Assembly: GCF_017742215.1 (NCBI RefSeq)
Contig: NZ_JAGHKP010000004.1
Location: forward strand, 372,001 to 436,000
Origin: Chitinophaga chungangae
GTDB taxonomy: Bacteria > Bacteroidota > Bacteroidia > Chitinophagales > Chitinophagaceae
DNA: 64,000 nt
Direction of reading: 5' to 3'
How positions within the stretch are numbered: position 1 is the stretch's first letter; every line of letters starts with the position of its first letter. The position numbers were made by a program, and so were the translations under genes. The notes under the pieces were generated by a model. The model worked only from the letters and a program-made list of their open reading frames with translations. It ran no database searches and was not told the DNA's origin. This document shows, piece by piece, positions 1-64,000 of this stretch.

Positions 1-1
1 T

Positions 2-1132
2 TATATCGTAAACGAATGCGAAGCCATTAAAGACAGCCTGCGGCCCAATCCCATCGCGGCGCCGGAGCTGAACAGCCACCGCGCCACACGCGGCGCGGCG
101 CAGGCATTGAAGGCGCGTGTTTTATTATATGCGGCCAGTCCGTTGTTTAACGGGCAGAACATTGCGGCCGACAATCCGCTGACGGGTTATGCGGGTTATG
201 ACCGCGAACGCTGGAAATTAGCGTCCGACGCGGCGCGCGAGCTGATCGAAGAAGGGAAGTTTGCCTTGATGCCGAATGCCAAAGACGTATTTATTACCCA
301 GAATAACAGTGAAGTACTCTTTTTCCGCCAGGAAGGGAACACGACCGCCATCGAAAGCACCAATGGCCCCGTTGGTTTCGCCATCGTGGCGCGCGGGCGC
401 ACCAATCCCACGCAGGAGCTGGTAGACGCATTCCCCATGAACAACGGTTTGCCCATCACCGATCCCGCTTCCGGCTACAACTCCAACGAACCTTACGCCA
501 ACCGCGACCCGCGCCTGGCCATGAACATTCTCTACAACGGCGCGCGCTGGCTGGGCACCGAGCTGCAAACCTTCGAAGGCGGCCAGAACAGGCCCGGCGG
601 CGCAGAGCCAGGCACCAAAACTTCGTATTACATGCGCAAGTTCATGGGCAATTTCGAAAATGCATCGCAGTACGCTAATACCAGCCACGATTGGATCATT
701 TTGCGTTACACGGAAGTGCTGCTCAATTTCGCGGAAGCCGAGAACGAATACAACGGCGCAACCGATGAAGTATACCAGGTGCTGAAAGACCTGCGCGCAC
801 GCGCGGGCATCGCGGCGGGGGCAGACGGCATGTACGGTCTCCGCGACGGCATGACGCCCGAACAGATGCGCGAAACGATACGCAATGAAAGAAGGATAGA
901 ACTGGCGTTTGAAGAACACCGTTTCTGGGACATCCGCCGCTGGAAGATCGCGCAGCAGGTGTACGGAAAGGCGTTGCACGGCATGAGCATCATCAAGGAA
1001 GGGCCGGCGTTCAACTACAGCGTGGTGGAAGTGTTCAAACCCGCGTTCACCGCGCCGAAAATGTATCTCTATCCTATTCCATACGACGAAGTGGTGAAGA
1101 ACGATAATATGCGCCAGAACCCGGGCTGGTGA
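2..1132 (+). CDS. SusD/RagB family outer-membrane lipoprotein, 5'-truncated by window edge
   Basis: Glycan-binding lipoprotein partner of a SusC transporter at the cell surface. The reading frame is open from the first bases, so the N-terminus and lipobox lie upstream of the window; the TTG at 107 is internal. The segment ARVLLYAASPLFNG after the frame entry is the usual TPR-region signature of SusD. Near the C-terminus, RNERRIELAFEEHRFWDIRRW followed by YPIPYDEV and QNPGW is the family hallmark. It lies only 34 nt upstream of a SusC gene, so it precedes a transporter instead of following one. Either the order of this pair is reversed, or it belongs to another susC beyond the window edge. The family is certain; the ligand is unknown. 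Confidence 0.93.
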   Translation, partial: YIVNECEAIKDSLRPNPIAAPELNSHRATRGAAQALKARVLLYAASPLFNGQNIAADNPLTGYAGYDRERWKLASDAARELIEEGKFALMPNAKDVFITQNNSEVLFFRQEGNTTAIESTNGPVGFAIVARGRTNPTQELVDAFPMNNGLPITDPASGYNSNEPYANRDPRLAMNILYNGARWLGTELQTFEGGQNRPGGAEPGTKTSYYMRKFMGNFENASQYANTSHDWIILRYTEVLLNFAEAENEYNGATDEVYQVLKDLRARAGIAAGADGMYGLRDGMTPEQMRETIRNERRIELAFEEHRFWDIRRWKIAQQVYGKALHGMSIIKEGPAFNYSVVEVFKPAFTAPKMYLYPIPYDEVVKNDNMRQNPGW

Positions 1133-1166
1133 ACCTTATTCCTTTCATGAAATTTAACTGAAGAAG

Positions 1167-4100
1167 ATGAAAAATATTATACTGTTCTTCCTGCTGATCG
1201 GCGCTGTTCCCTTCACCGCAGCGGCTCAGCAGAAAACCATCAGCGGTACCGTAAAAGACCAGAACGGCGTTTTGCCGGGGGCGGCGGTAGCGGAAAAAGG
1301 CGTGCCCACCAACGGTTCCATCGCCGACCCGGACGGCCGGTTCAAACTCACGCTGAAAGGCACTTCCCACACCGTGATCGTAAAACTGATCGGGTTTGCT
1401 ACGCAGGAAATAGACGTGTCAGGCATTACCACGCTCGACGTGGTGCTGCAGCCTTCTTCCCAGGGCCTGGACGAAGTGGTGATCGTGGGTTTCAACAAAG
1501 CCCAGCGTATCACCAACACCGGCGCGGTGAGCGCCATTTCCGGCGCCGAGATCCGGAACGTGCCCACCGCCAACGTGCAGAATGCGCTGATGGGTAAACT
1601 CCCCGGCTTCGTGTCGCAGCAGCGCTCCGGCCAGCCCGGCAGAGATGCTTCGGACTTTTTCATCCGCGGCGTCAGCTCGCTGAATACGGACGGCAATAAA
1701 CCGCTCATTATCGTAGACGACATCGAATATTCCTACGACCAGCTGCAGCAGATCAACGTGAACGAGATCGAAAGCATTTCCATCCTGAAAGACGCCTCCA
1801 CCACCGCGATCTACGGCATCAAAGGCGCCAACGGCGTATTGGTGGTGGCTACCCGCCGCGGCAAAAGCGGCCGCCCGCAGGTGAACCTGCGCGTGGAATC
1901 CGGTCAGCAGTCGCCCGTGCGCACGCCCAAATTCCTGGATTCGTACAACACCGCGCTGCTCGTGAACGAAGCGTACAAAAACGACGGCCTGCCGCTGAAA
2001 TTCACCGATCAGGACCTCGAGCTGTTCCGCAATGGCAACGATCCTTACGGTCATCCCAACATCAACTGGTACGACGCCGTTTTCAAAAAACATGCTTACC
2101 AGGCCAACACCAACGTAGACATTTCCGGCGGCACCGAAGCGGTGAAATATTTTGTTTCCGGCGGTTTCCTTACGCAGAACGGCCTGGTGAAGGACTTCTC
2201 AGACCCGAGGAACGAAGTGAACACGAACTATTTTTTCCGCAGGTACAACTTCCGTTCGAACCTGGACATGCGCGCCACCAAAACGCTCACCCTCCGCCTC
2301 GACCTCACCACGCGTTTCGGCGACATCAACCAGCCGCGTTCGGCCAACGTGGTGTCTGAAGTGTACAACTTCGAAAAGATCCATCCTTATTCCGCGCCGA
2401 TGATGAACCCTAACGGTTCTTACGCTTTCGCCGCGGATACGAAAGACGCATTGCCTACGCTCAACGCGCGCCTGGCGAACGGCGGTTACAGCCGCAGCAA
2501 AAGAACGGACTTCAACGTGCTGTTCGGCGCCACCCAGCAACTGGATTTCCTCACCAAAGGCCTGTCTCTCACCGGCCGCGTGGCTTACGCCGGCATAGAA
2601 CAATATTCAAGGAACCTTTTCCGCGAAGCGGAACCGCCTTCTTTTTATTACAACCCGGCAGACGGCTCGTATACGCTCGACCCGCGCGGCAATTACCGGC
2701 TGCTGAAATACCGTGTAACCGGCAACACCGATCTTTACAGCCGCAACGTGAACGTACAGGCTTTCCTCAACTACGACCGCGCTTTCGGCGATCATACCTT
2801 TAACGCGCTGGCCTTGTACAACCGCCAGAGCTCTTCTTTCAAATCCGATATCCCGGCCAACTTCAGGGGTTTTTCCTTTAAAGTGGGCTACAATTACAAA
2901 CAGAAATACCTGATCGATTTTAACGGCGCGTACAACGGTTCAGACCGCTTCCAGGCGAAAAAACGAAACGGCTTTTTCCCCGCGGTGGGCATTGGCTGGA
3001 GTATTTCGCAGGAACCGTTCTTCAAGGACAACGTTTCTTTCGTGAGCCTGCTGAAACTCCGCGGCTCGTACGGCGTGGTAGGTTCAGACGTTACTTCCGG
3101 CAACCGTTACCTGTTCCGCCAGGAATATATCAACGGCGGGGATTATTCTTTCGGGGAAAACCATGGCAACGCCGGCTCGATCTACGAAGGCGAACTGGGC
3201 AACCTGGACGTGACCTGGGAAAAAGCCAAAAAAGCCGACGTGGGCATCGACGTGAACCTGTTCAAGGATAAACTGTCCTTTACCATCGATTATTTTCATG
3301 ATATACGGTACGACCAGCTGGTGCGGAAAGGTTCCGTGCCGAATATAATCGGCGTGGGTTTCAGTCCTACCAACGTAGCGAAAACCAGCAACACCGGATT
3401 CGACGGGCAGGTGAATTACCGCGGCAGCGTGCGCAACGTGAACTTCAATACCAGCCTGGTGTTCCAATACTTCAAAAACAAGGTGTTGTTTAAAGACGAA
3501 GCGTCGCCTGCGTATCCGTGGCTGGCGCAGACCGGCCTGCCGATCGATCAGCCTTTCGGATATACCCATATCGGTTTTTACACGCCCGAAGACATCGAGA
3601 AGATACAGGCCAACGCGCACGACAAACCGGCTACGCCGCTCACGGAATATCCTATCCAGGCGGGCGACCTCAAATACAAAGACATCAACGGCGACGGCGT
3701 GATCGACAACAACGACCAGGGCCCCATCGGCAAGCCCAATCTTGCCAGCACGGTGCTGGGCCTTACGCTTGGCGCGAATTACAAAGGTTTCAGCGTCAAC
3801 CTGCTGTTCCAGGGCTCTTTCGGGTACAGCTTCAGCGTGGTGGGCACCGGGATCGAAACGTTCCAGAGCCAGTTCCAGCCCATCCACCAGGAAAGGTGGA
3901 CGCCTGAGAACGCCGCCCATGCACAGTTCCCGCGCCTGACGAGCAACCCTACCACAGTGAACAGCGCGCGTACCTACATGTCCGATTTCTGGCTGATCGA
4001 TGCGCGGTATGTGCGGTTAAAAACCATCGACCTCGGGTACCAGATGCCGAGCCGCTGGCTGCCGAAACGCATTAACAACGCCAGGCTTTACCTGAGCGCA

Positions 4101-4229
4101 TATAACCTTTTCACCTGGACCAACTACGACAAATACCAGCAGGACCCCGAAGTGGCGAGCAACACCGCGGGCGACGCCTATATCAACCAGAAAGTCGTGA
4201 ACGTGGGTATCCAGATCGGTTTTAAATAA
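1167..4229 (+). CDS. SusC/RagA family TonB-linked outer-membrane transporter
   Basis: TonB-dependent importer of oligosaccharides through the outer membrane, 1020 aa. The signal peptide ends near AAAQQ (about residue 21). A carboxypeptidase-regulatory-like beta-sandwich (about 24-95) follows, then a plug with SILKDASTTAIYGIKGANGVLVV (SusC signature) and a C-terminal barrel ending VNVGIQIGFK. No STN domain is present, so it should not signal to an anti-sigma factor. ATG at 1167 is the only start that gives a proper signal peptide. It sits between a SusD upstream and a lipoprotein 7 nt downstream, in one operon with a GH2 enzyme. The substrate is unknown. Confidence 0.95.
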   Translation: MKNIILFFLLIGAVPFTAAAQQKTISGTVKDQNGVLPGAAVAEKGVPTNGSIADPDGRFKLTLKGTSHTVIVKLIGFATQEIDVSGITTLDVVLQPSSQGLDEVVIVGFNKAQRITNTGAVSAISGAEIRNVPTANVQNALMGKLPGFVSQQRSGQPGRDASDFFIRGVSSLNTDGNKPLIIVDDIEYSYDQLQQINVNEIESISILKDASTTAIYGIKGANGVLVVATRRGKSGRPQVNLRVESGQQSPVRTPKFLDSYNTALLVNEAYKNDGLPLKFTDQDLELFRNGNDPYGHPNINWYDAVFKKHAYQANTNVDISGGTEAVKYFVSGGFLTQNGLVKDFSDPRNEVNTNYFFRRYNFRSNLDMRATKTLTLRLDLTTRFGDINQPRSANVVSEVYNFEKIHPYSAPMMNPNGSYAFAADTKDALPTLNARLANGGYSRSKRTDFNVLFGATQQLDFLTKGLSLTGRVAYAGIEQYSRNLFREAEPPSFYYNPADGSYTLDPRGNYRLLKYRVTGNTDLYSRNVNVQAFLNYDRAFGDHTFNALALYNRQSSSFKSDIPANFRGFSFKVGYNYKQKYLIDFNGAYNGSDRFQAKKRNGFFPAVGIGWSISQEPFFKDNVSFVSLLKLRGSYGVVGSDVTSGNRYLFRQEYINGGDYSFGENHGNAGSIYEGELGNLDVTWEKAKKADVGIDVNLFKDKLSFTIDYFHDIRYDQLVRKGSVPNIIGVGFSPTNVAKTSNTGFDGQVNYRGSVRNVNFNTSLVFQYFKNKVLFKDEASPAYPWLAQTGLPIDQPFGYTHIGFYTPEDIEKIQANAHDKPATPLTEYPIQAGDLKYKDINGDGVIDNNDQGPIGKPNLASTVLGLTLGANYKGFSVNLLFQGSFGYSFSVVGTGIETFQSQFQPIHQERWTPENAAHAQFPRLTSNPTTVNSARTYMSDFWLIDARYVRLKTIDLGYQMPSRWLPKRINNARLYLSAYNLFTWTNYDKYQQDPEVASNTAGDAYINQKVVNVGIQIGFK

Positions 4230-4236
4230 TAACAAC

Positions 4237-5637
4237 ATGAACAAAATGATATTCCTGCTGATAGCCGGAGGTATATTGACCTCCTGCATGAAAAGCCCGC
4301 TGGACGGATACCTCAGCCAGGAGCGCGCCGTTATTTCCTTCCGGCTGCCGGAGCACCAGGTAGGCGAAGCGGAGATCGTGAACGGCCCGGATTCCGCCAC
4401 CATCACCGTATGGGTGGAAAATGAGCCCGACCTCAGCGCGGTAAGCCCGTTGGTGACCGTTTCCAAAGGGGCGGAAGTGTTGCCGGCGAAAGGGGTGAAA
4501 GTGAATTTCGCGGCCAACGGGAACCGTTATGCATACAGGGTTACCTCCGAATCCGGCGCGGTAAAATACTGGTACGTGCGCATCCTCAGCAAAAACGACC
4601 AGCCTGCCGGTCCGCGCCTCGAACTGCTGCAAAGCAACGGCCGGTGGGATTCCCGCGTGAACGTTTACAGCGATCTCGATTATAACGAATACCTCACGCG
4701 TTACCAGAACTGGAACGGCGGCGACGGCTGTTATTCCGTGCTGTTGCCGGACGGGCGCATTATCTGGTCGTTCCAGGACAGCTTTTTCGGTTCCGTGAGC
4801 GCAGACCGCAACCGCACCAACAACGTGATGCGCCGCAACGCCGCGCATCTTCAGCTGGATACGTCGCTGCAAAGTTTTGTACAGCTTAATCCCGGCCGCG
4901 GCGTGGAAAGCCAGACCTGGATCAAATATGGCGATGCGGCTGAAGACCAGGACTGGTACTGGCCCGGCGCCGGGCAGGTGCACGATGGTAAATTCCAGAT
5001 GTTGCTGAGCCATGTGAAAAAAACGGGGAACGGGATGTGGGACTTTCTGCATGTGAGCACAGACCTCGCGATCTTCGACCTGCCGTCTATGCAGCTCAAC
5101 CGGATCGTGAAAGACAAGGACCTGACTGCCAACTACAGCGCCGGCAGCATGAAAGCGCCGGATGGTTATACTTACATGTACGCCACTGAAGGCGGTTTTC
5201 TAACATCCTTCATGTACGTGGCGCGTGTGGCGGGCGATATGAGCGGAAAATGGGAATATTACGACGGGAACGGCTGGAGCGAAACGCCGGTGAAATACAA
5301 CGTGTGCAGCGACATTTCGCAGCCAAACGTGTTTTACGACAACGGCAAATATTACCTCGTATCGCAGCAGATCATTTTCGGGCTGGATATTTACATCTTC
5401 GAATCGACGACGCCCGTTGGGCCATGGACGAACAAACGGACCTTGTACCGCGTTCCTGAAAAATACACCGGAGATATGTTCACCTACAACGCTTTTGTGC
5501 ATCATGCGCTGAGCAGGGAAGGGGAACTGGTGATCTCCTACAACATCAACACCCACGATTTCTCCACCAACTTTAACAAACCCGGCAGTGCGGACCGTTA
5601 CAGGCCGTATTTCGTTCGCGTATTTAATTGGAAATAA
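4237..5637 (+). CDS. Lipoprotein with N-terminal beta-sandwich and C-terminal DUF4185/DUF5005-like propeller domain
   Basis: Predicted surface lipoprotein of 466 aa. The signal peptide ends in the lipobox LTSC (Cys16). Residues of about 25-120 look like the repeat-type beta-sandwich of PUL lipoproteins (DUF5018-like). From about 125 onward, GGDGCYSVLLPDGRIIWSF begins a region resembling the DUF4185/DUF5005 five-bladed propeller group, relatives of glycosidase folds. It starts 7 nt after susC, where a susD or surface glycan-binding protein would usually be, and the next gene is a GH2 glycosidase. A glycan-binding or hydrolytic role is likely from context; I cannot assign catalytic residues. 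Confidence 0.7.
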   Translation: MNKMIFLLIAGGILTSCMKSPLDGYLSQERAVISFRLPEHQVGEAEIVNGPDSATITVWVENEPDLSAVSPLVTVSKGAEVLPAKGVKVNFAANGNRYAYRVTSESGAVKYWYVRILSKNDQPAGPRLELLQSNGRWDSRVNVYSDLDYNEYLTRYQNWNGGDGCYSVLLPDGRIIWSFQDSFFGSVSADRNRTNNVMRRNAAHLQLDTSLQSFVQLNPGRGVESQTWIKYGDAAEDQDWYWPGAGQVHDGKFQMLLSHVKKTGNGMWDFLHVSTDLAIFDLPSMQLNRIVKDKDLTANYSAGSMKAPDGYTYMYATEGGFLTSFMYVARVAGDMSGKWEYYDGNGWSETPVKYNVCSDISQPNVFYDNGKYYLVSQQIIFGLDIYIFESTTPVGPWTNKRTLYRVPEKYTGDMFTYNAFVHHALSREGELVISYNINTHDFSTNFNKPGSADRYRPYFVRVFNWK

Positions 5638-5645
5638 TCAAAAGC

Positions 5646-8543
5646 ATGTTTAAAAAAGGAAAGGGATTGTTGTGCCTGCTGATGGCGGCTGGCCTGGTGG
5701 CGGGCGCCCAGGAAAAGAGGGTCAGTTTAAATAGTGATAAAATAAAATGGAAAATCAAGGCGGTGTCCGAAGTGTCCATGGAGGCCAATCTACATACTGT
5801 GGCTTACAACGACGAAGGCTGGGTGAAGGCAGTTGTGCCGGGAACGGTATTCGGTTCTTTCGTGGAAGCGGGGCTCGAAAAAGATCCCAACTTCGCTGAT
5901 AATATTTACAAAACAGACAAAACAAAATACGACCGCGATTTCTGGTACCGTGCGGTGTTTACGCCCGCGGCAGGAAAAAGCGGGGAAAAACGCTGGCTGA
6001 ATTTTGAAGGCGTGAACCGCAAAGCAGAAGTATTCCTGAACGGCCGGCGCCTCGGTTCGCTCGATGGTTTTATGGACCGCGGCAAGTTCGATGTGACCGG
6101 TATTTTGCAGGCCGGCAAACCGAATGTGCTGGCGCTGCTTGTAGGCTGGCCGGGCACGCCCATCGTGAATTATTCCAGCCCGACGTATATTTCCAGCGCC
6201 AGCTGGGACTGGATGCCGTATGTGCCGGGGCTGAACATGGGCATTACAGACGATGTATCCCTCAGCGCATCCGGGTCTGTGAACATCACCGATCCCTGGG
6301 TGCGCACGGCATTGCCGGACAATTCCCGCGCCAAACTCGACATCAGCATGGAACTGGATAACCATTCCGCTGAAGTGCAGGAGGGCATTGTGTCTGGCAT
6401 GGTACAGCCGGGCGATATCCGTTTTTCGAAAAAGGTGAAAATACAGGCGGGGCAGACCGAGCATGTTTCGTTTCACCCCGAAATTGAAAACCCGGAATTA
6501 TGGTGGCCCAATGGCTACGGCGATCAGCCGCTTTACACCTGCGAGCTGAAATTTACGATGGGCGAAAATGTATCCGACAGTAAAAAGATCGATTTCGGCG
6601 TAAGGCAATACAGTTATGATACGCTGGGCGGCGTGCTGCACATTCACATCAACGGCAAACGAATTTTTATCAAGGGCGGAAACTGGGGAATGTCTGAATA
6701 CATGCTGCGCTGCCGCGGAAACGAATACGACACGAAACTGAAGCTGCACAAGGAAATGAACTTCAATATGGTCCGTAACTGGATCGGCAGCACTACCGAC
6801 GAAGAATTTTACGCCGCCTGCGATAAATACGGCATCCTGGTGTGGGACGATTTCTGGCTTAATTCGCATCCCAACCTGCCGCGCGATGTATTTGCATTCA
6901 ACAAAAACGCGGTGGAAAAGATCAAACGGCTCCGCAATCACCCCAGTATTGCCGTGTGGTGCGGCGATAATGAAGGATATCCTTTGCCACCGCTGAACGG
7001 CTGGCTGAAAGAGAATGTGGCCGTTTTCGACGGGGGCGACCGCCTGTACCAGGCCAACTCGCATTCCGACGGTCTCACCGGCAGCGGTCCATGGACGAAT
7101 TTTATGCCCGCCTGGTATTTCACGAAATATCCCGGAGGTTTTGGCGGAACGCCCGGCTGGGGCCTGCGCACAGAGATCGGAACGGCCGTGTTCACGTCCT
7201 TCGAAAGTTTCAAAAAATTTATGCCCGATACCAGCTGGTGGCCGCGCAATAAAATGTGGGACCTGCATTTCTTCGGTCCTTCCGCCGCCAACGCCGGCCC
7301 GGACCGGTACGACGATGCGGTCAATAAAAGTTACGGCAAAGCCACCGGCATCGAAGATTACTGCCGGAAAGCGCAGCTGCTGAACATCGAGACGAACAAG
7401 GCCATGTACGAGGGCTGGCTGCATCATATGTGGAGCGATGCGTCCGGCATTATGACCTGGATGAGCCAGAGCGCTTACCCGAGCCTCGTTTGGCAGACCT
7501 ACGATTATTATTACGATCTCACCGGCGCATACTGGGGCGTAAAAAAGGCCTGCGAGCCGCTGCACATCCAATGGAGCGCCGCCGATAATTCCGTAAAGGT
7601 GATCAACACTACTTTGCAGAACCGGCAAGGGCTGCAGGCCGAAGCGATCGTATACGGCCTGGATGGCTCGCCGGCGAAACCGTTCGGCAGAACAGCTTCG
7701 GTAAACGCGCCGTCCAATGCGGCCACGCATTGTTTCGACCTGAATTTTAATATCGGCAATCTTGCATTCAAAAAACAGGCGACGGTTTCTTCGTCTTCCC
7801 CGGAAAGCGGCGCCGCTTCGGCGGTGGCGGACGGCAGCACGGGCTCGCGCTGGAGCAGCGGTTATTCAGATAACGAATGGGTGTACGTAGACCTGGGCGC
7901 GAGCCAGGAGATCAGCAGCGTGACCCTGCAATGGGAATCCGCTTATGCGAGCGCGTACAACCTGCAGGTGTCAGACGATGCGCGGAAATGGAAAGACGTA
8001 TACGTTACCGACACGGCGAAAGGCGGACTGGAAACCATTTCCTTCAAACCCGTAAAAGCCCGCTACGTGCGCATGCTGGGCCGCAAGCGCGGTACGGAAT
8101 GGGGTTATTCGCTGTACGAATTCGAAGTGTTTGGGAAAAGGAAAAAAGGTTTGCCGGACGTGCAGTTCATCCGCTTGTTGCTGAAGGACGCACAGGGTAA
8201 GCTGCAGTCGGAGAACTTTTATTGGAGAAGCGCCCGCACGGCGGATTACACGGCGCTCGAAAAAATGCCCGCTGCACGATTGAAAGTAACTTCGCACCTG
8301 GAAAACAAAGGTGACAGCAGTTATCTCACCGCTACGGTCACCAACCCGTCGAAAAACCCGGCATTCGCCGTACATGTGCAGCTGGTGAGGGCCGATAACG
8401 GGGAGCGCGTGCTGCCCGCCGTGATGAACGACAACTATTTCACCTTGTTCAAAGGGGAAAGCAGGAATGTGGAGATCGTTTTCGAACAAAAACTACTCAA
8501 AGACGGGAAATATAAATTATTGGTAACGCCTTTTAACCGGTGA
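5646..8543 (+). CDS. Glycoside hydrolase family 2 (exo-beta-glucosaminidase/beta-mannosidase type) with inserted discoidin domain
   Basis: Secreted exo-acting beta-glycosidase, 965 aa from ATG 5646. An in-frame TTG at 5628 overlaps the preceding stop, and ATG 5646 gives a cleaner signal peptide ending near VAGAQ. The jelly-roll and Ig-like domains occupy about 25-340. The TIM barrel carries VWCGDNEG with the presumed acid/base Glu443 and LRTEIG with the presumed nucleophile Glu510. The motif DLTGAYWGVKKACEPLH is typical of the glucosaminidase/mannosidase branch of GH2. Residues of about 704-832 form an F5/8-type (CBM32-like) domain with the WSSG and YVDLG motifs; the GH2 C-terminal sandwich resumes after it. 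It is the last gene of the PUL and is followed by a terminator. Substrate could be a beta-mannoside, a glucosaminide or similar. Confidence 0.9.
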   Translation: MFKKGKGLLCLLMAAGLVAGAQEKRVSLNSDKIKWKIKAVSEVSMEANLHTVAYNDEGWVKAVVPGTVFGSFVEAGLEKDPNFADNIYKTDKTKYDRDFWYRAVFTPAAGKSGEKRWLNFEGVNRKAEVFLNGRRLGSLDGFMDRGKFDVTGILQAGKPNVLALLVGWPGTPIVNYSSPTYISSASWDWMPYVPGLNMGITDDVSLSASGSVNITDPWVRTALPDNSRAKLDISMELDNHSAEVQEGIVSGMVQPGDIRFSKKVKIQAGQTEHVSFHPEIENPELWWPNGYGDQPLYTCELKFTMGENVSDSKKIDFGVRQYSYDTLGGVLHIHINGKRIFIKGGNWGMSEYMLRCRGNEYDTKLKLHKEMNFNMVRNWIGSTTDEEFYAACDKYGILVWDDFWLNSHPNLPRDVFAFNKNAVEKIKRLRNHPSIAVWCGDNEGYPLPPLNGWLKENVAVFDGGDRLYQANSHSDGLTGSGPWTNFMPAWYFTKYPGGFGGTPGWGLRTEIGTAVFTSFESFKKFMPDTSWWPRNKMWDLHFFGPSAANAGPDRYDDAVNKSYGKATGIEDYCRKAQLLNIETNKAMYEGWLHHMWSDASGIMTWMSQSAYPSLVWQTYDYYYDLTGAYWGVKKACEPLHIQWSAADNSVKVINTTLQNRQGLQAEAIVYGLDGSPAKPFGRTASVNAPSNAATHCFDLNFNIGNLAFKKQATVSSSSPESGAASAVADGSTGSRWSSGYSDNEWVYVDLGASQEISSVTLQWESAYASAYNLQVSDDARKWKDVYVTDTAKGGLETISFKPVKARYVRMLGRKRGTEWGYSLYEFEVFGKRKKGLPDVQFIRLLLKDAQGKLQSENFYWRSARTADYTALEKMPAARLKVTSHLENKGDSSYLTATVTNPSKNPAFAVHVQLVRADNGERVLPAVMNDNYFTLFKGESRNVEIVFEQKLLKDGKYKLLVTPFNR

Positions 8544-8562
8544 AAACCCTGTATCTTTACCG

Positions 8563-8590
8563 AAAGGCCCGCGATAGCGGGCTTTTTTTG
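8563..8590 (+). terminator. Intrinsic terminator of the first PUL operon
   Basis: A perfect 6-bp GC stem, gcccgc/gcgggc (8567-8572 with 8577-8582), has a gata loop and is followed directly by seven T residues. It begins 23 nt after the GH2 stop codon, so it ends the susD-susC-lipoprotein-GH2 transcript. Confidence 0.9.
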
Positions 8591-8650
8591 TACGTTCACG
8601 CGCCCGGAAATACGAGGCCATTCCCATTGTTTTTCCACCTCCCGCGGATA

Positions 8651-9832
8651 TTATTTCTTCGCAAAATGAATGCGTGCGAAACGGATGAAATGTCGCCAGT
8701 CGAATTCTGTCATGTCGTGCACGCCTTCCCGGTTATGATAACCGAGGATGGAATTTTCCACTGCCTGGTTCACCGGCGGCGGTGCGGCGGGAAGCGCCGA
8801 GCGCAGCCCGTATAAAGCAAAAACTTTTTCAGCGTTCTTTAATGACAGGAAGGTGCCGGTGGGATCGGCCCAAAGGTCTTTCGTGGCGTTGGTAGCGTAC
8901 ACAGGCCGCGGCGCGATCAGCGCGATCAGCATATGTTGATCTACCGGCAGATCATTTTCCCGGTCGTTGTATTTTTTGTAGTTGTCGCTGAACCAATGCG
9001 GGAAACTGGTGTTGATCCTTTTGATGCGCTCGCCGAATTGCCGGCGTGCCAGCGCGGCGCCGGTGTTGCCGGAGCAGTTGGTTACGCAGATGGCGAAACG
9101 CTGGTCCTGCGCCGCCGCCCAAAGCGATGTTTTTCCCCCGCGGGAATGCCCCACCAGCACGACTTTTTTGGTATCCACGAGTTTTTCCTTCATAAAATAA
9201 TCCATCACCCGCGAAGCGCCCCATGCCCATGCCCCGATGGCCTTCATGCCGTTAGGCGCGCGTAGTTGTTCGGGATAGAGGCGCAGCAAGCCGCTTGCAT
9301 AAGCGGAAGCATCGTCCGGCGCAAGATCGCTGACGTGGAACGCCGCAATGGCGTAACCGCTGTCCGTCACCATTTCGGCGGGCCAGAACGGGCTTTTGGT
9401 TTTCCTATCCGCGTCCGTATTGTTTTTGCCGCGGTTATTGATCAGCAGGAAAACCGGTACCGGTCGTGAAGCCTTGCCAGGCACAAAAAGCGTGAGATGG
9501 ATGGAAACGGATTGCCCGCCGCGGTACACGTCGATGCGTGTTTCTTTCAACAAGGCTTTCCCGCCCATGGCCCGCGCGTCTTCCCGCGTTGTGATAAAAC
9601 GGATGCTGTCGAAATCACGCGGCATCTGCCCGTAAATATTGTCTTCGAATAACCGGAGCACTTCCGGCCTGCGCGCGTTTTCCCAGGTGCGTGCGTCTTT
9701 CACCGCCTGTCCCGAAAGGGTCAGCAAAGGGTCGGGGAGCGTGTAGGCGGGCACTTTCGATTCATCGTATTGTTGTGCGAAAACAAATGTTGCGTTGCAG
9801 AATAACAGGGCAACGAAGAAAAGTCGTTTCAT
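8651..9832 (-). CDS. CE15-like glucuronoyl esterase family alpha/beta hydrolase
   Basis: Secreted alpha/beta hydrolase of 393 aa resembling carbohydrate esterase family 15, whose members cleave the ester between glucuronoxylan and lignin alcohols. The signal peptide ends at about VFAQQ. The nucleophile elbow is GHSRGGK with Ser230. The CE15-typical segment SGNTGAALARRQFGERI follows, then HWFSDNY. The presumed catalytic His is in EGVHDMTEFDW (His372). The canonical acidic residue beside the SGxxG segment is not evident. Some bacterial CE15 enzymes place it elsewhere, and KDLWADP (about 318-324) is a candidate. It lies 25 nt downstream of a MORN/TPR gene on the same strand. Another esterase specificity is possible. 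Confidence 0.8.
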   Translation of the reverse strand: MKRLFFVALLFCNATFVFAQQYDESKVPAYTLPDPLLTLSGQAVKDARTWENARRPEVLRLFEDNIYGQMPRDFDSIRFITTREDARAMGGKALLKETRIDVYRGGQSVSIHLTLFVPGKASRPVPVFLLINNRGKNNTDADRKTKSPFWPAEMVTDSGYAIAAFHVSDLAPDDASAYASGLLRLYPEQLRAPNGMKAIGAWAWGASRVMDYFMKEKLVDTKKVVLVGHSRGGKTSLWAAAQDQRFAICVTNCSGNTGAALARRQFGERIKRINTSFPHWFSDNYKKYNDRENDLPVDQHMLIALIAPRPVYATNATKDLWADPTGTFLSLKNAEKVFALYGLRSALPAAPPPVNQAVENSILGYHNREGVHDMTEFDWRHFIRFARIHFAKK

Positions 9833-9857
9833 ACGGGAATTATTTACGCTAAAATAC

Positions 9858-11018
9858 TCATTGAGCGTTTACGCCGCCACAAAATTCTGCCAGCCCGTCG
9901 GTCACCGACTGTTGATCGTCGCCCAGGAAATATGCCTGTTTCAGATCGCCGCATATCAGGGTGAGTTCCTGCTCCGGGATTTTTGTGTCCTTTTTGGTGG
10001 CCAGCACACGCACGCCATGTGTGCTTCCCAGCTGGCGACTGCCGGAAAACTGGCATTTCCTGATCTTCGCGTATGCGCGGTTCGTCATCGCTTTATAAAA
10101 ATATGGCTCGATGGAAAGTGCTTTGTCGAAATCGGCAATGGCCTCGTCAAATTGCAAATTGTTCAGTTTTATCGTGCCCCTGTTAAAGTATGCTTCGGCA
10201 TAGGTGCTGTCTGTCTCGATCGCTTTTGTGCAGTATTTGAGCGCAGTTTTGGTGTCGCCTTCGCGGTATTTCGCCTGCGATTTTTTCAATGCATCGTGGA
10301 TTTTGTCCAGCCTTTTGTCCGGCGAAGTTTTTCCTTTTTTGGTGACTTCCACCGCGAGCACTTTGCCGCTGGAATAATAGATGGTCGTTTCGCCGTCGAT
10401 CTGCCCGTTTTTAAATGTGCTTCTTTGTTTGATCTGCCCGTTCGGAAAGTATATTTCCCATACGCCTTCTTCTTTGCCGTTAACGAATTCACCTTTTTGT
10501 TTCAGCGCGCCGTTCCGGTAATATTCCTGTTCCAGCCCGTGTTCCCGGCCATTGCTGTAGGAGCGTTCCATTAAAACCTTACCATTCTGGAAATACATTT
10601 TGCGCGTGCCCTCGGCCTTGCCGTCTTTAAATGTGCCTTCTTGGAACTTTTTGCCGCTGTAATAATAATTGATGACGGGGCCGGTGTACGGGGCGTCGCG
10701 GAAGTACCAGAGGCTGTCCGTTTTTTTCATCTGGTAGGTGGAAGGGATTTTCCGGATCTCTTCAGGGCGGCTGCGGTATGCTTTGGTGAAGAGGTAAGCC
10801 GCAGCGTCGAAGTTTTCAAAGCCCAGGAGTTTCAGCGTATCCTTGTTTTTGATGATGGTAACGTCCGCAATATCGTCCTGGAGAATTTCATTGCCCGGCT
10901 CCGGGTCGTGCACAACAGTGACCGAATCGACGATATATGCTACTTTCTGCTCCTGTTGCGCGTACGAAAATCGTACGGTCAGCAGCAACGTGAGGGTCAA
11001 AATCACGGTATATTTCAT
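9858..11018 (-). CDS. MORN_2 (YwqK-like) repeat plus TPR protein, secreted
   Basis: Protein of 386 aa with a signal peptide ending near SYAQQ. From about residue 120 to 230 there are at least five repeats of the form G-x-F-K-D/N-G-x-x-x-G-x-x-x-x-Y (for example GTFKDGKAEG and STFKNGQIDG). These are the MORN_2 variant found in YwqK-type proteins. A TPR pair follows (about 255-330: YAEAYFNRGTIKLNN, FYKAMTNRAYAKIRK). Such proteins are usually structural or binding modules; no enzymatic motif is seen. Two Cys residues near the C-terminus (KCQF and LICGD) could pair in the periplasm. The specific function is unknown. Confidence 0.8.
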   Translation of the reverse strand: MKYTVILTLTLLLTVRFSYAQQEQKVAYIVDSVTVVHDPEPGNEILQDDIADVTIIKNKDTLKLLGFENFDAAAYLFTKAYRSRPEEIRKIPSTYQMKKTDSLWYFRDAPYTGPVINYYYSGKKFQEGTFKDGKAEGTRKMYFQNGKVLMERSYSNGREHGLEQEYYRNGALKQKGEFVNGKEEGVWEIYFPNGQIKQRSTFKNGQIDGETTIYYSSGKVLAVEVTKKGKTSPDKRLDKIHDALKKSQAKYREGDTKTALKYCTKAIETDSTYAEAYFNRGTIKLNNLQFDEAIADFDKALSIEPYFYKAMTNRAYAKIRKCQFSGSRQLGSTHGVRVLATKKDTKIPEQELTLICGDLKQAYFLGDDQQSVTDGLAEFCGGVNAQ

Positions 11019-11154
11019 AAATGCAGGGATTTGGCAGGACTAATATAGTATTTCCGTCCGTTATGGGGTTAAAATAAAGCCTAATCCTGCCGAACCTGCG
11101 GACAGGCGAATTTTTTTGCTGAAATAACCCGTTACATGTAAATTACCGACTATT

Positions 11155-11418
11155 ATGTGCGAGCACGAACGGAAATATTGCCCCCGCTGCAACGGCGGTT
11201 TCGAATGCAAGGTCGGTTCTATCCTGCTCTGCCAGTGTTCTGCAGTGGAGCTGAGCCAGGAAGACCATGATTATATTTCAGCGCGTTATGCGGACTGCCT
11301 TTGCGCCAACTGCCTCCGGGAAATGAAGGCGGAACGGCATCAACGCTTGTTCGAAGACAAACTCCACAAAATATCCTCCCTTTATTTCCAAAAACCGGGC
11401 GCGGCGAAGAAACCTTAA
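11155..11418 (+). CDS. Cysteine-rich CWC family protein
   Basis: Small 87-aa protein with three CxxC-like groups: a Cys at residue 2, YCPRC (about 9-12), then CQC and CLCANC (about 28-54). The overall match is to the Cys-rich CWC family, of unknown function and probably metal binding. ATG 11155 follows an AT-rich 136-nt gap. Its 3' end faces the HD-domain gene, with 10 nt between the stop codons. Low molecular weight and the paired Cys residues suggest a zinc ribbon; no partner is evident. Confidence 0.75.
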   Translation: MCEHERKYCPRCNGGFECKVGSILLCQCSAVELSQEDHDYISARYADCLCANCLREMKAERHQRLFEDKLHKISSLYFQKPGAAKKP

Positions 11419-11428
11419 AAACGGGTGC

Positions 11429-11956
11429 TTATTTTTTGAATACCGGCAAAGGATTCAGCGGGTGTTTCAAAAAATTGCGGAATGTTTGCCGGAGGAGAAA
11501 CCAGTGAAATCCGCGGTTGGGGAATTTTTCCCGGATGGCTTTCAGCTGCGACCGTTGGATACCGAATGACGTTAACCCCAGCGAAACGTCCGTCCAGTCC
11601 GCCTCCCGGAAGGTTTCCACCGTTTTTTCGAAAGGCCCTGTATACCGGCTGGTTTTGTGATGCCAGGAAATCATCAGCGAAATTTCCTCCAAAAGCGCTT
11701 CCTGTCCGGTTTCGGTGAAATAGGCCCGTAATTGTGCGATGGAAGGCGCGAGATAATCGAAGGTATGGTCCGTCCAGATGCCGATATCGTGAAATACCGC
11801 GGCGATGGCGTAGGTCGGGACGTTTGCATTGTCGTCCAGCAGCAGGCAGTTCGCTAAAACGCGGTAGACGTGGTTCCTGTATTTTTCGTAATCGCCGCCA
11901 AGGGCCGGTTGAAATCTTTGCAGCAATGTTTCTACGTTGGGGTCGGGGAACTGCAT
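11429..11956 (-). CDS. HD-domain phosphohydrolase-like protein
   Basis: Cytoplasmic protein of about 175 aa from the ATG at 11956. The frame is open further upstream to 12064, but that would run into the divergent ogt gene and its promoter, so the short start is chosen. NHVYRVLANC supplies the first metal-ligand His, and AAVFHDIGIW is the HD dyad of the phosphohydrolase fold; MISWHHKT adds further His residues. Members hydrolyse phosphomonoesters or nucleotides, and the substrate cannot be told from sequence. It is divergent from ogt with an 86-nt intergenic region. Confidence 0.82.
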   Translation of the reverse strand: MQFPDPNVETLLQRFQPALGGDYEKYRNHVYRVLANCLLLDDNANVPTYAIAAVFHDIGIWTDHTFDYLAPSIAQLRAYFTETGQEALLEEISLMISWHHKTSRYTGPFEKTVETFREADWTDVSLGLTSFGIQRSQLKAIREKFPNRGFHWFLLRQTFRNFLKHPLNPLPVFKK

Positions 11957-12019
11957 GGGGTAAAATTTTGGTCGTGTAAATGTAGCAAGAACCGGGTTTC
12001 CCGGGAAAACGGAAGCCGG

Positions 12020-12027
12020 TAATTTTG
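12020..12027 (+). promoter_or_regulatory. Promoter -7 box of ogt (TAATTTTG)
   Basis: Perfect match to the Bacteroidota -7 consensus TAnnTTTG. It ends 15 nt before the ogt ATG, which implies a very short 5' untranslated region. Confidence 0.6.
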
Positions 12028-12042
12028 TATAAAAATACGACC

Positions 12043-12543
12043 ATGGAATATTATCACAAAACAATGGCCTCGCCCGTAGGGAAACTGACGCTGATCGCGG
12101 GCGGAAAAGGCCTGGCGGCCGTACTCTGGGAGCACGACGATCCCCGGCGCGTGAAAGTGCCCGCTGGCGCGGAAATGTCGGAACACCCGGTATTGCTGGC
12201 GGCCGAGCGCGAGCTGAATGAATATTTTTCCGGCAGGCGCAGTTCGTTTTCCATCGGCCTCGATCTTACCGGAACCGGTTTTCAGAAGCAGATCTGGGAA
12301 GCCCTGCTCACCATTCCTTTCGGCGAAACGAGAACGTACGGCCAGATCGCCCGGCAGATCGGCAAACCGGCCGCCGTGCGCGCAGTGGGCGGCGCGGTGA
12401 ATAAAAACCCTGTGTCCATCATCGCGCCCTGCCACCGTGTGATCGGCGCTTCGGGCCAACTGACAGGCTTTGCCGGCGGATTGGAAAACAAGGCTGCACT
12501 GCTGCGGCTCGAAAGCGCGGAAACGACGGGAACGTTTTTTTGA
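12043..12543 (+). CDS. ogt: Methylated-DNA--protein-cysteine S-methyltransferase
   Basis: Suicide DNA-repair protein that moves the alkyl group from O6-alkylguanine (or O4-alkylthymine) to its own cysteine. It has 166 aa from ATG 12043; the upstream in-frame TTG lies inside the promoter box. The acceptor motif is IIAPCHRVIG with Cys130. The helix-turn-helix region ETRTYGQIARQIGKPAAVRAVGGAVNKNP and the closing segment GFAGGLENKAALLRLE are intact. No Ada domain is present, so this is the stand-alone Ogt/MGMT form. alkA follows 59 nt downstream with its own promoter-like box, making a small alkylation-repair cluster. Confidence 0.96.
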   Translation: MEYYHKTMASPVGKLTLIAGGKGLAAVLWEHDDPRRVKVPAGAEMSEHPVLLAAERELNEYFSGRRSSFSIGLDLTGTGFQKQIWEALLTIPFGETRTYGQIARQIGKPAAVRAVGGAVNKNPVSIIAPCHRVIGASGQLTGFAGGLENKAALLRLESAETTGTFF

Positions 12544-12577
12544 AAACACGCAACCGGCATTACCCGGAAAGGATCGT

Positions 12578-12585
12578 TATCTTTG
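12578..12585 (+). promoter_or_regulatory. Promoter -7 box of alkA (TATCTTTG)
   Basis: Perfect TAnnTTTG match in the 59-nt gap between ogt and the DNA glycosylase gene. It ends 17 nt before the GTG start. No convincing -33 TTG element is seen upstream. Confidence 0.55.
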
Positions 12586-12602
12586 AGAAAACCCGGTGAT
12601 CA

Positions 12603-13256
12603 GTGTTGCAAACCTTTTCAGCAGAGAATTTTCACGCCATTTGCGACGAGCTGGCGGTGAAAGACGCCGAACTGGCGTTTATCGTCAAAACCTACGGTTA
12701 CCCGCCGATGTGGACAAGACCGAACACTTTCGAATCGATGATACACATCATCCTGGAGCAGCAGGTGTCGCTGGCTTCCGCGCTGGCGGCGCTTAACAAG
12801 CTGCGGGAAAGGATCGTTGAAGTAACGCCGGAAAAATTGCTGGAACTGACGGACGAAGAAATGAAAGCGTGTTATTTCAGCCGCCAGAAAACATCGTACG
12901 CACGGGCGCTGGCCGCCGCCATTCAAACGGGGCAGTTCAGCCCCGCTGCCATGGCGACGCTTCCCGACCACGAAGCGCGCGAAAAACTCATGGCATTAAA
13001 AGGTTTCGGCAACTGGACGGTAGACATTTACCTGATGTTCGTTTTCCAGCGCGCGGACATTTTCCCCGCCGGAGACCTGGCCGCAGTCAACGCGCTGAAA
13101 CAGGTCAAACAACTTCCCAAAGACATTTCAAAAGAAAAGCTGCTCGGCATCACCGCCGCCTGGCAGCCCTTTCGCACGGTCGCCACCATGCTGTTGTGGC
13201 ACTATTATCTTTCCCTGAGAGCAAAACCCGTGAAGAAGAAAACGGCGGTGGTGTAA
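12603..13256 (+). CDS. alkA: DNA-3-methyladenine glycosylase II (HhH-GPD)
   Basis: Base-excision repair glycosylase of 217 aa that removes 3-methyladenine and related alkylated bases. The helix-hairpin-helix is LMALKGFGNWTVDIYLM (about 129-145). The catalytic Asp is Asp158 in FPAGDLAA, so the GPD motif is complete. There is no iron-sulfur cluster cysteine set. The start is uncertain: GTG 12603 is followed immediately by TTG 12606, no ATG fits, and the promoter box sits 17 nt upstream. It probably acts alongside the adjacent ogt against alkylation damage. Confidence 0.93.
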   Translation: MLQTFSAENFHAICDELAVKDAELAFIVKTYGYPPMWTRPNTFESMIHIILEQQVSLASALAALNKLRERIVEVTPEKLLELTDEEMKACYFSRQKTSYARALAAAIQTGQFSPAAMATLPDHEAREKLMALKGFGNWTVDIYLMFVFQRADIFPAGDLAAVNALKQVKQLPKDISKEKLLGITAAWQPFRTVATMLLWHYYLSLRAKPVKKKTAVV

Positions 13257-13279
13257 GTTGCCGTTTTTCAAAAAATCCC

Positions 13280-13287
13280 TATCTTTG
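13280..13287 (+). promoter_or_regulatory. Promoter -7 box for the ABC-F leader transcript (TATCTTTG)
   Basis: Perfect TAnnTTTG box with a TTG at 13258-13260, 19 nt upstream, as the likely -33 element. Transcription should begin near 13294, giving about 210 nt of leader before the ABC-F start codon. Confidence 0.65.
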
Positions 13288-13293
13288 CAACTC

Positions 13294-13502
13294 ACATAAA
13301 ACGTCCTCCAGTGAAAATTACTAAGTAATTATTCAGTCTCCTTTTTGAATAACGGGCCTTCAAAGGCTCACCAGGCAAGCCTTTGCCGGGATAAACTTAG
13401 TGAATATGTGATTTTTTCCTTTTGATCCATTCGGATGCTGATCTTTTCGGGCGATGCGCCCCGGTTATATTTTTTTATTGACTGTTTAAACTACCCGCTT
13501 GT
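13294..13502 (+). promoter_or_regulatory. Structured leader of the ABC-F gene, candidate attenuator
   Basis: The leader holds mutually exclusive hairpins. One is an 8-bp perfect stem, caaaggct/agcctttg (13361-13368 with 13378-13385). Two others compete with it: gcct/aggc (13356-13359 with 13364-13367) and ggcaa/ttgcc (13374-13378 with 13383-13387). Further on, gggcg/cgccc (13449-13453 with 13457-13461) is followed by a T-rich run at 13465-13477, which is terminator-like. A five-codon reading frame sits at the 5' end. This layout is known for ribosome-targeting antibiotic resistance genes controlled by attenuation; that reading is inference. Confidence 0.5.
13311..13328 (+). CDS. Possible five-codon leader peptide MKITK
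   Basis: GTG AAA ATT ACT AAG TAA begins about 17 nt after the inferred transcription start. That is the same distance as between promoter box and start codon in ogt, alkA and the DUF4856 gene of this window. It lies just upstream of the competing hairpins in the ABC-F leader. Stalling of a ribosome here could change the folding downstream. No Shine-Dalgarno sequence is evident, which is normal in this phylum. Confidence 0.3.
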   Translation: MKITK

Positions 13503-15089
13503 ATGAGTATTATCCTGCACGATATTACCTACTATCATAACGACCGTACACTCCTGTTCGAACATCTCAACTGCTCCATCGAGAGCGGGCGTCATGTAAA
13601 CCTCATCGGCAACAACGGTGCGGGAAAATCCACGCTGCTGCAGATCATGGCCGGCAGGCTGGCGCCTTCCGAAGGCTCGGTGACGGCATCTTCCCGGCCA
13701 TACTACGTGCCGCAGCAACTGGGCTGGCTGCAGCAGCAAACCGTCGCGGAAGCATTGTATGCCGATGCAAAAATGAAGGCGCTGCAGGCCATTCTTCGCG
13801 GTGAAACGAACGAAATATTTTTTGAAACGCTGGCGGATGAATGGGATATTGAAGAAAAAGTATTGAAGGCGCTGGCAGACTGGCAACTGGAGCACGTATT
13901 GCCTACGCAACCGATGCGGCTGCTCAGCGGCGGCGAACAAACGCGTGTAATGCTTGCCGGTATGGAGCTGAACGCACCGCCCATCGTGTTGCTGGACGAG
14001 CCCACCAATCACCTCGACATGCGGGGCAGGCAGCAGTTGTACCGCTTTATCGAAAAATACAAAGGCACGCTGGTGGTGGTAAGCCACGACCGGGCCCTGT
14101 TGCAGCTGAACGATACAACGCTGGCGCTGGCGAACGGAAAGCTGGAACTGTACGGGGGCAATTATGAATTTTATAAAGCGCGCCGCGAAGAACAATTGAA
14201 TGCTTTGCAGCAAGACGTTCATCACCGCGAAAAAGAATTAAAACTCGCCAAAAAACAGGCGCAGTTGTCCAAAGAACGCAAGCAGCGCCAGGAAGGCCGC
14301 GACCGCGATAAAGGGCAGGGCGGCATCCCGAAGATCTTTGCCAACACCATGCGCAACAGCGCCGAATTAAGCGGCGCGAAATCGCAGGCCGTGCACGCGG
14401 AAAAAGTGGGCGGCATTTCGAAGGAATTGCAGCAGCAGCGCGAAATATTGGGAAAAGAACAACTGTTGCAGCTGCGGTTCCCGGATTCTTTGCTGCACCG
14501 CGGGAAAAAACTGGTGCACGCCGTGGGCGTGAATTTCGCCTATGGCAAAAAAGATCTTTGGCCGGAACCGCTCGATTTCCAGATCAACAGTGGCGACCGC
14601 GTGACCATACGTGGCGCGAACGGGGTGGGGAAAACCACACTGCTGAAACTCATCATGGGTATTTTACTCCCCACAAAGGGAATCCTGGAACGGGCGCCCT
14701 GCCAGATCATTTACCTCGATCAGCAGTACAGTTTTATCGATCCGGAAAAAACGGTGGTGGAACAGCTGGAACGATTTAACCGCCAGCACCTGGAACCTTC
14801 CGCGTTAAAAACGCTGCTGATCCAATACCAGCTGGGAGTTGAGTTATGGGACAAGAAATGCGCGCAGCTTAGCGGCGGGGAAAAGATGAAACTGACCATC
14901 TGCTGCCTGTATGTATCCAACACGCATCCGGATGTGATCGTGCTGGACGAGCCCGGCAATAACCTGGACATCAGCAGCCTGGAAGTGTTCACTCATGCGC
15001 TGAAAACCTACAAGGGCGCATTGCTGCTGGTTTCGCACGACGCAACCCTGGCGGAAGAACTGGAAATGAAAACCTTTATCGAGCTTTAA
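13503..15089 (+). CDS. ABC-F family ATP-binding cassette protein
   Basis: Cytoplasmic protein of 528 aa with two ABC domains and no membrane segments; such proteins act on the ribosome. Domain 1 has Walker A GNNGAGKST (about 36-44), signature LLSGGEQTRV and Walker B IVLLDEPTNHLD. The linker (about 205-290) is rich in Lys, Gln and Glu and predicted helical, as in the P-site tRNA interaction motif. Domain 2 has GANGVGKTT, LSGGEKMKL and VIVLDEPGNNLD. There is no long C-terminal extension. Both glutamates following the Walker B aspartates are present, so both sites should be active. It could be a translation factor or an antibiotic-protection protein; the long leader favours the latter. Its stop overlaps the convergent gene by 14 nt. 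Confidence 0.93.
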   Translation: MSIILHDITYYHNDRTLLFEHLNCSIESGRHVNLIGNNGAGKSTLLQIMAGRLAPSEGSVTASSRPYYVPQQLGWLQQQTVAEALYADAKMKALQAILRGETNEIFFETLADEWDIEEKVLKALADWQLEHVLPTQPMRLLSGGEQTRVMLAGMELNAPPIVLLDEPTNHLDMRGRQQLYRFIEKYKGTLVVVSHDRALLQLNDTTLALANGKLELYGGNYEFYKARREEQLNALQQDVHHREKELKLAKKQAQLSKERKQRQEGRDRDKGQGGIPKIFANTMRNSAELSGAKSQAVHAEKVGGISKELQQQREILGKEQLLQLRFPDSLLHRGKKLVHAVGVNFAYGKKDLWPEPLDFQINSGDRVTIRGANGVGKTTLLKLIMGILLPTKGILERAPCQIIYLDQQYSFIDPEKTVVEQLERFNRQHLEPSALKTLLIQYQLGVELWDKKCAQLSGGEKMKLTICCLYVSNTHPDVIVLDEPGNNLDISSLEVFTHALKTYKGALLLVSHDATLAEELEMKTFIEL

Positions 15090-15375
15090 TAAACGAGGGA
15101 ATTTGCTGCTGTATGTCGTGATGATCGATGTACGGATTATAGGTAAGTCTCTGCTGTTGAACGCCGGTAGCGATGAGATACAGGAACTGCGGATCGAAAT
15201 CGTCCTGGTGGTTAAGCGGCCTTAACCCGTTGTCGTGATCACGGCCGAAACATACCCGCGTGCCCTCGATGTCTACTGTAATGCGGTAAAAAATACCTTC
15301 CTGGTCGATCGTTACCGGGAGGCGCCATACTTTGCCATTATAGGAAATGCTGATAGGGTACTGTTCGGTTATCAT
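15076..15375 (-). CDS. Hypothetical 99-aa protein
   Basis: Small acidic-to-neutral protein with no signal peptide or membrane segment and no family that I recognise. The sequence looks like a compact beta-rich fold (ISISYNGKVWRLPV, GIFYRITVDIEG, TRVCFGRD). ATG at 15375 follows a leader with a perfect TAnnTTTG box on this strand (15471-15478). Its last 14 nt overlap the convergent ABC-F gene. The promoter box and plausible composition suggest it is a real gene. Confidence 0.65.
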   Translation of the reverse strand: MITEQYPISISYNGKVWRLPVTIDQEGIFYRITVDIEGTRVCFGRDHDNGLRPLNHQDDFDPQFLYLIATGVQQQRLTYNPYIDHHDIQQQIPSFIKAR

Positions 15376-15470
15376 AGACGTATTAGTTTGAAAGTTAAAA
15401 GATACACCAGTGTAGTTATCATCAACATCCGGGCCAATGCCGGGAAGGTTTTTCTAATGAGCCAGGACAA

Positions 15471-15478
15471 CAAAGGTA
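15471..15478 (-). promoter_or_regulatory. Promoter -7 box (TACCTTTG on minus strand) for the 99-aa protein gene
   Basis: Read on the minus strand this is a perfect TAnnTTTG. It lies about 95 nt upstream of the start codon at 15375. Confidence 0.45.
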
Positions 15479-15506
15479 CGGTAATCGGCGCTCTTCGCAC
15501 GCAGTT

Positions 15507-15531
15507 TTAACAGCCGTAGTACGGCTGTTAA
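15507..15531. repeat. Perfect 11-bp inverted repeat, terminator or operator
   Basis: ttaacagccgt and acggctgttaa are perfect reverse complements separated by agt. The element lies in the 260-nt gap between the rhamnulokinase stop codon and the promoter of the 99-aa gene. Downstream on the plus strand is a T-rich stretch (15542-15562). On the minus strand, the direction of the kinase operon, no good U tract follows. It could be a weak terminator for the kinase operon or a protein-binding palindrome. The rest of this gap shows nothing else. Confidence 0.6.
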
Positions 15532-15635
15532 ACGGATGTGGTCTTTTTGTTTTTTTTTGAATATTTAATGGCTTGGCGGGTGTGTTTTTGGGGCGGCATT
15601 ACAAACAACCATGGATAATCCGGGCCGGATAGGTA

Positions 15636-16976
15636 TTATGAAACGGGGATGGCGCCGGCAAATTTCGTTAAGGTAACGAGGTTTTCCGGCGCATTTTTTT
15701 TGTTCCATGTAGAATGGATGGCCATTGCCGCGCCGATAGCGGAAGCCTGTGCAACGTCTGCCCCATACACTTTTTTATCCGGGAATGCGGCGGCGAGCAG
15801 GTGCATGTAAAGCTCGTTTTTGCTGAAACCGCCATCTACAAATATATTTTCCACTTCTCCGCCCTGCAATACCAACTCCGCCGAATGACGCTGCTGCGCC
15901 ATAATGTCGATCATCAGCTGGTGATAAGCTTCTTCCGCGCTGGCGAATGCAGACAATTCACGTTTTGCAAAAACACCGGCATCGGGGTATTTCAAATGCA
16001 GCTGCCTGACGAGCGCGGCGTCGAAACGCATATGATGGAAATCGTTTTCGTTCTTTGAAAAATGCGCGGCAATACGCGTTACCTGCAATTCATGCTCACG
16101 GCCGGCAAACAGCCGCGAAGCTTTTACAGGTTTGCCGTGAAAAGAAAGATAACAAAGACAGTCCTGCTGCAGCTCATCGTCTGTAAGCGGCGAATGATTG
16201 AACGGGTTGAGGCTGATGCACCAGGTGCCGGTGGAGATCAGCAGGAATGGCTCTTTGAATTGAACGAGATAGGGGATGAGGGCGGCCGAGCTGTCGTGCA
16301 GGCCCGTGCCGGTTGGATAGTTCCCCCCGAACACTTTATCAGACGGCTGCAACGGCGCCAGTTTGCCGCGTACGCCTTCTTTTTCCGTCCATTCGTGGTA
16401 TTGCTGCCGCCTGAAATCCCAGAGGTTCGTGTGGCAGCCGATACTGGTGAGCTCCGAGCAGGCGGTGTTGGTAAGCAAAAAGCTCATGTATTGTGGCAGG
16501 TGCAGCGCGTATTGCAGTTTTTTGTACAGCACGGGCTGTTCGTATTTCAGGCGGTACAATTGCATGCCAGAATTGAGACTGCCCAGTATGGGAGAGGCGG
16601 ATACGCGGGGGAACACGGTTTCGCCGCCGTATTGTTCATAAAATTGTTGCCGCAGCGACGGGGGATAAGGTTTCAGGTAATTGTACAACGGCGTGAGCGG
16701 GCGGCCGGTTTCGTCGATAAACACCATGCTGGCGCCATAGGTGGAAAAGTTCACCGCGCGCACGTCGAATTGTTCCCGCCCGGGCAGCGCGGCCACCGCG
16801 TCCAGCACGAAGCGGCGCAGCTGCTGAAGGTCTTCGCAGGCGTCGCCGTCTTCGTCGGTCGTTTCTTCCAGCCGCACGCTCTCTTCGAACACAATACGGT
16901 ATTGTTCGTCGAAAAGGAACAGTTTTTTGTTCGTTTTCCCGATGTCGAAGATGGCTATGACGGGTATTTTTTCCAT
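15636..16976 (-). CDS. rhaB: FGGY-family carbohydrate kinase, probable L-rhamnulokinase
   Basis: Cytoplasmic sugar kinase of 446 aa, probably phosphorylating L-rhamnulose at O1 with ATP. The N-terminal phosphate-binding loop is IFDIGKTNKKLFLFD. A C-terminal segment VDGGFSKNELYMHLLAAAF is the second FGGY nucleotide-binding region, followed by ASAIGAAM. Specificity is inferred from the gene 9 nt upstream, which encodes the fused rhamnulose-phosphate aldolase and lactaldehyde dehydrogenase. L-fuculose or another ketose is the alternative. It is the second gene of a minus-strand operon controlled from the 19.1-19.3 kb region. No rhamnose isomerase is present in the window. Confidence 0.85.
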   Translation of the reverse strand: MEKIPVIAIFDIGKTNKKLFLFDEQYRIVFEESVRLEETTDEDGDACEDLQQLRRFVLDAVAALPGREQFDVRAVNFSTYGASMVFIDETGRPLTPLYNYLKPYPPSLRQQFYEQYGGETVFPRVSASPILGSLNSGMQLYRLKYEQPVLYKKLQYALHLPQYMSFLLTNTACSELTSIGCHTNLWDFRRQQYHEWTEKEGVRGKLAPLQPSDKVFGGNYPTGTGLHDSSAALIPYLVQFKEPFLLISTGTWCISLNPFNHSPLTDDELQQDCLCYLSFHGKPVKASRLFAGREHELQVTRIAAHFSKNENDFHHMRFDAALVRQLHLKYPDAGVFAKRELSAFASAEEAYHQLMIDIMAQQRHSAELVLQGGEVENIFVDGGFSKNELYMHLLAAAFPDKKVYGADVAQASAIGAAMAIHSTWNKKNAPENLVTLTKFAGAIPVS

Positions 16977-16985
16977 TCGGTCGTT

Positions 16986-19109
16986 TTAGCGCACAAAGGC
17001 CATGGCCACGCCGCCGTCTACGTTCAAAACGTTACCCGTGGCCTTGTTGAGCAATCCGCCTACGAATACGAAGCAGGCGTTGGCGATGTCTTCCGGCACA
17101 ATGATCTCATTGAGCAAAGTACGGCTGGCATAATACGCCGGCAATTCCTCCACCTTTACGCCATACGCTTTCGCGCGGCCTTCGGCCCATGCGCCGGCCC
17201 ATATTTTACTGTCGGAGATCACTGCGTCCGGGTTGACGGTATTTACGCGGATATGGTCTTTTCCCAGTTCTGCCGCATTGAGGCGGCTGAGATGCAGCTG
17301 CGCGGCCTTTGCGGAGCCGTAAGCCGCGTTGTTCGGCCCTGAAACAAGGGCGTTTTTGCTGACGATATTCAATACGTCGCCGCCAAAACCCTGTTTGCGC
17401 ATAATGCCCGCGCCTTCGCGGGTAACGAGGAACTGGCCTTTCACCAGCACGTCGTACAACAGGTTCCAGTCGGCTTCGGTATGTTCTTCGAGCGGTTTGG
17501 AGATGGAAAGACCGGCGCAGTTCACCACGATGTCTACCCCGCCAAATTCAAGAATGGCGGCATTAAATACTCTTCTCACGGAACTTTCCGAGGTTACGTC
17601 CAGCACTTTTGCCGCGAACACGTCTTTACCGAAATCTTTTTTGAATGCTTCTTTCGCGGTGGCCAGGCGTTCTTCATCGTTATCGTTGATCACCACTACA
17701 GCGCCTTCCGCGGCGAACTTCATGGCAATGGCTTTCCCGATGCCGCCCGCGCTGCCCGTTACCAGGGCCACGCGGCCGCTGAGGGCTTTGGGTTTTGGCA
17801 TGCGCTGCAATTTCGCTTCTTCCAGCAGCCAGTATTCGATGTTGAACGCTTCCTGCCGCGGCAGCGAGGTGTACGACGACACTGCTTCCGCTCCTTTCAT
17901 CACGTTGATCGCATTGATATAAAATTCGCTCGCCACCCGCGCGGTCTGTTTGTCTTTCGCAAAAGTGAACATCCCGATGCCTGGGTACAGCACCACCACG
18001 GGATTTGCGTCGCGCATGGCCGGGCTGTTCGGGTGACGGCAGCTTTTGTAATATTCCGAATACATTTTCCGGTAATCCTCGAACTGCGGGGCCAACGACG
18101 CTTTTATTTTTGCCGTATCGCTAAGGTCTGCGTCCGGCGCCAGTTCCAGCACCAGCGGGCTTATTTTTGTGCGCAAAAAGTGATCGGGGCAGCTGGTGCC
18201 CATCGGGGCCAGCCGGTCGATATCTTTTGAATTGATGAACTCGAGCACGCGCGGATCGTCTGTGAAATGGCCCACCATACGCACCTGCGAAGAACAATAC
18301 CCGCGCAGCAGTGGCGCCAGCGCAACGGCTTGCTCATGGCGTTTTTCCTGCGGAAGCGATTTTATTTTTTCACCGCCGAACACCGGTCTTTTTTTACCGG
18401 TGTTCTCCGCAAGGTATTGCGCGCAGCGCTCCACCACTTCGAGCGTGTTGATATAACTTTCATATGCGGTATCGCCCCAGGTGAAAAGTCCGTGCGAGCC
18501 GAGCATGATGCCGCGGATGCCCGGGTTTTCGTCGAGGCATTGTCTGAGCTTTAATCCCAGGTCGAAGCCGGGGCGCTGCCAGTCTACCCAGCCGATCGTT
18601 CCTTCGAACAATTCCTGTGTGATCTTTTTCCCGTCTTTCGCCGCCGCAATGGCGATGGCAGCGTCCGGATGCAGGTGATCGATGTGCGCGAAGGGAAGAA
18701 AACCGTGCAGCGGCGTATCGATGCTGGGCGCTTTGGAGCTGAGGTCGAATATGCAATGATTGAACAGTTCTACCATTTCATCTTCATGTTCCACGCCGCG
18801 GTATACTTTCTGAAGACTGCGCAGGCGGTCTACATACAACGCCGCCAGCCCGCTTTTTTTCAGCGTGCCCAGGTCTCCGCCGGAGCCCTTCACCCACATC
18901 ACTTCGGTGGGCTCGCCGGTGAGCGGGTCTTTGGCCTGAACCTTGCAGGAGGTGTTGCCGCCGCCGTAGTTGGTAAGCCGGAGGTCCGCCCCCAGCAAAT
19001 TACTACGGTAAATGAGCAACGCCACTTCGTCGCCGGCCATGGCTGCGGCCTTTTTTTCATCCCATAAGTAACTGACATGCCTGAATTGGATAGTTCTATC
19101 TATAGACAT
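16986..19109 (-). CDS. rhaEW: Bifunctional rhamnulose-1-phosphate aldolase / short-chain alcohol (lactaldehyde) dehydrogenase
   Basis: Fusion enzyme of 707 aa. The N-terminal class II aldolase/adducin-like domain (about 20-400) carries NYGGGNTSCK, GSGGDLGT, FAHIDHLHPDA and LGSHGLFTWGD with the zinc-ligand His residues. It should split rhamnulose-1-phosphate to dihydroxyacetone phosphate and lactaldehyde. The C-terminal SDR domain (about 435-707) carries VTGSAGGIGKAIA for NAD(P) binding, NCAGLS, and the catalytic YGSAK. It should oxidise or reduce the lactaldehyde. The RhaEW fusion is known from rhamnose catabolic loci in several phyla. First gene of the operon; the kinase follows after 9 nt. 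Confidence 0.93.
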   Translation of the reverse strand: MSIDRTIQFRHVSYLWDEKKAAAMAGDEVALLIYRSNLLGADLRLTNYGGGNTSCKVQAKDPLTGEPTEVMWVKGSGGDLGTLKKSGLAALYVDRLRSLQKVYRGVEHEDEMVELFNHCIFDLSSKAPSIDTPLHGFLPFAHIDHLHPDAAIAIAAAKDGKKITQELFEGTIGWVDWQRPGFDLGLKLRQCLDENPGIRGIMLGSHGLFTWGDTAYESYINTLEVVERCAQYLAENTGKKRPVFGGEKIKSLPQEKRHEQAVALAPLLRGYCSSQVRMVGHFTDDPRVLEFINSKDIDRLAPMGTSCPDHFLRTKISPLVLELAPDADLSDTAKIKASLAPQFEDYRKMYSEYYKSCRHPNSPAMRDANPVVVLYPGIGMFTFAKDKQTARVASEFYINAINVMKGAEAVSSYTSLPRQEAFNIEYWLLEEAKLQRMPKPKALSGRVALVTGSAGGIGKAIAMKFAAEGAVVVINDNDEERLATAKEAFKKDFGKDVFAAKVLDVTSESSVRRVFNAAILEFGGVDIVVNCAGLSISKPLEEHTEADWNLLYDVLVKGQFLVTREGAGIMRKQGFGGDVLNIVSKNALVSGPNNAAYGSAKAAQLHLSRLNAAELGKDHIRVNTVNPDAVISDSKIWAGAWAEGRAKAYGVKVEELPAYYASRTLLNEIIVPEDIANACFVFVGGLLNKATGNVLNVDGGVAMAFVR

Positions 19110-19165
19110 AAGATCGCATTTTAGGTTTGTTGTGGCAGATCCGTGGATTGCCGGGGAACATGATT

Positions 19166-19233
19166 CATGACGTGGAATGTCATGTTGCTAAAGTAAAACT
19201 TGTGAATTTTTGAACTGTCATGCACTGTCATGC
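19166..19233. promoter_or_regulatory. Operator cluster between rhaEW and the GntR regulator: repeats of (A)CTGTCATG
   Basis: Four copies of a GTCATG core occur in the divergent intergenic region. Two are exact tandem 10-bp units actgtcatgc (19214-19223 and 19224-19233). One copy aatgtcatg lies at 19176-19184, and one is inverted as catgacgtgg at 19166-19175. A minus-strand -7-like box ctaaagta (TACTTTAG) at 19188-19195 lies between them, and a plus-strand TTACTTTG lies at 19260-19267. The sites thus bracket the rhaEW promoter and sit just upstream of the regulator promoter. The same motif recurs before susC at 20.4 kb. Confidence 0.7.
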
Positions 19234-19289
19234 CCTTCCGCAACTTTACAATTATTTTCTTACTTTGAGGCCGTCGAAAACGCAAGCGT

Positions 19290-20321
19290 ATGAAGCAACA
19301 CCCGGTTTTTAAATATCTTTTCATCGACGATTTTTCCGCCACGCCCAAATATTACCAGCTGGCCAACGCGATCATCCAGACGATCGCAGACGGTAAGCTG
19401 CAGCAGGATGATATTCTCCCTTCCATCAACGAAGTGAGCTATGTTTTCGAGATCTCGAGAGATACGGCGGAGAAAGCCTACAAACATCTCAAAAGCATCG
19501 GCGTGCTCGGCTCCGTGCCCGGTAAAGGGTATTACGTGCAGAACGCTCACCCGCGCCAGCCCTATAAGATACTGCTATTATTTAATAAACTGAGCGAACA
19601 TAAAAAGATCATTTACGATTCTTTTGCGGACAGGCTGGGGGAACATGCCAATATCGACTTCTATATATACAACAGCGATTTCAGCCTGTTCAAAAAACTG
19701 CTTTCCCAGAAAGTGAACGACTACACCCACGTGGTGATCCTCCCGCATTTCCGCGAGCGCTGGGAGCATGTGGACGAGGTGATCAATACCATTCCGAAAG
19801 AGAAGCTCATTTTGCTGGACAAAAAGCTGAAAGGCGTTACCGGCGAATATGGGGCGGTGTACGAGAATTTCCGGGAAGACATTTACGGCGCGCTGGAGCA
19901 GGCGAAAGACCGGCTGCAGCAATACCAGCAGCTGAAACTCATTTATCCTGAAAACACCTATTACCCCGAAGAGATACAGGAAGGTTTCGTGCAATTCTGC
20001 CAGAATTACGCGTTCCCGTTCCACCTGGTGCCCGATATTCTCGACGACGAAATGCAAAAAGGCGACGTATATATCAATATCCGGGAAAACGACCTGGTGA
20101 CGCTGATGGAAAAGATCATGGCCGGCGGATGGCAGGTGGGCAGCGACATTGGCGTGATCTCCTACAACGAAACGCCGCTTAAAAAACTCATACTCAACGG
20201 CATCACCACTATCTCCACCGATTTCAGGGCGATGGGCGAGGTGGCGGCTGAACTGATCCTCGATCATTCGCGCGCGCAGGTGGAAGTGCCGTTTAATATC
20301 AACCTGAGGCCTTCCCTGTAG
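19290..20321 (+). CDS. GntR-type DNA-binding regulator with LacI-like sugar-sensing domain
   Basis: Transcriptional regulator of 343 aa. The N-terminal winged helix-turn-helix of the GntR family spans about 10-78 (NEVSYVFEISRDTAEKAYKHL, then the wing GSVPGKGYYV). The rest (about 85-343) is a periplasmic-binding-protein-like effector domain of the LacI/AraR kind, with FADRLGEH, HVVILPHF, DIGVISYNETPLKK and TTISTDF. It lies between the divergent rhamnose operon and a forward SusC/SusD operon, and the same 10-bp motif occurs in both control regions. A sugar or sugar-phosphate of the rhamnose pathway is the likely effector, and repression of both operons is the simplest model. Confidence 0.92.
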   Translation: MKQHPVFKYLFIDDFSATPKYYQLANAIIQTIADGKLQQDDILPSINEVSYVFEISRDTAEKAYKHLKSIGVLGSVPGKGYYVQNAHPRQPYKILLLFNKLSEHKKIIYDSFADRLGEHANIDFYIYNSDFSLFKKLLSQKVNDYTHVVILPHFRERWEHVDEVINTIPKEKLILLDKKLKGVTGEYGAVYENFREDIYGALEQAKDRLQQYQQLKLIYPENTYYPEEIQEGFVQFCQNYAFPFHLVPDILDDEMQKGDVYINIRENDLVTLMEKIMAGGWQVGSDIGVISYNETPLKKLILNGITTISTDFRAMGEVAAELILDHSRAQVEVPFNINLRPSL

Positions 20322-20378
20322 CGGAAAGCCGCATTATTTACGTATACCCCGTTACGTTAGACAAACACAATGCCCGGG

Positions 20379-20418
20379 CAGGACAGTACAGGACGGTACA
20401 GGACACAACAGGACAGGA
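20379..20418. promoter_or_regulatory. Four tandem 10-bp operator-like repeats upstream of susC
   Basis: Units caggacagta, caggacggta, caggacacaa and caggacagga follow each other without gaps. They share CAGGAC and are phased exactly one helical turn apart. On the minus strand the unit reads TACTGTCCTG, matching the ACTGTCATG units beside rhaEW at 8 of 9 positions. They end about 17 nt before a -7-like box TAAATTGT (20436-20443), so bound protein would cover the -33 region. The susC start codon is at 20490. Confidence 0.72.
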
Positions 20419-20489
20419 ATGTATAACCATTCGTCTAAATTGTGTCTGATACCAGATTTCGCTTTTTGCCACACTAATTCCACATTGTT

Positions 20490-23400
20490 ATGTCTAAATC
20501 CACGATCCGTCACCGGTGTAAAAACCCGCGTTTTGCACTTGCAGGAATTTTCCTGTCAATGCTGCTATGCGCTTCATTTCCCGCCTCTTCTCAAAATAAG
20601 GCCGGCATCAGCGGCCACTTAACAGACGCCGCCACAGGTTCACCATTGCCCAGTGTAACAGTCGGCATCAAAGGGACCAATTCAGGCACTTTTACAGACG
20701 CAAGCGGCAAGTATACCATACAGGCCGCACCCACAGATTCCCTCGTTTTCAGCATGATAGGGTTCGTTTCGCAGACCGTGCTGGTAGGAGACAGAAAAGT
20801 AGTGAACATTCAGCTCGAAAGCAGCAACAAAGTATTGACGCAGGTGGTAGTAGTGGGGTATGGTACCCAGCAGAAAAAAGACGTGACCGGTTCGGTGGGG
20901 ATCGTTTCCATGAAAAATATCAAAGATATGCCGGTAGCCGGTGTAGACCAGGCCCTTGCGGGCCAGGTAGCCGGTATACAGGTGAATACGTCTAACGGCA
21001 TACCGGGCGGCGGCCCGCAGGTGCAGGTAAGAGGCATCGGCGCGGTGGGCGCCGGCAGCCAGCCGCTGTATGTGGTAGACGGATTTCCGCTGGCCTCTTC
21101 ATCCAGTGAAGTAACTAACCCAATGAACGCCATCAACCCCGCCGACATCGAATCGATGGCCATTCTCAAAGACGCCTCCGCCACCGCCATTTACGGCTCC
21201 CGCGGCGCGAACGGCGTTGTGCTCATCACCACCAAACGGGGCGCCAGTGGCGCACCCGTCGTATCTGTTTCCGCCAACACCGGCTGGCAAAAGATACCGC
21301 AAAAAGGCCGCCCGGACCTGATGAACGGGCAGGAATTCGCACAGTTCTGGAAAGAGCTTACCGAAGACAAGATCCGTTTTGAACAGGGCCGTGAGCCCGT
21401 GGAATCAGACATCCCGGAGAAATACCGCAATCCTTCGCTGATCGGCGAAGGCACCAACTGGTTCGACGAAGTGACCCGCACCGCGCCCATGACGGAGATC
21501 AACGCCAGCGTAAGCGGCGGCAGCGAAAAAACGCGGGCCTACGCGTCCGTTGGGTATTTCAACCAGGACGGCGTTATGATCAACACCGGTTACCGCCGTT
21601 ATTCCGTGCGCGCCAACGTGGAAACGAACATCAGCAAAAAATTCAAGATCGGGGTGAACGTAGCGCCCACCTTCTCGCAGAAAAAAGGCTCCATCCGCGG
21701 TGAAGGCCGCGACGAAGTGTTCGGCATCGCCAGCCCGATAGAGCCGGTGTACAACGCAGACGGTTCTTACAACGCCTTTATTCAAAGCCCCGGCACTTTC
21801 GGTCTGCCCAACCCGGTGATGCTGATGAACGAAACGGTGAACAATTTGCGTGAAATGCGGCTGCTGATGAACGGTTACGCGGAATACGAGATCATTCCCA
21901 ACCTGAAATTCAAAAGCACGATCAACATCGATTACCAAAACCTCGCGGCGGAATATTTCCGCCCGTCTACCCTCGGCGGCGTGAACACCGCACCGCCCAG
22001 CATTCCCAGCGCCAACTCGGTGAAAGCGGACAATCTCAACTGGCTGAACGAAAACACGCTCACTTACACGCTGAACCGCAACAATCACAGTTTCACCGGC
22101 CTGCTCGGTTACACCGTACAGCAGCAGAAAGAAAATTTTTCATTGTTCAACGGCACCAATTTCCCGGACGACGACATCAAAACCCTCAACGCCGCCGCCA
22201 CCCTTACCGGCGGAACGGATAAAACGGAATGGGTGCTGCTGTCCTACCTCGCGCGCGTGAACTACGCATACAAAGACAAATACCTCCTTACCGCCACGAT
22301 CCGTACAGACGGTTCTTCCCGCTTCGGCGCGAACAACCGCTGGGGCACCTTTCCCTCACTGGCTTTGGGCTGGAGGATTTCGCAGGAAAACTTCATGCAG
22401 GCCGTTCCCGCCATCAGCGACCTGAAGATCAGGGCTTCGTACGGCTTCACCGGCAACTTCAACATCGGGAACTATTCTTACATGAGCAATATTGGCACGG
22501 CAGACTACGTGCTGGGCGGCGCTCTTGCAGGCGGCCGCGTGATGAACTCCTTCGGCAACCCCAACCTCGGCTGGGAAAAAATGAGGGAGCTTAATATCGG
22601 TATCGATTTCGGTTTGTGGAAAGACAGGCTGTACGTTACCGCAGACTTTTATAAACGCAATACGGAAGACCTGTTGCTGCAGGTGGAAATACCGCAGTCT
22701 TCCGGCTTCGGCACCGTTACCGAAAACAGCGGCGACCTGGAGAACAGGGGGCTTGAGCTCGGCATCAACTCGCTCAACATCAAAACCCAGCGTTTCGCCT
22801 GGAGCACCAATTTCAACATCGCCTTCAACCGCAACAAGGTGCTGAAGCTTGGCCGCAACAACGACCCGATCTATTCCGGCAACAGCAGCGAGGGCAATCC
22901 CACCAACTTCACGATGGTAGGCAAACCGCTGGCGATGCTGTTCGGGTATGTGTTCGACGGCATTTACCAGAACCAGGGCGAAGTAGACAAAGGCCCTGCG
23001 TTTCCCGGCGCGATACCCGGCAATATCCGTTTCAAGGACATTAATGGCGACGGGCAGATCACGCCGCGGCAGGATTTCGACATCATCGGCAATCCGTATC
23101 CCGATTTCACCTGGGGCCTCACCAATATGTTCACCTACGGCAAGTTCGACCTGCGGGTGCTGGTGGTGGGGTCTATGGGGGCAGACAGGCTGCATGCCAC
23201 CAACGACTACAACGGCAACATCGACGGGGTGTTTAACGTGAGAAGGGAAGTAAAAGACCGCTGGCGCTCCGAATCGCAGCCCGGCAACGGGCGCATCCCC
23301 ACCACCAACGGTTCCGGCCGCGGCAGGGTGATGTTCCGCGACGTAAGCTCGCTGACGGTGGAAAAAAATGATTACGCGTGGGTGAAAAACATCACGCTGG

Positions 23401-23609
23401 GTTATTCCATCCCGAAAAAAGGGTTCATTTCCAGCGCGCGCATTTACGCGAGCGTGCAGAACGCCATTTTGTTCACCAAATACAGCGGCAACCCGGAAGT
23501 AAGCAATTATATCGGTAAAGGCGGCAGCGGCGCGCTGGTGCCCGGCATCGATTATTCCAACTACCCGGTGCCGAGGGTATTTATCATCGGAACGAATTTG
23601 TCATTTTAA
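20490..23609 (+). CDS. SusC/RagA family TonB-linked outer-membrane transporter
   Basis: TonB-dependent oligosaccharide importer of 1039 aa. A longer n-region precedes the hydrophobic core IFLSMLLCASFPASS, and cleavage is near SSQNKAG. The carboxypeptidase-like domain (about 37-112) is followed by the motif VVVVGYGTQQKKDVTGSV, the TonB box and plug region. The plug has SMAILKDASATAIYGSRGANGVVLITTK, and the barrel ends RVFIIGTNLSF. No STN domain. It starts a long forward operon with its SusD two nt downstream, behind four operator-like repeats. Co-regulation with rhamnose genes suggests a rhamnose-containing or related glycoside as substrate; that is inference. Confidence 0.95.
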   Translation: MSKSTIRHRCKNPRFALAGIFLSMLLCASFPASSQNKAGISGHLTDAATGSPLPSVTVGIKGTNSGTFTDASGKYTIQAAPTDSLVFSMIGFVSQTVLVGDRKVVNIQLESSNKVLTQVVVVGYGTQQKKDVTGSVGIVSMKNIKDMPVAGVDQALAGQVAGIQVNTSNGIPGGGPQVQVRGIGAVGAGSQPLYVVDGFPLASSSSEVTNPMNAINPADIESMAILKDASATAIYGSRGANGVVLITTKRGASGAPVVSVSANTGWQKIPQKGRPDLMNGQEFAQFWKELTEDKIRFEQGREPVESDIPEKYRNPSLIGEGTNWFDEVTRTAPMTEINASVSGGSEKTRAYASVGYFNQDGVMINTGYRRYSVRANVETNISKKFKIGVNVAPTFSQKKGSIRGEGRDEVFGIASPIEPVYNADGSYNAFIQSPGTFGLPNPVMLMNETVNNLREMRLLMNGYAEYEIIPNLKFKSTINIDYQNLAAEYFRPSTLGGVNTAPPSIPSANSVKADNLNWLNENTLTYTLNRNNHSFTGLLGYTVQQQKENFSLFNGTNFPDDDIKTLNAAATLTGGTDKTEWVLLSYLARVNYAYKDKYLLTATIRTDGSSRFGANNRWGTFPSLALGWRISQENFMQAVPAISDLKIRASYGFTGNFNIGNYSYMSNIGTADYVLGGALAGGRVMNSFGNPNLGWEKMRELNIGIDFGLWKDRLYVTADFYKRNTEDLLLQVEIPQSSGFGTVTENSGDLENRGLELGINSLNIKTQRFAWSTNFNIAFNRNKVLKLGRNNDPIYSGNSSEGNPTNFTMVGKPLAMLFGYVFDGIYQNQGEVDKGPAFPGAIPGNIRFKDINGDGQITPRQDFDIIGNPYPDFTWGLTNMFTYGKFDLRVLVVGSMGADRLHATNDYNGNIDGVFNVRREVKDRWRSESQPGNGRIPTTNGSGRGRVMFRDVSSLTVEKNDYAWVKNITLGYSIPKKGFISSARIYASVQNAILFTKYSGNPEVSNYIGKGGSGALVPGIDYSNYPVPRVFIIGTNLSF

Positions 23610-23611
23610 CC

Positions 23612-25117
23612 ATGTTTAAAATCCTGCACAAAATGAAAACTAAGCTATATCTTATATGCCTGATGGCCTTGTCTGCCAATGGCTGCAATTACATGCTGGA
23701 CGTAAAGCCCAATTCTTTCTCCAGCGGCGAAAATTATTACCAGACGGAGCAACAGGTGCTGCGGGCGGTGAACGGGGCGTATGGGGTGCTGCAAAACCTT
23801 TATACGAGCGACTTCTGGGCGATGACGGAAATGGTGGCGGACAATACCAATTACCAGTACGACGCCAGCGACCGCGGTGCGCAGCAGCGGGAAGAGATCG
23901 ACGAGTTCCTGATCACTTCCAGCAATAACTATGTAAACACGATCTGGGCGCAGATCTACCGGAATATTCACCAGTGCAACGTGATCACTTCCCGGATAGA
24001 CGGCGTCCAGTTCTCCAGTGAAGAAACTAAAAAACGTTATGCGGGAGAAGCTAAATTCCTGCGCGCTTTGTATTATTTTCACCTTGTGCGCCTTTTCGGG
24101 CCGGTGCCGCTGATCGTGAAAGAGCCAGACAGCCCGGAGAACGCGTTCGCCCGCAAAAGGGCCTCAGTGGACGAGGTGTACGCCCAGATCATCGCCGATG
24201 CGAAAGACGCGGCGGAAAGCCTGCCTCCCTCGTACACCGGGGCAGACGTTGGCCGGGCCACCAAAGGCGCCGCGCTCACGCTGCTGGGCGAAGTGTACCT
24301 TACGCGGAAAGATTATACCGCGGCTGCTGGTGCGCTGGAACAGGTGACCAAACTGGGTTACGGGCTGCTGGACAATTACGGGGACAATTTTAACCCCGCC
24401 CGGAAAAACAATGAAGAATCGGTTTTTTCCGTTCAGTACAATTCAGGGCTTGAAACTGAGAGCAGTAATTATATTTTTGTATTCGGGCCACGTAATGGAA
24501 AAAAGGACCTCACAGGGTTCAACGGGTTGCTTGGAGGGAACAATATCCCGACGCCCGGAATTTACAACGCTTACGAAACGGGCGACAAGCGGAGGGATGA
24601 ATCTGTGTATCTGTATGATAGTCCGACCAATGCGCCTTTTGAGGAAGCCGGGGCGTTTGGCGGGAAACTTCCGTTGATCAAAAAATTCTATCATCCACCA
24701 TATGCGCTGGACGGGCGCGCGAACGAAAACTGGCCGGTATACCGCTATTCGCATGTATTGCTCATGCTGGCCGAAGCATTGAACGAAGCCGGCGGCGGTG
24801 ATCCGTACCAATATATCAACCCGGTACGCGAACGCGCAGGGCTCGACCCGCTCGGCGGGCTTGGACAAGCCGCCCTCAGAGACGCCATTCAGCACGAACA
24901 GCGGGTGGAACTGGCCTTCGAGGACCATCGCTGGTACCAGCTGCTGCGCACCGGGAAAGCAGTGGAAGTGATGACGCAGCACGGAAAGGAAGAAAAACAA
25001 CGGTTGACGCGACTGAGCGCCGCATCGTACAACATAGCCGCTTATAAATTGCTCTTTCCCATTCCCGACAGGGAGAAACGCCTGAACGGGCTGGAGCAGA
25101 ACCAGGGATGGGACTGA
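23612..25117 (+). CDS. SusD/RagB family glycan-binding lipoprotein
   Basis: Surface lipoprotein of 501 aa that pairs with the SusC ending 2 nt before it. The lipobox is SANGC. ATG 23633, giving MKTKLYLICLMALSANGC, is an equally good start and would leave a 23-nt spacer. The SusD motifs are LRALYYFHLVRLFGPVPLI, the TPR segment KGAALTLLGEVYLT, RYSHVLLMLAEALNE and HEQRVELAFEDHRWYQLLRTGK, ending LEQNQGWD. It captures the glycan for import. Length and motif order are typical. Confidence 0.95.
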   Translation: MFKILHKMKTKLYLICLMALSANGCNYMLDVKPNSFSSGENYYQTEQQVLRAVNGAYGVLQNLYTSDFWAMTEMVADNTNYQYDASDRGAQQREEIDEFLITSSNNYVNTIWAQIYRNIHQCNVITSRIDGVQFSSEETKKRYAGEAKFLRALYYFHLVRLFGPVPLIVKEPDSPENAFARKRASVDEVYAQIIADAKDAAESLPPSYTGADVGRATKGAALTLLGEVYLTRKDYTAAAGALEQVTKLGYGLLDNYGDNFNPARKNNEESVFSVQYNSGLETESSNYIFVFGPRNGKKDLTGFNGLLGGNNIPTPGIYNAYETGDKRRDESVYLYDSPTNAPFEEAGAFGGKLPLIKKFYHPPYALDGRANENWPVYRYSHVLLMLAEALNEAGGGDPYQYINPVRERAGLDPLGGLGQAALRDAIQHEQRVELAFEDHRWYQLLRTGKAVEVMTQHGKEEKQRLTRLSAASYNIAAYKLLFPIPDREKRLNGLEQNQGWD

Positions 25118-25148
25118 TCGTCTACTATACTTAAAAGAAACATTTTTT

Positions 25149-27815
25149 ATGCATGTAAAGACCAAACTCTTTATTCTTTTCGCAGCCGTGATGTCGGCCG
25201 CCGCCTGTAACAACAACCAGACGGCCGAAAGGAAACTGACGGGCAACCCGAAGATCGACAAGCTGAAGCTGCCCGACAATTTCAACGTAGATCATCTCTA
25301 CAGTCCCGGCGACAACAAAGAAGGCTCCTGGGTGGCCATGACCTTCGATCCTAAAGGCCGCATGATCGTGTCTGACCAGTTCGGTTTTCTCTACCGGCTG
25401 CAATTGCCCGCGATCGGAGACACCACCACGAAGATCCAGATCGAAAAACTGAAGATCGGCGCGGACACTTCATCGAAAGTAACGATGGGTTACGCACAGG
25501 GCCTGCTCTATGCGTTTAACAGTCTTTACGTGATGGTAAACCACAACAAAGACGACAAATTCGATAAAGGCAGCGGGCTTTACCGCCTGCAGGACAAAGA
25601 CGGCGACGACAATTTCGAGACCATCACCCTGCTGCGCGAACTGGAAGGCGAAGGCGAGCACGGGCCGCACAGCATCGTGTTTGCGCCGGACAAGCAATCG
25701 TTGTACGTGATCGCGGGCAACTTCACCCGCCAGCCCGAAACGAGCACCTTCCGCATCCGCACGATGGACAGCACAGACAACCTGCTGCCCATGATCAAAG
25801 ACCCGAACGGTCACGACCAGATTTCGCATGCGCGCGGCGGATGGATCGCGCACATCGATTCCACCGGCAGCAGCTGGGACATTGTGGCTTCCGGTTTCCG
25901 CAATCCTTTCGACATGGCGTTCAACGACGCCGGCGAGCTGTTCACCTACGATTCCGATATGGAGTGGGACTTCGGCATGCCCTGGTACCGCCCCACGCGT
26001 ATCTGTCATGTTACGAGCGGCGCGGAATTCGGCTGGAGGCACGGTACGGGAAAATGGAACCCGTCTTTCCCCGACAACCTGCCCGCGATCCTCAACATCG
26101 GCCAGGGATCGCCTACCAACGTGGTATACGGCGGCACTGCGCACTTCCCCGACAAATACAAAAAAGCGGTGTTTGCGTTCGACTGGAGCTTCGGCATCAT
26201 TTACGCCGTGCACCTCGAGCCTAAAGGCGCTTCGTATTCCGCCAAAGCGGAAGAATTCCTTTCCGGCGCGCCGCTTCCGCTTACAGACGGCGTGATCGGT
26301 CCCGATGGCGCGATGTACTTCCTCACCGGCGGCCGCAGGCTTGAATCGGACCTTTACAGGATCTATTACAAAGACAATACGGAAAATGCCGCTCCGCTCG
26401 CGGCCGTTGAGCCTACCGAGCTGCAGCAGCAGCGCCGCAAGCTGGAAGCGTTTCACGGCGGCCCGAAAGCCGGCGCTGTGGAAGCCGCATGGCCTTTCCT
26501 GAAACATGAAGACCGGTTTCTCCGTTTCGCGGCGCGCATCGCCATCGAAAATCAACCGGTAGCGGAATGGCAGGCAAAAGCGTTGCAGGAAAAAGATCCT
26601 GAAACCGCTATCCTGCTGGGCGTTGCGCTCGCGCGGCAGGGAAAAGCGGACGTGAAGAACGCGCTCATCACCCACCTCACCAGCCTCAATTACGATAAGC
26701 TCAGCGAAAGCCAGCAATCAGACCTGCTGCGCGCCATCGAGCTTACCATCACCCGCCTCGGCGAGCCGGATGCGGCGCAGAGGACCGCGCTGATCGCTTA
26801 TCTCGATCCGCATTATCCCGCTAAAACCAATAACCTCAACCGCGGCCTGAGCAAACTGCTCGTACACCTCGACGCGCCGAAAAGCGTTGAAAAAACAATG
26901 GCCCTGCTGGAAAGCGCAAAAGACGATCCGGAAGAACAAAAAACCGCTACCGCTTCGCAAGACCTCATCATGCGCAACCCGCAGTACGGCATGGACATTG
27001 CGAACATGCTCGCAAAAATGCCGCCCATCCAGCAAACCTATTACGCCACCGTGCTGAGCCAGGCCAAAGACGGCTGGACGCCCGCGCTGCAGGAACAATA
27101 TTTTAAGTGGTATTACACCGCGTTCGGTTTCAAAGGCGGCCACAGCTTCCTCGGTTTCATCGATGCGGCGCGCCGCAATGCGCTGGCGCTGGTGCCCAAA
27201 GACCAGTTTGAAAAATTCAACATCATGTCCGGCGATTCGCTGGCCCGCAGCGGCGGCGCAGACGTGGCGAAAGTGCAGCCCAAAGGCCCCGGCAGAAGAT
27301 GGAAAGTGAATGATGCCACGCTCGTGATAGACAGCGGCCTTCACAACCGCAACTTCGAACAGGGTAAAGCCATGTTTACTGCCACGCTTTGCAGCTCCTG
27401 CCACACCGTGAAAGGAGAAGGCGGCGTTGCCGGGCCGGATCTCACGCAGCTGGGCACGCGTTTCTCCAACAGGGACATTCTCGAAGCCATCATCGAGCCG
27501 AGCAAAACCATCTCCGACCAGTACGCCGCTACCGTGTTTACTTTGAAAGACGGCAGCACGATCACCGGCAGGCTGGTGAACCAGGACGATAACAAATATT
27601 ACGTTTCGCAAAACCCGTTCTCACCGAAAGACCTGAGAGAGGTTGAAAAGAAAAATGTGAGCGCCACGAATAATTCCACTGTGTCCGTAATGCTGCCCGG
27701 CCTCATCAACAGGCTGAGCCCCGAGGAGCTGCGCGACCTGATGGCATATATCAAGTCCGGCGGCAACGAAAAAGATTCGATGTTCGTCAGCGACGGAAAG
27801 CTGGGTAAAAAATAA
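25149..27815 (+). CDS. PVC-type heme-binding oxidoreductase: beta-propeller, HEAT-like region and cytochrome c domain (lipoprotein)
   Basis: Periplasmic lipoprotein of 888 aa with lipobox SAAAC. Residues of about 35-410 form a sorbosone/glucose-dehydrogenase-like propeller (GEGEHGPHSIVFAPD, SGFRNPFDMAFND, TDGVIGPDGAMYFLTGG). A helical repeat region (about 430-650) follows. The C-terminal cytochrome domain has CSSCHTVKGEGG near 748, then GPDLTQLGTRFSNRDILEAIIEPSK, the pattern of the Planctomycete/Verrucomicrobium heme-binding family. It should oxidise a sugar or alcohol and pass electrons to cytochromes. It lies in the susCD operon with sugar redox genes. The actual substrate and cofactor are unknown. 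Confidence 0.85.
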   Translation: MHVKTKLFILFAAVMSAAACNNNQTAERKLTGNPKIDKLKLPDNFNVDHLYSPGDNKEGSWVAMTFDPKGRMIVSDQFGFLYRLQLPAIGDTTTKIQIEKLKIGADTSSKVTMGYAQGLLYAFNSLYVMVNHNKDDKFDKGSGLYRLQDKDGDDNFETITLLRELEGEGEHGPHSIVFAPDKQSLYVIAGNFTRQPETSTFRIRTMDSTDNLLPMIKDPNGHDQISHARGGWIAHIDSTGSSWDIVASGFRNPFDMAFNDAGELFTYDSDMEWDFGMPWYRPTRICHVTSGAEFGWRHGTGKWNPSFPDNLPAILNIGQGSPTNVVYGGTAHFPDKYKKAVFAFDWSFGIIYAVHLEPKGASYSAKAEEFLSGAPLPLTDGVIGPDGAMYFLTGGRRLESDLYRIYYKDNTENAAPLAAVEPTELQQQRRKLEAFHGGPKAGAVEAAWPFLKHEDRFLRFAARIAIENQPVAEWQAKALQEKDPETAILLGVALARQGKADVKNALITHLTSLNYDKLSESQQSDLLRAIELTITRLGEPDAAQRTALIAYLDPHYPAKTNNLNRGLSKLLVHLDAPKSVEKTMALLESAKDDPEEQKTATASQDLIMRNPQYGMDIANMLAKMPPIQQTYYATVLSQAKDGWTPALQEQYFKWYYTAFGFKGGHSFLGFIDAARRNALALVPKDQFEKFNIMSGDSLARSGGADVAKVQPKGPGRRWKVNDATLVIDSGLHNRNFEQGKAMFTATLCSSCHTVKGEGGVAGPDLTQLGTRFSNRDILEAIIEPSKTISDQYAATVFTLKDGSTITGRLVNQDDNKYYVSQNPFSPKDLREVEKKNVSATNNSTVSVMLPGLINRLSPEELRDLMAYIKSGGNEKDSMFVSDGKLGKK

Positions 27816-27817
27816 AC

Positions 27818-28870
27818 ATGCAACACAACTGGCAACATAAAATATCACATCACGCGCAGCTTGGCGGCATCGAAACGGCCGTGCTGGACAATGGCCCCGG
27901 CAGGGGCAGCCGTGTGGCCTGGGTGAACACCGGCGCCGGGCTGCGCTTTAAAGTGCTGATAGATCGCGCCATGGACATTGCAGAGGCATTTCACGACCGG
28001 CACAGCCTGGCCTGGCTAAGCTGTACCGGTCACCCCCTGCCCGCGCCCGCCCCCACCGGCGGGCTTTCGTGGCTTCATACCTTTGGCGGCGGGCTGCTCA
28101 CTACCTGCGGCCTTTCGCACATAGGCGGGCCGGAAACCGACGGGTTCGGCGACAGGGGATTGCACGGCGCGATCAGCAATACGGCCGCCGAACTCGTTTC
28201 AGTGATCCAGCCCGACCTTGCCGCGGGGCGCGCCGATATGCAGCTCACCGGCATCGTGCGGGAAACGCGCGTGCTGGGCGTGCATCTTGAAATGAAAAGA
28301 ACGATCAACGCGCGTATAGGCGTGCCAGTTATAAAAATTTCGGACGAGATCACCAACCGCGGCAACACGCCCGCGCCGCACATGCTGATGTACCACATGA
28401 ATTTCGGCTGGCCGCTGGCCGACGAAGGCTCGCGGCTGCTGTGGGAAGGCGAATGGACGGCGAGAGACGAAGCCAGCAAATCGATCTTCCGGGAGGGCGG
28501 GGATTTTAAGACTTGTCCCGCGCCGATGGCCGAACATGCGGGCGCCGGCGAAGCGGCGGCCGTTATCGACATCAAAGCGGCGGAAGACGGCTGGTGTATC
28601 GCCGGCTTGCACAACCCGCAGCTGGAACTGGCTACGGTGGTGCGTTTCAAAAAATCGCAGCTGCCCTGGTTCACCAACTGGCAGCACTGGGGCCACGGCG
28701 AATATGTGACCGGCCTGGAGCCTTGCACGCATCCGCCCATCGGGCAGGCGGCGGCAAGGGAAAACGGCACGCTGATCTTTTTACAGCCGGGGGAAAGCCG
28801 CCGGTACGACCTGGAAATTGAAGTGCTGGAAGGCCGCGATGAAATCAAAAAAATATTCCACGATGAATAA
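27818..28870 (+). CDS. DUF4432 family protein (aldose-1-epimerase fold)
   Basis: Cytoplasmic protein of 350 aa, starting 2 nt after the preceding stop. The galactose-mutarotase-like fold is recognised from RAMDIAEAFH, GGGLLTTCGLSHIG, the DRGLHGAISN segment and the C-terminal NWQHWGHGEYVTGLEPCTHPP. These features define DUF4432, whose members are sugar-binding and sometimes isomerases or epimerases. The histidine in LHG and the glutamate in GLEP are likely sugar contacts. It probably interconverts anomers or epimers of the imported or oxidised sugar. There is direct operon coupling to neighbours on both sides. Confidence 0.85.
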   Translation: MQHNWQHKISHHAQLGGIETAVLDNGPGRGSRVAWVNTGAGLRFKVLIDRAMDIAEAFHDRHSLAWLSCTGHPLPAPAPTGGLSWLHTFGGGLLTTCGLSHIGGPETDGFGDRGLHGAISNTAAELVSVIQPDLAAGRADMQLTGIVRETRVLGVHLEMKRTINARIGVPVIKISDEITNRGNTPAPHMLMYHMNFGWPLADEGSRLLWEGEWTARDEASKSIFREGGDFKTCPAPMAEHAGAGEAAAVIDIKAAEDGWCIAGLHNPQLELATVVRFKKSQLPWFTNWQHWGHGEYVTGLEPCTHPPIGQAAARENGTLIFLQPGESRRYDLEIEVLEGRDEIKKIFHDE

Positions 28871-30089
28871 ACAAACTAACACGATCGAAATGGCAACAAC
28901 TAGCTTAGCCGCCCGCGCCCTGGAGCAGGGCAAAGGCATCCTGCGCCTCGCGCCCACCTGGGTGCCGCGCTCGTTCTGCGTGCCCGGCCGCAGGATCAAA
29001 CTGCACCCGGACGATTATTACGTGCTCGGCGGGCAGCGCGGCGGTATCGACGAACGCTGGCTGTCTTCCACCACGCCCGCCAAAAACGGCCCGCTCACCG
29101 GCGAACATGAAGGCTTAAGCAAAATCGTTTTTGACGAGGGCGGCAAAGAAGTGCAATTCCTGCTTAAAGACGCGGTGGACGAACTGAAGGGCGAGCTGAT
29201 CGGCAAACGTTTGTGGGACCAGTACGGTTCCTGGCCGATGTATTCCAAGTTCTTCGACAATCTCGGCCCCCTGCCGCACCATATTCATCACAACGACGAA
29301 AAAGCCGCGCTCATCGGGCAGCTGGGCAAACCGGAAGCTTATTATTTCCCGCCGCAGCTTAATAACCACGGCGGCGATTTTCCATACACTTTCATGGGCA
29401 TCGCGCCGGGCACTACCCGCGAGCAGATCGGCGAGTGCCTGCGCAACTTCACCAAAGGCGACAACAAGATCACCGATCTTTCGCAGGCATTCCTGCTGAG
29501 GCCCGGCACCGGTTGGGACGTGCCTCCCGGCCTGCTGCACGCGCCCGGCAGCCTTTGCACCTACGAGCCGCAAAAAGCCTCCGACGTGTTCGCCATGTAC
29601 CAGTCGCTGGTGAATAATGCCGTAATACCGGAAGAGCTCCTCTGGAACGGCACGCCCAAAGAAAACATCGGCGACTACGAAGCGCTGCTCGATGTGATCG
29701 ACTGGGACCTGAACGTAGACCCGAACCTTTATCACAACCGTTTTATGGCGCCCATTCCGGCAGCTAATGGAGACGGTTATACGGAAAACTGGATCTGTTA
29801 CAAATCCGCCGCGTTCAGCGCCAAAGAACTGACCATCGAACCTGGCGCCACCGTGGTGATCAAAGACAGCGCAGCCTACGGCCTGATAATGATGCAGGGG
29901 CACGGAAAAATGGGCGTGTGGGACATCGAAACGCCCGCGCTCATCCGTTACGGGCAGCTTACCCACGACGAATATTTCGTGAGCGAAAAAGCCGCGAAGG
30001 AAGGGGTGACCATCGTGAACCGTTCTTCTACCGATCCCATCGTGATGCTGAAACATTTCGGGCCTGAAAATCCCGATCTGAAGCTGTAA
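28863..30089 (+). CDS. Phosphomannose-isomerase-like cupin protein
   Basis: Cytoplasmic protein of about 408 aa. The frame is open upstream, but ATG 28863 (8-nt overlap with the previous stop) or ATG 28890 (19 nt after it) are the realistic starts. PHHIHHNDEKAALIGQLGKPEAYY matches the metal site of type I mannose-6-phosphate isomerases, with the His ligands and the Glu of GKPE. PPGLLHAPGSLCTYEPQ corresponds to their second ligand region. It lacks recognisable phosphate-binding features that would fix the substrate, so a non-phosphorylated keto or aldose sugar is possible. Its place between two other sugar isomerase-fold genes supports an aldose-ketose isomerisation. Confidence 0.75.
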   Translation: MNKQTNTIEMATTSLAARALEQGKGILRLAPTWVPRSFCVPGRRIKLHPDDYYVLGGQRGGIDERWLSSTTPAKNGPLTGEHEGLSKIVFDEGGKEVQFLLKDAVDELKGELIGKRLWDQYGSWPMYSKFFDNLGPLPHHIHHNDEKAALIGQLGKPEAYYFPPQLNNHGGDFPYTFMGIAPGTTREQIGECLRNFTKGDNKITDLSQAFLLRPGTGWDVPPGLLHAPGSLCTYEPQKASDVFAMYQSLVNNAVIPEELLWNGTPKENIGDYEALLDVIDWDLNVDPNLYHNRFMAPIPAANGDGYTENWICYKSAAFSAKELTIEPGATVVIKDSAAYGLIMMQGHGKMGVWDIETPALIRYGQLTHDEYFVSEKAAKEGVTIVNRSSTDPIVMLKHFGPENPDLKL

Positions 30090-30122
30090 CCGTATCAATC
30101 TCACGTTTTAAACATCATTGTT

Positions 30123-31166
30123 ATGCAACAAAATAATTTTCCGAAACTGCACAATGCCACCTGGCCGGGCATTGTGGGCAAGGGAGAAGGGTCCGAACCA
30201 GTGATTGCTTTTGATGAAATGCTGAAAATGACCGCCGCCGCGGAAGTGGACGGCGTGAAATTCGACGGGGTGGATATTGGCCTGTTCAACCCTCACTTCG
30301 ACGTAAACAGCAACGACGACGGCATCAAAAAACTGGCAGATAAAGTGGCCGCCCACGGTCTTGAAATAGGCAGTCTTGTTGCGCCGATATGGCCGCCGGA
30401 CGGCGGTTCCGCCATGGGCAGCGCAGACGACCGGAAACGTTTCGTGGAGCAGGTGCGCAAGTCGTGCCACATTGCGAAAAAATTGCGTGAGATCGGCGTC
30501 CGCCCGCACGGCGTGGTGCGCATCGATTCCGCCACATCGCCCGAGGAATGGGCGAAAGACCCGGCGGGCAATACGAAGCTCATTGCGCAGACATTCCGCG
30601 AAGCCTGCGACGTAGCGGCCGATTACGGAGAAAAGCTGGCGGCGGAAGGAGAGATCTGCTGGGGCGGCATGCACAGCTGGAAAACTATGATCGACACGCT
30701 GGAAGCGACCGGACGGCCGAACATCGGTTTCCAGGCGGACATGGCGCATACGCTGCTGTACCTGATGGGCTACAACGCGCCCGAGCACCGCATTCTGCCG
30801 GCTGATTTCGATTGGAGCGACCGGGCAGCGCTGCAGGAAGGATTAAAAAAACTCACCGCCGCCCTCCGCCCCTGGACGATCGATTTCCATGTGGCGCAGA
30901 ACGACGGTACGGTGCACGGCACTGGCTCGCACGACAAAACCGGCCGCCACTGTCTTGCCAATGATCCCAACGGCAAACTGGATATCGCGTCCGATGCGGG
31001 TTTCTGGCTGCGCGACGAAAAAGGCGAACTGACCAAAGCGTTCCGGCACATCTGCTGGGATGGCTGCATGTTCCCCAACGAAAAAATGACGCAGCAGGCC
31101 ACCTGGAACAACATCCTGGCCGCGATGATCAAGGTGCGCAACCAGCACGGATGGCACGAAGCATGA
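30123..31166 (+). CDS. Sugar phosphate isomerase/epimerase (TIM barrel, AP-endonuclease-2 fold)
   Basis: Cytoplasmic TIM-barrel enzyme of 347 aa without a signal peptide. The catalytic/metal residues expected for the family are visible: Glu in [10 protein letters not shown], Asp and His in IGFQADMAH, and the DFHVAQNDG segment followed by [11 protein letters not shown]. In Bacteroides loci that process 3-keto-glycosides, a protein of this fold acts as a hydratase of the enone product. The flanking Gfo/Idh/MocA and DUF1080 genes make that role plausible here. An isomerase or epimerase role is the default alternative. Confidence 0.87.
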
Positions 31167-31188
31167 ACATCATAAATCATTACACAAC

Positions 31189-32340
<1,152 letters not shown>

Positions 32341-32359
32341 ACAATTTTAAATTCCGCAT

Positions 32360-33100
32360 ATGCTGAAACAATCAGTGCTCGGCCTTTGTATTGCCTCGGT
32401 GGTTCTGCTGAACGCAGGATGCGCCAACGGTCAGTCAAAAGGCGCCAAAAGTATCTTCGACGGCAAAACCCTCAACGGATGGGAAGGCGATACCAATTAC
32501 TGGCGCGTGGAGAACGGGAATCTTGTGGGCGAGATCACGCCGGATAAAACCTTGAAATCAAACAGCTTCATCGTGTGGCAGGGCGGCCAGCCCGGAGACT
32601 TTGAGCTGACGCTGGAGTTTAAGATCACCAAAAGCGGCAACAGCGGCATCAATTACCGCAGCGCGAAATTCGACGGCGTGCCTAATGCACTTACCGGCTA
32701 CCAGGCAGACATCGACGGCGCCAACCGCTACACCGGCCAGAACTACGAAGAACGCGGCCGCACCACGCTCGCTTACCGCGGGCAGAAAGTGACCATTCCC
32801 GCAACGGACAAAACCCTGCAGGAAGGCGGCAAAGGCAATGCCTGGACGCTGGCCGAAGTAACCGGCTCGCTCGGCAGCAGCGATTCGCTGAAAACGGTGA
32901 TCAAACAGGAAGACTGGAACACCTGCCGCATCGTTGCCAAAGGCAACCGCCTGCAACATTACATCAACGGCGTGCTGATGAGCGACGTGACCGACAACGA
33001 CAAAGTGTACGGCCGCGCGAAAGGCCTGCTGGGCATGCAGGTGCATGTAGGCCCGCCGATGAAGGTGGAATACCGGAAAATAATGATGAGAGAATTGTAG
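32360..33100 (+). CDS. DUF1080 (3-keto-disaccharide hydrolase family) lipoprotein
   Basis: Predicted periplasmic lipoprotein of 246 aa with lipobox LNAGC. The concanavalin-like jelly roll is recognised from SIFDGKTLNGWEG, WRVENGNLVGEIT, DFELTLEFKITKSGNSGINYRS and GLLGMQVHVGPPMKVEYR, all DUF1080 signatures. The family includes enzymes acting on 3-keto-glycosides, cleaving the glycosidic bond after oxidation at C3. Here the export signal places it in the periplasm, near the heme-binding oxidoreductase of the same operon. A cleavage role is inferred from family and context. Confidence 0.9.
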   Translation: MLKQSVLGLCIASVVLLNAGCANGQSKGAKSIFDGKTLNGWEGDTNYWRVENGNLVGEITPDKTLKSNSFIVWQGGQPGDFELTLEFKITKSGNSGINYRSAKFDGVPNALTGYQADIDGANRYTGQNYEERGRTTLAYRGQKVTIPATDKTLQEGGKGNAWTLAEVTGSLGSSDSLKTVIKQEDWNTCRIVAKGNRLQHYINGVLMSDVTDNDKVYGRAKGLLGMQVHVGPPMKVEYRKIMMREL

Positions 33101-33140
33101 CCGCTATCTTTATGTTGTTCCATCTTTTTAATTTCAAAGC

Positions 33141-34157
33141 ATGAAAGCACTCGTTCTACAGGAGCCCGGGCAATTCAGCTGGGCCGAAAAGCCGCATCCG
33201 GGGCAGCCGCCGGAAGATTATGCTTTGTTGCGCATCAAACACGTATCCGTTTGCGGCACGGACCTGCACGCTTACAAAGGCCGTCAGCCTTTTTTTACTT
33301 ACCCGCGCATTCTCGGGCATGAAGTGGCCGCTGAAGTAGTGGCTGCCGGTGCAAACGTAACGCACCTGCAGCCGGGCGACCTCGTGTCTATCGAGCCGTA
33401 CCGCAACCCGGTGGCCGATCAGGCGGTAAGAAGGGGCAAGACCAACTGCGGTAGCCAGGTGACGGTATTAGGTGTGCATGAAGATGGCGCGATGCAGGAA
33501 TTTATCCTGTACCCTGCGGCCAACCTGCATGTGGTGAACGGCATGCATCCGGACCAGGTGGCGTTGATAGAGCCCTTCGCGATCGGTTGCCACGCGGTGG
33601 AACGCGCAGAGATACAAGACGACGATACGGTGCTGGTGATCGGCGCCGGGCCGATAGGAATGGCTGTGATAGCGCTTGCGCGGCTGAAAGGCGTAAAGAT
33701 CGCCGCGCTGGATATCAATGAGAACAGGTTGCAATTTGCGAAAAAGCTGTTTCCCGAGATAACGACCGTGTTGCTGAAAGATACGGTGGTGGAGGATTTG
33801 CGGGCCGCATTCGACGGCGAGCTGCCCATCGTTGTGTTCGACGCAACGGGCAGCAAAACTTCCATGGAGCGGAGTTTCGAGTTCACGGCCGCGGGCGGCA
33901 CGATCGTTTTTGTGGGGCTGTTTGTGGGTGATGTCGTTTTCCCCGATCCTGTTTTTCACCGGAAAGAAATTACGCTGAAAGCCAGCCGTTCCGCCAGGGC
34001 CGTGGATTTCAGGAAAGTGATACAACTTTTCAAAGCTGGGCTGATCAACACGGAAGGATATATTTCCCACCGGATAAAATTTGAAAACCTTGCCGAGGAA
34101 TTTACGGCCCTTTATGTGCCGGAAGCCAATGTGATCAAGGCGATCATTGATTTTTGA
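33141..34157 (+). CDS. Zinc-dependent medium-chain alcohol dehydrogenase (structural-zinc lobe reduced)
   Basis: Cytoplasmic MDR dehydrogenase of 338 aa. The catalytic zinc ligands are in VCGTDLHAY and GHEVAAEV, and the nucleotide fold is VLVIGAGPIGMAVIALA. Where sorbitol/threonine-type dehydrogenases carry four Cys for structural zinc, this protein has EPYRNPVADQAVRRGKTNCGS with a single Cys, so that site is lost. It is likely to oxidise a sugar alcohol or aldonate. A weak -7-like box TATCTTTA at 33105-33112 suggests it may also be transcribed separately. A very strong bidirectional terminator follows. Confidence 0.9.
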   Translation: MKALVLQEPGQFSWAEKPHPGQPPEDYALLRIKHVSVCGTDLHAYKGRQPFFTYPRILGHEVAAEVVAAGANVTHLQPGDLVSIEPYRNPVADQAVRRGKTNCGSQVTVLGVHEDGAMQEFILYPAANLHVVNGMHPDQVALIEPFAIGCHAVERAEIQDDDTVLVIGAGPIGMAVIALARLKGVKIAALDINENRLQFAKKLFPEITTVLLKDTVVEDLRAAFDGELPIVVFDATGSKTSMERSFEFTAAGGTIVFVGLFVGDVVFPDPVFHRKEITLKASRSARAVDFRKVIQLFKAGLINTEGYISHRIKFENLAEEFTALYVPEANVIKAIIDF

Positions 34158-34175
34158 CCAGAACGGAAAAAAATT

Positions 34176-34209
34176 ACACAGCCGCAACGACATTTCGTTG
34201 CGGCTGTGT
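34176..34209. terminator. Bidirectional intrinsic terminator with 15-bp perfect stem
   Basis: acacagccgcaacga (34176-34190) pairs perfectly with 34195-34209 around a catt loop. A-rich sequence lies before and T-rich after, so it works in both directions. It closes the forward catabolic operon and the convergent Old Yellow Enzyme gene, which ends 3 nt later. Confidence 0.93.
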
Positions 34210-34211
34210 TT

Positions 34212-35324
34212 TTATAAAGCTTCGCACACTTCGTCTTCCGCGATCATCGCAGGGTAGTCGATATAACCTTCGTTGCCTCCCTGGTAGAAAGTAGCCGGAT
34301 CGCCTTCGGAGAGCGGGGCGTTGCGGCGGAAACGTTCCACCAGGTCGGGGTTGGCAATGAAAGGCCTGCCGAATGCCACGAGGTCAGCCAGACCTGTCTG
34401 TATAGCAGATTCCGCTGTTTGAGGCGTGTATCCGCCTGCGAGGATGAGCAGGTTGCTGAAACGTTTGCGCACGTCCCGGATATGATTATTGGGAATGGGC
34501 GCATTGCCGTTGGCAGACTGGTCGGAAAGGTGAATGTACAGGATGCCGAGCCGTTCCAGTTCATCGGTAATATATTGATGCGTGGCGGTTTCTTCGGGAT
34601 AAGCGTGCAGGTCGCTGAGCGTGGCGAAAGGGGAGAGGCGGATGCCCGTGCGCCCAGCGCCGATGGCAGCGGTTACGCCTTCCATGATCTCCAGCAGGAA
34701 GCAGCAGCGTTTGGCGATACTGCCGCCGTACGCGTCGTTACGGCGGTTGGTGTGCGGGTTCAGGAACTGGTCTGGCAGGAAGCCGTGCGCGCCATGGATC
34801 TCCACACCGTCGAAGCCCGCTTCCATCGCATTTACCGCGCCCCGGATATGTTGATCGATCGCTGCTTGTATACCGGATAGGCTCAGTGTTTCCGGTTCGG
34901 GCATAGGCAGGTAGATGTCTCCGGGTGTGCGCATGGTTCCATCGGCTCTCACCGCGGAGGGCGCCACCAGCGGGATGCCGCCTTCATGATTCAGCGGATG
35001 CCCGATACGCCCGGCATGTAGCAGCTGGACAAAAATTTTCCCGTTCCGCGCATGCACTTCATCGGTTACTTTTTTCCACGCTTCGATTTGCGCTGTATTA
35101 TAAATTCCGGGCGTGTGCAAATACCCGATACCGTTGGCCGTTACGGCCGTATTTTCCGAAACGATCAGTCCCGCCCCGGCCCGCTGACCATAATAAACGG
35201 CCACGGACGGCCCGGGGATATTGTTTACCGACCTGCGCCTGCTCATGGGAGCCATCACCACCCTGTTGCGGAGCGCCAGCCCGGATTTACCGAAAGGAGA
35301 AAGCAATTTTTCTGTCAAACGCAT
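34212..35324 (-). CDS. Old Yellow Enzyme family alkene reductase (FMN)
   Basis: FMN-dependent NAD(P)H reductase of 370 aa, probably reducing activated C=C or nitro groups. The N-terminus NRVVMAPMSRRR and the FMN segment are typical. The substrate-anion-binding pair is His177/His180 in VEIHGAHGFLPDQFLNPHTN. The residue matching the proton-donor Tyr196 of yeast OYE1 is Phe182 here. The C-terminal phosphate-binding region is LILAGGYTPQTAESAI and DLVAFGRPFIANPDLVERF. It is a single-gene unit ending at the shared terminator, divergent from an AraC regulator that may control it. Confidence 0.93.
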   Translation of the reverse strand: MRLTEKLLSPFGKSGLALRNRVVMAPMSRRRSVNNIPGPSVAVYYGQRAGAGLIVSENTAVTANGIGYLHTPGIYNTAQIEAWKKVTDEVHARNGKIFVQLLHAGRIGHPLNHEGGIPLVAPSAVRADGTMRTPGDIYLPMPEPETLSLSGIQAAIDQHIRGAVNAMEAGFDGVEIHGAHGFLPDQFLNPHTNRRNDAYGGSIAKRCCFLLEIMEGVTAAIGAGRTGIRLSPFATLSDLHAYPEETATHQYITDELERLGILYIHLSDQSANGNAPIPNNHIRDVRKRFSNLLILAGGYTPQTAESAIQTGLADLVAFGRPFIANPDLVERFRRNAPLSEGDPATFYQGGNEGYIDYPAMIAEDEVCEAL

Positions 35325-35397
35325 AATTGGTTGTTTTATGAGGTAAAATTACCGGGAAGGGCGTTGGCGGAACAGTGACAAAGCGGGGTTTGTTTTG

Positions 35398-35405
35398 TAA
35401 ATTTG
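35398..35405 (+). promoter_or_regulatory. Promoter -7 box (TAAATTTG) of the AraC gene
   Basis: Perfect TAnnTTTG box ending only 6 nt before ATG 35412, so the transcript would have almost no leader. The bases ggagg at 35405-35409 also resemble a ribosome-binding site, which would need an earlier transcription start. Confidence 0.45.
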
Positions 35406-35411
35406 GAGGTT

Positions 35412-36272
35412 ATGGAGCAGAAAGCCTTACACCGGCCGTTTGAATTGTACGTGTCGGACATGGCGTGCTGGAACGAGCGCCCACTGACCTATCATTTTTT
35501 CGAGATCGTGCAGATACTGGAAGGGGAAGGCATGCGCATCGTCAACAGCAACCGCTTCCCTTATAAAAAGAATTGCATTTTCCTGTTCACCCCGCTCGAT
35601 TGCCGTGGCTTCGATATCAGCAAGCCCACCCGTTTCTGCTCTATCCGTTTTTCGGAGATGTTCCTGGGGCAATGCAAAACCCCGCAAGACCGCGAACGCA
35701 TCCGGCAATGGCTGAAACAGCTGGAACATATTTTTTATCATCATAACCGTTTCCAGGAACTGCTGGTGAAACACGATGGCGACTGCCGGATGATTTCCAC
35801 GCTGATGCACAACATGGTGGACGAATACAGCCGGAAAGGCGCGTATCACGAGGAGAACCTGCAGCATTTTGTCACGCTCATCCTGAATATTCTCTCGCGT
35901 AATGTAACCAGTGCGGGGCCCCTTACAGCAGGCCCGGAGAGCGAGCCGCTCATCAACCGTATGTTGTTGCACATCCGGCAGCACATCGGCGATCCGGAAA
36001 AGTTGCGGATCGATTTCCTGGCATCGGAATTCAACCTTTCCGCCAATTACGTCGGTGAATATTTCAGGAAGTTCACCGGCGAAAGCCCCCAACAATACAT
36101 CACACAATACAGGTTACAGCTCGTGCAGCAGCGGCTGGCCTTCAGTTCGCTCACTATAGGCCAGATCGCGGGCGAATTGGGGTTTGCGGATGAAAGTCAC
36201 CTGAGCAGGCAGTTCAGGAAACACAACGGTGTAAGCCCCGCAGAGTACCGGAAAAATGCACGGGCGGAATAA
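35412..36272 (+). CDS. AraC family transcriptional regulator
   Basis: Cytoplasmic regulator of 286 aa from ATG 35412. A TTG at 35403 is in frame but lies inside the -7 box. The N-terminal cupin-like sensing half has HFFEIVQILEGEG and KNCIFLFTPLD. The C-terminal double helix-turn-helix (about 185-285) has IDFLASEFNLSANYVGEYFRK and IGQIAGELGFADESHLSRQFRKHNGVSPAEYRK, all intact. It is divergent from the Old Yellow Enzyme gene with 87 nt between, the usual arrangement for local control. The effector is unknown. Confidence 0.93.
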   Translation: MEQKALHRPFELYVSDMACWNERPLTYHFFEIVQILEGEGMRIVNSNRFPYKKNCIFLFTPLDCRGFDISKPTRFCSIRFSEMFLGQCKTPQDRERIRQWLKQLEHIFYHHNRFQELLVKHDGDCRMISTLMHNMVDEYSRKGAYHEENLQHFVTLILNILSRNVTSAGPLTAGPESEPLINRMLLHIRQHIGDPEKLRIDFLASEFNLSANYVGEYFRKFTGESPQQYITQYRLQLVQQRLAFSSLTIGQIAGELGFADESHLSRQFRKHNGVSPAEYRKNARAE

Positions 36273-36345
36273 AGTTGGCAAAAAAACCGCCGGCCAGAAT
36301 TTTTCAGATTTTAATATTAGTTTAGCCCCCCAAAGATGGTTTGGA

Positions 36346-36939
36346 TTGCCGACTGAAGCAACATATGACGAAACAGCGCTCGTTATGCAACTGCGCGACG
36401 GGTCACAGGATGCATTCCGGCAGTTGTTTTTACTTTTTATCAAACCCCTGGCTTATTTCGCCGCGGAACTTACCGGGAATGCCCACGAAGGGGAAGACAT
36501 TGCCAGCAATGCCTTCCAGAAGCTGTGGGAGCGCCGCGGGGGTTTTTCCTCCATTGCCGGCGTTAAAGGTTTCCTGTATACGGCGGCCCGCAACGAAGCG
36601 CTGAACGTGATCCGCCACCGCAAAGTGATGGACAGGGCGCAGCAGGAGATGCTCCACCGCCTCGAACACGAGCCGCAATGGGCTGAAGCCAGGATGGTAA
36701 ACGCTGAACTGTTACGGCTTATTTACGCCGAGATCGATAACCTGCCGGACAACCACCGGCAGATGGTCCTGATGAGCTTCGTCGAGGAGCTGTCTACGGA
36801 AGAGATCGCTTCCCGCCTGAATATTTCCACGGCACATGTAAGAACTTACAAAGCACGGGCAATGACCCGTCTGCGCAGCGCGCTGCTGAAAAAGGGCCTG
36901 CTGGAGGCGGTTTTTTTGCTTTGGTTGATGGACCGTTAA
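36346..36939 (+). CDS. ECF RNA polymerase sigma factor (Bacteroidota FecI-like)
   Basis: ECF sigma-70 factor of about 197 aa. The frame is open from ATG 36256 inside the AraC gene. The first 30 codons do not resemble the family, however, and a -7-like box TAGTTTAG at 36318-36325 precedes TTG 36346, which gives a normal family length. Region 2 is LRDGSQDAFRQLF to LYTAARNEALNVIRHRK. Region 4 is LPDNHRQMVLMSFVEELSTEEIASRLNISTAHVRTYKARAMTRLR. It forms a signalling unit with the FecR-type gene and the STN-containing SusC that follow. Confidence 0.88.
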   Translation: MPTEATYDETALVMQLRDGSQDAFRQLFLLFIKPLAYFAAELTGNAHEGEDIASNAFQKLWERRGGFSSIAGVKGFLYTAARNEALNVIRHRKVMDRAQQEMLHRLEHEPQWAEARMVNAELLRLIYAEIDNLPDNHRQMVLMSFVEELSTEEIASRLNISTAHVRTYKARAMTRLRSALLKKGLLEAVFLLWLMDR

Positions 36940-36992
36940 ATTTTTTTTCTTTTTGCTGTTACGTTTTTGTTCACTCCGTGTTCTATTGCTGC

Positions 36993-38180
36993 ATGGATTT
37001 TAAGGATTTCAACAACGGGGATATTGTTTCCATTCTTTTCCGGCTGGCGGCCGAAGAAGAATTGACCGCGGAGGAGCGCGCAAAGCTGGACGCATGGCTG
37101 AACGCATCTGCTTACAACAGGCTGGTGCTGGAAGAAGCGCAATCGCCGGCCCTTCTCAGGGAACGGCTGCGCTCGCTGGAAAACACCGACGGTCAGGCGC
37201 TTTTTGAAAAAACTTTCCCGGAAATGGCCGCTCCCGTTGTTCGCCGTATGCCGCTTTACCGCCGCTGGTGGGCCGCGGCTTCCGTGCTGCTACTCCTTTT
37301 TGCCGGCGGATATTTCCTGCTCAAGCCCGGCCATTCATCCACCCCCGACATCGCCGTTGCCCCGCCACCCGTGGATATCATGCCCGGTAAAAAAGGCGCC
37401 GTGCTTACGCTGGCCGATGGCCGCGAAGTGGTGCTGGACAGCCTGGGCAACGGCATAATAGCTAACCAGAACGGCACGCAGGCCGTGCTGGACAATGGAA
37501 AGCTGGCATACAACGACGCGGGCGAAAGCTCCGGCGAAATACAATATAATAAAACCACCACGCCGCGCGGCCGCCAGTTCCGGCTGCAATTGCCCGACGG
37601 CACGCTGGTTTGGCTCAATGCAGAAAGCTCTATCCGCTACCCGACCGCGTTTGAAGGCAGCGACCGGAAAGTGGAGATCACCGGCGAAGCGTATTTCGAA
37701 GTGGCGAAAAATGTACAAAAACCTTTTCTCGTTAGCATAAACAATCAAACAGAAGTAGAGGTACTAGGCACACATTTTAATGTGAACGCCTATCCTAACG
37801 AAAACAGCCGCAATACCACGCTGTTCGAAGGCGCCGTGCGCGTGTACGGGAAAAACGGCCCGGCAGTGCTGAAACCCGGCCAGCAGGCACAGGTAACCGC
37901 TACCGGGGATCTGGCCGTGGTGAACGGTACGGACCTCGACAAGGCGATCGCATGGAAGAACGGCGTCTTTAATTTCCGCGGCAGCACTCTCGAAGAGGTA
38001 ATGCGGCAGCTGGCAAGATGGTACGATATAGAAATAATATATGAGGGGAAAGTTCCTTCACGCAGGTTCAATGGCGAAATAGGCATGGACCTTTCGCTGG
38101 CCCAGGTGTTGAAAGGACTTTCGGTTATGCAGGTGAACTTTAGGATTGAAGAGGGCAAACGGCTTGTTGTGATGCCCTGA
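36993..38180 (+). CDS. FecR family anti-sigma factor
   Basis: Inner-membrane anti-sigma factor of 395 aa from ATG 36993. The frame extends upstream to 36921, but that part has no family features. The cytoplasmic sigma-binding region is about 1-85 (DIVSILFRLAAEEELTAEER), followed by a membrane segment WWAAASVLLLLFAGGYFLL near 105. The periplasmic FecR domain includes GKKGAVLTLADGREVVLDS, RGRQFRLQLPDGTLVWLNAESSIRYP and EVLGTHFNVNAYP. The C-terminal domain LEEVMRQLARWYDIEIIYEG should contact the STN domain of the downstream SusC. It follows the sigma gene by 53 nt. Confidence 0.94.
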   Translation: MDFKDFNNGDIVSILFRLAAEEELTAEERAKLDAWLNASAYNRLVLEEAQSPALLRERLRSLENTDGQALFEKTFPEMAAPVVRRMPLYRRWWAAASVLLLLFAGGYFLLKPGHSSTPDIAVAPPPVDIMPGKKGAVLTLADGREVVLDSLGNGIIANQNGTQAVLDNGKLAYNDAGESSGEIQYNKTTTPRGRQFRLQLPDGTLVWLNAESSIRYPTAFEGSDRKVEITGEAYFEVAKNVQKPFLVSINNQTEVEVLGTHFNVNAYPNENSRNTTLFEGAVRVYGKNGPAVLKPGQQAQVTATGDLAVVNGTDLDKAIAWKNGVFNFRGSTLEEVMRQLARWYDIEIIYEGKVPSRRFNGEIGMDLSLAQVLKGLSVMQVNFRIEEGKRLVVMP

Positions 38181-38302
38181 AGACATGAGTAACGACGTAA
38201 TAATAATTCAACCAAAATGAAGATGAGCATTCAGCCAAAAAACAAATTCAGTCTAAACCTGGAGTAAACAATCATCAAAAAACGGCGATCGGCATAAAAA
38301 AA

Positions 38303-38327
38303 CCACCACGGTTCGGACCCGTGGCGG
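38303..38327. other. GC-rich hairpin between fecR and susC
   Basis: ccacgg/ccgtgg (38306-38311 with 38319-38324) with loop ttcggac, extended by two further pairs after one mismatch. There is an A-run before it but no T-run after, so on the plus strand it is a weak terminator at best. It may be a leader structure in the 224-nt gap before susC. Nothing else is recognisable in that gap. Confidence 0.4.
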
Positions 38328-38404
38328 CCTTGCGTTCCCGGTTGCCGCGTAAAAATTCAAAGAGAACAGTCAATTCTTAATTGTCAACCAGAAGTAACAA
38401 AGCT

Positions 38405-41400
38405 ATGCAAAAAAATGCTTTTTGTTACAGGGAGGCTATTGCCCCGTATTCACGGAAAAATAGCCGCACCTGTGCCTTTTTCAAACCGTTGGTAACGGGG
38501 GGAAGCCCGGGGAACGAAGCCCGCAGGGCAGCGTATAAAAAATTATTGTCGGCGATGAAACTAACTACGATGCTTTTATTCGTGGCCGCACTGCAGGTAA
38601 CGGCCAAAACGGCGGCACAAACCGTGTCTTACAAAGCCCGCGCTGTTTCGCTGGAAAAGATCTTTTCGGCGGTAAAGGAGCAGACCGGTTACTTGTTTTT
38701 CTACGATCCGGCTATGCTGCGCGATTGCAAAGCGGTGGACGTATCGGCGGAAAACCAGCCGTTGGAAAGTTTTATCAAAAAGGTGCTGACGGATCAGCCT
38801 TTAACATACACCATCGAAAATAAAACCATCTTTATTTCCAGGAAACCCGTTCCGGCTGTGCCAGCGACGGAACGGCCTTTTTACGTTCCGATCCTGGTTA
38901 CGGGCCGGGTGATGAATCTTGGCGGCGAACCGCTCGGCGGCGCCACCATCACCGTGAAAAGCACGCGCAAAGGCTCCAATGCAGACGCAAACGGCATTTT
39001 TACCATCCTGGGCGTTGAAGCGGCGGATACGCTTATTTTTTCCTACGTCGGTTATAAAACACAATCTATACCGGTCCAGAACCGCACTTTCATCGACGCG
39101 AAAATGCAGGAAGCCACCAGCAGCCTCGACGAAGTGGTGATACAGGCTTACGGCCGCACTACCCAGCGTTTCACCACCGGCAACATCGCCCGCATCTCTT
39201 CCAAAGAGATCAGCAAACAACCCGTGCTGGACCCGATACTGGCCCTGCAGGGGCGCGTGGCCGGATTGCTGATTGCCCCGCAATCGGGCTACCAGGGCGG
39301 CCCGGTGAAGGTGGAGATCAGGGGAAGGAACGCCATCAACCGGGATTTCGCTTCGGACCCGCTGTACATTCTCGATGGCGTGCCCATGACCGTGCTGGAC
39401 ATCAACGGTACCGCCAAAAACGCATACACCACCGGCGCATTTTCGCGCGGGCTCGATAATCTCGACATGTCGAGAACCGGCGGCCAGAATCCGCTGTTCG
39501 GCCTCAACCCTTCAGACATCGAATCGTTCGAGGTGCTGAAAGACGCCGATGCGACGGCGATCTACGGCAGCCGAGGCGCCAACGGCGTGATCCTGATCAC
39601 CACCAAAAGAGGACAGGCCGGCAAAAGCAGGCTGACCGCCGATATCTCCACCGGCGTGAACGTCGTGACCCGCTTCTGGGAACTGATGGATACCAAAGAA
39701 TATCTCGCCATGCGCCGCGAAGCGTTCAAAAACGACGGCATTACGCCTACGCCCTCCAACGCGCCCGATCTGCTGGTGTGGGACACCACGCGGTATACCG
39801 ACTGGCAGCGGGAAGCCTACGGCCATACCGGCAAATGGATCAACACACAGGTGGCATTATCCGGCGGCAACACGCAAACCACCTACCGCATCAGCGCGGG
39901 ATACAACCGCAGCAGCGACATCACGGCGATCAGCGGCGGCAACTCGCGCGTATCGGCCTCCGCGGCGCTCACCACGCGCAGCCTCAACCAACGCTTCAAT
40001 CTTACTTTCTCCAATAACTTTTCTTATACGGAACAAACGCAGATCTCCATCGTATCGATGTCTACCCTCGCGCCCAATGCGCCCGCGCTGTACGACGAGG
40101 CGGGGAACATCAATTTTAAGGAATACAGGGGCTCCGGCACCAAGAACCCGGTGGAGGGCCAGTATAATCCCTATAACTCAAAAATGCGTTCCCTCAACAG
40201 CAGCCTTGCGCTGAGCTATGCTTTCAAAGGCGGGCTGTCTGCAAAGCTCAACCTCGGGTATAACCAGGGCATCAACGATCAGAGCTCGTTCCAGTTTATC
40301 GCTTCACAAGACCCGAACCCGCCGGCGCCTGCAAAGAAACCGACCGGCTCCGCCTCGTTCGGCATCAGCCAAAGTAACAATCTCAACGTGGAACCGATGC
40401 TGGAATATAACAGGTCTATTGGCAAAGGCTCGCTGGACCTGCTGCTGGGCGGCACTTACCAGGCAAACGTTTCGAAAGGCAATACCGTAAGGGGCACCAA
40501 CTACACAAGCGATCTGTTTATCCGGACCATCTCCGCCGCTCCCAATCTCACTTCCTTCGACCTGTACGGAGAATACAAATACGCCGGCGCATTCGCCCGC
40601 ATCGGTTATAACTACGACAGCCGCTACATTATCAACCTCAACGGCAGGAGAGACGGCAGCAGCCGTTTCGGTGAAGATAACCGCTTTGGCAATTTCGGTT
40701 CCATTGGCGTAGCCTGGATCGCCAGCGAGGAAAAATGGATCGCCCGCGCGCTGCCGTCTTTTGTGTCGTTCCTGAAACTGCGCGGCAGCTTCGGTGTTAC
40801 AGGCAGCGACGGGGTGGGCGATTACAGTTATCTTTCGCAGTTCGGCAACAACAGCCCGCAACTGCTTCCCTACAATGGCGTCACGCCGCTGATGCCGCAG
40901 ATCCTCGAAAACCCGGACTTCCACTGGCAGCAGAACAAAAAACTGGAAGGCGCGGTGGACTTCGCACTGTTCGACGACCGGTATAATTTTGAAGTGGCCT
41001 ACTATCGCAACCGCTGCAACAACCAGCTGGTGGCTTTTCCCATCCCGGGTTTCGCAGGTTTTAACAGTGTGGTGCTCAACTCGCCCGCAAACGTGCAGAA
41101 CAGCGGCTGGGAATTTCTGATGAATGCCAACATCCTGAAAGGAAAAAAATGGCAATGGTCCGCCAACTTCAACCTCGGGGCCAACCGCAATACGCTGCTG
41201 AGTTACCCGCTGTTTGAAGAATCGCCCTACTACAGCACGCTCAAGATCGGCCACTCCCTCGACGACCGCTACATTTACCACCTCGAAGGCGTGGACCCGG
41301 TTACAGGGCTGTACATATTTACCGATATCAATAAAGACGGCATCGTGAAATCCAACGGCAGCGTGCCGAGGGGAACGGCGGACGACGATATGTATTACCG

Positions 41401-41881
41401 CATCAATACCACGCCGAAGTTTTCCGGCGGCATGGGACATAATATTTCTTACGGCAATTTTCAACTTTCCCTATTCTTCGCATTCGCGAAGCAGCTGGGC
41501 AGAAGCGCAGTGAACGCAACCCAGGCGGGCACCATGCAGAATATTTCCAAATACCAGTTCGATAACACCTGGCATACGGCAGGGCAGGAAGCGCTGTTCG
41601 CCAAATTCAGCACCAACCCGCTGTCTGACGCCCTGAAGTATACCGATGCCAGCGGCCAGTTCGTAGACGCGAGTTTTTTCCGCCTGCGCACGCTTGCATT
41701 GTCTTACGCGGTGCCCGTGATGCGCCTGCGTAAACTGAAAGTGAGCAGTCTTGCGATCAATGCCAATGCGCAGAACATTTTCGTGCTCACGAAATATAAA
41801 GGCCTCGACCCGGAAGTGCAGAGTTATATGGGCATGCCGCCGGCCAGGACCATTACGATGGGCGTATCCGTTTCATTTTAA
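38405..41881 (+). CDS. SusC/RagA TonB-dependent transducer with N-terminal STN domain
   Basis: Outer-membrane importer of 1158 aa from ATG 38405. An upstream in-frame TTG at 38381 is unlikely. The long n-region before the signal core MLLFVAALQVTAKTAAQ is usual in this subgroup. The STN/secretin-like domain (about 85-145: VSLEKIFSAVKEQTGYLFFYD, DQPLTYTIENKTIFI) signals to FecR. Then come the carboxypeptidase-like domain and the plug with SFEVLKDADATAIYGSRGANGVILITTKRG, and the barrel ends TMGVSVSF. The sigma-FecR-STN chain predicts substrate-induced expression of this operon. The substrate is unknown. Confidence 0.95.
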   Translation: MQKNAFCYREAIAPYSRKNSRTCAFFKPLVTGGSPGNEARRAAYKKLLSAMKLTTMLLFVAALQVTAKTAAQTVSYKARAVSLEKIFSAVKEQTGYLFFYDPAMLRDCKAVDVSAENQPLESFIKKVLTDQPLTYTIENKTIFISRKPVPAVPATERPFYVPILVTGRVMNLGGEPLGGATITVKSTRKGSNADANGIFTILGVEAADTLIFSYVGYKTQSIPVQNRTFIDAKMQEATSSLDEVVIQAYGRTTQRFTTGNIARISSKEISKQPVLDPILALQGRVAGLLIAPQSGYQGGPVKVEIRGRNAINRDFASDPLYILDGVPMTVLDINGTAKNAYTTGAFSRGLDNLDMSRTGGQNPLFGLNPSDIESFEVLKDADATAIYGSRGANGVILITTKRGQAGKSRLTADISTGVNVVTRFWELMDTKEYLAMRREAFKNDGITPTPSNAPDLLVWDTTRYTDWQREAYGHTGKWINTQVALSGGNTQTTYRISAGYNRSSDITAISGGNSRVSASAALTTRSLNQRFNLTFSNNFSYTEQTQISIVSMSTLAPNAPALYDEAGNINFKEYRGSGTKNPVEGQYNPYNSKMRSLNSSLALSYAFKGGLSAKLNLGYNQGINDQSSFQFIASQDPNPPAPAKKPTGSASFGISQSNNLNVEPMLEYNRSIGKGSLDLLLGGTYQANVSKGNTVRGTNYTSDLFIRTISAAPNLTSFDLYGEYKYAGAFARIGYNYDSRYIINLNGRRDGSSRFGEDNRFGNFGSIGVAWIASEEKWIARALPSFVSFLKLRGSFGVTGSDGVGDYSYLSQFGNNSPQLLPYNGVTPLMPQILENPDFHWQQNKKLEGAVDFALFDDRYNFEVAYYRNRCNNQLVAFPIPGFAGFNSVVLNSPANVQNSGWEFLMNANILKGKKWQWSANFNLGANRNTLLSYPLFEESPYYSTLKIGHSLDDRYIYHLEGVDPVTGLYIFTDINKDGIVKSNGSVPRGTADDDMYYRINTTPKFSGGMGHNISYGNFQLSLFFAFAKQLGRSAVNATQAGTMQNISKYQFDNTWHTAGQEALFAKFSTNPLSDALKYTDASGQFVDASFFRLRTLALSYAVPVMRLRKLKVSSLAINANAQNIFVLTKYKGLDPEVQSYMGMPPARTITMGVSVSF

Positions 41882-41899
41882 TCTTTAAGATGCATCATT

Positions 41900-43438
41900 A
41901 TGAACCGCAATAAAAAAATATTCAAATACCCGTCTTACTGTGTGGCTTTTTTGCTGTTGGTGAGCACGGGCGTGGCGACCGGCTGCAAGAAGCTGATCGA
42001 GATCAGCGACCCCCGCAGTACCATTCAGCGTGAAGAAGCGTTCAGCTCCAACGAACTGGCCAATTCGGTGTTGGCGGGTATTTACTCGAGCATGATGACC
42101 AACAGCGGGCAAATGATCTTCAGCAACGGGGCGATGTCGATATACCCGGGCATGTCTGCCGACGAGTTTATAAACTATGGCGGCGTGCAGTCGGTGGAAG
42201 AATACCAGTTCGTTACCAGCAAGCTGCTGAAGGAAAACCTGGTGCCGGACCAGTATTTCTGGTCGCCGATGTATAAGATCATTTTCAGCGCCAACTCGGC
42301 CATCGAAGGCATGGCGGCTTCCACTTCGCCGAAGCTGGACGGCGCCACCAAAGCGGTGCTTACGGGAGAAGCGAAATTTATCCGCGCGTTCTGTTATTTT
42401 TATCTCGTGAACCTGTACGGCGATGTGCCCCTGGCACTCACGACCAATTTCAACGATAACATCAAAAAAGCGCGTTCGCCGGAAGCGGATGTATACAAAC
42501 AAATAATAGCCGATCTGAAAGATGCGCAGGCCCTGCTGGCAGACGATTATTCGATGGGCGGCGGGGAACGCATCAGGCCGAATAAATGGGCCGCCACCGC
42601 TTTGCTGGCGCGTGTTTACCTGTACATGAAAGATTGGGCGAATGCAGAGGCCGCCGCTTCGGAAGTGATCGGCAACACGCAGTTCCGGTTAACCGGCGCC
42701 CTGGGCGACGTGTTCCTGAAAAACAGCACGGAAGCCATCTGGCAATTGCAGCAAAATCCCGCCAAACAGCCCTACAACGGCACCTGGGACGGGTCGCATC
42801 TTACGGCATATTTTTACTGGACAGACCTTACGCCCGATCTGCAGGCCGCTTACCGCGACTCCGCTTTGTTTACCACCCTCGCGCCTTATTTTATCTCGCA
42901 TTATTATTTCACCAAAAACCAGGCGAACGCCTTCGAAGCGAACGACCAGCGGAAAAACATATGGGCCGGTTATTCGCAAACGCCCGTGAAGAGCGAATGG
43001 AACGGCGATACGGTGTTTTATTCGAAAAAATATACCATTGCCATCGGCAGCGCTTCTCAACCCATTACCCAATACTACATGGTGCTGCGGCTGGGGGAAC
43101 AATACCTCATCAGGGCGGAAGCCAGGGCGCAAACCGGCACCAATCTTAGCGGCGCGGCCGCCGACCTCGACGCGCTGCGGCTCAGGGCGGGCCTGGAAAA
43201 AACGGCCGCCGCCTCGCAGGACGCATTGCTGAAAGCCGTTGCGCACGAACGGCAGGTGGAATTGTTCGCCGAATGGGGCCACCGGTGGTTCGATCTGAAA
43301 CGGACAGGCAAAGCCACGGAAACGCTGGGCGCAATGCCCGCAAAACAACCCTGGAGCGCCAGCCAGCTGCTATACCCGATCGCTCCGCAGGAAATTCTGA
43401 AAGATCCTCACCTGGTGCAAAACCCGGGCTACTTCTAA
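41900..43438 (+). CDS. SusD/RagB family lipoprotein
   Basis: Surface binding lipoprotein of 512 aa, 18 nt downstream of its SusC. The lipobox is VATGC. SusD motifs are EAKFIRAFCYFYLVNLYGDVPLALT, KWAATALLARVYLYMKDW, LRLGEQYLIRAEARAQ, and VAHERQVELFAEWGHRWFDLKRTGKA, ending LVQNPGYF. It probably functions only with the STN-type SusC upstream. A GC-rich hairpin 17 nt after the stop closes the pair. Confidence 0.95.
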   Translation: MNRNKKIFKYPSYCVAFLLLVSTGVATGCKKLIEISDPRSTIQREEAFSSNELANSVLAGIYSSMMTNSGQMIFSNGAMSIYPGMSADEFINYGGVQSVEEYQFVTSKLLKENLVPDQYFWSPMYKIIFSANSAIEGMAASTSPKLDGATKAVLTGEAKFIRAFCYFYLVNLYGDVPLALTTNFNDNIKKARSPEADVYKQIIADLKDAQALLADDYSMGGGERIRPNKWAATALLARVYLYMKDWANAEAAASEVIGNTQFRLTGALGDVFLKNSTEAIWQLQQNPAKQPYNGTWDGSHLTAYFYWTDLTPDLQAAYRDSALFTTLAPYFISHYYFTKNQANAFEANDQRKNIWAGYSQTPVKSEWNGDTVFYSKKYTIAIGSASQPITQYYMVLRLGEQYLIRAEARAQTGTNLSGAAADLDALRLRAGLEKTAAASQDALLKAVAHERQVELFAEWGHRWFDLKRTGKATETLGAMPAKQPWSASQLLYPIAPQEILKDPHLVQNPGYF

Positions 43439-43455
43439 CAATACGAAGCGGGGCT

Positions 43456-43479
43456 GCCTGTCCGGATCACCGGGCAGGC
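43456..43479 (+). terminator. Hairpin terminator after the sigma-regulated susCD pair
   Basis: gcctgtccgg (43456-43465) pairs with ccgggcaggc (43470-43479) around an atca loop, with one G-U pair. A partly T-rich tail follows (43481-43492). It is probably an intrinsic terminator; read-through into the next lipoprotein gene is possible. Confidence 0.65.
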
Positions 43480-43522
43480 GGTTTCCCGTTTTCCGGATTA
43501 TGTATATCGCAAACAATGCATC

Positions 43523-44107
43523 ATGAAAAACAAATGGACCATGCTGCTCTGCGCGGTTGCTTTATGCAGCTGCTCGGAGACCGCCAAGCTGCCGCCCAGG
43601 AAAAAAATGCCTGAGCTGAACAGTCTTTCCGTTCCCGAAGGGGAGTGGAACCTGAGATCAAAAAAAGATAACGCCTTTCCTTTCGCCACTTCAGACGTTG
43701 ACCTCATGCAGAACGGAACCGTCCGCACTTATCTGCGCGTATCGCTGCCGGCCGCGGGAGACGATTCCGCCGCCATTCAGCTCGTAAACCTTTACCGCCC
43801 GCTGGCCGCTTCGCTGCTTTCGCAATGGGGCAGCGTGGGGAGAGACGGTTTGCTGATCGACCTGCGCAGCGGCCCGGGGGCTTACAGCCAACGTGCGGAT
43901 TACCTGGTTGAAAAACAATACAGCTATTCCATCCCCGTGGTGTTCCTCTGGGACCAGGCCGCATCCGGCCGCGCCGCCACGCTGATGGACCTGCTCGGCA
44001 ACCTGCCCGTGAACAGCCGGCGTATTGCCGGCCCGGACGCCGCTGGCTTCAATGCCAGCCGGCAGAACTGCTTTCAGGCTGTTTCACCCGTTATCGGTTT
44101 AAATTAA
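43523..44107 (+). CDS. Hypothetical lipoprotein (thioredoxin-like context not shown)
   Basis: Lipoprotein of 194 aa with the signal MLLCAVALCSCSE and lipidation at the Cys of LCSC. I recognise no domain. The middle part has a beta-rich pattern (NGTVRTYLRVSLP) and two segments with small residues (GRAATLMDLLGNLPVN). It lies 25 nt upstream of a zinc metalloprotease gene and probably shares its transcript. A DUF of PUL-associated lipoproteins is possible. Confidence 0.6.
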   Translation: MKNKWTMLLCAVALCSCSETAKLPPRKKMPELNSLSVPEGEWNLRSKKDNAFPFATSDVDLMQNGTVRTYLRVSLPAAGDDSAAIQLVNLYRPLAASLLSQWGSVGRDGLLIDLRSGPGAYSQRADYLVEKQYSYSIPVVFLWDQAASGRAATLMDLLGNLPVNSRRIAGPDAAGFNASRQNCFQAVSPVIGLN

Positions 44108-44132
44108 TTACTGACCAACTACCACACATTTT

Positions 44133-46622
44133 ATGTATCATACCAGGCTTCTAAAAAAACTTCTCTTTTTTATATTCCTCTTTGCCGCATCTTCTTCCGC
44201 CTTCGGCCAGACGAAGCTGCCCGTGAAGCTGCCGATCAGGCTGCCGGTGGCAGACACGACAAAGAAGGATTCCGTGAAACTGCCGGTTCCGTTTACACCG
44301 CCCGGCGCAATTAAAAAATATGAGGATGTGGTGAATAAAAACTTCACCACCCAAACGGGTCTTTTCACCGTACATCAGTACCGGGACACCGTATATTTTG
44401 AGATCCCGGGATCGTTGCTCGGCCGCGATATTATGGTGATCAACCGTTTGTCTAAAGGTCCCGGCGGGTATGGCATGCACGCGGGGGAAGAGCTGGATCA
44501 AAAAACGATCCGGTTCGAAAAAGGCCCCGATTCCAGCGTCCGCGTGCGGTATACGCTGGTGATCAACGAGGCGGATTCGACCAGCAGCATTTACAAAGCG
44601 GTGATCTCTTCTTCGCTCGACCCGCTCGTGACCTCGTTCCCGATCAAGGCCTATTCGAAAGATTCTTCCGGTTTCGTGATCGACGCGTCGAAATTCCTCA
44701 AGGAAAAAAATTTCGTGAACAACATCAGCGCCTCCACCGAACTGGGCAGGGGTGTTACCGTACAGTCGATGAAAGACGTGTACATCGAATCCATCCACGC
44801 CTACCCGATCAACGTGGAGATCACCATCAGCAAAAACTTCGATTCCCGCAAGGAGCCGGGCACGCCCGTAACCGTCGAATCGCACACCTCGTTCATCGCG
44901 CTGCCCGAAGTGCCCATGCAGCGCCGTTATTTCGATCCGCGCGTGGGATATTTCGCGGATTACCTGTATGCTTACGGCGACGAACAGCAGAAGTCCGAAA
45001 AACGCGATTTTATTCTCCGCTGGAGGCTGGAGCCGAAAAAAGAGGATATCGGCAAATGGAAAAGAGGCGTACTGGTGGAGCCCGCCAAACCTATCGTGAT
45101 CTATATCGACCCGGCTACGCCGAAACAATGGCGCCCTTACCTGATCCAGGGCATCAACGACTGGCAGAAAGCGTTCGAACAGGCGGGTTTCAAAAATGCG
45201 ATCTTCGGGAAAGAATGGCCGGAGAACGACAGCACCATGCAGATCGACGATGCGCGTTATTCCATGCTCAACTATTTCCCTTCGGAGGTGATGAACGCCT
45301 ATGGCCCGAACGTGCACGACCCGCGCAGCGGGGAGATCATCCAGACGCACATCGGCTGGTATCACAACGTGATGTCGCTGCTGCACAACTGGTACATGGT
45401 GCAGGCCGCCGCTACCGACCCCGCGGCACGCAAACCGAAATTCGACGATGGGCTGATGGGCGAACTGATCCGTTTTGTATCCAGCCACGAAGTAGGCCAC
45501 ACGCTGGGCCTGCGCCACAACTTCGGCAGCAGCAGCCGTACGCCGGTAGACAGCCTGCGCAGCCGCAAATACCTCGACGCGCACGGGCATACCGCGAGCA
45601 TCATGGACTATGCGCGTTTTAACTACGTTGCGCAACCGGAAGACAACATCCCGCAGAAAAATCTTTTCCCGCATATCGGCGAATACGACCGCTGGGCCAT
45701 TGAATGGGGCTATAAATATTCCGGTGCGGCGAACGCCGGCGAAGATCACAGGATCATGAGCAAACGCGTGTCTGAACGCCTGGCGCAAAACCCGCGCCTG
45801 TGGTTCGGCGACGGCGAAACGGTTAAAACGGACCCGCGCAACCAGACCGAAGATCTCGGCGATGACGCGGTGAAAGCAAGTACATATGGCATCAAAAACC
45901 TGCGGCGCATCGTGCCTAATTTGTATAAATGGACGCTGGAAGACGGCGGCGTGCAGCAGAACCTGCCCGATATGTACAAAGCGGTGAGAGATCAATATGT
46001 ACGGTATCTCAACCATGTGTTGAAAAACATCGGCGGCGCTTACCGCACCGTGAAGGCAGACGATGAGCCCGGCGACCGGTTCAGCCCCGTGCCGAAAGAC
46101 CTGCAGGAACGCGCCATCGCGTTCTTCGACCAGGAAGTGTTTACCACGCCCACCTGGCTGCTGGACCCTTCCGTAACGAACAAAACCACCGAACCGGCAG
46201 ATCCCAATTTCGTGCAGGACATCCAGGTAAGGCTGCTGAATTCCCTGCTGGATATTACGCTGCTGAATAAACTGATGGCTAACACCGAGCAGTACGGGGA
46301 CAATACGCTGAAGGTGGAAGATTACGTGAACAACATCCACGCGCGCATCTGGAAACCGCTGTCCGCCGATTCCATCCGGCTGGACCGTTACCAGCGCAAC
46401 CTGCAGAAAGCATACGTTGGCGCGCTGCTGGAAATACTGCTGAACAAAGACCCGGGCATTACCGAAAACGACGCTTATTCCATTCTCTGGGCCGATCTTG
46501 CCCGCCTGAAAAAGGAATTGCAGCAGTCTTCTTCCAAAGCCGGCAACACGCTTACAAAATACCACTTCGACGATCTGCAGTTCAGGATACAGAATACCAC
46601 TACGGTAAAACAGGGTAATTGA
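44133..46622 (+). CDS. Zinc-dependent metalloprotease of the DUF5117/DUF5118 group
   Basis: Secreted metalloprotease of 829 aa. The signal peptide ends near AFGQTK; a low-complexity Lys/Leu/Pro/Val-rich spacer (about 25-55) follows. A DUF5118-like and DUF5117-like region (about 60-310) precedes the catalytic domain. The zinc site is HEVGHTLGLRH with His452, Glu453, His456 and His462, a metzincin-type HExxHxxGxxH. SIMDYARFNY supplies the Met-turn. It is typical of Bacteroidota proteins found beside SusCD systems. A sterol-desaturase-family gene follows 23 nt later. Substrates are unknown. Confidence 0.93.
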   Translation: MYHTRLLKKLLFFIFLFAASSSAFGQTKLPVKLPIRLPVADTTKKDSVKLPVPFTPPGAIKKYEDVVNKNFTTQTGLFTVHQYRDTVYFEIPGSLLGRDIMVINRLSKGPGGYGMHAGEELDQKTIRFEKGPDSSVRVRYTLVINEADSTSSIYKAVISSSLDPLVTSFPIKAYSKDSSGFVIDASKFLKEKNFVNNISASTELGRGVTVQSMKDVYIESIHAYPINVEITISKNFDSRKEPGTPVTVESHTSFIALPEVPMQRRYFDPRVGYFADYLYAYGDEQQKSEKRDFILRWRLEPKKEDIGKWKRGVLVEPAKPIVIYIDPATPKQWRPYLIQGINDWQKAFEQAGFKNAIFGKEWPENDSTMQIDDARYSMLNYFPSEVMNAYGPNVHDPRSGEIIQTHIGWYHNVMSLLHNWYMVQAAATDPAARKPKFDDGLMGELIRFVSSHEVGHTLGLRHNFGSSSRTPVDSLRSRKYLDAHGHTASIMDYARFNYVAQPEDNIPQKNLFPHIGEYDRWAIEWGYKYSGAANAGEDHRIMSKRVSERLAQNPRLWFGDGETVKTDPRNQTEDLGDDAVKASTYGIKNLRRIVPNLYKWTLEDGGVQQNLPDMYKAVRDQYVRYLNHVLKNIGGAYRTVKADDEPGDRFSPVPKDLQERAIAFFDQEVFTTPTWLLDPSVTNKTTEPADPNFVQDIQVRLLNSLLDITLLNKLMANTEQYGDNTLKVEDYVNNIHARIWKPLSADSIRLDRYQRNLQKAYVGALLEILLNKDPGITENDAYSILWADLARLKKELQQSSSKAGNTLTKYHFDDLQFRIQNTTTVKQGN

Positions 46623-46645
46623 TAAGGTTATAAAGTTGATAAATT

Positions 46646-47494
46646 ATGGAGAAAGTAATTGAGCAAACCGCGAGACTGTTCCTTATTTCAGCTTTGCGTT
46701 ATTTTGTGATCGCGGGCGTGTTTTTCGCGCTGTTCTACCGGCTTTTCAAAGGCCGTTTCGGAAAAAACAAGATACAGCCGCGCGAGGCAACCGGGAAGGA
46801 TTTTGCGCGGGAGATACTGCACTCCATGTCGTCGATGCTGGTGATGACCGTTATTGCCGTGCTGATCCTCTTCACGCCTTTCAGGCAATACACGCTGGTG
46901 TATGGCTCTCTTACGGCGACGGATGCATGGTACCTTCCGTTGAGCGTGGCGCTCAGCCTCGTGATACACGATACCTATTTTTACTGGATGCACCGTACGC
47001 TGCATCATCCCGTGCTTTTCAGGGCCGCGCACCTGCTGCATCACAAATCGACGAACCCTTCTCCATGGGCGTCTTATTCCTTTCATTTCTTTGAAGCCAT
47101 CACGGAAGGCGCGGTACTGGTGCTGCTGGTGATGGTCATGCCCATGCATCCCATCGCTATCGGGCTGTTCGTAGTACTGGGGCTGGTGATCAACGTGTAT
47201 GGGCATCTCGGGTACGAGATCACGCCGCGTTGGCTGCGGGATACTTTTTTATTTGAGATCGTGAACACTTCCGTATACCACAATCTCCATCACCGAAAGT
47301 TCAAGGGCAATTACGGCCTGTATTTCCGCGTGTGGGACCGGCTGATGGGCACGGAGCATCCCGATTATGTGGCGGAGTACGACCGCCTGCAGGAACGCCG
47401 TTTCGGGGCGGCCAAAACGCCGGCACGGTCCGCCAACACGGCCGTGAAAACCGTTGCCGTGCTGCTGCCGGTGATGTGGTGTTTGCTCACTTAG
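46646..47494 (+). CDS. Sterol desaturase/fatty acid hydroxylase family membrane protein
   Basis: Integral-membrane di-iron enzyme candidate of 282 aa. About four to five membrane segments are visible (about 15-32, 62-80, 98-115, 150-180). The conserved histidine boxes are HDTYFYWMHRTLHH (His108, 116, 120, 121), HLLHHK (129-133) and HNLHHRK near 210. Members hydroxylate or desaturate lipids, sterols or sphingolipid-type chains. It is cotranscribed with a metalloprotease, with no lipid gene close by. The substrate cannot be predicted. Confidence 0.92.
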   Translation: MEKVIEQTARLFLISALRYFVIAGVFFALFYRLFKGRFGKNKIQPREATGKDFAREILHSMSSMLVMTVIAVLILFTPFRQYTLVYGSLTATDAWYLPLSVALSLVIHDTYFYWMHRTLHHPVLFRAAHLLHHKSTNPSPWASYSFHFFEAITEGAVLVLLVMVMPMHPIAIGLFVVLGLVINVYGHLGYEITPRWLRDTFLFEIVNTSVYHNLHHRKFKGNYGLYFRVWDRLMGTEHPDYVAEYDRLQERRFGAAKTPARSANTAVKTVAVLLPVMWCLLT

Positions 47495-47540
47495 CAGGGA
47501 CGGATTGAGGAGATGTGGCGCACGAACAATGGGAAATAAA

Positions 47541-47572
47541 AAAACAGGGCAGTCAACGCGAAGCCCTGTTTT
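47541..47572. terminator. Bidirectional terminator between the desaturase-family gene and terC
   Basis: aaaacagggc (47541-47550) pairs with gccctgtttt (47563-47572) around a 12-nt loop, followed by more T residues and preceded by an A-run. It serves both convergent genes. Confidence 0.9.
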
Positions 47573-47583
47573 TTTTTCAACCT

Positions 47584-48360
47584 TTACGGCAGCTTTTTGG
47601 GAGCGTTCAGCTCGATATTTTTGGCATTTTTCCCGCGCAGCCGGATGTTCAGCATTTCCACGATCAGTGAGAAACCGAGGCAGGAGTATATGATGCTCTT
47701 GCTGATTTCCTGGTGGAAGCCGCTGGCGATCAGCACCACGCCGATCACGATCAGGAAGGTGAGGGCGAGCATCTGCAGCGTGGGCTGTTTGTTGATGATC
47801 TTCGTTACCGGGCCGGCGAACAGCATCATGATGATGATGGACACGATCACGGCGATGATCATCACCAGCACATTGTCTACCAGACCTACGGCGGTAAGGA
47901 TGGAATCAAAGGAGAACACGGCGTCTACCAGCACGATCTGGAACAGCACCGCGCCAAGGCTGTGCGCGGCGCTTGTTTTTTTGTGCTCTTCCGGCCCGCC
48001 GGACTGCAGCTTGTGATGTATCTCCAGCGTGCTTTTCACGATGAGGAACAAGCCGCCCGCCAGCAGGATGATGTCTTTCCAGCTCAGCGGGATCACCACG
48101 CCGTTCAGCCATTTAAAATTCACGACGGGGTCTTTCAGCCCGATGATCCAGTTGATGCACAGCAACAGCCCTACCCTGAACACCATGGCCAGGGTAAGAC
48201 CGATGTTGCGGGCTTTGCGCTGCTGGTTTTCGGGCAGTTTGCCCGCAACGATGGAAATAAAAATGATATTGTCTATCCCCAGCACCACTTCGAGGAAACA
48301 GAGCGTGAGCAGGCTGATCCAGACGGATGCGTCGGTAAAATCAGGAATAATGAATTCCAT
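47584..48360 (-). CDS. TerC family integral membrane protein
   Basis: Membrane protein of 258 aa with about seven hydrophobic segments. The family motifs are LCFLEVVLGIDNIIFISIVAGKLP (membrane Glu and Asp) and VLVDAVFSFDSILTAVGL (second acidic pair), which are the metal-binding helices of the TerC/Alx group. Relatives export manganese or are linked to tellurite resistance and metallation of exported enzymes. A hydrophilic loop QSGGPEEHKK separates the two halves. A zinc-ribbon gene lies 17 nt upstream on the same strand and is probably cotranscribed. Confidence 0.94.
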   Translation of the reverse strand: MEFIIPDFTDASVWISLLTLCFLEVVLGIDNIIFISIVAGKLPENQQRKARNIGLTLAMVFRVGLLLCINWIIGLKDPVVNFKWLNGVVIPLSWKDIILLAGGLFLIVKSTLEIHHKLQSGGPEEHKKTSAAHSLGAVLFQIVLVDAVFSFDSILTAVGLVDNVLVMIIAVIVSIIIMMLFAGPVTKIINKQPTLQMLALTFLIVIGVVLIASGFHQEISKSIIYSCLGFSLIVEMLNIRLRGKNAKNIELNAPKKLP

Positions 48361-48377
48361 TATCTGAGAGTTTTGTT

Positions 48378-48629
48378 TTAATCGAAATCAAAAAAGTCGC
48401 CTAAAAATCCTTTCTTTTTCCGGGGATGTTTGTGGCGGTCGTCATAATAATCGCGGCGGTCGTCGTCGTGCCGGCGGGGCTCGTCGCCGCCGCGCCTTTC
48501 GTCGTATTCCAGCAGTTTGTCCAGCTCTCCTTTGTCCAGCCAGATGCCGCGGCAGTTCGGGCAATAATCGATCTCAACGTTGTTACGCTGCGTCATCAGC
48601 AGCGTTTCATTGCAATTCGGGCATTTCAT
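48378..48629 (-). CDS. Zinc-ribbon (zf-TFIIB) protein
   Basis: Small 83-aa protein with a TFIIB-like zinc ribbon: CPNC at 3-6 and CPNCRGIWLDKGEL at about 23-36. A highly charged tail follows (about 44-72), rich in Asp, Arg and His, which ends in the hydrophobic KGFLGDFFDFD. Such proteins are of unknown function. It lies directly upstream of terC on the same strand. Confidence 0.88.
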   Translation of the reverse strand: MKCPNCNETLLMTQRNNVEIDYCPNCRGIWLDKGELDKLLEYDERRGGDEPRRHDDDRRDYYDDRHKHPRKKKGFLGDFFDFD

Positions 48630-48729
48630 CGGTCAAATCCGTTTTAAAATTTACGAAAAATAAAAATGCGCCGCCCTGTTCAGATAAAGAACATGCAGCG
48701 AATGGATTAGGTTGAAAAAGAAGGGAAAA

Positions 48730-49068
48730 TTAAAACAGGTTGAACCGGTGGAGGAACTCGTAATAAGCCGGCCGCGCCCAGCAGGTGAGCTGTGGGTAAT
48801 CCGCGCCGGTGTTATGAACCGCGGCTGTCTGGCCGTCAACTGAAGAAACCTGGTGAAAAACGCGTTTGTTCCGCGCCGGCGTTTCGATGCCGGGGGGAAC
48901 TTTACACGCTTCGGGGCTTTCATTCTCATGTTGCAGCGATTCGTGCGGGTATTGCAGGCAAATATCGCCCGGCACGATGTACGACACGCTGGAAACCAGG
49001 CTCAGCAAGGCCAGGAGAAGAACCGGCAGCCTGTTTTTGAAAATGATATCTGAAGCGTGTTTAAGCAA
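48730..49068 (-). CDS. Hypothetical small membrane or secreted protein
   Basis: Open frame of 112 codons with only a TTG start at 49068 and no internal Met, so the start is doubtful. It has one hydrophobic stretch, RLPVLLLALLSLVSSVSYIV (about 13-32), followed by a polar tail with two Cys and several His residues (CLQYPHESLQHENE). No family is recognised. The hydrophobic segment argues for a real small membrane protein; a chance frame cannot be excluded. Confidence 0.4.
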   Translation of the reverse strand: MLKHASDIIFKNRLPVLLLALLSLVSSVSYIVPGDICLQYPHESLQHENESPEACKVPPGIETPARNKRVFHQVSSVDGQTAAVHNTGADYPQLTCWARPAYYEFLHRFNLF

Positions 49069-49118
49069 TTGAGAAATTTTGTTGTGGCTAATGTAGAAAA
49101 AATTATGCCGGCCTGGTA

Positions 49119-49973
49119 TTATTCCATGAACAATTTATTCATCTCCCCATACGGCTTCGAATCCGCCGCGTAGGTAAAAGTGCCGCTCCGCGCGATCTCT
49201 TCGGCTGCCCTGAAAAATGCGCCGTAAGCGGCTCTCACCAGCGAAGAGCCCACGCTCACGCGTTTTACGCCCATTTCGCCGAGCATTTCCAGCGAAAACC
49301 CCACGCCGCCTGCCATGGAAAGCCCCATGATCACGTTCACGGGCCGCGGCGCCACGGCTTTTACGACGGCTTCTATCTCTTCGCGGGTTTTGAGGCCGGG
49401 CGCGAACAGTACATCGGCGCCCGCATCCGCAAAGGCTTCCAGCCGTTTGATGGTGTCTTTCAGGTCCTGCCGGCCGTAGATCAGATTTTCCGCCCGCGCG
49501 GTAAGCGTAAACGGGTAAGGAAGACTGCGAGCAGCCTGTGCGGCGGCTTTTACGCGCTCCACGGCATGTTCGAAGGAATAGATCGGGTCAGCCGGCCGGC
49601 CGGTCGCATCTTCGATGGAACCGCCCGCGAGCCCCGCTTTTGCCGCCAGCAGGATGGTTTCAGCGCAAACCTCCGGATCGTCGCCATAGCCGTTTTCGAG
49701 GTCGGCAGACACGGGGAGGTTTGTGGCGGCGATGATGTTTTGCACGTTCAGCAGCGTTTCTTCCCGCGTAATGGACGCATGCCCGTCCGGCTTGCCCAGC
49801 GAATACGCCAGGCCCGCACTGGTGGTGGCCAGCGCTTTAAAACCGAGTGTTTCCAGCATTTTGGCCGAACCGGCGTCCCAGGGATTGGGAACGACAAAAA
49901 TACCGGCTTCGCGGTGAAATGATTGAAAGGCTTCAGCCCTTGCCTGGTAATGGTTTCCGTGTTGATGGCTCAT
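49119..49973 (-). CDS. Isocitrate lyase/PEP mutase family protein
   Basis: Cytoplasmic TIM-barrel enzyme of 284 aa from ATG 49973; a TTG nine codons earlier is in frame but unlikely. The family core is visible: VVPNPWDAGSAKMLETLGFKALATTSAG, PVSADLENGYGD with the metal-binding Asp, and GGSIEDATG with the Glu. The KKCGH loop of true isocitrate lyases is absent, so it belongs to the carboxyphosphonoenolpyruvate mutase/2-methylisocitrate-lyase-like branch. The substrate is unknown. It stands alone, divergent from a quinoprotein gene. Confidence 0.9.
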   Translation of the reverse strand: MSHQHGNHYQARAEAFQSFHREAGIFVVPNPWDAGSAKMLETLGFKALATTSAGLAYSLGKPDGHASITREETLLNVQNIIAATNLPVSADLENGYGDDPEVCAETILLAAKAGLAGGSIEDATGRPADPIYSFEHAVERVKAAAQAARSLPYPFTLTARAENLIYGRQDLKDTIKRLEAFADAGADVLFAPGLKTREEIEAVVKAVAPRPVNVIMGLSMAGGVGFSLEMLGEMGVKRVSVGSSLVRAAYGAFFRAAEEIARSGTFTYAADSKPYGEMNKLFME

Positions 49974-50029
49974 AATAAGGAATTGATGGGCGGTATTCAA
50001 ATGTAACCGTTTCTTATTAATTTAAGCGA

Positions 50030-52159
50030 ATGCCACGTTATATTCTCATGCTCTTATTGCTGGTTGCCTGCAACCGAGCGCCCGAAAACGCCTATGACCA
50101 ATGGCCGGTTTACAACGGTTCCAAAGCCGGGCTGAAATATTCGGCCCTTCAACAAATAGATACTTCCAATGTAAGCCGGTTACGCGTTGCGTGGGAATAC
50201 CATGCCGGAGACGCCGATTCCGCCGGGCATTCGCAGATCCAATGCAACCCTGTAATGGTCAATGGCGTGCTGTACGTCGTATCGCCGCAATTAAAGCTGA
50301 TCGCGCTCGACGCCGCTACCGGGCAAAAAAAGTGGCTGTTCGATCCCTGGGAAGGCGTGAAGAAAAAAAATATCAACAGCCTGCGCGGGGTTACGTATTG
50401 GGAAGATGAAAAAGAACAACGCATTTTTTATACCGCCGGCCCGCACCTTTATGCGGTGAATGCGTTGGATGGCAGCCTGGTAAAAGGTTTTGGAGACAGC
50501 GGCCGCATCAGCCTTCACAACGGCCTCGGCGAAAATGCAAAAGATCTTTACGTAGTCACCACTTCACCGGGCATCATTTACAAAAACCAGCTGATCATCG
50601 GCTCCCGCGTGTCTGAAGGCGCAGACGCCGCGCCGGGACATATCCGCAGCTACGACGTGCGCAGCGGCAAACTCCGCTGGACCTTCCACACCATCCCGCA
50701 GCCGGGCGAACCGGGTTACGAAGACTGGAACAACCGGGAAGCCTACAAACATCTCGGCGGGGCCAATGCCTGGTCGGGTTTTAGTCTCGACGAAGAAAAA
50801 GGGATTTTGTATGCGCCGCTCGGCTCCGTGTCGTTCGATTTTTACGGCGGCATGCGCAAAGGCGCCAACCTGTACGGCAATTCACTGCTGGCGCTGGACG
50901 CCGCCACGGGCAAACGCATCTGGCATTTCCAAAGCGTGCACCACGACGTATGGGACCGCGACCTGCCCGCGCCGCCGGTGCTGGTAACGGTAACGCACGA
51001 GGGCAAAAAGAAAGAAGCCGTAGCGCAGGTCACCAAAACGGGTTTTGTATTCCTGCTGGACAGAACAACCGGTCAACCGCTTTTCCCTGTAGAAGAGCGC
51101 CCTGTGCCCGCGCAGAGCACGCTGAAGGGCGAACAGCTATGGCCCACGCAGCCTTACCCGGCCCTGCCCGCGCCGTTCGTACGGCAGTCGCTCACCGAAG
51201 CAGATCTTAATTACCTGCTGCCCGATTCGTCGCTGGCGGAAGTGAAACGGCGCTGGTTATCGTTCAAACATTCGCATATGTTCGAGCCGCCATCGAAAGA
51301 AGGCACCGTCATCTTCCCCGGTTTCGACGGAGGCGCGGAATGGGGCGGCCCCGCGGTAGACCCTGAAACGGGAATATTATACGTCAACGCCAGCGAAATG
51401 CCCTGGGTGCTGCAGGTGATAGACGCTCCCGCGGCAACGTCGCGAAAAGAAACGAACCTGCAGGCGGGCAAACGGATCTACCGCGCGCATTGCATGAGCT
51501 GCCACGGCGCGGAACGGGAAGGCGGCGGCGCTTATCCCGCGTTGCGCAATGTGCATGAGCGTTTCGATACGGAGCAGTTTTTACAGCTGCTCAGTACCGG
51601 CAGGCGCATGATGCCTGCCTTCAACGGCCTGCAGCCCGAAGAGAAAAACGCGCTGGCGACGTTTGTGCTCGATCTCGAAAAACAACAACCGCTTTCATAC
51701 AAAGGCCCGCAACAACAGCCGGATAGCTTCCGCAGCCTGCCGTATACCATGACCGGCTACAACAAATTCCTGAGCAAAGAAGGCCTTCCGGCCAACAGTC
51801 CGCCCTGGGGCACATTGACCGCCATCGATCTGAACACCGGGAAATTCGTTTGGAAAGATACGCTGGGAGAAGATCCCGCATTCAAAGGCAGGGGCGTTAA
51901 AACGGGTACGGAAAACTATGGCGCGCCGGTGGTAACGGCGGGCGGACTGCTCTTCATCGCCGCCACGAAAGACGCGAAGATCCGCGCGTTCAACAAACGC
52001 AACGGCCAGCTGTTGTGGGAAGCGGCTTTGCCGGCATCGGGATTCGCTACGCCAGCGGTGTACCGCGCAAACGGGAAACAATATGTCGTGATCGCCTGCG
52101 GCGGCGGCAAACTCAATACGCCATCGGGAGACAGTTATGTGGCGTTTGCATTGCCCTGA
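50030..52159 (+). CDS. PQQ-dependent dehydrogenase-like quinoprotein with embedded cytochrome c domain
   Basis: Periplasmic lipoprotein of 709 aa with lipobox LLVAC. The eight-bladed quinoprotein propeller is recognised from repeated blades with docking motifs such as ALDAATGQKKWLFDPW, SLLALDAATGKRIWHFQ and AIDLNTGKFVWKDT. A cytochrome c segment with CMSCH (Cys488, Cys491, His492) and a likely axial Met in RRMMPAF is inserted between the blades, and the propeller resumes after about 560. It resembles membrane-bound alcohol/glucose dehydrogenases of this phylum. It would oxidise an alcohol or sugar and pass electrons to the respiratory chain. PQQ must come from elsewhere, as no pqq genes are in the window. 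Confidence 0.92.
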   Translation: MPRYILMLLLLVACNRAPENAYDQWPVYNGSKAGLKYSALQQIDTSNVSRLRVAWEYHAGDADSAGHSQIQCNPVMVNGVLYVVSPQLKLIALDAATGQKKWLFDPWEGVKKKNINSLRGVTYWEDEKEQRIFYTAGPHLYAVNALDGSLVKGFGDSGRISLHNGLGENAKDLYVVTTSPGIIYKNQLIIGSRVSEGADAAPGHIRSYDVRSGKLRWTFHTIPQPGEPGYEDWNNREAYKHLGGANAWSGFSLDEEKGILYAPLGSVSFDFYGGMRKGANLYGNSLLALDAATGKRIWHFQSVHHDVWDRDLPAPPVLVTVTHEGKKKEAVAQVTKTGFVFLLDRTTGQPLFPVEERPVPAQSTLKGEQLWPTQPYPALPAPFVRQSLTEADLNYLLPDSSLAEVKRRWLSFKHSHMFEPPSKEGTVIFPGFDGGAEWGGPAVDPETGILYVNASEMPWVLQVIDAPAATSRKETNLQAGKRIYRAHCMSCHGAEREGGGAYPALRNVHERFDTEQFLQLLSTGRRMMPAFNGLQPEEKNALATFVLDLEKQQPLSYKGPQQQPDSFRSLPYTMTGYNKFLSKEGLPANSPPWGTLTAIDLNTGKFVWKDTLGEDPAFKGRGVKTGTENYGAPVVTAGGLLFIAATKDAKIRAFNKRNGQLLWEAALPASGFATPAVYRANGKQYVVIACGGGKLNTPSGDSYVAFALP

Positions 52160-52441
52160 GATATTTCCGTTCAAAAAGTACCAGGGTTACTTAAAGGTTT
52201 ATAATAGAATATTGCCGGAAAGCCCGGTCGAACGATCGTTGAAGGATAGATATAGGATCGTCGAAAGAGAGAAGAAGGAGAGAAAATGGGCAAATAGCAT
52301 CAGGGTGGGGAATGATTACACATTTTTTGCTTCGGCGGCTTCATCACAAGTAAGTTTGAGGTTCGAATAGTAGCAGCATTGACCAGGATATCAGGTTAGG
52401 TAAATGACAAATATTTACATTTTATTTGTTATTTTTGGGAA
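52160..52441. other. AT-richer intergenic stretch before the nucleotidyltransferase module
   Basis: This 282-nt gap holds no credible reading frame. It has a purine-rich run at 52262-52286 and becomes AT-rich from 52300 on. A promoter-like box is at its end. The change in base composition marks the left edge of the module at 52.4-53.4 kb. No att-like repeat or tRNA was found. Confidence 0.5.
52430..52437 (+). promoter_or_regulatory. Promoter -7 box (TATTTTTG) immediately before the two-gene module
   Basis: Perfect TAnnTTTG that ends 4 nt before ATG 52442. Transcription would begin at or next to the start codon, which suggests a leaderless mRNA. Confidence 0.45.
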
Positions 52442-52897
52442 ATGGCGACGAATTCTGCAGATAAAAAGCGGGTTGTAATTGTTCACTGGAAAAATAGTGA
52501 AAAGCAACCTTTTGAAGTCTTTTCAAACCTGAAAAACTTTTGCCTGAGTTACCCGGAATACAATTACAATACGTTGAATAATTATTTGAGCAAGGAAAAG
52601 GTGCCTTTCGATAACAAAGAAGTACGTGTGGAAAGAAAGAACGTTATTACCCGACCGAAAGAGATTATTTCTTCCGGGGAGACTGACCGTATGATTGCTC
52701 CCGTTGTCCGCAGAGTTGCTATGAAAGAAGCGGATGACGCTGTCAACGATTTAGAATACTGGCTTAAGCAGCCGCCGGCCAAACGGCTCCAGGCTGTGAC
52801 CTTTATCATGAGCCAATTCCTCAGAAAAGGCGCCCGAATGGATAAAACGATTGTAAACAGAAAAAAATCGGCTCATGATCCTGGCGAAAGATTTTGA
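52442..52897 (+). CDS. Antitoxin-like protein partnered with a nucleotidyltransferase
   Basis: Cytoplasmic protein of 151 aa with two parts. The N-terminal part (about 10-75: VVIVHWKNSEKQPFEVF, NYNTLNNYLSKEKVPF) resembles a small domain seen in Bacteroidota orphan proteins, possibly DNA binding. The C-terminal part (about 98-140: DDAVNDLEYWLKQPPAKRLQAVT, then RMDKTI) matches the short YW-x(n)-PPxxRLxAV proteins that often precede DUF6036-type nucleotidyltransferases. Its end overlaps the nucleotidyltransferase by 23 nt. The base composition is more AT-rich than that of the surrounding genes. The antitoxin role is inferred from neighbour pairing. Confidence 0.65.
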   Translation: MATNSADKKRVVIVHWKNSEKQPFEVFSNLKNFCLSYPEYNYNTLNNYLSKEKVPFDNKEVRVERKNVITRPKEIISSGETDRMIAPVVRRVAMKEADDAVNDLEYWLKQPPAKRLQAVTFIMSQFLRKGARMDKTIVNRKKSAHDPGERF

Positions 52898-53366
52898 AGA
52901 TTTTTTAAGGCTGCTCAATAAACACCAGGTTGATTTTATGGTGGTAGGCGGCTATGCGCTTGCTTTTCACGGGAAACCCCGTAATACCGGCGACCTGGAT
53001 ATATGGATCAACGTTTCGCAGGAAAATGCGGAGCGAATACTGCACGTAGTTAATGAATTCGGGCTTGCAACGCTTGGGTTTAAGAAAAAGGATTTTTTAC
53101 AGCAGGGTTTTATCCATCAAATTGGATATCCTCCATTGCGAATTGATATTCTGAACAGCATAGATGGCGTGGACTTCCCGGAAGCTGCAGGGAACCGGCA
53201 GCTGATTAAGATGGATGACGGACTTGTGATACCTTTTATTGGATTGCAGGACCTCGTTAAAAACAAACAGGCTTCTGGCCGGGCCCAGGACCTTGCCGAT
53301 ATCAAAGAGATAAAGAAGATTTTGCCGAAAAAGCAGCCCGGCAAAGGGAAACGGTCAGGGCGATAA
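52875..53366 (+). CDS. Nucleotidyltransferase (DUF6036/AbiEii-like), toxin candidate
   Basis: Cytoplasmic protein of 163 aa of the polymerase-beta nucleotidyltransferase fold. The active-site motif is VVGGYALAFHGKPRNTGDLDIWI: the GG pair is followed by the catalytic DLD. A downstream segment RIDILNSIDGV supplies the likely third acidic residue. The C-terminus is strongly basic (KKIKK, KKQPGKGKRSGR). The start codon lies within the upstream gene in another frame, which implies translational coupling. AbiEii-type enzymes act as toxins that nucleotidylate RNA or protein; that this one does is inference. Confidence 0.82.
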   Translation: MILAKDFEDFLRLLNKHQVDFMVVGGYALAFHGKPRNTGDLDIWINVSQENAERILHVVNEFGLATLGFKKKDFLQQGFIHQIGYPPLRIDILNSIDGVDFPEAAGNRQLIKMDDGLVIPFIGLQDLVKNKQASGRAQDLADIKEIKKILPKKQPGKGKRSGR

Positions 53367-53388
53367 CAATACGCCATGTTTCAGCATG

Positions 53389-54066
53389 TTATCCAACCTC
53401 CCATTTATAACCCATGCCATGCACGGTTTTGAGATAGTTGCCCGCGCCCGCGTCATGCAGTTTTTTCTTGACGTTTTTAATATGCGTGTATACAAAACCA
53501 TGGCTCTCCAGCATACCGGCAATATCGCCGGAAAGATACTCCGCCAGCGCGCCTTTAGACACCACACGGTTGCTGTTGCCGATCAGGTACGATAACAATT
53601 CGAATTCCTTTTTGGTAAAGTCCAGCGGGAAAGAATGCACCGCTACCGTTTTACGCATCAGGTCTAACTCCACTTCGTTCTGCCGGATCACATTATGATT
53701 TTTGAACTGCCGCCTGCGGATCACGGAAAATATCCGCGCTTCGAGCTCCGGAAGATGAAAAGGTTTGCCAAGATAATCGTCTGCCCCGGCATGCAGCGCG
53801 CTTATCTTTTTTTCGTGCTCTTCTTCCGCGGCGATCACGATCAGCCCGTCCTGCCGGTTCTTTTCCTTCAGCAGTTCCATCAGCAGCAAACCTTTGCCGC
53901 CGTCGATGGAGGGGTTGAGTAAAATGCAATCGTATTCATGCCCAAGCACTTTATTCTCCGCCTGCTGATAACTGATGGCATGCTCGCAGCTGTAATGCGC
54001 TTTGACCAGGTAGGTTGATATGCTCTCTACGAGCGTCAGCTCGTCTTCCACGATCAGGATCTTCAT
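53389..54066 (-). CDS. OmpR-family response regulator with altered receiver domain
   Basis: DNA-binding response regulator of 225 aa from ATG 54066; the frame is open upstream to 54129 but without receiver features. The receiver (1-about 118) begins ILIVEDE. At the phosphoacceptor position stands Asn51 (CILLNPSIDGG) instead of Asp, and the switch Thr/Ser is Ala (VIAAEEE), while the Lys of YLGKPF is kept. The winged-helix domain (about 130-225) is intact: LDFTKKEFELLSYLI and VHGMGYKWEV. There is no histidine kinase next to it. It is convergent with the nucleotidyltransferase gene. Confidence 0.92.
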   Translation of the reverse strand: MKILIVEDELTLVESISTYLVKAHYSCEHAISYQQAENKVLGHEYDCILLNPSIDGGKGLLLMELLKEKNRQDGLIVIAAEEEHEKKISALHAGADDYLGKPFHLPELEARIFSVIRRRQFKNHNVIRQNEVELDLMRKTVAVHSFPLDFTKKEFELLSYLIGNSNRVVSKGALAEYLSGDIAGMLESHGFVYTHIKNVKKKLHDAGAGNYLKTVHGMGYKWEVG

Positions 54067-54342
54067 CTTCTGAAAAACATTTGTAATCCCAATACGCACG
54101 TCTTCTTTAAAAGGATGCTTCATCTTCAAAAAAAAAACAAAATTGACGCGCGACCGGCGGGGTTTATTGATTAATTATTTGAAAATGAATTATTTATAAA
54201 AACGTTAGGGTGCCTGACGATTTGGTTGTACGTTTGTAACTTATTGATATTCATATTATTATGTTGAATAGGTTTTATATTCCGGTTATCGTAAACGTGC
54301 CGGTGCCTTGCTGCGCTAAGTTTGCAATATAAAATCAGAACA
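54067..54342. other. AT-rich intergenic region between the response regulator and DUF4856 genes
   Basis: This 276-nt divergent region is markedly AT-rich from about 54160 to 54300. It contains the DUF4856 promoter box at 54317-54324. Several short runs of A and T are seen, but no convincing repeat, RNA gene or reading frame. Confidence 0.5.
54317..54324 (+). promoter_or_regulatory. Promoter -7 box (TAAGTTTG) of the DUF4856-imelysin operon
   Basis: Perfect TAnnTTTG ending 18 nt before ATG 54343. It is probably the promoter of the four-gene operon that ends at 60375. No Fur-like palindrome was identified by eye. Confidence 0.55.
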
Positions 54343-55431
54343 ATGAAGCACAATTTACTTACTTATGTGATGATTGCGGCAGGCGTTGCCACTTTTGTTG
54401 CCTGCAGCGACAACGACGACGCCCCGGACTTTTCCGTGAAACCCTACACTGTTCCCACCACTTACAGCTTCGGCAACGCATCTTATACTGCTTCCACGCA
54501 AAGAGTGAAAATGACCGTTGAGCTGGACGGCTATCTTAAACTGGCAAACGCCGGCGCCGCCGTAGTAGCGCTGGACCAGGCGAAAGTGAACAACATGTGG
54601 CTGAACACCGGCAACCCCTTTGCCGACGCAAGCCTCAACACTTCCGGCAAAACCCTCAAAGAAGCGACTTCCGACGCAGACCTGATCAAAGCTTATGCAG
54701 ACAGCGTGCTGAAATACAACACCGGTGCGGCTGCGGCTCCCGGTACCGGCGGTTTTATCCCGCGCGGCGCGAACAAGATCATCGTAGGGCCACGTGGCAT
54801 GGAATACGGGCAGTCTTTTGTGAAAGGTATCATGGGCAGCCTTTATTTTAAGGAAGCGGTGCGCATTCTCTCGAGCGTAAAATCCATGACCGCGAAAGAT
54901 ACGACGGCCGCGCAAAAACTCTGGGACGAAGCATTCGGTTATCTCGGCGTGCCCGCTGACTACGACAGCTCAAAAACATACCCGAACACCGATCCCAACC
55001 GGCCTTTGCTGTGGGGCGGTTATCTCGCCGAGCGCGGCAAAGCCATCCAGGCCGGCGGTACCATCTTCAGTGCATTCCTGAAAGGCCGCGCAGCCATCGG
55101 AGGTTACGATATCAAAGTGCGCGACGAACAGGCGGATATCATTCTCGCCAAATGGGAACAACTGGCCGCAGCCGCAGCGCTTAACTACGTGACCGCGCCT
55201 ACCGCATCTTCCGCGATCGGCAATTTCGGCACGCAGCTGCACGCGCTCTCCGAAGGGCAAGGCTTCATCTCCGCGCTGAAATACAGGGCGGCGAACAGCA
55301 AACTCTCCGCCGCCAATTACGCCGCGCTGAGCGCCATTATCTCGAAAGATTTTTATGTACTGCTGAACCAGCCCGGGTTTACGGACCTGGTTGCCGCACA
55401 GAACATACTCAAAACAACTTACGGGCTTTAA
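54343..55431 (+). CDS. DUF4856 domain lipoprotein
   Basis: Lipoprotein of 362 aa from ATG 54343; a TTG seven codons upstream is in the promoter box. Lipobox FVAC. The following region VKPYTVPTTYSF starts the DUF4856 domain, a mostly helical protein related in shape to imelysins. Segments GANKIIVGPRGMEYGQSFVKGIMGSLYFKEAV and LWDEAFGYLGVPADYDSS are family-typical. It is the first gene of an operon with imelysin, HTTM and a TonB receptor, which indicates a role in metal acquisition at the cell surface. Its ligand is unknown. Confidence 0.9.
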   Translation: MKHNLLTYVMIAAGVATFVACSDNDDAPDFSVKPYTVPTTYSFGNASYTASTQRVKMTVELDGYLKLANAGAAVVALDQAKVNNMWLNTGNPFADASLNTSGKTLKEATSDADLIKAYADSVLKYNTGAAAAPGTGGFIPRGANKIIVGPRGMEYGQSFVKGIMGSLYFKEAVRILSSVKSMTAKDTTAAQKLWDEAFGYLGVPADYDSSKTYPNTDPNRPLLWGGYLAERGKAIQAGGTIFSAFLKGRAAIGGYDIKVRDEQADIILAKWEQLAAAAALNYVTAPTASSAIGNFGTQLHALSEGQGFISALKYRAANSKLSAANYAALSAIISKDFYVLLNQPGFTDLVAAQNILKTTYGL

Positions 55432-55515
55432 TAAAATTGTCCATATCATTCATTGCGTAAACCTGGCGTACCCGCACCAGGTTTTGCGCATTCCGGACAC
55501 TGATAAAACGAACTT

Positions 55516-56643
55516 ATGAAGAAGATCTCCCTGGTTGCCATTGCGGCATTTTTATCCGCCACCGTGTTTTTCGCCTGCAGCAAATCCGGCGGGAGCGACG
55601 GGCCGGAAACCGCGCAGGGCTTTGATAAAACCGCGATGCTGACGGCTTATGCGGACAACCTGATCATTCCCGGTTATACCGCGATGCAGCAGCAGCTGGT
55701 CGGCCTGAAAGCCGCGTCCGACGCGTTTCTTGCGGCGCCTTCGGGGGCAACACAGGCCACGCTCAAACAGGCCTACACCGCCGCGCACCTGCAATACGAA
55801 CGCGTGGCCGCATTCCAGTTCGGCCCCGCGGAAACCGCGCTGCTGGATATTTTTGTCAATTTCTCCGGCGGGCTGGATTATAACTTTAATACCTCAGGCG
55901 AGCTGACCGGTTTTTCCGTGGACAGTGTTACGATTGAAAAGAACATTACAAACGGCGGTTATAATTTCCAGGACATGACGCGCGTATCGTTTTATTCGCA
56001 GGGTTTCCCCGCGCTGGATTACCTCTATTTCGGCCCGAACGCCATCGACAAGCTTAATGCCAGCCCGGTGAAACGCAAACAATACATCAACGATGTGCTG
56101 GCGCGTCTCAAATCGCTGGCAGACAAAGTAGCGGGCGACTGGCAGGCTTACCGCGCGGGTTTTATAAACAATACGAAAACAGACGTGGGCAGCCCGATCG
56201 GCAGTATGGTGAACCAGTTCGCCTATCAGCTCGACCTGCTGAAAGGCCCGCGCATCGGCTGGCCGTTTGGCAAACAGTCGAACGGCATGGTGTTCGCCAG
56301 CAAAACGGAAGCTTATTTTGCGGGCATTTCCGGCGTATTGGCCGTGGAAAATGTCAGCAGCCTGAAAAAAGTTTACACCAATAACGGCAGCGGCAAAGGT
56401 TTGTCTGACTACCTGGTTGCGCTCGGCAAAACCCAGCTGAACACAGATGTGATCGCGCAGTTCGATCTGGTGACCGCCAAACTGGGCGCTGTGCAAGACC
56501 CGCTGTCTGCCGCGCTGACCAGTAACCCGGCGGCTGTGGAAGCGGCTTACAAGGAAATCCAGAAGCTGCTGACGCTGCTGAAAACGGACGTGGCATCCGC
56601 CGCCGGCGTGCAGATAACTTACATGGACAATGACGGGGATTAA
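55516..56643 (+). CDS. Imelysin family lipoprotein
   Basis: Lipoprotein of 375 aa (lipobox FFAC) with the mostly helical imelysin fold, a relative of the EfeO and IrpA iron proteins. Typical segments are LKQAYTAAHLQYERVAAFQFGPAE and FYSQGFPALDYLYFG. The last corresponds to the GxHxxE motif of imelysins, but here reads GFPALD, so the His is Pro and the Glu is Asp. The presumed metal site is therefore changed. The gene ends 14 nt inside the next one, indicating coupled translation. A role in iron uptake is suggested by the TonB receptor of the operon. Confidence 0.92.
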   Translation: MKKISLVAIAAFLSATVFFACSKSGGSDGPETAQGFDKTAMLTAYADNLIIPGYTAMQQQLVGLKAASDAFLAAPSGATQATLKQAYTAAHLQYERVAAFQFGPAETALLDIFVNFSGGLDYNFNTSGELTGFSVDSVTIEKNITNGGYNFQDMTRVSFYSQGFPALDYLYFGPNAIDKLNASPVKRKQYINDVLARLKSLADKVAGDWQAYRAGFINNTKTDVGSPIGSMVNQFAYQLDLLKGPRIGWPFGKQSNGMVFASKTEAYFAGISGVLAVENVSSLKKVYTNNGSGKGLSDYLVALGKTQLNTDVIAQFDLVTAKLGAVQDPLSAALTSNPAAVEAAYKEIQKLLTLLKTDVASAAGVQITYMDNDGD

Positions 56644-57967
56644 CGCGAACCGTTTTACCCGGCCAGCGTCCATCGCGCCGCTGATCACTTTCAGGATCGC
56701 TTTCGGCCTGCTGATGTTCGCCAGCCTGCTGCGTTTTTGGTGGCGTGGCTGGGTGACGGATATATACGTGCTGCCGCAATTCCATTTTACCTACCAGGGT
56801 TTCGAATGGGTGCGGCCTTTAGGGAATACGGGCATGCATGCGCTGTTCGCCGTTGTACTGCTGGCTGCACTGTTTATAACCATCGGTTTTTTGTACAGGA
56901 TCTCGGCAATCGTGTTTTTTCTCGGCTTCACTTACATCGAACTGATAGACGTTACCACTTATCTTAATCATTATTATTTTATCAGTCTTGTCGCTTTCCT
57001 GATGATCTGGCTGCCCGCTAACCGCCGTTATGCGGTGGATACGCTGCTGCGGCCCGGAAACCGGCGGACGGAAGTTCCGGCCTGGTGCATACAAGTGTTG
57101 ATCTTCCAGATATCGGCGGTGTATGTGTTCGCCGGGCTGGCGAAGCTGAATGCGGACTGGTTGCTGGACGCGCAACCGATGCGCACCTGGCTGCCCGCCA
57201 AAACGCATCTGCCGCTGGCAGGGCCCTTTATGTACAAGCCCTGGGTGGCGTATCTTTTTTCCTGGTTTGGCGCGGTGTACGATCTGTTCATCGTTTTTTT
57301 CCTGTTGAACAAACGTACACGGGTATACGCTTATGGCGTAGTGTTGATATTTCATATCGCTACTGCGGTATTTTTCCCCGGTATCGGCATGTTCCCGTAC
57401 GTGATGATGACCGCCAGCCTGATATTTTTCTCCGGCGAATTTCACGAACGGCTGCTGGGATTTCTTCGCGGTTTTTCAATGAAACCCGAACAAAACAGCG
57501 TATATCGATATTCAAAACAAAAAATCTTCCTCGCCGTGCTCGGTGTGTACGTAGCGATACAAATATTGCTGCCGCTGCGTTTCCTGCTGTACCCGGGGCA
57601 TTTGTTCTGGACGGAAGAAGGTTACCGTTTTTCCTGGCGCGTGATGCTCATGGAAAAAGCCGGCAATGCTTATTTCACGGTGAAAGACCAAACAAGCCGT
57701 GCGTTTTTCGTGGTGAACAACGCGGAATTCCTTACGCCTCTGCAGGAGAAAATGATGAGCACACAACCGGACCTGATCCTGAAATACGCGCATCATCTTG
57801 CCGAAATATACCGCCAGCGCGGTATGCAGCATCCCGAAGTATACGGCGAAATATACGTGACGCTGAACGGCCGCCGTTCCCGGCTGTTCGTCGATTCTAC
57901 GGTGAACCTGGCGGCGCAGCCGCTGGGATGGGAACATTATCAATGGGTTCTACCTTATCAAAAATAG
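56630..57967 (+). CDS. HTTM-domain integral membrane protein (gamma-carboxylase-like)
   Basis: Membrane protein of 445 aa with a horizontally transferred transmembrane (HTTM) domain, the fold of vitamin K-dependent gamma-carboxylase. Several hydrophobic segments lie in 15-330 (LITFRIAFGLLMFASLL, ALFAVVLLAALFITIGFLY, YFISLVAFLMIWLP). The conserved LNHYYFISL and NADWLLDAQPMRTWLP motifs are present. The C-terminal part (about 345-445) is soluble. ATG 56630 overlaps the imelysin stop by 14 nt. Whether it carboxylates or otherwise modifies a partner such as the imelysin is unknown. Confidence 0.9.
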   Translation: MTGINANRFTRPASIAPLITFRIAFGLLMFASLLRFWWRGWVTDIYVLPQFHFTYQGFEWVRPLGNTGMHALFAVVLLAALFITIGFLYRISAIVFFLGFTYIELIDVTTYLNHYYFISLVAFLMIWLPANRRYAVDTLLRPGNRRTEVPAWCIQVLIFQISAVYVFAGLAKLNADWLLDAQPMRTWLPAKTHLPLAGPFMYKPWVAYLFSWFGAVYDLFIVFFLLNKRTRVYAYGVVLIFHIATAVFFPGIGMFPYVMMTASLIFFSGEFHERLLGFLRGFSMKPEQNSVYRYSKQKIFLAVLGVYVAIQILLPLRFLLYPGHLFWTEEGYRFSWRVMLMEKAGNAYFTVKDQTSRAFFVVNNAEFLTPLQEKMMSTQPDLILKYAHHLAEIYRQRGMQHPEVYGEIYVTLNGRRSRLFVDSTVNLAAQPLGWEHYQWVLPYQK

Positions 57968-57978
57968 CACAGACTTAC

Positions 57979-60375
57979 ATGAAACAATTAAGCGGTTGGA
58001 TGATCCTGATGTTTTTGCAGATAACGGCGTACGCGCAGTACAGCATCAGTGGTACGGTGCGGCACGGCAATGAAGGTATTCAGCATGCATCCGTTACGCT
58101 GGAGCCTTCCACGCAACGGAAGCTCAGCAACGACAACGGTTTTTTCCGCTTCGGCAATCTCGCCGCAGGCACATACATCATTACGGTCACCTCTGAAGGG
58201 TTTAAAACATACCGGCAGGAAGTGACCGTTTCCAATAAGAACATTGCCCTGGATATCAGCCTGCTGAAACAGGATATTCAATTGGACACGCTGCGCGTTA
58301 CCGGCGGCGCCAATTACGCCGTAGCAGGGAAATTGAAAGACGTGGAAGGCACTTCCATTTACGCCGGCAAAAAAACGGAAGTGATATTATTGCGCAACGT
58401 AAACGCCAACCTGGCCACCAACAACACCCGCCAGATCTACGCGCGCGTGCCCGGCCTCAACATCTGGGAGTATGACCGCGGCGGTTTGCAGCTTGGCATC
58501 GGCGGCCGTGGCCTCAGTCCCAGCCGTTCGTCGAATTTTAACATCCGGCAAAACGGGTACGACATCAGCGCCGATGCGCTCGGTTACCCCGAAAGTTATT
58601 ACACGCCTTCAGCCGAAGCGCTGGACAGGATCGAGATCATCCGTGGCGCGGCCAGCCTGCAATACGGGCCGCAGTTTGGCGGGCTGGTGAATTTTGTGAT
58701 GAAGGAAGGGCCGAAAGATAAACCTTTCGAATTTACCACGCGGCAAACGCTCGGCAGTTTCGGGCTGTTCAATTCCTTCAACAGCATCGGCGGCACCACG
58801 GCGAAAAATAAACTGAACTACTACGCCTTTTATCAATTCAAACGGGGCGACAACTGGCGGCCGAACAGTCATTACGACCAGCACAACGCCTACGTTCACC
58901 TTGCCGGTAACCTTACGCCAAAACTGAAGATCACCGGGGAATACACTTTTATGTCGTACCTAGCGCAGCAGCCAGGCGGGCTTACCGACGAACAGTTCAA
59001 AGAAGATCCTTCCGTATCGGTACGGGCGCGCAACTGGTTCAGGGTGAACTGGAACCTGGCGAGCGTTGTCCTCGATTATTCTTTCAGCGAACAAACCAAA
59101 CTCAACTGGAGAACATACACGCTGCAGGGCGGCCGCGATGCACTGGGCATCCTGTCTTACATCAACCGGCCGGACGTGGGCGGCCCGCGCGATTTTATGA
59201 CGGACGATTATTCCAACTACGCCTCCGAGCTCAGGCTGATACATCGTTACCGGCTGCTGAAAGAAAATAAAAGCACTTTCCTTGCGGGGGTGCGGGCATA
59301 CAAAGGTCTTACCGACCGCAGGCAGGGCAATGCCAGCGATAAAAGCGACGCGGATTTTACCTTCCCCGGCCCTGAGCCGGACAAATCCTTTTATAAATTC
59401 CCCGGCTATAACTTTGCCGCCTTCGCGGAAAACATCTTTCAAATCAATCGGCATTGGACGGTCACGCCGGGCATCCGTTTCGAGCACATCAATACAAAGG
59501 CGGAAGGATATTATTACAAACAGAACATTTTTATCCCGAACGAAAAGATCAACGAAACCAAAGAAAACCCGCGTTCCTTTACCTTGCTGGGCATCGGCAC
59601 CGCCTGGAAATTCCCGAACGGCATCGAGCTGTATGCCAATATTTCGCAGAATTACCGGTCCATCAATTTTAACGATATCAGGATCTTGAACGCGAACGCG
59701 AGGGTAGACCCCAACCTGAAAGATGAGACAGGATACAATATCGACGCGGGTTTTCGCGGAAATTACCGCGGCTGGCTGTATGTGGACGCAAGCGTTTTTT
59801 ATCTCAAATACAACGACCGCATCGGCTCCATCTTCACGCGGGACACGAGTTTTATGACCTTCCGTTACCGCACCAATGTGTCAGACAGCCGCAACCTCGG
59901 CATGGAACTGCTGCTGGAAGGCGATCTGATCAAGGCGCTGGCAGGTCATTATTCAAGATACCGCCTCGATCTTTATACCAATCTTTCGCTGATCGATGCG
60001 CGGTACGTCAATACGCAGAACACCGCGATTGCGGACAAACTGGTGGAAAACGTTCCGCCCGTGCTGTTCCGGACCGGCCTTTCATTCGGCACCCCAAAGT
60101 TTAACCTCACTTACCAGTTCGCGTACCAGGCCAAACAATATTCCGACGCGACCAACGCCGAAACCACGCCCACGGCGGTAGACGGCGCCATTCCCGCTTT
60201 CAGCGTAATGGACCTGAGCCTCAGCTACAACTGGCGGCAATTCACGGTGTACACCGGCGTGAACAACCTGGCCGATAAGCGGTACTTTACGCGGCGGGCG
60301 GATGGTTATCCCGGCCCGGGCATCCTGCCGTCTGACGCGCGCAACTGGTACGTGACCCTGCAATTCAAGCTGTAA
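57979..60375 (+). CDS. FecA-like TonB-dependent siderophore/metal receptor
   Basis: Outer-membrane receptor of 798 aa from ATG 57979; the frame is open 298 codons upstream, but that is out of frame within the HTTM gene. The signal peptide ends near AYAQY. A carboxypeptidase-like domain (about 22-100) precedes the plug (about 110-240: ARVPGLNIWEYDRGGLQLGIGGRGLSPSRSSNF, and RGAASLQYGPQFGGLVNFVMKEGP). The 22-strand barrel ends NWYVTLQFKL. It lies 11 nt after the HTTM gene. Iron chelates are the likely cargo, by analogy with FecA and the imelysin partner. Confidence 0.93.
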   Translation: MKQLSGWMILMFLQITAYAQYSISGTVRHGNEGIQHASVTLEPSTQRKLSNDNGFFRFGNLAAGTYIITVTSEGFKTYRQEVTVSNKNIALDISLLKQDIQLDTLRVTGGANYAVAGKLKDVEGTSIYAGKKTEVILLRNVNANLATNNTRQIYARVPGLNIWEYDRGGLQLGIGGRGLSPSRSSNFNIRQNGYDISADALGYPESYYTPSAEALDRIEIIRGAASLQYGPQFGGLVNFVMKEGPKDKPFEFTTRQTLGSFGLFNSFNSIGGTTAKNKLNYYAFYQFKRGDNWRPNSHYDQHNAYVHLAGNLTPKLKITGEYTFMSYLAQQPGGLTDEQFKEDPSVSVRARNWFRVNWNLASVVLDYSFSEQTKLNWRTYTLQGGRDALGILSYINRPDVGGPRDFMTDDYSNYASELRLIHRYRLLKENKSTFLAGVRAYKGLTDRRQGNASDKSDADFTFPGPEPDKSFYKFPGYNFAAFAENIFQINRHWTVTPGIRFEHINTKAEGYYYKQNIFIPNEKINETKENPRSFTLLGIGTAWKFPNGIELYANISQNYRSINFNDIRILNANARVDPNLKDETGYNIDAGFRGNYRGWLYVDASVFYLKYNDRIGSIFTRDTSFMTFRYRTNVSDSRNLGMELLLEGDLIKALAGHYSRYRLDLYTNLSLIDARYVNTQNTAIADKLVENVPPVLFRTGLSFGTPKFNLTYQFAYQAKQYSDATNAETTPTAVDGAIPAFSVMDLSLSYNWRQFTVYTGVNNLADKRYFTRRADGYPGPGILPSDARNWYVTLQFKL

Positions 60376-60380
60376 AAGCG

Positions 60381-62750
60381 TTACAGCATAGCGCGGTTCT
60401 CTTCTTCGCTCCGGTCGCTTTGCCTGGTTTTATGGGTAGAGCGGCCGAAGCTGTAAGTGATATTCACTGCGAGTTTCCGGTTGCCGAACCAGTGATTCAG
60501 TTCGTTGTTGAGAATTTGTTTTTCGCGGAAGATGTAATAGGAACGGTATGTATCGAAAATGTCGAAGACATTTATTTTCGTGTTCAGTTTCCCGTTCAGC
60601 CAGCTTCGTTGCAAACCCAGGTCTACCTTTCCATACGGCCTGATCCGGTACAGCCCGTTGCCGCTGCGCGACTTGTAAACATAAGAAATGTCGAAGGTAA
60701 ACGCACGCGGGAGCGAAAACACCTGGCTGCCCCACAAGGAATAGTCCGTGATCGGGATCGTGTAGGTTACGCCATGATAGGGCGTTGGCTCCTTTTTATA
60801 ACTGCCCCTGACATTGTAATTCATTCTCCACCATTTGGCGACCTGCACGGGAAAATTGATTTCCGCCGCTGCGAAATCGTTATAGGAAAGATTCCTGCCG
60901 AGATACTGCAAGATGTTCGTCGTGCTGTCGTATTCCGGGTAACGCGTTAACGGATCGTTTTCACGACCGGCCTGCACAGTGATATTGAAGGTATTGATGG
61001 CGAAGGAGAGGCTGAGCATCGTGGTCGTGGAAGCTTTCAGGAACGGGTTGCCGATAAAGTAGTTGAGCGGGCTGAAATATACGCGGAACGGGTTGAGCTG
61101 CGCGAAATTCGGCCGCGTGATCCTGCGGCTGAAAGAAAGATTGAGCTGCCGTGAAGGTTGGAAGACGTACGTAAGGCTCAGGGAAGGCAGCCAGGTGAGA
61201 TAATTGCGTTCGGTGACCGATTTTTCCGTATAGGCGTTCGCAATGCTTCTTGTGTTTTCCGCGCGAAGGCTCAGATTGTATTGCAGCTTTTTGAAACTGC
61301 CTTCATACCCCGCGTATGCGGCGGCGATGTATTCATCGTACCGGAAATGATTGCTGCGCGCGCTGTCCGGCACAAAATCTCCCGCAACGGCCAGCGTATC
61401 GTAACGGATGTCGTTTTGGGTGGTGGTGAACGCGAATTTTACGCCGGCAGTAAGTTTCCCTTTGCCGGTGTTCCGCATGAAATCGAGCTGCGCGGTGCGG
61501 ATGAGGATGTCGTTTTTCAACACGGTTTTCCAGTATTCTTCCAGCCGGCCCGTAACCAGGTCTTTGTTTTGAATGTCCTCGCTTTGACGGTTCACGATCT
61601 TCACCACTGAACTGACCAGTTCCAGCTGCGTTTTACCGAAACGGCCGGAATAGTTGAGATTGCCTGCGTAATTATGTTGTTTGGGCGCGGAGAGGTTTAC
61701 GCTGGAAGTATTGAAGACCAGTTTTTCCGCGGCTGCATCTGTCGTGTACAGCGTGTTCAGCAGCAATACGTCCCGGTTGAGGTGATAGGTTCTGAAAAGG
61801 GCTTCCACGCGGTGGTTTTCATGAATCTTGTAATCGGCGCCCAGCTGAAGGTTTACGTTGTTGTTGCCCATTTTCCAGCCGGTGCGGGTGGTCATTATGT
61901 TCGTATTGGCCAGGTGCTGCAGCGCGCCGTAGCGGCGGATGGTATTGCCCCCGGTGTAACCCGCGCGGGCGGTGTAGGCCACTTTTTTTGTTTTGTACGC
62001 AAGAGAAAACTGGTTTTCGCTCAGGGCATACCTGTTCTGCTGCAAACCGGCGGTGGCCGTTCCCTGCCAGCCGAGTGCCTGGTCGCGTTTCAGCCGGATA
62101 TCGATAATGCCTTTATGTTCGCCGTCGTAACGCGCGGAAGGGTTGCTGATCACTTCAATGGAGGAGATCACGGCGGGCGTGAGGCTGGCAAGATAATTTT
62201 GCAGTTCTTCCGGGCTCATGGGCGAAGGTTTGCCGTCGATGAACACTGCGGGGGCCACACGCCCGGCCATCAGGATGGCGCCGTCCGCGCCCACTTCCAG
62301 GCCGGGGAGTTTTTTGAAGATGTCGAGCGCATTAGCGCTGGCATTAAAAAGCCGGTTCCCGGAAATGTTGACGGTGAGTTTGTCGCCCTGCCGCTGCAAA
62401 GCCGCCCTTTCCCCCGTTACCGTCACCTCGTTGAGCAATGCGGGGTCTGCCATGAGCGCAATTTCACCGGGAGGGGCGAGATCGCCCGGGTTTTTGTACA
62501 GCTTTTGATAACCCATTGCCATCAGCAGCAATACATACCGGCCGGCGGGTACGTTTTCAAATGAAAACCGGCCGGCGGAATCGCTGATCTGTCCTTTTAC
62601 CAGTCCCGAATCGGGGAGGGACAGCAAACTGACGGAAACAAAGCCGATGCCCTGCCCGGTTTTTCCATCAGTAATTTTTCCTTTGATCTGTGCCGTGGCC
62701 GGAAGGCAAAGCAGCGCCGCTAGGCAAAAAAATATACTCCGTATCATCAT
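60381..62750 (-). CDS. Outer-membrane beta-barrel family protein (TonB-receptor-like)
   Basis: Outer-membrane protein of 789 aa, starting at ATG 62750 or 62747 (MMIRS). The signal peptide ends near PATAQ. A carboxypeptidase-like domain (about 22-95) precedes a short plug-like part with LPGLEVGADGAILMAGRVAPAVFIDGKP and a barrel of the OMP_b-brl_3 type (NPFRVYFSPLNYFIGNPFL). TonB-box motifs are not evident. It ends 5 nt from the convergent receptor gene. A membrane-tethered AraC gene lies 77 nt upstream on the same strand and may control it. The ligand is unknown. Confidence 0.9.
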   Translation of the reverse strand: MMIRSIFFCLAALLCLPATAQIKGKITDGKTGQGIGFVSVSLLSLPDSGLVKGQISDSAGRFSFENVPAGRYVLLLMAMGYQKLYKNPGDLAPPGEIALMADPALLNEVTVTGERAALQRQGDKLTVNISGNRLFNASANALDIFKKLPGLEVGADGAILMAGRVAPAVFIDGKPSPMSPEELQNYLASLTPAVISSIEVISNPSARYDGEHKGIIDIRLKRDQALGWQGTATAGLQQNRYALSENQFSLAYKTKKVAYTARAGYTGGNTIRRYGALQHLANTNIMTTRTGWKMGNNNVNLQLGADYKIHENHRVEALFRTYHLNRDVLLLNTLYTTDAAAEKLVFNTSSVNLSAPKQHNYAGNLNYSGRFGKTQLELVSSVVKIVNRQSEDIQNKDLVTGRLEEYWKTVLKNDILIRTAQLDFMRNTGKGKLTAGVKFAFTTTQNDIRYDTLAVAGDFVPDSARSNHFRYDEYIAAAYAGYEGSFKKLQYNLSLRAENTRSIANAYTEKSVTERNYLTWLPSLSLTYVFQPSRQLNLSFSRRITRPNFAQLNPFRVYFSPLNYFIGNPFLKASTTTMLSLSFAINTFNITVQAGRENDPLTRYPEYDSTTNILQYLGRNLSYNDFAAAEINFPVQVAKWWRMNYNVRGSYKKEPTPYHGVTYTIPITDYSLWGSQVFSLPRAFTFDISYVYKSRSGNGLYRIRPYGKVDLGLQRSWLNGKLNTKINVFDIFDTYRSYYIFREKQILNNELNHWFGNRKLAVNITYSFGRSTHKTRQSDRSEEENRAML

Positions 62751-62827
62751 GCTGCAAACCTACACAGGGGGCCAATGCATGGCGTCCGGCTTTGGCGATC
62801 CAGGCGTACGGAATTATAAAACCGGAC

Positions 62828-63847
62828 TTAACCGGCTTGATTTTCAAGGGTTTCTTTGTAGAGCGCGGGCGTGGTGTCTTTGATCTTCCTGAACGCGGCA
62901 TAAAAGGTGGATTTGGAATTGTAGCCCACTTCGTAGCCGATGGCCTCGAAAGTAAGCGCGCCGTTGGAAGAGATCAGCTTGCAGGCTTCGTTGATCCTGT
63001 ATTCGTTGATGTAGGTGGAGAAACTTTTGCCAAGGTTGTCGTTCAGCAACTGGGAAAGCTGGTGCTGGGAAATATTGATCTTCTGCGCAAGGTCGTTCAG
63101 TTTCAGGTTCGGGTCTTTGTAAAGGGTTTTGTCCTGCAGGGCCTCATCCAGTTTCTCCAGCCAGCGTTTCGCATCGTTCTCCGCGATCTTTTTCTTTTCG
63201 GCTTTTGCGGCCGTTTCGAATTTCACGCTGCCGAGGGTGAGGATGATGCCCGCAAACAGCAGGATGGTGAAGGATAACGGCCCGCTGATATAAATGGCGC
63301 AATAGATCTGCAGGAACGACAGCAGGTACATCAGGAAAATAAACAAGTTGCCCGCGAACAGGATATTGAGGAAACGGTTCCGGGAAGAAGCGCTCCACAG
63401 CATAATACCCGTTGCGATGAGATATCCCAGCCATACGGCGTAGATGACATGTACGAACCCGTGGTTCCATATCCCGGGGTAAACATGATAAGGCCATATG
63501 ATCCCGGAGATCGCAAAAGGTACGAGAAGCAAAACCCAGCTTCGTTTCCAGGCGATGGGAAGTTTCGTTACCTTATTCAATACGGCCTTTGTATAATAAT
63601 ATAACGCCGGGCCTATCAGGAAACAGCCGGTGAGGCCCAGCTGAAGAATGACCCGGGGCAGGGCGGGATTGAAATGAAGGAATACGGACTTGGACACACG
63701 AATGCTCAGCGCCAGCAAAAGCACGCCCAGCAGCATTAGCGGCAGCGTCCGTTTTTTGCGGTTGAGCAAAAGGTACAGCCCCAGTACGATGCCGTTCAAC
63801 GCACCGATGGCGCCAAGCAGAAACAATATTTGCTGGCCGAAATTCAT
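62828..63847 (-). CDS. AraC family regulator with N-terminal membrane domain
   Basis: Protein of 339 aa. The N-terminal 220 residues form about seven hydrophobic segments (LFLLGAIGALNGIVLGLYLLL, LPLMLLGVLLLALSIRVSK, VILQLGLTGCFLIGPALYYY, and others). The C-terminal helix-turn-helix pair (about 245-335) is intact: LNDLAQKINISQHQLSQLLND and FEAIGYEVGYNSKSTFYAAFRKIKDTTPALYKE. Such membrane-anchored AraC proteins sense signals at the membrane. It probably regulates the outer-membrane barrel gene that follows 77 nt downstream. Confidence 0.92.
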   Translation of the reverse strand: MNFGQQILFLLGAIGALNGIVLGLYLLLNRKKRTLPLMLLGVLLLALSIRVSKSVFLHFNPALPRVILQLGLTGCFLIGPALYYYTKAVLNKVTKLPIAWKRSWVLLLVPFAISGIIWPYHVYPGIWNHGFVHVIYAVWLGYLIATGIMLWSASSRNRFLNILFAGNLFIFLMYLLSFLQIYCAIYISGPLSFTILLFAGIILTLGSVKFETAAKAEKKKIAENDAKRWLEKLDEALQDKTLYKDPNLKLNDLAQKINISQHQLSQLLNDNLGKSFSTYINEYRINEACKLISSNGALTFEAIGYEVGYNSKSTFYAAFRKIKDTTPALYKETLENQAG

Positions 63848-64000
63848 ACTTCCTCAAATTAAAGAATTTAACGGTACGCCGGACTTCCATCACGCATTGG
63901 CCATTCAAAAATAACGTTTGCGGTATCGCTGTGCCGTACCGTTCCGTATTAAAATGGAGTTCCCGGGCGGAGAAATACCACCCGGATGTCCGCTTTTGAG
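63848..64000. other. Upstream region of the AraC gene, no further gene seen
   Basis: The last 153 nt contain the upstream region of the AraC gene and an open edge. No frame with family features, repeat or RNA gene could be recognised. Confidence 0.5.

Follow-up and report, generated by a model that had tools for sequence, protein, structure and literature searches.

A sugar-sensing regulator of soil bacteria appears to read helical-turn repeats at promoters for rhamnose, nutrient import and, probably, lactate use

AraR binds palindromic sites and acts by repression, NanR carries a FadR-type C-terminal domain and binds repeats with a period other than 10 bp, and Escherichia coli XylR binds direct repeats. 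XylR places a LacI-type sensor on an activator, as we propose for the regulator described here and named RhaR (Table 1), and differs from it in having an AraC-type DNA-binding domain. The AraR subfamily, with Bacillus subtilis AraR, is similar to RhaR in combining a GntR winged helix with a LacI/GalR-type sensor and in serving a sugar pathway (PMC4494728). Our locus differs from AraR in its predicted operators, direct repeats of 10 bp whose distance to the -7 element is fixed, and in its predicted targets, which are rha, susC and, probably, lut. E. coli NanR, which binds (GGTATA)3, is likewise a GntR-type protein on tandem direct repeats, with several dimers side by side, but it binds downstream of the polymerase site and represses (PMC8012715). 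The MocR-type activators TauR, GabR and PdxR share the GntR winged helix and the direct repeats, and several of them activate; the TauR repeats CTGGACYTAA also resemble CAGGACNNNN (PMC5320631, PMC4494728). Unlike RhaR, in which Pfam gives GntR and Peripla_BP_3 domains only, the MocR types have an aminotransferase-like sensor domain at the C terminus.

According to PMC3870299 and PMC3878776, rhamnose regulators include AraC, LacI and DeoR types, and the main text of PMC3870299 contains no mention of GntR. Bacteroides RhaR (AraC family) and the DeoR-type RhaR also regulate rhamnose genes and belong to different protein families; the sites of the latter are imperfect direct repeats with a period of 10-11 bp (PMC3870299, PMC3878776). 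The original prediction considered direct-repeat operators of exactly one turn unusual for GntR proteins, a statement to be softened given the precedents of NanR, FarR, NagQ and the MocR types on direct repeats (PMC4494728, PMC8012715, PMC5320631). The arrangement at our locus is an uncommon one for the family. In the open PMC literature, we found no description of this regulator or operator, nor any paper that brings together Chitinophaga, rhamnose and GntR.

We analyzed a 64-kb stretch of a Chitinophaga genome, referred to as the window, and collected its relevant features in Table 1. RhaR has a GntR winged helix (PF00392, E=1.3e-10) and a C-terminal LacI/GalR-type sugar-binding domain (PF13377, Peripla_BP_3). 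Its AlphaFold model has a pLDDT of 89.6 and a sensor part matching CcpA, LacI and other LacI-type structures; in sequence search, the alignment to AraR (4EGY) covers the winged helix only. The regulator is AraR-like in its winged helix and its LacI/GalR-type sensor, and not in having a palindromic operator. A shift of 10 gave a direct-repeat profile similarity of 0.82, against 0.08 for shifts of 9 and 11, and the best palindromic readings reached 0.66 and 0.62, their source being the self-complementary CATG that is lost in the CAGG variants. The genome holds no second copy or close paralog of the regulator at E<=1e-20. Among 28 genus genomes tested for rhaEW, the gene was present in all 19 with the regulator and in one of the nine without it.

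Table 1. Features of the window around the regulator gene, with positions counted from the first base of the window
Feature	Position	Strand	Remarks
FGGY sugar kinase, rhamnulokinase-like	15636..16976	(-)	below NCBIfam cut-off
rhaEW, bifunctional aldolase / short-chain dehydrogenase	16986..19109	(-)	equivalog match NF006191; TIGR02632
-7 element of rhaEW, TACTTTAG	19188..19195	(-)	first base 22 bp from last base of proximal core
Array 1	19214..19233	(-)	two direct 10-bp units; predicted operator of the rhaEW(-kinase) promoter
Array 1 cores, CATGAC	19227-19232 and 19217-19222	(-)	
Regulator (RhaR), GntR winged helix and LacI-like sugar-binding domain	19290..20321	(+)	winged helix at residues 21-83
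Recognition-helix codons (residues 57-69)	19458..19496	(+)	residue 58 at 19461-19463, Asp here
Array 2	20379..20414	(+)	four CAGGAC units, 10-bp spacing; predicted operator of the susC promoter
-7-like element of susC, TAAATTGT	20436..20443	(+)	first base 22 bp from last base of fourth core (20414)
susC/ragA-type TonB-dependent receptor	20490..23609	(+)	TIGR04056
susD-type lipoprotein	23612..25117	(+)	
Rest of susC operon (probable)	25149..34157	(+)	same strand, short gaps, extent inferred from layout only; heme-binding CxxCH protein, DUF4432, unassigned 423-aa ORF, TIM-barrel isomerase-like, GFO/IDH/MocA, 3-keto-disaccharide hydrolase domain (PF06439), Zn-dehydrogenase

Both arrays are real. 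Array 1 consists of ACTGTCATGC exactly twice in tandem and is the sole exact 10-bp tandem duplication in the window, for which a Markov simulation gave a mean of 0.085 per 64 kb. For the pattern GTCMTG-N4-GTCMTG, the window has four occurrences where 0.015 are expected; in the whole 6.04-Mb genome, the strict array pattern matched only the two arrays. The window simulation and the genome-wide pattern count together rule out chance tandem repeats; backward-pattern and reversed-sequence controls were invalid because GTCCTG is its own reversal. The original prediction of two exact tandem copies accompanied by two more GTCATG copies was right for the tandem pair and partly so for the rest, one additional copy being exact (19179) and the other reading TTCATG near 19164. 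Both extra copies sit beyond the rhaEW -7 element. We do not count them as operator words, since conservation ends with the closest relative (L001), which has one of them; no equivalent was visible in the remaining aligned upstream sequences. In array 2, the four CAGGAC units at 10-bp steps were confirmed, and the full ACTGTCCTG, which all of them had been said to read on the other strand, is found in one unit only, the rest differing in the first letters. Within the window, the rhaEW and susC promoters have equal +22 spacing and equal orientation of the array relative to transcription. The CATG-containing words of the rhaEW leader at 19164-19184, outside the array, occur in the window, partly in C. 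barathri (L001) and in no other aligned sequence.

To follow array 1 among relatives, we kept 80 orthologous loci of the 574 relatives found. We looked for loss of the repeats from these loci and found instead that 66 of the 80, including L066 and L080 with susC-type and not rha genes as neighbours, have a two-unit array in the 400 bp preceding the regulator. In L067, rhaT comes after the regulator gene in the same direction, and the array is placed upstream of rhaT, where the regulator gene ends. The array was not found in 13 loci (L026, L030, L054, L057-L059, L061, L063, L070, L072, L073, L075 and L078); a related degenerate sequence is visible in L030, and some of the others either have the beginning of the rha operon beyond the stretch or border on a rhamnosidase cluster or on unassigned genes. 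Sixty-five of the 80 loci contain rhaT; as a rule it diverges from the regulator and leads a row of rhaEW, a small rhaM, an isomerase-like gene and a kinase. The regulator is thus linked to rha clusters that have a conserved array at their promoter, a pattern expected of a rhamnose catabolic regulon.

Aligning the loci on the array without gaps (50 non-redundant of 67 rows) revealed CATGA(C/T)RG twice at a 10-bp period and then TAnnTTTnA at +22 to +29, where the proximal core's last base is the reference; the bases between the array and the -7 element are little conserved. Under a stricter redundancy filter, TANNTT stood at +22 in 38 of 44 promoters and at +21 in five, with neither in L080; among all 67 rows, it was at +22 in 61. 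TAnnTTTG is the -7 box of sigma-A in a Flavobacterium (PMC9723704). On the regulator's own side, the box was found in 24 of 44 cases at scattered positions, without any fixed spacing. A -33 TTG was present in 5 of 38 rha promoters, in 2 of 24 control promoters on the regulator side and at 271 of 1760 random places; as the controls and random places look alike, we dropped the missing TTG as proof of activation.

For array 2, we searched 79 genus genomes and found a susC match at E<=1e-290 in 31, with 73-100% identity in 18 and 48-51% in 13. All 18 orthologs have an array with TAnATT at +22, with four units in 17 and two clear units in G073. This count does not come from blind array choice, which for 17 of the 18 settled on an upstream pair among the four units and so placed the -7 element at +42 (22 + 20). 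In three of the 18 genomes, a distance of 0.37-2.2 Mb on one contig separates susC from the regulator (1.89 Mb in G002, 2.19 Mb in G024 and 0.37 Mb in G073). The array follows susC even there, so it belongs to susC and not to the neighbourhood of the regulator; the reading of array 2 as a mere neighbour is ruled out, and the flanking of the regulator gene by the two arrays, which the original prediction had pointed out, is incidental. All 12 examined of the 13 distant susC homologs show an array of two units, partly degenerate, and TANNTT at +22; nine of them have a second TANNTT at +27. The thirteenth, in G009, agrees. On this comparative evidence, both arrays are conserved promoter elements, array 1 of the rhaT/rhaEW promoter and array 2 of the susC promoter. 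In G073 (contig C1, L192), CAGGATTAAG repeats form a second cluster, next to the diverged operator array and about 430 bp ahead of susC.

In a scan requiring TANNTT at +21 to +23 and scoring C and T alike, the rha and susC operators agreed in the first base of their proximal cores in all 31 genomes with both operators read, 24 being C/C and seven T/T. Residue 58 of the regulator is Asp wherever it was read together with a C-type array (66 of 66 loci and nine of nine further genomes with C), and Gly in all seven genomes with a T-type rha operator and the regulator read. Four of these Gly58 genomes belong to the T/T group of seven, whose three other members (G043, G066 and G067) lie outside the residue 58 sample. 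The residue is within the recognition helix (SRDT), aligns to the His of VSRHT in AraR (4EGY) and, in our own reading of the alignment, would correspond to HTH position 39. A covariation study predicted Asp-C contacts for GntR proteins, with Asp and C at HTH position 39, and a His-G contact for AraR at the same position (PMC4494728). Array 1 of four loci (L024, L034, L039 and L042) is a hybrid of one CATGAC and one CAGGAY core.

The covarying first base and the matching residue 58 thus tie one GntR-LacI hybrid regulator to both promoters. The switch from C to T and from Asp to Gly separates clades, as do many other winged-helix columns, and may be a single event. As far as sequence can tell, the original prediction that a GntR/LacI-type regulator controls both the rha genes and the susC operon through 10-bp direct repeats is supported by the conserved arrays and their equal geometry, and further by the operator covariation within genomes and the matching change in the recognition helix. 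Genome comparison establishes the arrays, their spacing, orientation and conservation, the target genes, the operator covariation and the Asp58/Gly58 change, and the predicted operator system is real, conserved and dedicated.

In other Chitinophaga clades, regulators of 51-60% identity are found with rha promoters that mostly read CATAACAGTNCATGACAG, with variants CATGATGGCACAGGATGG in G032 and CAGGATGCGGCAGGATGC in G007, and those of about 42% identity with TAGGNNNGTRTAGGAYAG or near variants; the -7 element is at +22 in both groups. With the array chosen by core score alone, TANNTT was at +22 in 18 of 20 rha promoters of these clades. One miss, in G043, had its rhaT promoter outside the stretch and was later read at +22; in the other, G007, an equal-scoring match lies 72 bp before rhaEW and the site itself is at +22. 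The promoter of G061, outside the 20, also has +22. G036 has rhaEW and a T-type rha array, with the regulator not found at E<=1e-60.

In the wider class, we found rhaT at E<=1e-60 in 19 of 247 genomes and the regulator at E<=1e-30 in 12 of the 19. The array score, defined as the best 17-point score in the 450 bp upstream of rhaT, was at least 12 of 17 in eight of the 12 genomes with the regulator and in none of the seven without it; random stretches of the same loci reached 12 in 5.5% of cases. G143 and G179 have AAGGAYAGTACAGGAYAG at rhaT, with a CAGGA-type core as in array 2. The score of G109 was only 11, no array is visible at rhaT in G192 (regulator of 54% identity), and none was seen at rhaT in G320 and G185 (homologs of 39% and 34%). 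Two loci, L183 of G179 and L184 of G143, contain distant paralogs of the regulator with other 10-bp direct repeats, of the ACAGAACGGA type, nearby, a hint that further members of the GntR-LacI family may rely on direct repeats of one helical turn.

A relaxed array pattern occurs at 17 places in the genome of the window, four in the arrays and 13 elsewhere. Twelve of the 13 lie in or overlap ORFs and one is intergenic, a CAGGACGGTGCAGGAT pair 110 bp upstream of lutB (LUD domain, 4Fe-4S), outside the window (G000:C7:672816-674302, L293). The end product of RhaEW is lactate, which makes a lut target sensible; the enzyme converts rhamnulose phosphate via lactaldehyde (PMC3870299). lutB is present in 79 of 79 genus genomes, and the array score was at least 13 in 11 of the 30 lutB loci examined. 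All 11 have NANNTT at +22, the first base of the -7 element being A, C or T; strict TANNTT at +22 is found in two of them, and offsets of +10 and +11 are frequent as well once the -7 pattern is relaxed in this way. We regard lutB, a gene of L-lactate use, as a possible third target, less certain than rha and susC.

In two relatives, genes of GH106 rhamnosidase clusters (L016, assigned by Pfam, and L018, by clustering) likewise follow a two-unit CAGGAY array that has TAnnTT at +22, and these genes look like further targets. The same layout stands before a fasciclin-domain gene in L014, with homologous genes in L019 and L130, before the susC-type gene of L066, and before unassigned genes in L116 and L123, with +21 in L041. 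Elsewhere in the genus genomes, 20 regions with isolated CAGGAC pairs were chosen from among the matches listed, and TANNTT was at +22 at a CAGGAY array in L114, L127-L129 (susC orthologs), L116, L123 and L130; the remaining CAGGAC arrays of these regions are without TANNTT at +22, several of them in coding sequence. As a separate observation, the 17-bp word CTGACATAAGGCTGTCA, an inverted repeat TGACA-N6-TGTCA, is identical at six examined places of the genome of the window (G000; C1, C7 and others), with at least one more place besides. At the six places, a TAnnTTTG-like box and a possible start codon come a short way after it (L135, L137, L139, L141, L142 and L143) and looks like the operator of another regulon.

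The gene content of the genome bears on the possible inducer. RhaT has no homolog in it at E<=1e-60, and one RhaI type gave no match in a search without positive control; by these queries, the canonical rhamnose route is incomplete, and the inducer may therefore not be rhamnose. With rhaEW and the rhamnulokinase-like gene present, the upper pathway may have been replaced. The genes downstream of susCD, with their GFO/IDH/MocA, TIM-barrel isomerase-like, PF06439 and heme-binding products, look like a 3-keto-glycoside pathway, and the gene set suggests glycoside import and oxidative cleavage rather than simple rhamnose uptake.

The explanation that we find best, and consider probable, is that the arrays are operators of the hybrid regulator encoded between them and that this acts as a sugar-loaded activator. 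One winged helix would bind each 10-bp word CA(T/G)GA(C/T)RGNN, and successive words, two at rhaT/rhaEW and four at susC, lie on one face of the DNA, so that neighbouring winged helices would be arranged head to tail. The proximal word ends 22 bp before the -7 element, where the -33 element normally sits, and the sugar-loaded protein on the array would most likely help RNA polymerase onto the promoter. The 22-bp spacing is held while the intervening sequence drifts, and this exact distance and the same orientation at unrelated operons fit an activator touching RNA polymerase better than a road-block. We infer direct binding, one winged helix per word, activation over repression and a rhamnose-derived inducer. 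The chances are just short of even for the complete model, in which a sugar-dependent GntR-LacI activator would replace the -33 element, binding head to tail on 10-bp repeats 22 bp before the Bacteroidota -7 element, with the repeat number setting promoter strength, Asp58/Gly58 setting the first base of every word, and rha, susC and lut forming the regulon.

A serious rival, if an unlikely one, retains the regulator and the operators and makes the array-bound protein a repressor that blocks polymerase at -33 until released by sugar. Known AraR-type proteins are repressors, as are most GntR and LacI proteins. RhaR has the domain architecture of the AraR subfamily, its array sits where polymerase is expected to bind, and repression from an operator made of repeats is described for NanR, a relative among the GntR regulators (PMC8012715). 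A repressor would have no need for an exact distance to the -7 element, yet the distance is kept across dozens of diverged promoters and several operon types, and we prefer the sugar-loaded activator.

The arrays could also be bound by a different protein, such as a PhoB-like response regulator or a global regulator. Pho boxes, the sites of PhoB, are CTGTCAT direct repeats with an 11-bp period. They are resembled by CTGTCATGCACTGTCATG, and arrays are also found far from the regulator gene and, in G036, in a genome where the regulator was not found. The period here is 10 bp and not 11, however, and the genome has no exact CTGTCAT repeat of 11-bp period, for which reason we rejected the Pho-box reading. 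A different protein is altogether very improbable given that the strict array is confined to rha and susC, that the half-site base covaries with residue 58 of the regulator and that array-like sequence at distant rhaT genes goes with the regulator (8/12 against 0/7). Even less credible is that the two arrays are unrelated, array 1 being the site of the regulator and array 2 that of another factor or neutral repeat DNA. Their cores do differ (CATGAC and CAGGAC), as do their unit numbers (two and four), and susC is remote from the regulator in three genomes; but the cores are mixed in the hybrid sites of L024, L034, L039 and L042, CAGGAY-type proximal cores appear at rhaT in G143 and G179, and the arrays share their orientation, the +22 distance and a first base covarying in all 31 genomes.

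For the use of sugars and glycans in soil Bacteroidota, the locus provides a predicted regulator with its operator code, the exact geometry of the promoters and a residue that may set specificity. If activation is true, a GntR-type winged helix on an AraR-like architecture would activate through one-turn direct repeats, and the arrangement would offer a compact design of inducible promoters for soil Bacteroidota.
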